A stretch of DNA of 32,588 bases from a virus. A program made the position numbers and the translations under genes. The notes beneath the pieces were generated by a model. That model was not told the DNA's origin. It was given only the letters and a program-made list of their open reading frames with translations, and did no database searches. Shown piece after piece: positions 1 through 32,588 of the stretch (its first letter is position 1; every line of letters starts with the position of its first letter). The stretch covers positions 1 to 32,588 of IMG/VR virus record IMGVR_UViG_3300021075_000002. One strand, written 5' to 3'.

Positions 1-127
1 GAACAAATGGGACATCAGGAAGCTCAGGTACAAGAGGAACATCAGGTTCAAGTGGAACAAATGGAACATCAGGTTCAAGTGGAACAAATGGAACATCAGG
101 TTCAAGTGGAACAAATGGAACATCAGG
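1..127. repeat. Exact terminal repeat of the contig (circular closure)
   Basis: Bases 1-127 are identical to bases 32462-32588. A 127-base overlap is the size expected when a k=127 de Bruijn assembler closes a circle, so the non-redundant genome is most likely 32,461 bp. The reading frame of the giant fibre gene continues across the join. The join falls inside collagen-like repeat DNA, so the exact repeat number around it could be wrong. However, the stretch includes a TRG triplet variant (near bases 30-37) that I do not find in the same nucleotide context elsewhere, which argues against a chance repeat-to-repeat join. Confidence 0.9.
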
Positions 128-467
128 AAGTTCAGGTTCAAGTGGTTTAAATGGAACAGCAGAAGCTGTAGAAGCATGGAATATGGTGTTTCCAAGTGAT
201 ACATACCAAATTCTTACAGGTGATACTTATGTAGCATGGACGGGATCAGGAACAAAAACTTTAACATTACCAGATGCTGTTGGATCTGGTAGAATGCATT
301 TTATTAAAAGAACGGGATCATCTGGAACACCTACAATTTCTCGTAAAGGAACAGATACAATCGATGGCAGCACCGCAGCTATCCAATTAAGTTCTAATTA
401 TGAAGTCTTATGGGTGATTGATGCGATCACTGGTAAATGGCACACCTTATCAACTGGTGCTCCATAA
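1..467 (+). CDS. C-terminal end of the giant tail-hub/collagen-like fibre (continues from 25447-32588)
   Basis: This is the 3' end of the gene that starts at 25447. After circular closure codons run 3, 6, 9 and so on, in the same frame as the upstream part, and end at TAA 465-467. The whole gene is 7482 nt and encodes 2493 aa. The segment begins with the last Gly-X-Y shaft (to about base 151), followed by a compact C-terminal domain of roughly 100 aa. Its pattern is a TLP motif, then an IK-R motif, a TI and IDG turn, and a final W-hydrophobic strand. This matches the small beta-rich tip domain common at the ends of phage tail fibres, which usually trimerises the shaft or binds the receptor. 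The methionine at 183 is internal and not a start. The fibre assignment is firm; the tip role is inferred. Confidence 0.85.
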   Translation, partial: TNGTSGSSGTRGTSGSSGTNGTSGSSGTNGTSGSSGTNGTSGSSGSSGLNGTAEAVEAWNMVFPSDTYQILTGDTYVAWTGSGTKTLTLPDAVGSGRMHFIKRTGSSGTPTISRKGTDTIDGSTAAIQLSSNYEVLWVIDAITGKWHTLSTGAP

Positions 468-484
468 AAAATAATTTTAAGATA

Positions 485-556
485 GTGATAGGAAATATAA
501 AATTTAATTGTGATACAGGACAACCATATTTAGATTGCGCTACTAATGAGGTTTAG
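485..556 (+). pseudogene. Short remnant related to the end of the next gene
   Basis: Between the fibre stop (467) and the next start (574), a GTG-initiated 23-codon frame encodes a peptide containing FNCDTGQPYLD. The protein encoded at 574-1071 ends with the related FDCDTGLPYFN. Over 30 bases the two DNA stretches agree at about 25 positions. There is no ATG and no other recognisable domain, so I read it as the broken tail end of a duplicated gene and not as an expressed protein. A leaderless micro-protein cannot be excluded. Confidence 0.45.
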
Positions 557-573
557 TTAAAATAAAATAAATT

Positions 574-1071
574 ATGATAAATATATATTTTGGAGATACA
601 ACAGGATTACAACCAGGATTAGTTAAAATATCAGTTATAATTTCAGGATTAACTACAGAAGATGTAAATGAAAGTTATATAAAATTTACATTTGATCCTA
701 ATGTTCTAACTTATAGTTCGTACAACAACAACTCAGCTGTTATTGGTGGCGGATTTACGGTTAATAATTGGGGTGCTGATTGGTTTGATATATGGAATTG
801 TTGCATACCACATTATTACACTTTAGGTGGTGATAGTTTTTGGATTACTAAGGTGTCTTTTATGTATTCTGGTGGTGCAACTCAGTTAACATTTTCTGGT
901 TCAACAGAAGTTTGGGACAATCCAGTAGAAGCACCATGTACTAAAACAACAACTAAACCATTAACAACAACAGATGCCTGTATAAATTGTGATTGTACTG
1001 GGTATGTTCTATTTGATTGTGATACTGGATTACCATATTTTAATGGTACAGGAAAAGTAATAATGAAATAA
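574..1071 (+). CDS. Cohesin-like beta-sandwich protein with Cys/Thr-rich tail, probable virion surface protein
   Basis: This 165-aa protein sits between the giant fibre and the tape measure. Residues 1-120 have the strand pattern of a cohesin-type beta-sandwich: a VKISVIISGL strand, then IKFTFDPNVLTYSS, close to the usual hydrophobic-x-YDPxVL signature. A threonine-rich linker (residues about 123-133) follows, then a Cys-rich tail of the form CxxCxC with a CDTGLPYFN motif. There is no signal peptide. It starts at the first ATG after an A/T-rich leader and its stop overlaps the next ATG (TAATG). By position it may be a tail or fibre accessory binding carbohydrate or protein on the host surface. 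The cohesin-like reading is by eye only; a generic Ig-like sandwich is the alternative. Confidence 0.55.
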   Translation: MINIYFGDTTGLQPGLVKISVIISGLTTEDVNESYIKFTFDPNVLTYSSYNNNSAVIGGGFTVNNWGADWFDIWNCCIPHYYTLGGDSFWITKVSFMYSGGATQLTFSGSTEVWDNPVEAPCTKTTTKPLTTTDACINCDCTGYVLFDCDTGLPYFNGTGKVIMK

Positions 1072-1343
1072 TGAAAATAAAAGATTTAGAAAAAACATTT
1101 TCAGATACATTTAGATTCATATCTATATATGATACATTATTAACAAAGAAATATACAAAGCCAAGATACTACTCTATATCTAAAGAGGATTTATATATAT
1201 TGAAAAAAACATATAAGAGTTTTAACATATCAGAGAAATTCTTATTTAGAGATTACAAAAAAATGTGTATCAAACTATCTACATTAAGTAAAGAAGGTAT
1301 AATTATATCTGCACTTAAATTAGCAAAAGAAATAAGCAAGTAA
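1071..1343 (+). CDS. Small basic hypothetical protein upstream of tape measure
   Basis: This 90-aa, lysine- and tyrosine-rich, apparently helical protein has no recognised family. Its start overlaps the preceding stop by one base, and it ends two bases before the tape measure start, so it is translated as part of that operon. In long-tailed phages the slot directly upstream of the tape measure is often held by a tail assembly chaperone, and that is a possible role. The sequence itself shows no chaperone motif and no frameshift site. Size, composition and coupling support a real gene; function is unknown. Confidence 0.65.
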   Translation: MKIKDLEKTFSDTFRFISIYDTLLTKKYTKPRYYSISKEDLYILKKTYKSFNISEKFLFRDYKKMCIKLSTLSKEGIIISALKLAKEISK

Positions 1344-1345
1344 AT

Positions 1346-3949
1346 ATGGCAACAACACAACAAACTATTCAGGTAGATTTTGTAGCGAATACTAAACCAG
1401 CATTGGGTTCTGTTAAAGATATGATGGCTGAAGTTAAGAAACTATACGGACAATTAGGTGCAGTAAACGTTCCACCTTTAGTTCAACAAGAAACATTAAC
1501 CAGAATTGCAAAATTAAAAGGTGAGATAGAAGATGCAAAGAAGTCTGTGTCTATGTTCGATCCAGGTGACACATTCGGAAACTTCGCAACAATGTTAGGT
1601 GTAGCCAATACTGCAATGGTTGGTGTGTCTGCATCATTAAAACTATTTGGTGCTGATGAAAAACAAATAAAAGAAATACAAGATAAACTTAATACAGCAA
1701 TACAAATTGGTGTAGTTCTTCAGCAATTAGCAGATACTCAGAGATTAAAAGGTATGGTTTTATATTATGCTGGTAAAGTTAAAGAGATTGCAATGAGAGG
1801 AATTGAACTTGGACAAATGGCACTACTTAATGTAGCAACAAAAGCACAAGTTGTAGCAACTGAATTAGAAGGTAAAGCCACATTAAGGTCAGCCATAGCA
1901 AAGAAAGCAGCGACCGTAGCACAATGGGCATGGAACGCAGCGATGACAGCCAACCCTATTGGACTTATCATAGTGGCAATAGCAGCATTAGCAGCAGCAG
2001 TATATGGATTAACAAAAATATTTGGTGACAACACAAAAGCAGTTGCTGCATCAGCAGAAAGTTATGATGCACTTTTAGTTGCAATGGATGATTGGGATGC
2101 CGCACAAAGAAAGGCATCTATTGAAGCAGCATTAATGGCTGGACAGATTACACAAGTTCAGGCAAAGCAAGCAAGAGCATATGAAGAAGCAATAGCAAAA
2201 AAGAAAAAAGCTGACGCAGATTACTTGAAAACAAGCAATGAAATAAATAAACAATTAATAGATGGTGCAATCACAAAAGGTACAGCATTAAATGCATTAA
2301 ATGAAGCTGCATTAAAACAAGATGCTGCTTACTTAGAAGCAAATTTAACAGCAACACAAGCAGCAGCGCAAGCAACAAAAGATGATGTTAAACAAACTGA
2401 AGATGCTAGACTTAAAGTTCTATCAATTAGAAATAAAAAACTTGGTGACTTAATAGCAGCAGAGAATCAAAGATATAAAATAGAAAAACAAGCATTAATA
2501 GATTCAGGTGCGAACCAAGATGCTATGGCTGCAGCATTGGCAATTCATAATGACAACTTAGAAAGATTAAGAGGTGAGAATGAAAAAAAGAAAAGAGATG
2601 CTGACCTTAGATTAATGCAAATTGGAGCAATTGGTATAGAGCAACAAAAAGCAATTGAGAATAAGAGATATGAGAATGAACAAATAGACATGAAAGATAG
2701 TGGTGCACTTGATAAAGAAAAAGAAGTGGCAAAGAAGCAACATGAGCAAAACTTAAAGAACATAGATGATGCAGCACTAAATTCTAAAATAGAAGCACAA
2801 TTAGCATTACAACAATTACAAGCACAAAGTTACAATGAACTCGTTTCATATGAAGAGAATAGACATGCTGTGGAAATGAAAAGATTAGAAGATACGAAGG
2901 CAACTCAAGAACAAATTGAATTGGCTGAAGCACAACATAATAAGAATCTATCAGACCTTAATGCGCAAAGAGTTATGGTTGCTGCAGAAAAAGTTAATAC
3001 TGAGTTAGATAAAATGAAAGAAAAGATTGATAAAGAACCTATTGACCTATTCAACATAAGTGATATAGACACTAATGCAGACTTAATGATTTCTAAAACA
3101 AAATCTGCATATGCTAAACTTATTGAACAAGCAGGAACTGATTCTAAACTTAGAGAACAATTAGAAAAGAACTTAGCAATAAGATTGGGTGATATTAATC
3201 AGTGGAGAGTAGATAAGGAACTTGAGGCAGAGAAACTTAAAGAAGAAAAGATAAGCGAGCTAAGAGGTGCAGCAATAGAAGGATTTGGTACTATCATGAT
3301 GGATAGAATATCAGCCAGATATGATGAAGTTATAGGCACTATGAATAGTGACATAGAAGGAGGATTCGCAAAAGAACAAAAGGCATTAGATGAACTTAGA
3401 ACAAATAAGCAAATTAGTGATGAGCAATATAATGCTAAAAAGGCAAAATTAGATACTGAATATGAGAAAAAGAAAAAACAAGTTCAGATAGAAACTGCAA
3501 AGATTAGAAAAAGGGAGGCTATATGGCAAATTATAATAAATACTGCAGTAGCAGTTACAAAAGCATTAGCAGATAGTAACCCTCTTGTAGCAGGAGTTGT
3601 AGCAGGATTAGGAGCAATACAACTTGGTGTGGTTCAATTAAAACCATTACCAGAATATGGACAAGGAGGTTTATTAATAGGACCATCACACGCTGCAGGT
3701 GGTATAACAACACCAGTTGGAGTCGTTGAAGGAGGTGAATTTGTAATAAACAAAAAACAAACTACACAGAATCAGGGACTATTGGAAAGCATAAATAATT
3801 CTAATGGTGATATGATAAAAGAACTATCAAATAGATTAGATATATTAATTAATCTTAATTCAAGACCAACAAGAGCATATGTAACAGAAACTGATATAAC
3901 AAATACTCAGGACAATGTTAGAAAAATAAAAGAATATGCGACAATATAA
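1346..3949 (+). CDS. Tail tape measure protein
   Basis: This 867-aa protein sets tail length by spanning the lumen of the growing tail and enters or contacts the host membrane on injection. The N-terminal 200 residues are Ala-rich and helical. A hydrophobic segment (about residues 202-227, starting ANPIGLIIVAIAALAAA) fits the transmembrane stretch usual in this family. Residues 230-680 are a long charged coiled coil rich in Ala, Glu, Lys and Gln. A second hydrophobic stretch lies at about 725-760. The C-terminal GGLLIGPSHAAGG region, with GGEFVINKKQT, is the typical end of tape measures. At about 0.15 nm per residue the tail would be about 130 nm, suggesting a long non-contractile tail, since no sheath gene is seen. 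It is unusual that this gene lies downstream of the hub/fibre genes. Confidence 0.93.
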   Translation: MATTQQTIQVDFVANTKPALGSVKDMMAEVKKLYGQLGAVNVPPLVQQETLTRIAKLKGEIEDAKKSVSMFDPGDTFGNFATMLGVANTAMVGVSASLKLFGADEKQIKEIQDKLNTAIQIGVVLQQLADTQRLKGMVLYYAGKVKEIAMRGIELGQMALLNVATKAQVVATELEGKATLRSAIAKKAATVAQWAWNAAMTANPIGLIIVAIAALAAAVYGLTKIFGDNTKAVAASAESYDALLVAMDDWDAAQRKASIEAALMAGQITQVQAKQARAYEEAIAKKKKADADYLKTSNEINKQLIDGAITKGTALNALNEAALKQDAAYLEANLTATQAAAQATKDDVKQTEDARLKVLSIRNKKLGDLIAAENQRYKIEKQALIDSGANQDAMAAALAIHNDNLERLRGENEKKKRDADLRLMQIGAIGIEQQKAIENKRYENEQIDMKDSGALDKEKEVAKKQHEQNLKNIDDAALNSKIEAQLALQQLQAQSYNELVSYEENRHAVEMKRLEDTKATQEQIELAEAQHNKNLSDLNAQRVMVAAEKVNTELDKMKEKIDKEPIDLFNISDIDTNADLMISKTKSAYAKLIEQAGTDSKLREQLEKNLAIRLGDINQWRVDKELEAEKLKEEKISELRGAAIEGFGTIMMDRISARYDEVIGTMNSDIEGGFAKEQKALDELRTNKQISDEQYNAKKAKLDTEYEKKKKQVQIETAKIRKREAIWQIIINTAVAVTKALADSNPLVAGVVAGLGAIQLGVVQLKPLPEYGQGGLLIGPSHAAGGITTPVGVVEGGEFVINKKQTTQNQGLLESINNSNGDMIKELSNRLDILINLNSRPTRAYVTETDITNTQDNVRKIKEYATI

Positions 3950-3967
3950 AAAATATATATATAGAAT

Positions 3968-4747
3968 ATGAAAAATATGATATTAAAAGAATTAGTTATA
4001 GAGAATGATGTTGACAATGTTTATGCTATATCTCTGGTTAAAAATCCGGCAATTCAGGAAAACTTTATGCACTTTAAAAAAATGATGAAGTTTAAAGATG
4101 AACCTTTATATTTCTACGCATTAAGACCAGAATTCGTTGGTGATGAACTTATTATAGATACATCACACAACCTATGTAAGTCCTTCGCGCACGGAGAATC
4201 AATTGCATATACAGAAGAAGAAGTTAGAAGTTGGTCTAAATATGCAAATGATGAAGGATGGGGTATGGAACCAGACGCACCAACTTGGTTTTCTAACTTC
4301 CCTAAAGAAGGAGTTAATCTACCAATGTACGGATGTAGGCACCACCTTAAAAAGAAACAAATGTTTCATAGTAACTTCTCAACAACAATAAACTTCGAGA
4401 TGTCGACTAAACCAAGAAGAATTGTAGGACCAGTGATGGTTGCAAATAAGCCAATGTTAAGACCAGCAGAAGAGATGGATGGAGTTAATATGGGTTACGT
4501 GTGGTACAGCAACGATACATTACAATCTTACTATGAGCGCTTCGGTAAAAAATCCAACGCCACTTTACTCCATGAGTTGGACATAAGTGACTATCTTATC
4601 TTAATGAAAAGTTGGATAGATAAAACTGATAGTGCTCAACACAAATGGATGGCTGAATATTACGTGCTTAGCGACTTTATATGGCAACAAATATTAGATG
4701 GTGATGTTGCAGGCTTCAGCGTCGAAATGGTCGCATCTATGAAATAA
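3968..4747 (+). CDS. XkdF-like capsid maturation protease with MuF-type C-terminal insert
   Basis: This 259-aa protein has the hallmarks of the XkdF-type prohead protease group. These are an N-terminal AISLVKNPAIQENF segment (residues 20-33), a GPVMVANKPMLRP strand (154-166), a histidine in LLHELDI (H202), and a C-terminal GFSVE (249-253) whose serine is a candidate catalytic residue. Residues 45-135 form an inserted module with YALRPEFVGDE and GCRHHLKK, resembling the end of Mu gpF/head-morphogenesis proteins of Bacteroidota phages. The next genes are scaffold and major capsid, which fits a role in cleaving scaffold or capsid arms during head maturation. The His and Ser assignments rest on family analogy; the third catalytic residue is not identified. 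Confidence 0.72.
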   Translation: MKNMILKELVIENDVDNVYAISLVKNPAIQENFMHFKKMMKFKDEPLYFYALRPEFVGDELIIDTSHNLCKSFAHGESIAYTEEEVRSWSKYANDEGWGMEPDAPTWFSNFPKEGVNLPMYGCRHHLKKKQMFHSNFSTTINFEMSTKPRRIVGPVMVANKPMLRPAEEMDGVNMGYVWYSNDTLQSYYERFGKKSNATLLHELDISDYLILMKSWIDKTDSAQHKWMAEYYVLSDFIWQQILDGDVAGFSVEMVASMK

Positions 4748-4756
4748 ACAATTCAA

Positions 4757-5077
4757 ATGTATAGGAAACAGATTACACAGACAGAAGAAGAAAGAAAAGA
4801 AAGACAGAAAGTTAGATATGATTTGTATAGAGAACTTGAAAAAACTCTTAATGATAAACTTGGCATAAAAAAATATACAAAACCAGAAGTTATATTAAAA
4901 AGAGATAAGAAGAGAATTGAAAAAATCACAGAGATGTGGAGATTAACAGGTACATTCATTGAACCAACTAATAAGCAAATATTGGATGAAATCATAGAGG
5001 AAGAATTAATTGAAAGTGATGAAGTTGAATATATACAATTGGAAGAGATAGAAAATAAAGATTTAGGAAATATATAG
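4757..5077 (+). CDS. Small charged helical protein in the head operon
   Basis: This 106-aa, highly charged protein is predicted helical throughout and rich in Glu and Lys, with an acidic C-terminal third. No domain is recognised. It lies 9 bases after the protease and 35 bases before the scaffold gene, on the same strand, so it belongs to the capsid operon. A scaffold or protease accessory, or a head-joining protein, is possible from position alone. The overlapping minus-strand frame (4753-5106) has no supporting features. Confidence 0.6.
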   Translation: MYRKQITQTEEERKERQKVRYDLYRELEKTLNDKLGIKKYTKPEVILKRDKKRIEKITEMWRLTGTFIEPTNKQILDEIIEEELIESDEVEYIQLEEIENKDLGNI

Positions 5078-5112
5078 GTTTTATACTCTATATTAAAAAA
5101 TAACATTATTAT

Positions 5113-5724
5113 ATGAACATTCTCGACAAGATTGTTAATATCTTTACAGGTTTTAAATTCTCAGCAACCGCTAAACTTTTAGAAAGCGGCAAAGAGTTGA
5201 GAATTGAAGGTAATGATATTGTTGAAGGTGCTAAAGTGTTTATCGTAACAAAAGATGCAGAAATTCCAATACCAGATGAAATGTGGAAGTTGGACAATGG
5301 TTACTCCATTACTACAAAAGATGGAATGATCGTATCAGTTGATAAAATTGAAGACACACCAGAAAAGCCTATCACTAAACCAGTGGCCGCAGAAGAAGCA
5401 TCAGTAGAAGAACATGCAGATACTACACCAGTAGATCCAGCAACTCAACCTGATACTCAAGAAGTAGAACCAATGGATCCAGAAGTTCCTATCAAACTCG
5501 AGGAACTCAATGCTAAATTAGATGAAATTTTAACAAAATTAAATGCATCTATGGAAAAGTATGAAAAAGTAGAGTTAGAAATTAAAAATACAAAAGATGA
5601 AATTGACCATAGATTTGAGAAAGTTTCATCTACTCCATCCATTAAAACAATGGATAAGGAAACACCAATTCGTAAAGAAGGATCTTTCTTAGGTTCATAT
5701 GAAGAATTGAAAAAAAATAAATAA
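5113..5724 (+). CDS. Probable capsid scaffold protein
   Basis: This 203-aa protein lies directly between the protease and the major capsid protein, the usual scaffold position. Residues 1-85 form a small beta-rich N-terminal domain (GKELRIEGNDIVEGAKVFIV). Residues 85-130 are a Pro/Glu/Thr/Asp-rich disordered linker, and 128-170 a coiled coil (LEELNAKLDEILTKLNASME). The tail is short and basic. An acidic, low-complexity protein with a central coiled coil and basic C-terminus is the common scaffold design, in which the basic end binds the capsid and the protein is later cleaved or expelled. A decoration protein is the main alternative. Only 7 bases separate it from the capsid gene. Confidence 0.62.
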   Translation: MNILDKIVNIFTGFKFSATAKLLESGKELRIEGNDIVEGAKVFIVTKDAEIPIPDEMWKLDNGYSITTKDGMIVSVDKIEDTPEKPITKPVAAEEASVEEHADTTPVDPATQPDTQEVEPMDPEVPIKLEELNAKLDEILTKLNASMEKYEKVELEIKNTKDEIDHRFEKVSSTPSIKTMDKETPIRKEGSFLGSYEELKKNK

Positions 5725-5731
5725 AACTATT

Positions 5732-6643
5732 ATGGCAGCAAACGGCTTCGAATTAGGAGGTTTGAGTGTTTATACCAAACAAGTTGGTGATTTATTCGCA
5801 AAAAGTGTTCTTCCAGAAACCCTTTTCAACTCAGTTGAAATCATGGAAAACATTAAATATCGCCAAGCTCTGAACCTACTTTCCAAGGACTTGTATTTAC
5901 AAAATACTGTCTGCGGTCCAACAGCAACAGGCTCAACTATTCTTACTCAAAGAGTTCTTGAAGTATGCGAAATGACAGCATTTGATAAGTTCTGTATGAC
6001 AGACCTTAATCAATACTGGACGAATGAAAAATTATCCAGAGGTTCTAACATCACAGATTTAGATTGGTTTCAATCAGTTTATCTTGAAGATTTAGCCAAG
6101 AGGATTGCAGTGGATGTACAAAAAATTGCATGGCAAGGTAACACATCAACTGGTACAGGTAACTTAGCCTTATGTAACGGCTGGGTTAAACTTTTAAGTG
6201 GTTCAACAACCGTTAATACTGGTTCAACTACATTAACCGTTGCAACTATTGTCGCAAACATTAACGCAATGATTTTATCTCTCCCTGCAGAAATTGCTGG
6301 AAATCCTATCAACATCTATTTATCATTCAGTCTATACAACATGTTTGTACAAGGTTGGGCAAAAGATTATCCTTATGGATATTCACCAATGTTTACCAAC
6401 ACTCAGTTCAAACACCCATTCTATGGAAACATAACCTTCGTACCTCAATCAGGTCTTGAAGGAACAAGTTACATCTTCATGGGGGAACAACGTAACTTTG
6501 TTTATGGCACCGACATTAAAGATGAATTCTCAACCGTAGAGGTTGTTTATAACCCATTTGATAAATATGTATATACTACCGTTAATTGGAAACAAGGCGT
6601 CCAAGTAAAATGGCCTGACCAAATTGTTAAAAACTTTGTCTAA
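5732..6643 (+). CDS. Major capsid protein (HK97-like fold)
   Basis: This 303-aa protein forms the icosahedral shell. It has the length and organisation of HK97-type major capsid proteins of Bacteroidota phages: an N-arm (residues 1-30), a core with DLDWFQSVYLEDLAKRIAVD (about 110-129, long spine helix), and a C-terminal half with NPINIYLSFSLYNMF and FMGEQRNFVYGTD strands ending in VVYNPFDKYVYTTVNWKQGVQVKWPD. It follows the protease and scaffold genes. Its codon use is richer in C- and G-ending codons than its neighbours, as expected for a highly expressed gene. Residues 5-16 (GFELGGLSVYTK) recur almost intact at the N-terminus of the Ig-like protein at 10436. No separate decoration protein is recognised nearby. 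Confidence 0.87.
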   Translation: MAANGFELGGLSVYTKQVGDLFAKSVLPETLFNSVEIMENIKYRQALNLLSKDLYLQNTVCGPTATGSTILTQRVLEVCEMTAFDKFCMTDLNQYWTNEKLSRGSNITDLDWFQSVYLEDLAKRIAVDVQKIAWQGNTSTGTGNLALCNGWVKLLSGSTTVNTGSTTLTVATIVANINAMILSLPAEIAGNPINIYLSFSLYNMFVQGWAKDYPYGYSPMFTNTQFKHPFYGNITFVPQSGLEGTSYIFMGEQRNFVYGTDIKDEFSTVEVVYNPFDKYVYTTVNWKQGVQVKWPDQIVKNFV

Positions 6644-6657
6644 CAATATAAAGATTA

Positions 6658-6687
6658 GAACTTCTTGCCAACATTGGCAAGAGGTTC
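6658..6687 (+). promoter_or_regulatory. Strong 13-bp hairpin between capsid and tail-tube genes
   Basis: GAACTTCTTGCCA and TGGCAAGAGGTTC form a 13-bp stem (one G-U wobble) around the loop ACAT, starting 15 bases after the capsid stop. The following TATCTTA is not a proper U-run. It is therefore more likely an mRNA-end stabiliser, processing site or partial terminator that sets the capsid:tail-protein ratio than a full terminator. Its position also argues against the TTG codon at 6665 as a start. Confidence 0.75.
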
Positions 6688-6712
6688 TATCTTAAAAAAC
6701 AACAATGAAATT

Positions 6713-7273
6713 ATGAGCACATTATGTGGATGTCCAGATAGAAATGTAAGTTCAGCATGTCCTTCATTAGCAAAGACTATGCTTACATTATATGCTGCAT
6801 GCTATACTGACTTAACAGCCGTAACTTACGACACAGCTGATGAGTACGTAACTGGAATGTCAGGCACTACTTTAAGTGGTTTTTCATCTGGTTTCTTTGT
6901 AGAATTGTCCGTTCCATTTGAGACTTCAGGTTTTGATGTTGAAGGTGCTGTTAATAAAAATAACAACACTTACTTATTCAACCCTAAAGTTACATTCAAA
7001 TTGGCAAGTTTGGAACATGATACAATCAAATTATTTGAGAGCTTCGTAAAGTCAAAGGTTGTTGTAGTTGTTAAATTACAAGGACCTACTTACTACGCAC
7101 TCGGTTTAGAAAACGGATTAATTGCAGAAGCTGCAAACTTAACTTCATCAGTAACAAAAGATGATTTCGCAGGAGCAACATTAACCTTATCTTCATTCGG
7201 TGAAAGTAAATCAGCAAGACAACTTAGCACAACAGCAGTAACAGCATTCTTAGGAAGCATTGCAACTATCTAA
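6713..7273 (+). CDS. Probable major tail tube protein
   Basis: This 186-aa, beta-rich, Ser/Thr-rich protein is encoded directly after the major capsid gene and before a terminator, as expected for an abundantly made virion protein. It begins MSTLCGCPDRNVSS. The pattern AACYTDLTAVTYDTADEYVTGM followed by alternating strands and a C-terminal DDFAGATLTLSSFGESKSAR fits the single-domain tube proteins of Bacteroidota phages. I chose ATG 6713 over TTG 6665 because the latter falls inside the 6658-6687 hairpin. Like the capsid gene it uses relatively many C-ending codons. A capsid decoration protein is the alternative, but no better tube candidate exists in the genome. Confidence 0.6.
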   Translation: MSTLCGCPDRNVSSACPSLAKTMLTLYAACYTDLTAVTYDTADEYVTGMSGTTLSGFSSGFFVELSVPFETSGFDVEGAVNKNNNTYLFNPKVTFKLASLEHDTIKLFESFVKSKVVVVVKLQGPTYYALGLENGLIAEAANLTSSVTKDDFAGATLTLSSFGESKSARQLSTTAVTAFLGSIATI

Positions 7274-7292
7274 AAGAATCAAAAAATAAATT

Positions 7293-7329
7293 AAAAGGCC
7301 AGTCAGGCAAAAACTGGCTGGCCTTTTTT
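7293..7329 (+). terminator. Rho-independent terminator after tail tube gene
   Basis: GGCCAGTCAG and CTGGCTGGCC pair as a 10-bp GC-rich stem (one G-U) with the loop GCAAAAA. It is preceded by AAAA and followed by TTTTTT. This is the clearest intrinsic terminator in the window and closes the transcript carrying tape measure, capsid and tail tube genes. The flanking A-run also lets it act weakly in the other direction. Confidence 0.93.
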
Positions 7330-7347
7330 ATTAAAAAAAAGTTAATA

Positions 7348-7779
7348 ATGATATATATAAACACTGATGCAAGCAACACTTTTAACATGTATATTGGAAA
7401 TAGTCCAGCAGAAAAAGGTGAATTTTTATGTGTTATAGAGAATCCAACTTTAAGAAAAATAAAGAAATTTAAAATAATTGACAACAGCCAATTAATTACA
7501 AACAAAAATACATTTACAATAAATATAACACACATACCAATAGCAGAAAACTTATTAACACCTGTATTATATTTAGACAATTGGCTCGGATATAATTATT
7601 TCAAGATATATTATAGTGGAGGTACGGTTCCTAATACTTTAATCATGTCAGAATCAGCTTTAATAGCAGAGGGAATTTTTAATATATATAGCAATAGTAT
7701 ATGTTATACACCAAGAACAGGAACAACCACCTTAGACTATGGATTTAACTTAACATGTACCGGTACTACATATATATAA
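7348..7779 (+). CDS. Hypothetical beta-rich structural protein before portal
   Basis: This 143-aa protein is encoded just after the terminator and 14 bases before the portal gene. It is rich in Asn, Thr, Ile and Tyr with strand-like alternation and no signal peptide, membrane segment or recognisable catalytic motif. The C-terminus reads DYGFNLTCTGTTYI. Composition resembles the virion proteins around it, so a minor structural role is plausible. I do not recognise the family. Its separation from upstream genes by a strong terminator implies a promoter in about 7325-7347 or read-through; no convincing promoter is seen in that A/T-rich stretch. Confidence 0.65.
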   Translation: MIYINTDASNTFNMYIGNSPAEKGEFLCVIENPTLRKIKKFKIIDNSQLITNKNTFTINITHIPIAENLLTPVLYLDNWLGYNYFKIYYSGGTVPNTLIMSESALIAEGIFNIYSNSICYTPRTGTTTLDYGFNLTCTGTTYI

Positions 7780-7793
7780 AAAAAATATAAAAA

Positions 7794-8927
7794 ATGAAAT
7801 CAGCACAACTTAATTTTAAAGAAATAGTATATCCAGAACTTTGTCCTAAATTGGTTAATTTCAAGGATTGGCATTACTATCTAACAGATAAAGATGAGCA
7901 ATGGACAAAAGAACTACAAAAACTATACTATGAAAGTTCAGTTCACGCAGCAATTCTTAATAATTTAAACCAAATGGTCTTTGGTACTGGCTTCTTAACT
8001 TTAACTCCATTAGATGAACTCATTCTTAAGTCATTAAAATATGATGAGATATTAAGAAAGTGTATATTTGATTTTGATTTATATGGACAATCATATTTAT
8101 ATATCAAATGGAACGATGAACATACAAAAATAGTTGAAATCAAACATATTAAATATGAACAGATAAAAATAGGAGACATTAATGTTGAGATGGATGAAGT
8201 TGATATATACTTTCACTGCACCAATTGGGACAAAAATAAATATAAAAATAGAGTTATAACACCACTTATTAAATTTAATGTAGACCCAAATTCAGATCCT
8301 CAACAAATATATCCATTAAAATATAATGATATGATGGTATATTCAACTCCATACTATAATGCTGGTTTGAGAAATATACAAGAATCAATTGAGATTGATA
8401 AATGGTACTTACATTTAGCAGAAACTGGATTTGGTGCAAATAAAATGTTCTTAATACCAGGTTCTATGGAAGAAAGAGAAAAAGATGAATTAGAATGGGT
8501 TCTTAAAAACAACTATTCTGGTGCTGAAGGCTTTAAGAATATAGTTTTATATCCAGAAGATCCTAACTTTAAACCAGAAATTATAGCAATAAACAACGAA
8601 GATATATCAAGTAAGTATGGTACAAGAGAAGAACAATTAAGACAGAATATAATTTCTGCACATCAACTACCATCACCATTATTAATCGGTGAAAAAACTG
8701 CAGGACAACTTGGAGCTGGTGAAGAATTCAAAACAGCATATGTGATATATAAACATAGAATGGTTTATCCAACAAGAAAAAGAATGACAGATATGTTTGA
8801 GGATATAAACGCATTCTTAATTAATCCACTATCACAAATTAGAATAGATGATATAGAGTTTGAGTTCTCAGAAAAACCTATTGCTCAACAATTCGAACTT
8901 ACACCAGTAAAAAATAATGTAAAATAA
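7794..8927 (+). CDS. Portal protein
   Basis: This 377-aa protein forms the dodecameric ring at the capsid vertex through which DNA is packaged and ejected. The N-terminal SSVHAAILNNLNQMVFGTGF (about residues 49-68), the wing region with FDLYGQSYLYIKW, the clip/stem region QESIEIDKWYLHLAETGFGANKM, and the crown helices with EEQLRQNIISAHQLPSPLLIG and GAGEEFKTAYVIYKHRMVYP are all characteristic of the PBSX/SPP1-like portal group. It is somewhat short for the family. The stop overlaps the next start (TAATG). Placing the portal downstream of the capsid and tube genes, far from the terminase, is unusual. Confidence 0.88.
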   Translation: MKSAQLNFKEIVYPELCPKLVNFKDWHYYLTDKDEQWTKELQKLYYESSVHAAILNNLNQMVFGTGFLTLTPLDELILKSLKYDEILRKCIFDFDLYGQSYLYIKWNDEHTKIVEIKHIKYEQIKIGDINVEMDEVDIYFHCTNWDKNKYKNRVITPLIKFNVDPNSDPQQIYPLKYNDMMVYSTPYYNAGLRNIQESIEIDKWYLHLAETGFGANKMFLIPGSMEEREKDELEWVLKNNYSGAEGFKNIVLYPEDPNFKPEIIAINNEDISSKYGTREEQLRQNIISAHQLPSPLLIGEKTAGQLGAGEEFKTAYVIYKHRMVYPTRKRMTDMFEDINAFLINPLSQIRIDDIEFEFSEKPIAQQFELTPVKNNVK

Positions 8928-9451
8928 TGGAAATAGAAATTAGAAATTATCAGTTAGTAGATCCATATATTATAAAAAAGATATGTCCGGAAATTACATC
9001 AAGTGTTGATGATAGTTTAATAAGTGGATTCATATTAGATATACAAGAGGCATATATAGAAAGTATATTAGGTGAGACATTATATCAAGAAATATTAGGA
9101 CAACACTCAGGTAACACCTTAACTACAGCAAATTCATATCTATATAATACATTCATTACAAAAATTATTGCTAAAAGAATAGCAATTAGAATAATGTACT
9201 CTACAACGTATCAATTTGAGAACTCAGGAATCCGAGTTAAAGAAGGTACAGGACAGAGCAGAAGTGCAGAACCAAGTGAAATTGTTACAATGAAACAATT
9301 TTATGAAAGTGAAGCAGATAGAATATCTCAGAATATGTTAGAGTTTATGTATGACAACATTAACGACTATAAAGGGTTTTATAATACACCTTTCTATGAA
9401 GAAAGAACTCAGAGAAGTGCATTCTCAAGAATATCATTTGGAGGATTTTAA
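8927..9451 (+). CDS. Head-tail connector (gp6-like adaptor)
   Basis: This 174-aa, largely helical protein is translationally coupled to the portal gene. The pattern VDDSLISGFILDIQEAYIESILGETLYQEIL (about residues 27-57) matches the small helical adaptor family that stacks under the portal. In Bacteroidota phages these start with a similar D-x-x-I...I-x-x-A-x-x-x-x-I-x-x-x-LGxxLY pattern. The C-terminus is Phe/Arg-rich and may be the flexible arm that contacts the neck. Family assignment is by pattern only. Confidence 0.68.
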   Translation: MEIEIRNYQLVDPYIIKKICPEITSSVDDSLISGFILDIQEAYIESILGETLYQEILGQHSGNTLTTANSYLYNTFITKIIAKRIAIRIMYSTTYQFENSGIRVKEGTGQSRSAEPSEIVTMKQFYESEADRISQNMLEFMYDNINDYKGFYNTPFYEERTQRSAFSRISFGGF

Positions 9452-9452
9452 T

Positions 9453-9737
9453 ATGAATATAATTTTAATATTAGGACTAATATCCTTCGGTTACTTATGG
9501 GCAGGAAACGTATCATTTTTAGAAAAATGGAAGGATCTGGTAGGCTTTGGTCCTAATCTTAGATGGAAACCTACCTTAATAAATAAGTTCATCCACAAGC
9601 AATTTAATTGCTATTGCATTACGTTTTGGATCACATTAATAGTGACTCTATCTATATGGCAAGCCTTCATAGTTTATGTTGGAGCTGAACTAATAACAAG
9701 TATAATTACATACTTAAAAAACAAAACTACATACTAA
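9453..9737 (+). CDS. Small membrane protein, possible holin
   Basis: This 94-aa protein has an N-terminal hydrophobic segment (residues 2-18), a basic amphipathic middle, and two further membrane-like stretches within about residues 54-88 (CITFWITLIVTLSIWQAF, then VGAELITSIITYL). The frame is open back to an ATG at 9351, but that start would overlap the connector gene by 100 bases. ATG 9453, two bases after the connector stop, is preferred. It is the first of a run of small, coupled, mostly membrane-bound proteins. Holin or another lysis-related role is inferred from topology and position only. Confidence 0.6.
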   Translation: MNIILILGLISFGYLWAGNVSFLEKWKDLVGFGPNLRWKPTLINKFIHKQFNCYCITFWITLIVTLSIWQAFIVYVGAELITSIITYLKNKTTY

Positions 9738-10030
9738 TGGCATTAACGACACAAACTAAAATCGGTCTATCTATTGGGCAAATACTATCAGTGATAATTA
9801 TTTTAGTTGCCATGTTCGCAGCTTATGGAAACTTCGCAGTAAGATTAGCAACTATAGAACAGAACAATTTACAATTAAGAAAGGATTTAATTACGTTGGG
9901 AGAAAAGACAGAATCATACAGAAATGAGCGTAACGATCAAATACAACAATTGAGAACAGAAAATACCATAGAACACGATAAGTTAATGGGTAAAACTGAT
10001 AAAATATATGATTACTTATTGAAAAAATAA
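9737..10030 (+). CDS. Single-pass membrane protein with coiled coil, possible lysis accessory
   Basis: This 97-aa protein has one N-terminal transmembrane helix (residues about 9-30, GLSIGQILSVIIILVAMFA) followed by a charged coiled coil (about 35-95, with NLQLRKDLITLGEKTESYRNERND). The start overlaps the upstream stop and the stop overlaps the downstream start, both as TAATG. An inner-membrane anchor plus periplasmic coiled coil is the architecture of Rz-type spanins, which fuse the two membranes at lysis. No outer-membrane lipoprotein partner (Rz1-like lipobox) is visible, so a haemolysin-XhlA-like or holin-accessory protein is equally possible. Confidence 0.6.
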   Translation: MALTTQTKIGLSIGQILSVIIILVAMFAAYGNFAVRLATIEQNNLQLRKDLITLGEKTESYRNERNDQIQQLRTENTIEHDKLMGKTDKIYDYLLKK

Positions 10031-10194
10031 TGGATATAAATATGATTCAACGTATATTAGATAGATATTATGAACCAAATACCTTAGGTTACAAATATAA
10101 ATATGAAATGATTTTTATTCAAGAAGTGGTTAAACTGATGGAAGATAAAACAGAACAAGAAATAATAGAGATATTAGATGAAAAAATTAAATGA
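10030..10194 (+). CDS. 54-aa hypothetical protein in the membrane-protein cluster
   Basis: This short frame encodes 54 aa, begins MDINMIQRILDRYYEPN, and has an acidic helical C-terminus. Its ATG overlaps the preceding stop (TAATG), and its end overlaps the next gene by 17 bases. This tight coupling, seen throughout the genome, is the best evidence that it is real. There is no membrane segment and no recognised domain. Confidence 0.5.
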   Translation: MDINMIQRILDRYYEPNTLGYKYKYEMIFIQEVVKLMEDKTEQEIIEILDEKIK

Positions 10195-10414
10195 ATATAT
10201 TAAAAAATACTTATCATTCTTAAAAGATGATAGTACATGGAGTACTATGAGAATAGCAACAATCATCATGATATTAACTGCTACATTTTATATTACATAT
10301 AATACATTAAATCATTTACCTGTAGATTGGTTTGGGGTTTCAACATATATTGCCGTAGCATTAGGTGGTAAGGTACTTCAGAAAAGCAGTGAACTAAAAA
10401 ATAGTATAGAATAA
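10178..10414 (+). CDS. Holin-like small membrane protein
   Basis: This 78-aa protein has two predicted membrane helices: residues 22-41 (after STWSTMR, IATIIMILTATFYITY) and about 50-66 (VDWFGVSTYIAVALGG). It ends in a GGKVLQKSSE segment. The S-x-MR...GGK-x-xQK-x-E framework is common among small holin-like proteins of Bacteroidota and Proteobacteria phages, which oligomerise in the cytoplasmic membrane and time lysis. No endolysin is encoded next to it, so the lysis role is unproven. It partly overlaps the preceding 54-aa gene. Confidence 0.6.
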   Translation: MKKLNEYIKKYLSFLKDDSTWSTMRIATIIMILTATFYITYNTLNHLPVDWFGVSTYIAVALGGKVLQKSSELKNSIE

Positions 10415-10435
10415 ATAAAAAATAATTAAAAAAAT

Positions 10436-11296
10436 ATGGGCTTCGGGTTTGATTTGGAATCTTTGTCTCTGTACACAAAATACGGTGCATCAGGAACAAC
10501 AAAAGGTGAGACAACATCTATAACAGCAACACCTCATACGGTCACCTTTGATGAGGCTGCACAAACACAACAGATTACCGTTGTTAATCAAAATGGTACA
10601 ACATTAACTGATTACTTAACATTCACTTCAAGTAACACTAAAACAACCGTGAGTGCAACAGGTTTAATAACATCAGTAACATCTGGAACAAGCACTATAA
10701 CCATCACTTATTCAGAACCAGATGATACACCACTAACTGATACTATTGGTATAACTACAACGGTAACAGAATCAGTAACAATTAATGGAAACTCATCACC
10801 ATATAGTTTACATGAAACAGAATATGTATCATTAACCGTGGAAAACCAAGTAGCAAAAGAATTAACATATGAATGTAAATATTATAGTTCAGATACAAAT
10901 GTTGCTATATTCGAACTAATAGACAATCCAACCGTCAGATTTTTAACTGCTGGAACAACTACATTAAGTGCAGTACACGATATTACTAACATAACTGGAA
11001 CAACGATATTAACATTAACAAATGAATTAATCACCTCATTAGTACAAATTGCTAATGATGGTCCAGGGCCTGTTGTTATGACAGCAACAGGAGAAACATT
11101 CCAGTGTATTATTCAAGATCAAGAAGGACATGATGTAACTTCCATAGTAGAATATACAAGTGATGATGCTTCATTCAGTGTTAATGCAACTGGTTTGATT
11201 ACTGGTGTATCATTAGGTACAGCAACCATAACTATATCAAAAACATACCCATTAAACACAATTACTACTACGGTTGATTGTAGTTATACAGCATAA
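10436..11296 (+). CDS. Ig-like (BIg2-type) virion surface protein with capsid-like N-terminus
   Basis: This 286-aa protein has at least two bacterial Ig-like domains. The first (about residues 25-115) contains FTSSNTKTTVSATGLITSVTSGTSTITITY and the last (about 200-286) contains TSDDASFSVNATGLITGVSLGTATITIS. Both show the A-x-GLIT-x-V-x-x-GTATITI signature of BIg2 domains, which on phage heads and tails bind surface glycans. The middle segment is probably a divergent third domain. The N-terminus (GFDLESLSLYTK, residues 4-15) resembles residues 5-16 of the major capsid protein (8 of 12 identical). The gene closes the portal-membrane protein operon before a terminator. A capsid or tail decoration role is inferred. 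Confidence 0.72.
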   Translation: MGFGFDLESLSLYTKYGASGTTKGETTSITATPHTVTFDEAAQTQQITVVNQNGTTLTDYLTFTSSNTKTTVSATGLITSVTSGTSTITITYSEPDDTPLTDTIGITTTVTESVTINGNSSPYSLHETEYVSLTVENQVAKELTYECKYYSSDTNVAIFELIDNPTVRFLTAGTTTLSAVHDITNITGTTILTLTNELITSLVQIANDGPGPVVMTATGETFQCIIQDQEGHDVTSIVEYTSDDASFSVNATGLITGVSLGTATITISKTYPLNTITTTVDCSYTA

Positions 11297-11508
11297 AATT
11301 TTTAAAACATTTTATATAAAATATTATATAAATAGTAGTTCTTCGGCAAATCAAGATCAAGAAGAATCATTCTTAAATACATTCATTCATGTTAAACAAA
11401 AAGAGACCACCAATTCGGGTGGTCTTTTTTATTTTAAATTTATTCAACCTTTCATTATTATATTACTACATATAGTATAAACAATCAAACAAAAAATAAA
11501 TAAAACAA
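11297..11508. other. Intergenic region between late and early-like genes
   Basis: These 212 AT-rich bases separate the Ig-like gene from the ribbon-helix-helix gene. They hold one strong terminator (11401-11436) and should hold the promoter for the downstream small genes. The stretch around 11450-11500 contains TATA-like blocks (TATATTAC, TATAGTATAAAC), but I cannot assign a -7/-33 pair of the Bacteroidota type with confidence. A short open frame (11274-11480) crosses the terminator and is judged spurious. Confidence 0.6.
11401..11436 (+). terminator. Rho-independent terminator after Ig-like gene
   Basis: AGACCACC pairs with GGTGGTCT around the loop AATTCG, preceded by an AAAAAG run and followed by TTTTTTATTTT. 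The hairpin with its U-tract fits an intrinsic terminator that ends the portal-to-Ig-like transcript. Confidence 0.92.
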
Positions 11509-11730
11509 ATGGAAACTAAAATTAAAACAACAGGAGTAAGATCCTTCAACGTAAATGTTGAAATGTGGAATGAGTTTAACAAAATAGTAAGCTCACAGGG
11601 AATATCAGCAAGTAAAGCACTTGGAGATATGGTCTATATGTATAATGAGATAAACAGATGTAAAGCAAAGAAAGCAGATGCTGACTACTGGGGCTTAGAA
11701 TACAACGATGAAAATAATGAATCAAAATGA
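11509..11730 (+). CDS. Ribbon-helix-helix-like DNA-binding protein
   Basis: In this 73-aa protein residues 10-50 read RSFNVNVEMWNEFNKIVSSQGISASKALGDMVYMY. That is a short beta strand, a helix, a GIS turn and a second helix, the arrangement of Arc/CopG repressors, where paired strands read the major groove. It is the first gene after the strong terminator, a common place for a phage transcriptional regulator that autoregulates its operon. The C-terminus is acidic and untypical. A sizing or toxin-antidote role is possible, but no toxin partner is evident. The stop overlaps the next start (ATGA). Confidence 0.55.
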   Translation: METKIKTTGVRSFNVNVEMWNEFNKIVSSQGISASKALGDMVYMYNEINRCKAKKADADYWGLEYNDENNESK

Positions 11731-11915
11731 ATGAGACAAATAAAGAATATGTCGATCAACTATTCTCAGGAGGTTTCATGAAATTATCTCCAACAGAAAA
11801 ATTGGAGGAATTTTATAATAAACTAAAAAATACTAAAGGAGAAAAAGCAGAATATACCAGAAGACTAATTATCCAAGAACTTAGGATAAGAAAAATTAAA
11901 ATTATATGGAAATGA
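11727..11915 (+). CDS. 62-aa hypothetical protein
   Basis: This small, lysine-rich helical protein contains LSPTEKLEEFYNKLKNTKGEKAEYTRRL. It starts in a 4-base ATGA overlap with the gene before and ends in an ATGA overlap with the next, so it is part of a tightly coupled small-gene operon. No family is recognised. Confidence 0.55.
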   Translation: MNETNKEYVDQLFSGGFMKLSPTEKLEEFYNKLKNTKGEKAEYTRRLIIQELRIRKIKIIWK

Positions 11916-12133
11916 ATGATTTAGAATGGGTGATAAAAACAACAAAGAAAATAAATGATGTCTCATTAAGAGACCTATATGAAGGATATATTGAAAGAAA
12001 ATTTGGTCCAATAGATGACCTAACAGAAGAACAATATGACCAAGCATTTGATATAATAGATATTGAATTTAGAAATATAATAAAGCAATCTATTAGAAGA
12101 AAGAAACTACAAAAAATAAATAAAACAAAATGA
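11912..12133 (+). CDS. 73-aa acidic hypothetical protein
   Basis: This small helical protein has an acidic centre (GPIDDLTEEQYDQAFDIIDIEF) and a basic C-terminus (RRKKLQKINKTK). An ATG at 11906 is in the same frame. I prefer ATG 11912 because it gives the 4-base ATGA overlap used by both neighbouring junctions. No domain is recognised. An acidic small early protein could be a host-interaction or anti-restriction factor, but nothing in the sequence proves that. Confidence 0.55.
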   Translation: MNDLEWVIKTTKKINDVSLRDLYEGYIERKFGPIDDLTEEQYDQAFDIIDIEFRNIIKQSIRRKKLQKINKTK

Positions 12134-12513
12134 ATCAAATAGAATGGAAAACCATAGAAGAATATCCAAAGTATGAAGTGAGTAATACTGGATTAGTAAG
12201 AAGAATAAAAACCGGTAGAATACTTAAACAAAGTAGAAATATAAGTTATAGTTATTGGACAACACAGAATAAAACATATATGTATGTTATGCTTAGAAGA
12301 GATGGTAAGAATTATAAACAAAGAGTACATAGATTAGTAGCCAACGCATTCATACCTAATCCTAATCAACTACCTACCGTGAATCATATAGACAATATAC
12401 AAACAAACAATAATGTAAGTAACCTCGAATGGATGACTCTAATAGACAATATAAAACTTAGAATAGGCATAAAATACAATAAAGAAATATATAATTTTTT
12501 AAAAACAAACTAA
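12130..12513 (+). CDS. NUMOD4/HNH homing-type endonuclease
   Basis: This 127-aa protein is a free-standing HNH nuclease of the kind that spreads within phage genomes by cutting cognate sites. Residues 5-24 (from EWKTIEEYPKYEVSNTGLVR) are the NUMOD4 DNA-binding signature. Residues about 62-102 (KQRVHRLVANAFIPNPN, then VNHIDN, then NVSNLEW) are the HNH_3 core, with H67 in VHRLV, H86 in VNHID and N98 before LEW as the likely metal and catalytic residues. All key residues are intact. The gene is joined to the one before by ATGA, so it sits within the operon and does not interrupt a neighbour. A role in packaging-end cutting is unlikely with this domain set. Confidence 0.9.
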   Translation: MNQIEWKTIEEYPKYEVSNTGLVRRIKTGRILKQSRNISYSYWTTQNKTYMYVMLRRDGKNYKQRVHRLVANAFIPNPNQLPTVNHIDNIQTNNNVSNLEWMTLIDNIKLRIGIKYNKEIYNFLKTN

Positions 12514-12524
12514 AACTAAACAAA

Positions 12525-13010
12525 ATGGAATGTAAATGTAAAAAAGACTACAAAGAAAGCAGAATTGCTTACCTTGGTGATGGTAAGCATAGTGATATGT
12601 ATTGTGTCATCTTATTTAAAGAAGGTGAATCATACTGGTTTCATAACAAAGGATCCAATGAATTTTATGTAACCACTGATAAGAAATATCTTAAAGATAT
12701 TAATAGGTGGAATTCTTACATAGAAGAAATGAATGGTGAAATGTTTGATAGACATTTCACCTATGATAAGATTACTAACAATAAAGAACCAAAGAAAAAC
12801 ATTCTATGGGAAGATTCATTAAGAACTCATAACGAATTAATGATTAAACTACAGGAAGGAACCATAACTGAATTAGAAAAATCTATGCTTAAAGATACCA
12901 TAGATATGTTAAACCAGGGGGAAGGGGTATATGAATACCACATAAAATCTGGGAGCATGGGGATTGATGGAAAATATGGAAACATGGGAAGTCACAGAAA
13001 ATATGAATAA
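12525..13010 (+). CDS. 161-aa hypothetical protein with CxC N-terminus
   Basis: The protein begins MECKCKKDYKESR (a CxC pair) and continues as a mixed alpha/beta chain with many Tyr, Lys and Glu residues. A SH3-like or small beta-barrel core (AYLGDGKHSDMYCVILFKEGESYWF) is possible. Residues 100-135 are helical. The last 30 residues are Gly-rich (GEGVYEYHIKSGSMGIDGKYGNMG) and are encoded by unusually G-rich DNA. It follows the HNH gene by 11 bases and is the last gene before the non-coding region. Function unknown. Confidence 0.6.
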   Translation: MECKCKKDYKESRIAYLGDGKHSDMYCVILFKEGESYWFHNKGSNEFYVTTDKKYLKDINRWNSYIEEMNGEMFDRHFTYDKITNNKEPKKNILWEDSLRTHNELMIKLQEGTITELEKSMLKDTIDMLNQGEGVYEYHIKSGSMGIDGKYGNMGSHRKYE

Positions 13011-13026
13011 AAAACGGGGGGGGGGG
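12917..13026 (+). other. Cluster of G-runs ending in an 11-G tract (possible G-quadruplex)
   Basis: Within 110 bases of otherwise AT-rich DNA there are six runs of three or more G on the + strand: 12917-12921 (5), 12924-12927 (4), 12951-12953 (3), 12959-12962 (4), 12986-12988 (3) and 13016-13026 (11). Four or more G3 runs can fold into a quadruplex in single-stranded DNA or in the mRNA. The cluster spans the end of the 161-aa gene and enters the non-coding region. The 11-G homopolymer is also a likely site of length variation. Confidence 0.7.
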
Positions 13027-13054
13027 AATTATATAATATATATTTTATATATCC

Positions 13055-13161
13055 TATCTTGGTGGCAACTTTTAGAGCCAATGGATATACACCCATAGGC
13101 ATAAAAAAAGTGCCATAGTTAGGATCAGATAGTTACAAAAAGCATATATATCTTGGTGGCA
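13055..13161 (+). repeat. Pair of direct repeats TATCTTGGTGGCA
   Basis: The 13-base sequence TATCTTGGTGGCA occurs at 13055-13067 and again at 13149-13161, with starts 94 bases apart. The flanks differ, so these are short specific sites and not a general duplication. Spacing of about nine helical turns would put both on the same face of the DNA, as expected for a paired protein-binding site such as an origin iteron or operator. Confidence 0.6.
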
Positions 13162-13307
13162 GTTAGGGAGTACCACTTAATATACAACCACTGATATATC
13201 AGTTGATTGAATAAAAAAACTAGGAAAAAATAAAAACAAATTAGGTGGTTCAGGACATTTTTTTTTAAAACATATTGTTAATTGATTATATATCAACTAA
13301 TTATATT

Positions 13308-13356
13308 AAAAAACTACATTTACTACAGATTTTTTAAAACAGAAATGTAGTTTTTT
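13308..13356. terminator. Long perfect inverted repeat, bidirectional terminator
   Basis: AAAAAACTACATTT (13308-13321) and AAATGTAGTTTTTT (13343-13356) are perfect 14-base inverted repeats around a 21-base loop. The stem ends in an A-run on one side and a T-run on the other, so it can end transcription from either direction. It separates the small-gene operon from the terminase operon. The large loop is unusual for a terminator, so a protein-binding site is an alternative. Confidence 0.78.
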
Positions 13357-13380
13357 AATATATAAAGATAAAAAACATAT

Positions 13381-13536
13381 ATGAATATTAAGAATCATAA
13401 AATTTCAGACCTTAATCCATCAGAATACAATCCAAGAAGAAGAGCAAGAGTTATAGAACTTGATCCAGGATATTGTGCAACTATATTAGAAAGATATGAG
13501 AACTTAACAGGTATAAAAGGCATGAAGATATTATGA
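13381..13536 (+). pseudogene. Internally deleted ParB-methyltransferase fusion gene (51-codon scar)
   Basis: This 51-codon frame joins two recognisable ends. Residues 7-19 (KISDLNPSEYNPR) are the start of the ParB-like nuclease domain found at the N-terminus of ParB-DNA methyltransferase fusions. Residues 21-46 (RARVIELDPGYCATILER, then YENLTG) are the usual extreme C-terminus of adenine methyltransferases. The several hundred residues expected between them, including the DPPY and FxGxG motifs, are absent. The joint lies in an AGAAGAAGAG stretch near 13436-13447, consistent with a short-homology deletion that kept the frame. It may be a scar or a retained micro-protein. The reading of both ends is from family pattern. 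Confidence 0.7.
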
Positions 13537-13634
13537 TGAATGAAATATATAATGAGGACTGCATATTAACTATTAACAGATTAGAAGATAAATCAAAAAA
13601 ACAAATTGAATATGCCAACAAGAAGACCGGTTAA
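13533..13634 (+). pseudogene. N-terminal stub of a second DNA methyltransferase
   Basis: Overlapping the scar gene by ATGA, a 33-codon frame begins MMNEIYNEDCILTINRLEDKS. The pattern N-x-IYN-x-DC-x-x-x-x-x-x-L-x-D-x-S is the first strand and loop of N4/N6 DNA methyltransferases, normally followed within about ten residues by the DPPY motif. Here the frame runs instead into the small terminase gene and stops. This is a truncated methyltransferase start, probably left when the terminase operon was joined to an upstream methylase cluster. Confidence 0.65.
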
Positions 13635-14073
13635 AAAGCCATCAAAATATACAGAAAGGAGAATAGAACAAATATTAACTGCATTAAAAAGTCTATCTGG
13701 TAGAGTTGCATCGGCAGAATCAGCAGGTATAGACTATCATACATTTAAGATTTGGTATGAAGACATACCAGAGTTTAGAGCAAGAGTTAATGAAGCAGAG
13801 TTAGAAACTATGCAAAGAGGAAAAGAGGTAGCCATTAAAGCAATTTTCAGAGCAATGGAAAAGAGTTGGCAATCTGCAGCATGGTGGTTAGAAAGAAATC
13901 ATCCGGATCAATATGGTAGAATAGAAAGAGTTGATATGAATATGAATAGTAATCAAATCATATTTACAATTGGCAACTCAACAGAACCAGAACAGATTGA
14001 GGATGTAACAAATGACATCTTAAAAATTACAAATGTGAATGAAGAAAAGGATCAAGGGAATCAAACTATTTAA
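13612..14073 (+). CDS. terS: Terminase small subunit
   Basis: This 153-aa protein is the DNA-recognition subunit of the packaging motor. The N-terminus is basic (MPTRRPVKKPSKYTERR). Residues about 15-60 form a helix-turn-helix (IEQILTALKSLSGRVASAESAGIDYHTFKIWYEDIPEFRARVNEAE), typical of small terminases that bind the pac or cos site. The central part is helical oligomerisation sequence (AIFRAMEKSWQSAAWWLERNHPDQYG). I chose ATG 13612; an in-frame TTG at 13606 would add two residues. It overlaps the large subunit gene by 35 bases, a common coupled arrangement. Confidence 0.82.
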   Translation: MPTRRPVKKPSKYTERRIEQILTALKSLSGRVASAESAGIDYHTFKIWYEDIPEFRARVNEAELETMQRGKEVAIKAIFRAMEKSWQSAAWWLERNHPDQYGRIERVDMNMNSNQIIFTIGNSTEPEQIEDVTNDILKITNVNEEKDQGNQTI

Positions 14074-15265
14074 AAGACAAGAAGAAATTTTTTATCAAAT
14101 AATTCATTCTAATAAAAGATTTATAGCACTTAATGCATCAAGACAATTCTCTAAAAGTACAATATTAGAGAATATAATAATGTACAAGACTCTGAACTTC
14201 CCTAATACAAAATGTCTTTATGTAACACCAACATATTCACTATCTAAAATAGTTATGAGTAAACTATATAACAATCTATCTACAGCAGGTGTGATAAAAA
14301 CTTTTAATAAAACAGATTCACAAATTCAGTTCATAAACAATAGTGAGATATATTTTAGATCCGCAACCAACCCAGACAATATAAGAGGTCTATCTGTACA
14401 CTATATATTTGTAGATGAAGCAGCATTCATGGACGACAATGTATGGAATGTAGTTAGACCAACCATGAATGTTATAGGTAAGCAGTGCATAATGGCATCG
14501 ACACCAAGAGGTAAGATAGGATTCTTTCACCAAGCATATATGTTAGGACAAGGAACTAACTTAAACTATGAATCTATATTCGGTCACTACTCACAGAATC
14601 CATATTATAATAAACAAGAGGTAGAAGATGCACAATTAACACTACCAGAACAAGTCTTCCTACAAGAATATGAAGCACAATTTTTAGAAGGTGGTGGTTC
14701 GGTGTTTAGAAACATTCTAAATTGTGCAACATTAGAATATTATAAACAAGTTAAAGATGGACCATTCGCAATAGGTGTAGACTTAGGAAGACAATCAGAC
14801 TGGACGGTAGTAACCGTTATAAATTCTAAACAAGAAGTGGTTGAGATATATAGAGATAATAAGAAAGACTGGAGCACAATTATACAAGCAGTAACAAATA
14901 TAATAAAGAAATATCCTAATCCAAGTGTATATGTAGAAACAAATGGAATAGGTGATGTGGTCTATGATTTACTTAAAAAGAGTTGTACACAGATAAGACC
15001 ATTCATAACTACAAATGAAAGTAAGAATGAAATTATAGAAGAACTTATATTAGCATTCCAGACACAATCTATAACTATACCATCAAGCAGATTGAATCCA
15101 ACATTACATCAAGAATTAACATGCTACACATTTGAGTATAGTCCAAGAACAAGAAGAGTTTTATATAGTGCAATGAAAGGATTTCATGATGATATGGTCA
15201 TGAGTTTAGCATTAGCACTTAAAGCGAAAAATAAAGGTGGTAAAATAACATTTAAAGTAATATAA
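14039..15265 (+). CDS. terL: Terminase large subunit (ATPase-nuclease)
   Basis: This 408-aa packaging motor and endonuclease has all the expected motifs. There is an adenine-binding FKRQEE near residue 11, a Walker A-like ASRQFSKST at 33-41 (K39), and a Walker B IFVDEAAF at 123-130 (D126, E127). Coupling motif STPRG is at 154-158. The RNase-H-like nuclease has D248 in GVDLGRQSDW and E300 in VYVETNGIGD, with D384/D385 in FHDDMVMSLALAL. The protein is intact though compact for the family. Its type of DNA end (cos or headful) cannot be read from sequence. A head-full mechanism would agree with the circular assembly. Confidence 0.95.
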   Translation: MKKRIKGIKLFKRQEEIFYQIIHSNKRFIALNASRQFSKSTILENIIMYKTLNFPNTKCLYVTPTYSLSKIVMSKLYNNLSTAGVIKTFNKTDSQIQFINNSEIYFRSATNPDNIRGLSVHYIFVDEAAFMDDNVWNVVRPTMNVIGKQCIMASTPRGKIGFFHQAYMLGQGTNLNYESIFGHYSQNPYYNKQEVEDAQLTLPEQVFLQEYEAQFLEGGGSVFRNILNCATLEYYKQVKDGPFAIGVDLGRQSDWTVVTVINSKQEVVEIYRDNKKDWSTIIQAVTNIIKKYPNPSVYVETNGIGDVVYDLLKKSCTQIRPFITTNESKNEIIEELILAFQTQSITIPSSRLNPTLHQELTCYTFEYSPRTRRVLYSAMKGFHDDMVMSLALALKAKNKGGKITFKVI

Positions 15266-15270
15266 AAAAT

Positions 15271-15510
15271 ATGGGAAGACAATTAGGTGCACCGCACAAG
15301 AAGTATAGTGTGAGATATTTTAATACAGAGAAAGAATTTAGAACAGAGATGTTGAGATTAACTTTAGAAGGTGAGTTGTTTAATATAATGTTTCACGGAC
15401 ATTCAAGTAACATAGAGAAAAGAATAATTACTGGTATAAATAGAGAATATAATATAAAGATAGAAAACAAATGGTTCATATTTATATCCGAGGAGATGAA
15501 TATAATTTAA
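15271..15510 (+). CDS. 79-aa hypothetical protein
   Basis: This small basic protein lies 5 bases downstream of the large terminase. It begins MGRQLGAPHKKYSVRYF and contains IMFHGHSSNIEKRIITGIN. No domain is recognised. The amphipathic helix and basic residues could bind nucleic acid. It lies in the operon between terminase and methyltransferase, 24 bases upstream of the latter. Probably real by spacing and codon pattern; function unknown. Confidence 0.5.
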   Translation: MGRQLGAPHKKYSVRYFNTEKEFRTEMLRLTLEGELFNIMFHGHSSNIEKRIITGINREYNIKIENKWFIFISEEMNII

Positions 15511-15534
15511 TATATAATAAAAATAAATATAAGA

Positions 15535-17121
15535 ATGATATTAAAAAACGCAAATGTATTAGATGATATTAAAACCTATGAAGACCTATTCTTTGATATA
15601 ATTTATAGTGATCCACCTTACAATTTAAGTTCAGAATGGTTCATAGATAAAGATGGTTCATATCAAATGAAAGGTATGTCAAAAGATTTCTTAAATAAGT
15701 GGAAAGGTCTAACTGGTGAAAACATAGATACACTATTCAAAGAAGGATATAGAACATTAAAACACGGTGGATATATGGTAATGTATTCTATTGATAGACA
15801 AGTTGGTCCATTTAATTATTACGCAGTTAAAAATGGATTTGAAGTTTGTCAAAGTTTATATTGGTTTTTTATGTCGAATTTTCCCAAGGCAAGTGACGTA
15901 TCAAAGATGGTAGATAAAAGGTTTAATACAATAACAAAAGGAAAAGAAATAATATTACCATATGCTGATCCAGAAAATAGTAGTCCATCTGATATTAAAA
16001 ATAATACTTGGAATGATGGTAGAAAAAAAAGTAGTATGAATGCTATTTATAATGAAACTATTTCAACCCATCCAATAGCAAAAAAATATGATGGATATAA
16101 GTATTCTATTGCCCCATTAAAACAATGTTTAGAAACTATTATGGTATTTCATAAACCACTTAAAAATAAAAGTTATATAGATGATATAATTGAATGTGAA
16201 ACGAATTCAGAAATTCATAGTTCTTGTTTAAATATAGATGGTGAAAGGGTTGAATGGTCTAATGAAAATGAAAAAGAAAAAGGTAGATTAGGTGAAAATG
16301 CGAATTCAATGTTTGGTTCTAATGTTGGAAGAAATGCTGGTGAATTTCCAAGTAATGATAATGGTCGTTTCCCATCCCAATTATTAGTTGATGAAGGCGC
16401 TGCTGAAATTATTGATAATCAAACCGGGATTAAAACTACTTCAAAAAGTGAAACATTTACAACGAACCCAAATAATGAAATTAAATTAAATGGTAGTAAA
16501 GAAATAAGACATACCAATATAGGCGACACCGGCGGTGGTTCCAAAATACTACATACTTGCAAATACGAAACTAATGAAATGGATTTATTAAAGTATCAAC
16601 CGAAAGTAAGTAAATCAGAAAGGGATGGTGGATTGAAAGGATTTGAATTGAAAGAAAGTGTAGGACAAGAAATAGTAAGAAAAGGTGGAACAGCAGCATC
16701 TGGTAATCATAATCCAAAATGTTTAAAATGTGGTGGAGAAAAAATATCAAGAACCGTTGGTGGTAATACAAAATGTAATTGTGAAGAACCAGAATGGAAA
16801 GAATGTAAGAATGAAGCAGTTAAAAATCCACATCCAACGGTTAAGCCAATCAGTTTAAATAAGCATATTTTAAACTTATTCAAGACACCAAATCATACAA
16901 GAATATATATTCCATTTAGTGGTAGTGGTTCCGAAGTTATAGCAGCAATTCAAGTTGGTTATGATGAAGTTTATGCGTGTGAAATAGCAGAAGAATATAG
17001 TAAAATAGCAGAAGCAAGAATAGAACATTTTTGTGGCCACAAAAATGAAATAAAAGGTCTGGTGAAAAACAACATTAAAAATGTGGCCACAGAAAACATA
17101 GATGATTTCTGGTTAAAATAA
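15535..17121 (+). CDS. DNA methyltransferase (DPPY...FxGxG order) with zinc-ribbon-like insert
   Basis: This 528-aa protein is an N4-cytosine or N6-adenine DNA methyltransferase, likely protecting phage DNA from host restriction. Catalytic motif IV, SDPPYN, is at residues 25-30. The SAM-binding motif I, PFSGSGSEV, is at about 460-468, after a conserved HPTVKP at 433-438. The order IV-target domain-I is that of beta-class enzymes. Residues 150-430 are a long variable target-recognition region. Four cysteines (C396, C399, C414, C416) form a CxxC...CxC zinc-ribbon-like module. The gene uses more G-ending and T-rich codons than its neighbours, which suggests separate acquisition. No matching endonuclease is nearby, so it is probably an orphan enzyme. 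Target sequence unknown. Confidence 0.87.
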   Translation: MILKNANVLDDIKTYEDLFFDIIYSDPPYNLSSEWFIDKDGSYQMKGMSKDFLNKWKGLTGENIDTLFKEGYRTLKHGGYMVMYSIDRQVGPFNYYAVKNGFEVCQSLYWFFMSNFPKASDVSKMVDKRFNTITKGKEIILPYADPENSSPSDIKNNTWNDGRKKSSMNAIYNETISTHPIAKKYDGYKYSIAPLKQCLETIMVFHKPLKNKSYIDDIIECETNSEIHSSCLNIDGERVEWSNENEKEKGRLGENANSMFGSNVGRNAGEFPSNDNGRFPSQLLVDEGAAEIIDNQTGIKTTSKSETFTTNPNNEIKLNGSKEIRHTNIGDTGGGSKILHTCKYETNEMDLLKYQPKVSKSERDGGLKGFELKESVGQEIVRKGGTAASGNHNPKCLKCGGEKISRTVGGNTKCNCEEPEWKECKNEAVKNPHPTVKPISLNKHILNLFKTPNHTRIYIPFSGSGSEVIAAIQVGYDEVYACEIAEEYSKIAEARIEHFCGHKNEIKGLVKNNIKNVATENIDDFWLK

Positions 17122-17130
17122 TATATAGAA

Positions 17131-17298
17131 ATGAAAATGATTATATCAAAAAAAGATTTTTATGAAGCACTACTTAAAGAACAATTAGGTTTAGAAAACT
17201 ATGAAACTTGTGCTATAATAAAAGAACTATTAGAAAGAATAGATCCAGATGATGTATATGAATATGATTTAGAAAGAGAAGATGATGATAAAAAATAA
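17131..17298 (+). CDS. 55-aa acidic hypothetical protein
   Basis: A small frame begins MKMIISKKDFYEALLKEQLG and ends in a very acidic tail (DPDDVYEYDLEREDDDKK). The leader TATAGAA before the ATG, its codon pattern and its place in a run of tightly spaced genes favour a real gene. Acidic small phage proteins can mimic DNA to block host enzymes. Nothing specific supports that here. Confidence 0.45.
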   Translation: MKMIISKKDFYEALLKEQLGLENYETCAIIKELLERIDPDDVYEYDLEREDDDKK

Positions 17299-17308
17299 AT
17301 AAATAAAC

Positions 17309-17659
17309 ATGTGTTTAAGTTGTGGGAGTCAAGAAGATTTAAGAATTCCAATTCCAGAAGAATTGGACGAACAATTAGTAACTGAGTATGTTAATGCTAG
17401 AGATACTAATTCTATTAATCAGATGAGCGTATTTGATTACTTTAATAAGATATATAAGGTACAATATATCTTTAATCCTAAACAATTAAGAAGAGCAATT
17501 GTTAATATGGATAAAATATATTATGATTTTAAACATGGATATATAATATTTAATAAAGATATTTTAGAAGGAATAGAAGATGCTATTGAGGAAGTTAATA
17601 GTGGTAAAAATAAATCAAAAGCAGCAAAAAAATTATTAGATGAATTAGATGGACAATAG
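17309..17659 (+). CDS. 116-aa hypothetical protein with N-terminal CxxC
   Basis: The protein begins MCLSCGSQEDL and continues with LRIPIPEELDEQLVTEYV, then helical segments, ending in KSKAAKKLLDELDGQ. The single CxxC pair near the start could bind metal as a dimer. The next gene also contains a CxxC (CNPC) and overlaps this one by 11 bases, so the two may act together. No family is recognised. Confidence 0.55.
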   Translation: MCLSCGSQEDLRIPIPEELDEQLVTEYVNARDTNSINQMSVFDYFNKIYKVQYIFNPKQLRRAIVNMDKIYYDFKHGYIIFNKDILEGIEDAIEEVNSGKNKSKAAKKLLDELDGQ

Positions 17660-18458
17660 TTATATTGTTAATTGTATATATAGAGATTTTGATCCAGATA
17701 TAAAAAGATATATTCACAATAAACTATATCATAAACAATATGAAGGTGATTTAAGACAAGAGCTTTACATAAAATTGTTGACACTATCCAATGAAAAATT
17801 AGTACAACTATACTTCACGGAAGGTGTGATGAACTATATTAAGAGAATTATTCTTAATATATTTAATAACAAGTCTTCACCTCTCTATAAAATAAAATTA
17901 GAATCAAATGATATAGAAGTACCTGAAGAATTTATAGAAGATGAATATATTGAAGATACAAGAATAAAGAAGATTTCAGATATTCTAAATGAGCCACTAT
18001 TTTTTAACTCACTCTATAGGTATAAGCTCACTTATAATTTAACTCTTAAAAAAATAACAGCAGATTTAAATATAAGCAGATCCACTTTAGACTATCAGTT
18101 TAGTTTAATAAGAAAAAAAATAAAAGCAGAATTTATGGAAGCAAATGAAATTGGATTCATCAATTACTATTTTACAAATGTAGTTGGTAAAGCAGTTAAT
18201 GCCGAAACAATTAACGAAGCATATTTTATATTAAAGCAAGAAAAAGTTACTGATACTTGTAATCCATGCATCAAGGCAAGAAAACAACAATTGGACAATA
18301 CATATGTTGCATTAATTAAAATAAAGACACCAGAGTTAATTCAAGAATCAATAACAACACAATATGAGTTTGATGAAGTAGAAAAAACAACAACACCAGA
18401 TGACGTTAAAGGAGTACTTAAAAGTTTTGGAAGTAAAAGATCCAATAGAACAACTTAA
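17649..18458 (+). CDS. Sigma-factor-like transcription protein
   Basis: This 269-aa protein has the two-helical-domain plan of a small sigma factor. Residues 14-75 resemble region 2 (DPDIKRYIHNK...GDLRQELYIKLL...MNYIKRIILNIFNN), and residues 127-162 resemble the region 4 helix-turn-helix (LTLKKITADLNISRSTLDYQFSLIRKKIK). The -10-binding and core-binding residues are not well conserved, so it is divergent. Residues 165-269 are a C-terminal extension with a C204-NP-C207 pair and an acidic-to-basic tail. In a phage without RNA polymerase, such a protein would redirect host polymerase to late genes; the tail genes begin right downstream. A ParB/HTH-type packaging factor is an alternative. Confidence 0.5.
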   Translation: MDNSYIVNCIYRDFDPDIKRYIHNKLYHKQYEGDLRQELYIKLLTLSNEKLVQLYFTEGVMNYIKRIILNIFNNKSSPLYKIKLESNDIEVPEEFIEDEYIEDTRIKKISDILNEPLFFNSLYRYKLTYNLTLKKITADLNISRSTLDYQFSLIRKKIKAEFMEANEIGFINYYFTNVVGKAVNAETINEAYFILKQEKVTDTCNPCIKARKQQLDNTYVALIKIKTPELIQESITTQYEFDEVEKTTTPDDVKGVLKSFGSKRSNRTT

Positions 18459-19166
18459 AATTTTAGGTTACAATACACAAAAGATGACAGTGGGTAAAGC
18501 CAATAAGTTAGTTGAGGCAGAACTTAATTTAGAATATAAAGAGAAGCAGGTGAAGAGATTTACGATAGAAGGTAGAACTTTTAATTGTCTATATGATATT
18601 AATGATTTACAAATACAAGAGTATGCATATTATAAAAGTTTAATAGGTGATATATATTCTAATCAGGTTGATAGTGAGGACAACGAGATAGAGGTTGATG
18701 AATCTATAAAATATAAAAAACTATTTACACAGGCACATAAAATAATTGCAATATTCACAAAAGAGAAGACTCTACTTAAGAAACACTTGGACTTTAGTGA
18801 CAAATGTGAATTGTTTAGCAACATGAATATACAAATGTTAATCAATATACTTTTTTTTTATTTAAATGTGATAGGGAATTTAACGACCAATGGGTCGATA
18901 TATTATATACAAACGATGGAGAAGTTACAAATGTAAACCATAGAGCAGAACAAATAAGATCCAGATATAATTGGTACTTATTAATACATACTCTATCTAA
19001 AGATAGTGTTGAAAAATATGACAGAATTAAAAAGAAAAAGATGATAAATATAATGGCATACTTAGACATTCTAGAAAAGAAAAGAAGAGTCGAGAAGGTA
19101 GAAGAGTATGCTAAAAAACAAGAGAGTTGGAAAAAAGCCTTCGGACAAAAAAAACCTGATAAATAA
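18400..19166 (+). CDS. Tail-assembly-chaperone-like protein made through a -1 frameshift at T9
   Basis: The 178-codon zero-frame product ends at TGA/TAA 18934-18936, but a second frame opens at a T9 run (18851-18859) and continues to TAA 19164-19166. Its stop overlaps the next start as TAATG, the signature junction of this genome. Slipping -1 on TTT TTT gives 255 aa: 153 upstream residues plus 102 from the -1 frame, starting LFKCDREFNDQWVD and ending KKAFGQKKPDK. The N-terminal FTIEGRTFNCLYDINDLQIQEY resembles tail assembly chaperones of Bacteroidota phages, where two forms made by frameshift are typical. It lies at the head of the tail-fibre operon. A one-base error or a real T-count variation are the alternatives. 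The start overlaps the upstream gene by 59 bases; an in-frame ATG at 18484 is possible. Confidence 0.62.
18850..18859 (+). promoter_or_regulatory. Candidate -1 ribosomal slippery site (T9)
   Basis: In the zero frame the codons are CTT TTT TTT TAT, so the heptamer T TTT TTT has exactly the phase of a canonical U-UUU-UUU -1 slip site. The -1 frame opens here and stays open for 102 codons to a coupled stop. No strong downstream stem was identified, which weakens the case for programmed slippage but does not exclude it. Confidence 0.55.
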
Positions 19167-22100
19167 TGTACTCACAAATAATTAGTATATTAAAGTCTAC
19201 AATCTTATCACAATTAGTTATAAAAGATACTGCATTTGGTGATATTGACGATTACGTAGAACATAATAAGAAGTTTCCATTCGCATTCATAGAAGCAAAT
19301 GGTATACAATGGTCTCAACATTGGATTCAATATGGATTTAAGATCCACTTATTGGATCAATTAAGAAAGAATAAGAACAATAAAACCACTATTTATAATG
19401 AAATGGATGCGGTTGCGCAGAAGTTTATTATAGATTTACACAATTTAGGTATGGTTAATAACTGGTTTATTGACTTTAATACACTACAAGGAGACTTAAC
19501 ATCCTTCGCACAAGATGAAGAATGTGCAGGTTTGGTTCTACAATTCACAATTCAAGTTGCAATTGACAATACTGGTGCCTGTATACCAACACTTATTACA
19601 GGCTCAACTATAACATACAACTATGGTACAAGTGGAACAAATGGAACAAGTGGAAGTTCAGGAACATCAGGCTCAAGTGGAACAAGTGGCTCATCTGGAA
19701 CATCAGGCACAAGTTCGACAAATGGAACAAGTGGAACAAATGGAACAAGTGGAACAAATGGATCATCAGGCACAAATGGAACATCTGGATCATCCGGTAC
19801 AAGTGCGACAAATGGAACAAGTGGAACTTCAGGTAGTTCAGGCTCAAGTGGAACTAATGGAACATCAGGTTCAAGTGGTTCATCTGGTACAAGTGGAACT
19901 AATGGAACAAGTGGAACATCAGGAAGTTCAGGAACTAATGGAACAAGTGGAACATCAGGAAGTTCAGGAATAGATGGTGCAACAGGAACAGATGGAACAT
20001 CAGGAAGTTCAGGAACTAATGGAACAAGTGGAACATCAGGAAGTTCAGGAATAGATGGTGCAACAGGAACAGATGGAACATCAGGAACAGATGGAACATC
20101 AGGAACAGATGGAACATCAGGAAGTTCAGGAACAAATGGAACATCAGGAAGTTCAGGAATAGATGGTGCAACAGGAACAGATGGAACATCAGGAAGTTCA
20201 GGAATAGATGGTGCAACAGGAACAGATGGAACATCAGGATCATCAGGAATTGATGGTAAAGATGGTACAGCATTCGGAACATCAGGAACAAATGGAACAT
20301 CAGGAAGTTCAGGAATAGATGGTGCAACAGGAACAGATGGAACATCAGGAAGTTCAGGAATAGATGGTGCAACAGGAACAGATGGAACATCTGGATCATC
20401 AGGAATTGATGGTAAAGATGGTACAGCATTCGGAACATCAGGAACAGATGGAACATCAGGATCATCAGGAACAGATGGAACATCAGGAACAGATGGAACA
20501 TCAGGAACAGATGGAACATCAGGAAGTTCAGGTACAAATGGAACATCTGGATCATCAGGAACAAATGGAACATCTGGATCATCAGGAACAAATGGAACAT
20601 CAGGTTCAAGTGGAACCAATGGAACTTCTGGAACTAATGGAACATCAGGTTCAAGTGGAACCAATGGAACTTCTGGAACTAATGGAACATCAGGTTCTTC
20701 AGGAACTAATGGAACATCAGGTAGTTCTGGAATTAATGGAACATCAGGTACAAACGGTTCATCAGGAATAAATGGTTTATATGGAGGTTCAGCAAGAAAA
20801 TGGTTAGGTTTTAGTTCTGATCGAACGGATCCATTCCCTGGTTATATAGGTAATTTGGCAATTGATTTCCCTACCTTTGATATAATGATAAGTACAATAG
20901 ATGCTGACAATGGTAACGTTAAAGATTTTTTATTGAGTTATAATGTAGGTGATATTATTAAAATAGAAAAATATGATGATCCATCTTGTTTTATTATAGC
21001 TCCAATAGATTATAGGTCATTGGAATTTCCAAGTATTTACGAAAGTGTACAATTGGGTGGTGAAATTTTATCTTCAGGTGGAACATTTATTACTGATGTT
21101 CCATTTCCTCCACTTGAACCTGGTGAGTATATTTTATCATTCTCAAAAAGAGGAACAAATGGAACATCAGGTACAAATGGAACATCAGGTAGTTCAGGAA
21201 CACGTGGAACCTCAGGTTCAAGTGGAGCAAATGGAACATCAGGTAGTTCAGGTACACGTGGAACATCAGGTAGTTCAGGTACAAATGGAACATCAGGATC
21301 TTCTGGTATAAGTTTTGATCCACAAATAGCGATAGATACAAAAGAACCAACAGGATTTTTAGATCCAGATTTAATAAGTGTAAGTTACAATTATACAGAT
21401 AGAACAATAACTCTAAGTTCAAGTACATCAATACAATACTATTGGAGAGGAACAAAGTACACATTAAGTAACCCTTGGATATCAACAGGACATACAAATA
21501 CTTTAGGTAACTGGTTCTTAAGTTCAACTGATGGTGTCAATTTTAATTGGGCTCAGACAACTTGGTTGTTCTCAGATATTCAAGTTTCATATGTTAGATA
21601 TAAAGCAACAGAGGAGACATCACTAGCAATTAAAGAGACTCACGGTTTAATGCAATGGGAAGTTCATGAAGAAATGCATCAAGCAATAGGAACATATCTT
21701 CATAGTGGTGGAAAACTAACAGCTGGCTCTTATTTAGAGAATACAGCAACAGATGCTGCAAATAGTCCAGCATTCGATGCTGCTGTTATAGCAGATGAGG
21801 ACTTAGACGTAAATGTTGCAGCTTGGTCTGAGGGAACTTACACAAGAATGTATGTTTCAGGATCAACATCAATATATGATTTAGCAGGTATATTACCATA
21901 TTCAGCAACTACAAATACTTATATAAAAGTTAATACACCTTTAACAGGAGTTTTTGTAGCAGGTGTTAATAACAGATATTATAATATATATCAAATATTA
22001 GTACCTACTACTACTGATACTACCTCATCAAAATATAGAATGATCATGTTGCAACCTCAAGCAACATTTACAACATTAGCAGCAGCACAAGCAGAAGATA

Positions 22101-23167
22101 CAAGAGGATTAAGGTTCGGTGACCTATCATCAGATGCAACTGAATTTGTTATATACTCAAGAATAACATATCTAACAACTGGCGCAGCAAATAATGGTAG
22201 GTGTGTGATTGCAACAAATGGCATAACATATGTAGTTGGGAATAAAACCGGTCTAATTTCAGTTGCAGGTGTGAGCAGTACTAATCACGCAACATTAAGT
22301 AATCTACCATGGATAGATAGTGGACATATTGGAGATATAAACTCATTAGCAGGATTTGATGGTGCAGGAAATGCTACATATGTTGCATTAGTAAATGGAA
22401 CTTCAGGTAGTTCAGGAACTAATGGAACATCTGGATCATCAGGAACCAATGGAACATCAGGAAGTTCAGGAACAAATGGAACATCAGGAAGTTCAGGAAC
22501 AAATGGAACATCAGGAAGTTCAGGAACAAATGGAACATCAGGAACAAATGGAACATCAGGTAGTTCAGGAACAAATGGAACATCAGGTAGTTCAGGTACA
22601 AATGGAACATCAGGTAGTTCAGGTACAAATGGAACATCAGGTAGTTCAGGAACAAATGGAACATCAGGTAGTTCAGGAACAAATGGAACATCAGGTTCAT
22701 CAGGTAGTTCAGGCACAAATGGTACTTCTGGTTCATCAGGAAGTTCAGGTACAAATGGAACATCAGGTACAAATGGAACATCAGGTACAAATGGAACATC
22801 AGGTACAAATGGTACATCAGGATCAAGTGGTATAAATGGAGAAACAAACTTAATAGAACAAATAGATTTTAACCTATATGTTGCAGGTTTAACAGGAACA
22901 TCCATATTAGTAAGTGATTACGCTTGGTATGCATATACAATATCTGCAATATCATATAAAACAAATTCAGGTTCATGCTCAATAGATATTAGAAATAATT
23001 CTATAAGCGTAACAGGTATGACCACTATAACAGGTACAACTACTAACAATATATATTATGCAACAGCAGGAAATGCGGTAGCAATTGGAAATAATGTAGA
23101 TGTTAAGATAAATACACTTACAAATTGTACTGAGATATATGGCTCTATAAAAACTATAAGAACTTAA
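19166..23167 (+). CDS. 1333-aa collagen-like tail fibre with tail-terminator-like head
   Basis: Domain order: residues 1-150 are a globular domain resembling small tail-terminator/completion proteins (HNKKFPFAFIEANG, and YGFKIHLLDQL before NEMDAVAQKF). Residues about 154-537 are a proline-free Gly-X-Y shaft of GTS, GSS, GTN and GTD triplets. Residues 538-662 are a beta-rich globular insert. A short shaft (about 663-715) follows. Residues about 716-1077 are a receptor-type domain with the His cluster HGLMQWEVHEEMH (H826, H834, H838; H846 nearby). A third shaft is at about 1078-1225, and a C-terminal beta domain spans 1226-1333. The head could anchor the protein to the tail while the shafts project it, ending in binding domains. 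The start overlaps the upstream gene by TAATG. The shaft DNA is recombinogenic, so its length may vary. Confidence 0.78.
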   Translation: MYSQIISILKSTILSQLVIKDTAFGDIDDYVEHNKKFPFAFIEANGIQWSQHWIQYGFKIHLLDQLRKNKNNKTTIYNEMDAVAQKFIIDLHNLGMVNNWFIDFNTLQGDLTSFAQDEECAGLVLQFTIQVAIDNTGACIPTLITGSTITYNYGTSGTNGTSGSSGTSGSSGTSGSSGTSGTSSTNGTSGTNGTSGTNGSSGTNGTSGSSGTSATNGTSGTSGSSGSSGTNGTSGSSGSSGTSGTNGTSGTSGSSGTNGTSGTSGSSGIDGATGTDGTSGSSGTNGTSGTSGSSGIDGATGTDGTSGTDGTSGTDGTSGSSGTNGTSGSSGIDGATGTDGTSGSSGIDGATGTDGTSGSSGIDGKDGTAFGTSGTNGTSGSSGIDGATGTDGTSGSSGIDGATGTDGTSGSSGIDGKDGTAFGTSGTDGTSGSSGTDGTSGTDGTSGTDGTSGSSGTNGTSGSSGTNGTSGSSGTNGTSGSSGTNGTSGTNGTSGSSGTNGTSGTNGTSGSSGTNGTSGSSGINGTSGTNGSSGINGLYGGSARKWLGFSSDRTDPFPGYIGNLAIDFPTFDIMISTIDADNGNVKDFLLSYNVGDIIKIEKYDDPSCFIIAPIDYRSLEFPSIYESVQLGGEILSSGGTFITDVPFPPLEPGEYILSFSKRGTNGTSGTNGTSGSSGTRGTSGSSGANGTSGSSGTRGTSGSSGTNGTSGSSGISFDPQIAIDTKEPTGFLDPDLISVSYNYTDRTITLSSSTSIQYYWRGTKYTLSNPWISTGHTNTLGNWFLSSTDGVNFNWAQTTWLFSDIQVSYVRYKATEETSLAIKETHGLMQWEVHEEMHQAIGTYLHSGGKLTAGSYLENTATDAANSPAFDAAVIADEDLDVNVAAWSEGTYTRMYVSGSTSIYDLAGILPYSATTNTYIKVNTPLTGVFVAGVNNRYYNIYQILVPTTTDTTSSKYRMIMLQPQATFTTLAAAQAEDTRGLRFGDLSSDATEFVIYSRITYLTTGAANNGRCVIATNGITYVVGNKTGLISVAGVSSTNHATLSNLPWIDSGHIGDINSLAGFDGAGNATYVALVNGTSGSSGTNGTSGSSGTNGTSGSSGTNGTSGSSGTNGTSGSSGTNGTSGTNGTSGSSGTNGTSGSSGTNGTSGSSGTNGTSGSSGTNGTSGSSGTNGTSGSSGSSGTNGTSGSSGSSGTNGTSGTNGTSGTNGTSGTNGTSGSSGINGETNLIEQIDFNLYVAGLTGTSILVSDYAWYAYTISAISYKTNSGSCSIDIRNNSISVTGMTTITGTTTNNIYYATAGNAVAIGNNVDVKINTLTNCTEIYGSIKTIRT
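19625..20776 (+). repeat. Collagen-like shaft repeat, first block of 19166 gene
   Basis: Uninterrupted 9-base (Gly-X-Y) coding units with X and Y mostly Thr, Ser, Asn or Asp, in GTSGSSGTNGTSG order. Within it a 156-base (52-residue) higher-order unit is duplicated: GIDGKDGTAFG occurs at about 20246 and 20402. The FGT step in GTAFGTSG breaks the Gly-X-Y phase by one residue in both copies. Confidence 0.92.
21154..21309 (+). repeat. Collagen-like shaft repeat, second block
   Basis: A short block of the same triplets with RGT and GAN variants, linking two globular domains of the fibre. The unusual TRG triplets also occur at the contig ends. Confidence 0.9.
22397..22838 (+). repeat. Collagen-like shaft repeat, third block
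   Basis: About 147 residues of GTNGTSGSSG units, highly uniform at the DNA level (long near-identical runs of ACAAATGGAACATCAGGTAG), placing the C-terminal domain at a distance from the receptor-type domain. Confidence 0.9.
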
Positions 23168-23805
23168 TGGGTAGAAGATTAATATATACGAGGAACCACG
23201 CAACAGGAGGAATTTTGAGTGGTGGAACAATAACTTATAATGGATCTGCTGGGTACCCAGCAGTAACTGGAACATGGTTAGTACCAGAGAACTTAGTAAG
23301 TTTAACAATAGAATGCTATGGTTCAGGTTGGGCTGGTTTTTATTCAGTTAATGGTACAACAGGAGGAGATGGTGGTGCATCAGGGTCCTATGCAAAACAA
23401 GTTAATTATACATTTAATAAAGGAGATATATTAAGTTACTATATGTTGACTTACTATTTAGGTCATGATAAGACAAAAGTATATTCTGGTGCAACAACAT
23501 ATTGTCAGGCAGATGGTGCAGGAGAAACATCAAGAACTGACAAAGGATTAGCAGCAAATAGTATAGGATCTACCGTTACAGATGGAAATGTAGGCTCAGC
23601 ACGCAACGGATATATAGGAGGTAAGGGTGCAGATGGACCAGCACCTTTATCGGCAGTAGGTGGAGAAGGTGGAAATAGAGGTGGTGGGTTCCAAGGAACA
23701 AATCCAGGATCAGGTGGTGGTGGAGGTTCATTTTATACTTTAAATAATCCAGGTGGAATATGTGGAAAACCAAGAATAATTTTAACTTGGACATATTATA
23801 AATAA
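23167..23805 (+). CDS. Glycine-rich tail-tip or fibre-associated protein
   Basis: This 212-aa protein carries a common phage glycine-rich domain. A strand ending WLVPENLVSLTIECYGSGWAG leads to Gly-rich loops (GGDGGASGSYAKQ, later GGEGGNRGGGFQG and GSGGGGGSFY), and the last strand is KPRIILTWTYYK. Such domains cap phage fibres; the poly-Gly loops may pack as polyglycine-II-like rods that bind surface sugars or proteins. The start is coupled to the fibre gene by TAATG. It may be the adhesin mounted on the adjacent fibre, or a minor tail protein. Assignment is by composition and fold pattern. Confidence 0.6.
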   Translation: MGRRLIYTRNHATGGILSGGTITYNGSAGYPAVTGTWLVPENLVSLTIECYGSGWAGFYSVNGTTGGDGGASGSYAKQVNYTFNKGDILSYYMLTYYLGHDKTKVYSGATTYCQADGAGETSRTDKGLAANSIGSTVTDGNVGSARNGYIGGKGADGPAPLSAVGGEGGNRGGGFQGTNPGSGGGGGSFYTLNNPGGICGKPRIILTWTYYK

Positions 23806-23813
23806 GTAGAACT

Positions 23814-24290
23814 ATGACATACGAAGAAACAAGTAAGGAGTTAATTAGAATAGGTGAGCAGATGGTTAAGAACATCAAGGATGCAATTAAAAAGTCTGGT
23901 AAGTATAATACAGGTAACTTATATAATTCAGTGACCATGAGGATTAATAGAAATGGTTTATCTATTATAATAGGTGCAAAATATGCCAAATTTGTACTGG
24001 AGGGTAGAAGGGCTGGTAAAAATCCACCAGTTTCAGCAATGTTGTCCTGGTTAGATTCACCACACGAATTAAAATTTCTTAAAATAGTAAAACAAAAAGA
24101 TAAAAGCATATCTAAACTCAGTGTTGCATTCATGTTGTCTAACTCTATAGGTAAAAAGAACATACCACCTATGAAACAAAAAAGTTTATATGATGCCACA
24201 ATGTCTTTAAAAGCAACAAAGAGTTTCGTAGAGTTAGAAAAAGCATTTGTTAAGGACTTAAAGAAAGAACTTAATGATGTACTAAAATAA
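23814..24290 (+). CDS. HK97 gp10-like head-tail joining protein
   Basis: In this 158-aa protein residues 29-70 (GKYNTGNLYNSVTMRINRNGLSIIIGAKYAKFVLEGRRAGKNPPVSAM) carry the HK97-gp10 family pattern: a T-G-x-L-x-x-S start, a strand with IGxxYAxxxExGRxxxxxPP, and a following W. The C-terminal half is helical. The family acts at the neck, joining the connector to the tail tube. Its place among tail genes suits this. It is 8 bases downstream of the Gly-rich gene and 9 bases upstream of the Dit-like gene. Confidence 0.72.
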   Translation: MTYEETSKELIRIGEQMVKNIKDAIKKSGKYNTGNLYNSVTMRINRNGLSIIIGAKYAKFVLEGRRAGKNPPVSAMLSWLDSPHELKFLKIVKQKDKSISKLSVAFMLSNSIGKKNIPPMKQKSLYDATMSLKATKSFVELEKAFVKDLKKELNDVLK

Positions 24291-24299
24291 AAATATAAG

Positions 24300-25454
24300 A
24301 TGGCAATAACATTAGTAACAAAACCAGACTATTATATAAGAGCATATGACACAAATACTGCATATTATAAGATAAGTTCTACAAAAACAACAGAACTAAA
24401 CTTTAGATTTGTGCTAAAATTATATGGTCCAACAAATAATTACTTAGCAACGATAAAATTAACTTCAGATAGTTCAGGATATGGATATTACAATCCAACA
24501 TCTTATATCAATTCTTTTTTAACAAGTAACGTGAATATCAACTCTAACATTTTAACAGATTGTACAAGCTCTTATGGCTTATATACACTACAATTTGGAG
24601 AAGAATATGGTGATCCGATAGTTACATACTCAGGTTTAACCTCAGATGTTAGGTTTTATTATAATGGTTGTCAAATATTCGAAGACTATGATACACTTTA
24701 TAACAATAATTATTGGGTTGCTAAAACAGGAATAACAACAGGACATTTCTTAACTCCAACAAATAAATTCTACTTAGACTTAAGAGAAAAGATGTGGCTA
24801 TATTGGATTAACTCTAATCTTAGTGGCGATACATATTTCGTGTTTAGATTCTACTATCAAGGAACCAATACAGATGTAACGGTATATACTTATCAATCAA
24901 ATATAGATAAGATGTATAGTGTTGGTGTAGGTCCAGCAAATTTAGTTAGTGGTTCAACACCAACAAATTGGGATTACTATACAATAGATATAGAAGAGCC
25001 ATCAAGCAGTCCAAGTATATCAGGTTACACTATATATAATACTTACAAATGTAACTATAATGACTTTACAAGTGTATATTGGCTGAATGAACATGGAGGT
25101 TGGTCCAATTTCTTATTCAATAAGAAGAAATATAATGAATATAAAGTTACAAGAAATACATATGAGAAATTCTTAAACTATGGATATACTAATCAACAAA
25201 GAGGATTAACACAATTTAGAACAGATGTAGAACAAACAATTTCTCTAAATACTGATTGGCTAAACGACTATCAAAACTTACTTATAAAAAGTTTATTCAT
25301 GTCACCAGATGTTAGAATATATGAGAATGGTACTTTAATTCCATATATGGTTGTAGACACAGAATACAATGAGAGAAGCACAACATATGATGGAAAATAT
25401 CAATATCAAGTTAAACTAACACCAGCAAATAAAAAAGTAATACAATATGGCTAA
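24300..25454 (+). CDS. Distal tail (Dit-like) protein
   Basis: This 384-aa, beta-rich, Tyr- and Asn-rich protein lies directly upstream of the hub/fibre gene, the position of Dit proteins, which form the ring at the tail tip and hold the hub and fibres. The middle region has TSVYWLNEHGGWSNFLFNKKK (about residues 258-278), then an arginine-rich stretch and NTDWLNDYQNLLIKSLFMSPDVRIYEN. The W-x-N-x-x-G-G-x-x-x-x-x-F motif is characteristic of tail-tip proteins of Bacteroidota phages. The gene ends 8 bases into the next gene. Role assigned from position and motif. Confidence 0.63.
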   Translation: MAITLVTKPDYYIRAYDTNTAYYKISSTKTTELNFRFVLKLYGPTNNYLATIKLTSDSSGYGYYNPTSYINSFLTSNVNINSNILTDCTSSYGLYTLQFGEEYGDPIVTYSGLTSDVRFYYNGCQIFEDYDTLYNNNYWVAKTGITTGHFLTPTNKFYLDLREKMWLYWINSNLSGDTYFVFRFYYQGTNTDVTVYTYQSNIDKMYSVGVGPANLVSGSTPTNWDYYTIDIEEPSSSPSISGYTIYNTYKCNYNDFTSVYWLNEHGGWSNFLFNKKKYNEYKVTRNTYEKFLNYGYTNQQRGLTQFRTDVEQTISLNTDWLNDYQNLLIKSLFMSPDVRIYENGTLIPYMVVDTEYNERSTTYDGKYQYQVKLTPANKKVIQYG

Positions 25455-28400
25455 TAGAACCGAAATAAGACTAAAAGATTACAAAAAGATATTTCCAGAG
25501 AATAACAATTTCACAAAAGGAACAGACTACTGGAGTGCAGGTACAGGCTGGAGTGCATTTACAACATCTTTTAACACTAATATATTACAACATGCAACAG
25601 GAAACACTGCAGCACTATCACAATCAGGTATAGAAGGCTTAGTTGCAGGTAAAAAATATAGAGTTGGACTATGGGTGATAGATCCATATCATATTACAGG
25701 TACGGTTACGGTTAATATAAACGGAACTAATATGCCTTCAGTCTTTACAAGCCAATTAAGAACATATGAAGCAATCATAACTAATGTTCCAGCAAGTGGC
25801 TCAACCATAACTATAACACCTTCAAGCAATAACAATTGGTGGTTGTATGGAGTTTATATTGAATGTATAGACCCAACATATACAAGTAACTTAGATTTAT
25901 ATGAGGATCAACAATTAAATTTAAATTTAAGTGTAACTGATATAAAAGATATATCAAAGAGAAACTCTAAATATTCGAAAACTATTAAGATTCCTGCCAC
26001 AAAGAACAACAATATTATATTTAATAACTTACAAGATGTAAATAGTGACACAAGTTACGGAGAAATATATCTTAATAAGAATGTACAAGCAGAGATATAT
26101 AGAAATTCAGTCTTAATAATGAGCGGATTTTTATATGTGGCTTCTATACAAAGAGATAGTGATACACCAATATCATATGAAGTCATATTCTTAAGTGAAA
26201 TAGCAAATTTATCAACAACTTTAGGAGACCAATACATATTTGGAAACTCAGATCCAACTTTAGATGTAGATGTAAGTGCATTATCTCATGTGTTTAGAAT
26301 AGAGAAGATTAAAGATGCATGGGAAAGTGGTGATACATTACACTATTACTATCCATTAATAGACTATGAAGGAAATGAAACATCAACAAACAAATTAGTT
26401 ATAAAATATCTTAAGCCAGCAATTTCAGTTAAGTACTTATGGGACAAGATATTTGAGGATGCTGACTTTACATATGATAGTACATTCTTAACATCAGAAC
26501 CATTTACAAAGTTAGTGATGCCATGGAGTGGTGATGTCATATTTAAAGATACTAATGCGCAAACTTATATGTGCGTTAAAAACACACCAACAGGACCATC
26601 TTATCCAGGTACAATAGGACCATTTCAGGATCAGATTAACTGGACTTGGATTAATGGTATATCTGGTAAAACAACTACATTAACATTTAACAATCCAATA
26701 TCATATGTGGTTTCTAATCCAACATCAAATATACATCTACCAACAGACAATAGTATATTTAACTCACCAGGTAATACTTGGGTTGATATAGATATAACAG
26801 GGCTATATAATATAAGATTCAAGAGCAATTTCTTATCATTTGCAACGGTAGGATATGCACCACAATATATTCTAAAGGTAGTGAGTACATTACACGGTGT
26901 GGTTCATACAATAACAAAGAATTCACAGATAAATGTGAACACTACACTTTCATTTGATTTTAGCATAAACTATTATGCAGAAGCAGGTGAGAAGATATAT
27001 ATTCAATTATGGACAAATGGTAAGACTACAAGATATGGAGACCAGACAGGAAATGGAACTGGTTCATTCTACGAAGGATTTAGAGTATATTCAGTCATGG
27101 ACCTCGGAGACTTTGGATTTGGTGGTCAAATAATGTGGGTTAATTTTAAGAATATGTTTGGTGGTGAAAAAGTTAAAAAGATGGATTTTATCACCAATAT
27201 AATTAAGATGTTCAACTTAGTAGTTGATGAAGATTTAGCAATAGCAAAGAGATTTAAGATAGAAACAAACAACACTTACTATCAAGGTGGTACATACAGA
27301 GATTGGACAAATAAAATAGACAATTCATCAGAAGATATTAAGAGATTACCAGAATTTATTAACAAAAATGTACTATTAGAGAACACAAAAGATAAAGATA
27401 CTTTTAATGAAGAGTATATTAAAGAATATTCTAAAACTTATGGTACAAAAAATGTCATAAATGAGGTAGGTGGATCAGGTGATATAAATATTACATCTAC
27501 ATTTGCATCAACTCCGATAGGTAGATTAGGAACTACTAACATACCTATCAGTAAAATGTATAGTATAGATAGAACTTCCACACCAGCGACCGTAACAAGA
27601 ACTGGATTCCTTCCAAGAATACTATATTACAACAATATACCTATGGATTCAGGTATGACTAATATAGTCATATGTACATTAACATCACCAAGCACTGATT
27701 TCGTTCAACTATGCTATAATTCAACATATTATCAATATCATCCATGGGCTGGGCACTTAAACAATCCATATGAAGATACATTAGATATAAACTTTGGTGA
27801 AGTTGAACGCATATTTCTACCATTTAGTGATGATTTAACATATAATAACCTATATTATAACTATTATGAGGACTATTTGGGTAGATTAATGGATCATGAT
27901 AGTAAGTTAGTTACATATAACATACTATTAAATGAAGTTGATATGGCAGAGTTTAGATTCTGCGACACAATTAGAATAAAAAATGCTTCATATGTAGTAA
28001 ACAATATAGAAGATTGGACACCAGGAGAATTCTGTAAAGTTGAACTTATAAAATTAGGTCAGAACTACTTAAAATTTAAACCAACACATATTAGAAGTTA
28101 CGTATATACAGCACCATATGCAAATATTAAATCTAATATAACATTAACAAAACCTAATGTAGAAATACCAATTATAGTTGATCCAAGTACAGGATTACCA
28201 TATAGTTACATATCAGATGAAGGTTGGTACGATAAACAATTAGACTATTCAGACTCTAATCAGGTTAATCCTACAAGTAATTCATTAGTTATAGGGATTA
28301 ACAATAAAGTTGATGATGCAACAAATACACAAATTATTGGTGATGAGAATATATTAATAACTGAACAACCAATAGACAATATATCAATTGTAGGAAATAG

Positions 28401-31400
28401 AAACTACATAGATAGTGGAGTGACAAATAAAGTACTATTTGCTGCAGATAAAAGCTTAACTTCAGGAGACACATATTACGTTTATGAAGATAGTGAGTTT
28501 GTTTATACTAAAAGTTCAACACAACAGATACAAGTAAGAACTGGAACCACATATGATGGAGAAGGCAACGTAACAAATTTCGTATTAACTGCTGTAAGTC
28601 CTGACGGATGGGGTGAGTGGAGAGATCCAAATCTATTTTGGACTGGTATAACATCAGGTACATCTGGCTCATCAGGAAGTTCAGGATCCAACGGAACATC
28701 TGGATCATCGGGCTCAAGTGGTACAAATGGAACATCAGGATCAAGTGGTAGTTCAGGAACAAATGGAACATCAGGTTCATCAGGTAGTTCAGGTACAAAT
28801 GGAACATCAGGTAGCTCAGGAACCAACGGAACATCAGGTTCATCAGGTAGTTCAGGAACAAATGGTACATCAGGCTCATCAGGAACTAATGGTACATCAG
28901 GCTCATCAGGAACATCAGGCTCATCAGGAACATCAGGCTCATCAGGAAGTTCAGGAACAAATGGTACATCAGGCTCATCAGGAAGTTCAGGAACAAATGG
29001 AACATCAGGAAGTTCAGGAACCAACGGAACATCAGGCTCATCAGGTAGTTCAGGAACAAATGGTACATCAGGCTCATCAGGAACATCAGGCTCATCAGGA
29101 ACATCAGGCTCATCAGGAAGTTCAGGAACAAATGGAACATCAGGCTCATCAGGAAGTTCTGGTTCAAGTGGTACAAATGGAACATCAGGCTCATCAGGAA
29201 GTTCAGGAACAAATGGAACATCAGGAAGTTCAGGAACCAACGGAACATCAGGCTCATCAGGAAGTTCAGGAACAAATGGAACATCAGGAAGTTCAGGAAC
29301 AAATGGAACATCAGGAAGTTCAGGAACAAATGGAACATCAGGAAGTTCAGGAACAAATGGAACATCAGGAATTTCAGGAACAAATGGAACATCAGGCTCA
29401 TCAGGAAGTTCAGGAACAAATGGAACATCAGGAAGTTCAGGAACAAATGGAACATCCGGAAGTTCAGGAACAAATGGAACATCAGGCTCATCAGGAAGTT
29501 CTGGTTCAAGTGGTACAAATGGAACATCAGGCTCAAGTGGTACAAATGGAACATCAGGCTCAAGTGGTACAAATGGAACATCAGGTAGCTCAGGTACAAA
29601 TGGAACATCTGGTTCAAGTGGTACAAATGGAACATCAGGTTCATCAGGAAGTTCAGGAACCAACGGGACATCAGGAAGCTCAGGTAGTTCAGGTACCAAC
29701 GGAACATCAGGTTCATCAGGTACCAACGGAACATCAGGTTCAAGTGGAACCAACGGAACATCAGGAAGTTCAGGAACCAACGGAACATCAGGTTCAAGTG
29801 GAACCAACGGAACATCAGGAAGTTCAGGAACAAATGGAACATCAGGTTCATCAGGTTCAAGTGGAACCAACGGAACATCAGGAAGTTCAGGAACCAACGG
29901 AACATCAGGTTCAAGTGGAACCAACGGAACATCAGGAAGTTCAGGAACAAATGGAACATCAGGTTCATCAGGTACCAACGGAACATCAGGAAGTTCAGGA
30001 ACAAATGGAGCATCAGGTTCATCAGGTAGTTCAGGAACAAATGGAACATCAGGTTCATCAGGTACAAATGGAACATCAGGTTCAAGTGGAACCAACGGAA
30101 CATCAGGTAGTTCAGGAACAAATGGAACATCAGGTTCATCAGGAAGTTCAGGAACAAATGGAACATCAGGTTCATCAGGAAGTTCAGGTACATCAGGTTC
30201 ATCAGGAAGTTCAGGTACTAATGGAACATCTGGCTCGAGTGGATCAAGTGGTACAGATGGAACATCAGGTTCATCAGGTAGTTCAGGAACAGATGGAACA
30301 AGTGGCTCAAGTGGAACATCAGGAAGTTCAGGTACTAACGGAACATCAGGTTCAAGTGGATTAAGTTCTGGACCATTCTACATTCAAGTTTCAGGTGGAA
30401 CATTTTATAGTGATCCACATACGGTTAATTCAGGAGATACAATTGTATTTGAGCCAGGTTGTAACATGGAAATAACAACAGGATTTACTCAAGGTAAGTT
30501 TGCTGTTAATATATCAAGTACTTTTAAGTGGCCTGTGTTTGCGGTATGTAACTTAGAACAATTCTTAGATGCATTTTATAAGATTGAAAATTGGACAACT
30601 TGCGTAGAAGGTGCAGATATTGTTGTATATTCAGACCCAGTATATTCAGATTTAATGCCAGGAACAGCAACAAGAGGATCTGTAACATTAGATGGAGACA
30701 CAGCACCACTACAACACAATAAAATAACGGTAAGAGGTGCAGGTGGTGCAATATACTTTAATCAATATCACATAAATGTGGTAGGTAACAATTGTATTTA
30801 TCGCGATATAACTTTTATTGGTCGTCTGAAGTTTTCAACTCCAACACTTACAGGTGCTACAACATTCCACATTGATGGAACAACAAATAAAAATATAATA
30901 TTCGACAATTGTGGATGGTCAAATATAGTTTCTTTATATTCGACAGGCTCAACAGAATATAAACCTCAAATTATAAAATCAGGATTGTTAGATGATGGTA
31001 GTGGACACGCCATTACATTTATAGGTAATAGTATAAGTAACTCTGACAACAATGATGGATATAGATATAATGGGAATTTCGGAGTACAACTTTCAGGTAC
31101 TTGCTATTCAATTTATCTAAAAGTCACAGATTTAAGTGGTGACCCTGCATCATATACATATATGGAAAGGGATGGTATAGAAAGTTGTAAGTTTCATTTG
31201 TATGGAGACCAACCACACTATGAATATTCGAATGCTGATGGATTTTTTGTGACTGATGGATCTGCAATTTTCTCATATGATCCAACATGGACCTCAACAA
31301 TAGGTGTTGCAGGACACAATCCAGTCATTTATAATAACCATATTGTTAAACATCCTTTTATTTTAGATAGACCAGAGGCAACACCAGCATCAAATGATTA

Positions 31401-32588
31401 CTTTATTTTTAGTGACACATCAAATGGTGGATATTTAAGAAAAGGTTTGATAAGCAATTTAAGTGGTGGAACTGGAGGTGGAACGAATGGTACATCAGGT
31501 AGTTCTGGAACATCAGGTAGTTCTGGAACATCAGGTAGTTCTGGAACATCAGGTAGTTCTGGAGTAAGCCCAACTGGATGTACTGATGTTAATTTTTATT
31601 ATAACACCACAACAGATGTTTTATATACACCAGGGTTAAACTTAACAGGATTAACATATTCAGGATTAACCAATTATTTAACAATTGGTCCAGATGGTAC
31701 GGTTTATTATACAACAGGCGCAACTGGAGGTGGAACAAATGGAACATCAGGTTCAAGTGGAACAAATGGAACATCAGGTAGTTCAGGTACAAATGGTACA
31801 TCAGGATCAAGCGGAACATCAGGAGCAGGTTTCAGTTGGTGTGGAGATTGGACTTATGGAGCTGATGCACCACATTACTGGGTATGGGTTTCAACTGATG
31901 GAACTCCACCATTATTATGGACAAGAGGATACACGGTTAGAATAAATAAAACTGATGCAAATGATGTAGATAGAAACTTACTATTAACATCACTACAGGC
32001 TCCATATTATATAACAATATCAGGATCATCAGGATATGTAAAATATTTAAATAGTTTAAACTTCTTAGACAATGGTGATAAAGTTGATTATTTTGTAGAA
32101 CCAGCAAATATAGTTGCTTCCGGCGGAACACCAGTACAATGGGGATCTTATACAATATGTTTCTCACCAACAGGATTATCAGGAACTAATGGAACCTCAG
32201 GTAGCTCAGGTACAAACGGAACATCAGGTAGCTCTGGAATAAGTCCGACTGGATGTACTGATGTTAATTTTTATTATAACACCACAACAGATGTTTTATA
32301 TACTCCAGGATTAAATTTAACAGGATTAACACAATCGGGTTTAACTAACTTTTTAGTGGTTGGTCCTAATGGTGATGTTTATTATACAACAGGTGGATCT
32401 GGAGGTGGAACAAATGGAACATCAGGTAGTTCAGGAACAAATGGAACATCAGGTAGTTCAGGAACAAATGGGACATCAGGAAGCTCAGGTACAAGAGGAA
32501 CATCAGGTTCAAGTGGAACAAATGGAACATCAGGTTCAAGTGGAACAAATGGAACATCAGGTTCAAGTGGAACAAATGGAACATCAGG
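25447..32588 (+). CDS. Giant tail-hub/collagen-like fibre fusion, 2493 aa (continues at base 1-467)
   Basis: Domain order: residues 1-150, a beta-sandwich with a carbohydrate-binding look (NNNFTKGTDYWSAGTG...NNNWWLYGVYIEC). Residues 151-1070, a tail-hub/Tal-like block of the Bacteroidota type (NLNLSVTDIKDISKRNSKYSKT, then LSTTLGDQYIFG and later DFITNIIKMFNLVVDED). Residues about 1071-1638, a proline-free Gly-X-Y shaft. Residues about 1639-2006, a right-handed-helix-like segment. Short shafts then alternate with two copies of a small domain (31564-31731 and 32242-32412), ending in a tip domain after base 151. The start ATG overlaps the Dit-like gene by 8 bases. Fusion of hub and fibre in one chain is unusual: one trimer would both plug the tail and reach for the host. 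Repeat count is the main uncertainty. Confidence 0.8.
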   Translation, partial: MANRTEIRLKDYKKIFPENNNFTKGTDYWSAGTGWSAFTTSFNTNILQHATGNTAALSQSGIEGLVAGKKYRVGLWVIDPYHITGTVTVNINGTNMPSVFTSQLRTYEAIITNVPASGSTITITPSSNNNWWLYGVYIECIDPTYTSNLDLYEDQQLNLNLSVTDIKDISKRNSKYSKTIKIPATKNNNIIFNNLQDVNSDTSYGEIYLNKNVQAEIYRNSVLIMSGFLYVASIQRDSDTPISYEVIFLSEIANLSTTLGDQYIFGNSDPTLDVDVSALSHVFRIEKIKDAWESGDTLHYYYPLIDYEGNETSTNKLVIKYLKPAISVKYLWDKIFEDADFTYDSTFLTSEPFTKLVMPWSGDVIFKDTNAQTYMCVKNTPTGPSYPGTIGPFQDQINWTWINGISGKTTTLTFNNPISYVVSNPTSNIHLPTDNSIFNSPGNTWVDIDITGLYNIRFKSNFLSFATVGYAPQYILKVVSTLHGVVHTITKNSQINVNTTLSFDFSINYYAEAGEKIYIQLWTNGKTTRYGDQTGNGTGSFYEGFRVYSVMDLGDFGFGGQIMWVNFKNMFGGEKVKKMDFITNIIKMFNLVVDEDLAIAKRFKIETNNTYYQGGTYRDWTNKIDNSSEDIKRLPEFINKNVLLENTKDKDTFNEEYIKEYSKTYGTKNVINEVGGSGDINITSTFASTPIGRLGTTNIPISKMYSIDRTSTPATVTRTGFLPRILYYNNIPMDSGMTNIVICTLTSPSTDFVQLCYNSTYYQYHPWAGHLNNPYEDTLDINFGEVERIFLPFSDDLTYNNLYYNYYEDYLGRLMDHDSKLVTYNILLNEVDMAEFRFCDTIRIKNASYVVNNIEDWTPGEFCKVELIKLGQNYLKFKPTHIRSYVYTAPYANIKSNITLTKPNVEIPIIVDPSTGLPYSYISDEGWYDKQLDYSDSNQVNPTSNSLVIGINNKVDDATNTQIIGDENILITEQPIDNISIVGNRNYIDSGVTNKVLFAADKSLTSGDTYYVYEDSEFVYTKSSTQQIQVRTGTTYDGEGNVTNFVLTAVSPDGWGEWRDPNLFWTGITSGTSGSSGSSGSNGTSGSSGSSGTNGTSGSSGSSGTNGTSGSSGSSGTNGTSGSSGTNGTSGSSGSSGTNGTSGSSGTNGTSGSSGTSGSSGTSGSSGSSGTNGTSGSSGSSGTNGTSGSSGTNGTSGSSGSSGTNGTSGSSGTSGSSGTSGSSGSSGTNGTSGSSGSSGSSGTNGTSGSSGSSGTNGTSGSSGTNGTSGSSGSSGTNGTSGSSGTNGTSGSSGTNGTSGSSGTNGTSGISGTNGTSGSSGSSGTNGTSGSSGTNGTSGSSGTNGTSGSSGSSGSSGTNGTSGSSGTNGTSGSSGTNGTSGSSGTNGTSGSSGTNGTSGSSGSSGTNGTSGSSGSSGTNGTSGSSGTNGTSGSSGTNGTSGSSGTNGTSGSSGTNGTSGSSGTNGTSGSSGSSGTNGTSGSSGTNGTSGSSGTNGTSGSSGTNGTSGSSGTNGTSGSSGTNGASGSSGSSGTNGTSGSSGTNGTSGSSGTNGTSGSSGTNGTSGSSGSSGTNGTSGSSGSSGTSGSSGSSGTNGTSGSSGSSGTDGTSGSSGSSGTDGTSGSSGTSGSSGTNGTSGSSGLSSGPFYIQVSGGTFYSDPHTVNSGDTIVFEPGCNMEITTGFTQGKFAVNISSTFKWPVFAVCNLEQFLDAFYKIENWTTCVEGADIVVYSDPVYSDLMPGTATRGSVTLDGDTAPLQHNKITVRGAGGAIYFNQYHINVVGNNCIYRDITFIGRLKFSTPTLTGATTFHIDGTTNKNIIFDNCGWSNIVSLYSTGSTEYKPQIIKSGLLDDGSGHAITFIGNSISNSDNNDGYRYNGNFGVQLSGTCYSIYLKVTDLSGDPASYTYMERDGIESCKFHLYGDQPHYEYSNADGFFVTDGSAIFSYDPTWTSTIGVAGHNPVIYNNHIVKHPFILDRPEATPASNDYFIFSDTSNGGYLRKGLISNLSGGTGGGTNGTSGSSGTSGSSGTSGSSGTSGSSGVSPTGCTDVNFYYNTTTDVLYTPGLNLTGLTYSGLTNYLTIGPDGTVYYTTGATGGGTNGTSGSSGTNGTSGSSGTNGTSGSSGTSGAGFSWCGDWTYGADAPHYWVWVSTDGTPPLLWTRGYTVRINKTDANDVDRNLLLTSLQAPYYITISGSSGYVKYLNSLNFLDNGDKVDYFVEPANIVASGGTPVQWGSYTICFSPTGLSGTNGTSGSSGTNGTSGSSGISPTGCTDVNFYYNTTTDVLYTPGLNLTGLTQSGLTNFLVVGPNGDVYYTTGGSGGGTNGTSGSSGTNGTSGSSGTNGTSGSSGTRGTSGSSGTNGTSGSSGTNGTSGSSGTNGTS
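28657..30360 (+). repeat. Long collagen-like shaft of the hub/fibre gene
   Basis: About 568 residues of nearly pure Gly-X-Y with X and Y almost only Thr, Ser and Asn (GTSGSSGTNGTSG). No proline or hydroxylysine-type motif is present. At 0.29 nm per residue a triple helix would be about 165 nm. Synonymous differences (ACAAATGG, ACCAACGG, AGTTCAGG, TCATCAGG) mark groups of repeats copied together. Assembly length may be compressed or expanded. Confidence 0.92.
31465..31563 (+). repeat. Short collagen-like linker, first
   Basis: Gly-X-Y triplets (GTGGGTNGTSGSSG...) lead from the preceding globular segment into the first copy of the duplicated small domain. Confidence 0.85.
31564..31731 (+). repeat. 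Duplicated fibre domain, copy 1 (copy 2 at 32242-32412)
   Basis: Both copies encode a segment starting SPTGCTDVNFYYNTTTDVLY and continuing GLNLTGLT...GLTN...GP-G-VYYTTG. DNA agreement is high over the first 90 bases and falls off at the 3' end. The copies are about 678 bases apart, each flanked by collagen-like linkers, so the unit of duplication was a domain plus its linker. Confidence 0.85.
31714..31830 (+). repeat. Short collagen-like linker, second
   Basis: Gly-X-Y triplets from the first duplicated domain to a globular domain beginning GFSWCGDWTYGADAPHYW, which is about 115 residues long and has aromatic strands. Confidence 0.85.
32179..32244 (+). repeat. Short collagen-like linker, third
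   Basis: Gly-X-Y triplets separating the Trp-rich globular domain from the second copy of the duplicated domain. Confidence 0.82.
32242..32412 (+). repeat. Duplicated fibre domain, copy 2
   Basis: Second copy of the domain described at 31564. Main differences lie in the last third, where LTIGPDGTVYY becomes LVVGPNGDVYY. Early codons are conserved also at third positions, showing recent duplication or gene conversion. Confidence 0.85.
32395..32588 (+). repeat. Collagen-like shaft that crosses the contig ends
   Basis: Gly-X-Y triplets from the second duplicated domain run to the window end and, after circular closure, on to about base 151 of the window. The last 127 bases are the redundant copy of bases 1-127. 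It leads to the C-terminal tip domain. Confidence 0.9.

Follow-up and report, generated by a model that had tools for sequence, protein, structure and literature searches.

The window, by which we mean the whole stretch of DNA analysed, is an entire virus record of 32588 bp, and the features of the hub-fibre chain described below, together with the tape measure and the 384-aa upstream gene, all lie on its plus strand. An open reading frame begins at position 25447, stays open for 2380 aa and runs off the end of the window at 32588. Bases 1-127 are identical to bases 32462-32588, giving an exact 127-bp terminal repeat, and when the ends are joined through it (codons 25447..32461 followed by 1..467), a single frame with a single stop encodes 2493 aa. 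The initial annotation had placed a chain of 2493 aa at 25447-32588; the reading frame is real, but the window itself holds only 2380 aa of it, the full length requires the joined ends, and those coordinates leave out the C-terminal module at about 162-467. Its description of one reading frame carrying both a tail hub and a multi-domain Gly-X-Y fibre holds, with the frame unbroken from the hub through a solenoid-like segment and a long Gly-X-Y tract into the distal modules.

An end overlap of exactly 127 bases is what a circular path would show if the record had been assembled at k = 127. Every 126-mer is found only once in the circularised record. Exact internal repeats reach at most 125 bp, just short of the end overlap, which means that any longer ones could have been collapsed. 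The length of the Gly-X-Y tract is only as reliable as the assembly, and both fibre length and closure hinge on assembly within the repeat. Because the ends close inside a repeat that codes for Gly-X-Y sequence, closure needs outside support, which comes from gene order: joining the ends places a 165-aa gene, a 90-aa gene and a tape measure gene (1346..3949; phrog_25337, E 5.8e-8) 3' of the hub-fibre gene, which parallels the order of hub, 88-aa gene and tape measure in Elizabethkingia phage TCUEAP1.

The N-terminal part of the chain belongs, by homology of its core, to a known phage protein family: residues 145-285 match the profile of phrog_38559 (function unknown) with E 2.8e-17, and tblastn found weak relatives in the Nonlabens phages P12024S/L and in TCUEAP1. 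A search of viral contigs with the single hub protein returned no relatives, and an alignment was needed as query; with the Nonlabens and Elizabethkingia phage proteins aligned, viral contigs yielded 216 relatives; the best 80 of these were retained, as were 79 loci from a second search started from the Nonlabens side. A profile built from 62 relatives aligns to residues 58-869 (E 2.6e-86), ending no more than two positions from the profile end. No hub was found by sequence search of the PDB.

When residues 1-1068 were folded together, the structure lists were dominated by jelly-roll matches and residues 874-1068 were left unmodelled, so the core was folded alone, as a single chain of residues 149-875 with the 62 relatives in AlphaFold2 (mean pLDDT 67; core blocks 80-93). 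In structure comparison of this model with VIA-align, all 14 of the best rows were tail or injection hubs (Z 10.5-12.8; 220-299 residues aligned, spanning model positions 1-727), led by Milano (8fqc, 12.8), 7-7-1 (9rku, 12.8) and cyanophage A-1(L) (8kea, 12.3) and including PlPVC1, Mu, Neisseria 3d37, phiCD508, VgrG1, MuSo2, monocin, pyocin R2, Anabaena CIS and VgrS, so that phage tails, R-type pyocins, contractile injection systems and VgrG are all represented. Foldseek by itself gave the tail tips of T1 and lambda as the two best matches of the hub core. Counting against the assignment, the whole-hub structural matches have an rmsd of 4-6 Å at about 10% identity. Taken with the relatives' profile, the model makes it well supported that residues 149-870 (25891..28056) fold as a tail-hub core of the gp27/VgrG type that ends near residue 870, and once the ends are joined this core also occupies the expected position relative to the tape measure and tail genes. 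The earlier reading of about 1000 N-terminal residues as a tail hub thus stands for 149-870 but not for the boundary at 1000-1070; residues 871-1070 lie outside the hub, in a linker. The phage is probably siphovirus-like with a Bacteroidota host, the sole basis for the host being that the two named phage relatives infect Flavobacteriia.

Two jelly-roll domains decorate the modelled hub. Residues 12-145 (25480..25881) resemble a carbohydrate-binding module, with a CBM22-type structure as a match (2w5f, Z 12.4) and further structural likeness to CBM35 and CBM16; the domain is placed between the first hub strand and the remainder of the hub, where relatives have from 12 to about 250 aa ahead of the hub core. 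A TNF/C1q-like jelly roll is predicted to be inserted in the hub at residues 367-555 (26545..27111), with the model partly of low confidence. A jelly-roll fold alone is no proof that either domain binds sugar.

Genes adjoining the hub in the window are syntenic with those of its relatives. The upstream gene (24300..25454, 384 aa) is a homologue of a 455-495 aa gene located directly 5' of the hub in relatives (E 3.3e-10), and a Dit-type role is suggested for it by position only. Relatives in which the hub gene is complete have it as a separate gene, which encodes about 650-1217 aa and no Gly-X-Y tract. Among the related contigs, a collagen-like reading frame was found only in L012 (identical to L093) and L119, in each case as a gene separate from the hub; the L012 contig stops inside its own hub gene, so the hub tail there is not seen. 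In a sister subgroup the hubs bear tails of 255-574 aa in which Thr-rich linkers are combined with repeats of small domains, a second, different and independent long extension. The hub genes of this subgroup at L113 735-3410, L117 9274-12375, L121 9953-13324 and L125 9971-13624 end in long Thr-rich linkers, with runs of T, between which lie small repeated domains that contain Cys; this part reaches 574 aa after the hub. Contigs from genome collections yielded only two hub genes, L094 and L095, in metagenome-assembled genomes labelled Euryarchaeota and Pseudooceanicola; these are probably phage contigs in the wrong bins, and no host assignment is drawn from them because of those labels.

Between the hub and the tract, residues 871-1070 form a linker outside the hub that holds a short beta-solenoid-like repeat (residues 945-1046; 28279..28584), which has a weak LbR_Ice_bind match and resembles a separate gene lying 3' of the hub in relatives. 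In the main subgroup of relatives, this following gene encodes about 284 aa with repeats of the NxxIxGxxN type (56 copies collected), and its profile scores 18-19 bits against residues 945-1046, the best of 2000 shuffles reaching 8.7. The match is weak, covers only 102 residues, and falls below threshold on the full-length chain, presumably owing to biased composition; it could also reflect a generic likeness between solenoids. Because the gene directly after the hub in one subgroup encodes a solenoid like that of the linker, the simplest account of the sequences, and a likely one, is that the hub gene fused with the adjacent fibre gene and that the Gly-X-Y tract was then inserted.

The tract itself (residues 1071-1640; 28657..30366) consists of 190 consecutive Gly-X-Y triplets, of the kinds GSS, GTS and GTN, in which Gly is missing from none, far beyond chance. 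Of its residues, 38% are Ser, 34% Gly, 19% Thr and 8% Asn; Pro is absent and charge nearly so, and the tract matches the Pfam Collagen family (PF01391) above cut-off. Codon changes within the tract are silent in 35% of cases, compared with 29% expected, which says little on selection. With four shorter tracts the whole chain has 729 Gly-X-Y residues, none of them proline, which means that a stable collagen helix may not form; at 0.286 nm per residue, and if the helix is straight and triple, the first tract would measure 163 nm and all tracts together 208 nm, which agrees, under that condition, with the proposal of a fibre longer than 150 nm.

Beyond the first tract, a non-repeat domain at residues 1641-2011 (371 aa; 30367..31479) has no database match and is followed by the first copy of a 54-aa module (residues 2042-2095; 31570..31731), a further non-repeat domain of 114 aa with no significant match (residues 2129-2242; 31831..32172) and the second copy of the module (residues 2267-2320; 32245..32406). 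The two copies are nearly identical, and a similar motif is seen in the 152-aa collagen-like gene of L012. A last Gly-X-Y tract (residues 2321-2392; 32407..32588) crosses the window end through the terminal repeat, and in the joined frame a C-terminal module of 101 aa plus the stop (residues 2393-2493; 162..467) completes the chain, with a weak match to phrog_31104. Neither the distal domains nor the C-terminal module found a firm match in database searches.

A second Gly-X-Y protein of 1333 aa is encoded at 19166-23167, where an N-terminal domain is joined to proline-free Gly-X-Y tracts. This N-terminal domain matches a 181-aa gene that precedes the hub in relatives (E 3.8e-5), and the same fusion of N-terminal domain and Gly-X-Y sequence occurs in L012 at 5128-7845; no hits came from a search that used the N-terminus of this 1333-aa protein as query. 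Judging from where its gene lies, the protein may serve in tail completion.

The combination of hub and collagen-like fibre has precedents. Tal proteins commonly bear long extensions, and in phages of Streptococcus thermophilus a single Tal chain holds a gp27-like hub together with carbohydrate-binding modules and collagen-like linkers, its length being predicted at 40-91 nm (PMC9437275); the Tals of lactococcal BK5-T and C41431 are similar (PMC9692632). The initial annotation's statement that hub and fibre are usually separate proteins is therefore overstated for phages at large, although it describes the rule within the present hub family. Like the Tals of DT1, STP1, SW13, 9851 and TP-778L, the protein studied here has an N-terminal gp27-like hub and collagen-like linkers, identified by sequence period, in the same chain as globular modules. 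The chain of the S. thermophilus Tals is trimeric, as is proposed for the protein studied here. These Tals differ in serving Gram-positive hosts and in having no detected sequence relation to our protein. Orf18 of DT1 has a single Gly-X-Y stretch of 21 aa with proline, in contrast to 570 uninterrupted proline-free residues, and as to carbohydrate-binding modules, a CBM-like fold is seen only in the hub, at 12-145, the distal domains having no database match. The phrog_38559 protein at the hub position of P12024S/L shares the homologous hub core but is 754 aa long, with a short C-terminal BACON-like extension and no Gly-X-Y tract. Lambda gpJ and the T1 tail-tip protein likewise unite a hub and a central fibre in a single chain, the likeness being one of fold only, and they lack a collagen-like part. 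The E. coli prophage side-tail-fibre proteins EPclA/B share a Gly-X-Y trimer between globular ends, but they are separate fibres without a hub, and their tracts contain Pro and are rich in charge (PMC3368898). The hub-plus-collagen design is thus already known from phages of dairy streptococci and our protein places it in a different hub family; its unusual features are the tract's length, the proline-free make-up of the tract and its isolated occurrence in the phrog_38559-type hub family.

We consider it probable that the gene encodes a tail-tip protein in which a trimeric hub of the gp27/Tal type continues unbroken into a long three-chain fibre. Were hub and fibre instead separate genes, with the single reading frame or its C-terminal part an artefact of assembly through repeats shared with the gene at 19166-23167, one would point to exact repeats of up to 97 bp common to the two, to a contig that ends within a tract with a 127-bp overlap when internal repeats do not exceed 125 bp, and to the separate, collagen-free hubs of relatives with a complete hub gene. 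Unique sequence, however, carries the hub into the solenoid and 200 aa onward before the tract begins, each 126-mer is unique within the circularised record, and closure restores the order from hub to tape measure, all of which leave this explanation quite improbable. Cleavage of the chain after synthesis, which would leave hub and fibre as separate pieces in the virion, appears to us highly improbable: the hub boundary at 870 does coincide with the end of the gene in relatives, and examples of processed phage fibre proteins are known, but neither a protease nor an auto-cleavage domain was recognised near the hub-fibre junction, and a cut at the hub would free the fibre from its only evident anchor.

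The physical nature of the tract is less settled. Other viral collagen-like domains retain Pro in the X position and carry many charged residues (PMC3368898), and since this tract has no Pro and hardly any charge, a triple helix can only be assumed. Its Ser-, Gly-, Thr- and Asn-rich composition would also suit a flexible or polyglycine-II-like stalk, far shorter than 160 nm and distinct from a collagen helix; with a perfect Gly period over 190 triplets and a Pfam Collagen match above cut-off standing against it, we regard such a stalk as rather unlikely, while acknowledging that the helix is deduced from the period of a proline-free sequence.

If the continuous hub-fibre protein is accepted, the trimeric hub would shut the distal end of the tail tube with the jelly rolls on its flanks, and the three chains might together make a single triple-helical stalk aligned with the axis of the tail. 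Binding to the host surface may fall to the distal modules, and a pull on the fibre or contact through it could help to open the hub. Such a protein would have arisen when the hub gene fused with the fibre gene that comes next in relatives, the Gly-X-Y cassette being gained later. These results assign the structure of a tail hub to the members of a large phage protein family whose function is listed as unknown, and they present the hub C-terminus as a recurrent attachment point for unrelated long extensions that reach toward the host, namely collagen-like, Thr-rich-linker and BACON-like ones. Should the fibre attain the length implied by the sequence, it would offer a good case in which to ask how distant contact is relayed to the hub. 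A more speculative reading, which we think unlikely, is that the same proline-free Gly-X-Y cassette has been placed on two structural proteins, the hub and the 1333-aa protein whose N-terminus matches a gene that lies a few positions ahead of the relatives' hub, and that the tract is possibly a non-classical rod that sets a distance well above 150 nm from host to gate. Elsewhere in the window, 3' of the portal and head genes, the gene at 10436-11296 encodes 286 aa that contain Ig-like Big_2 repeats (E 2.8e-9).
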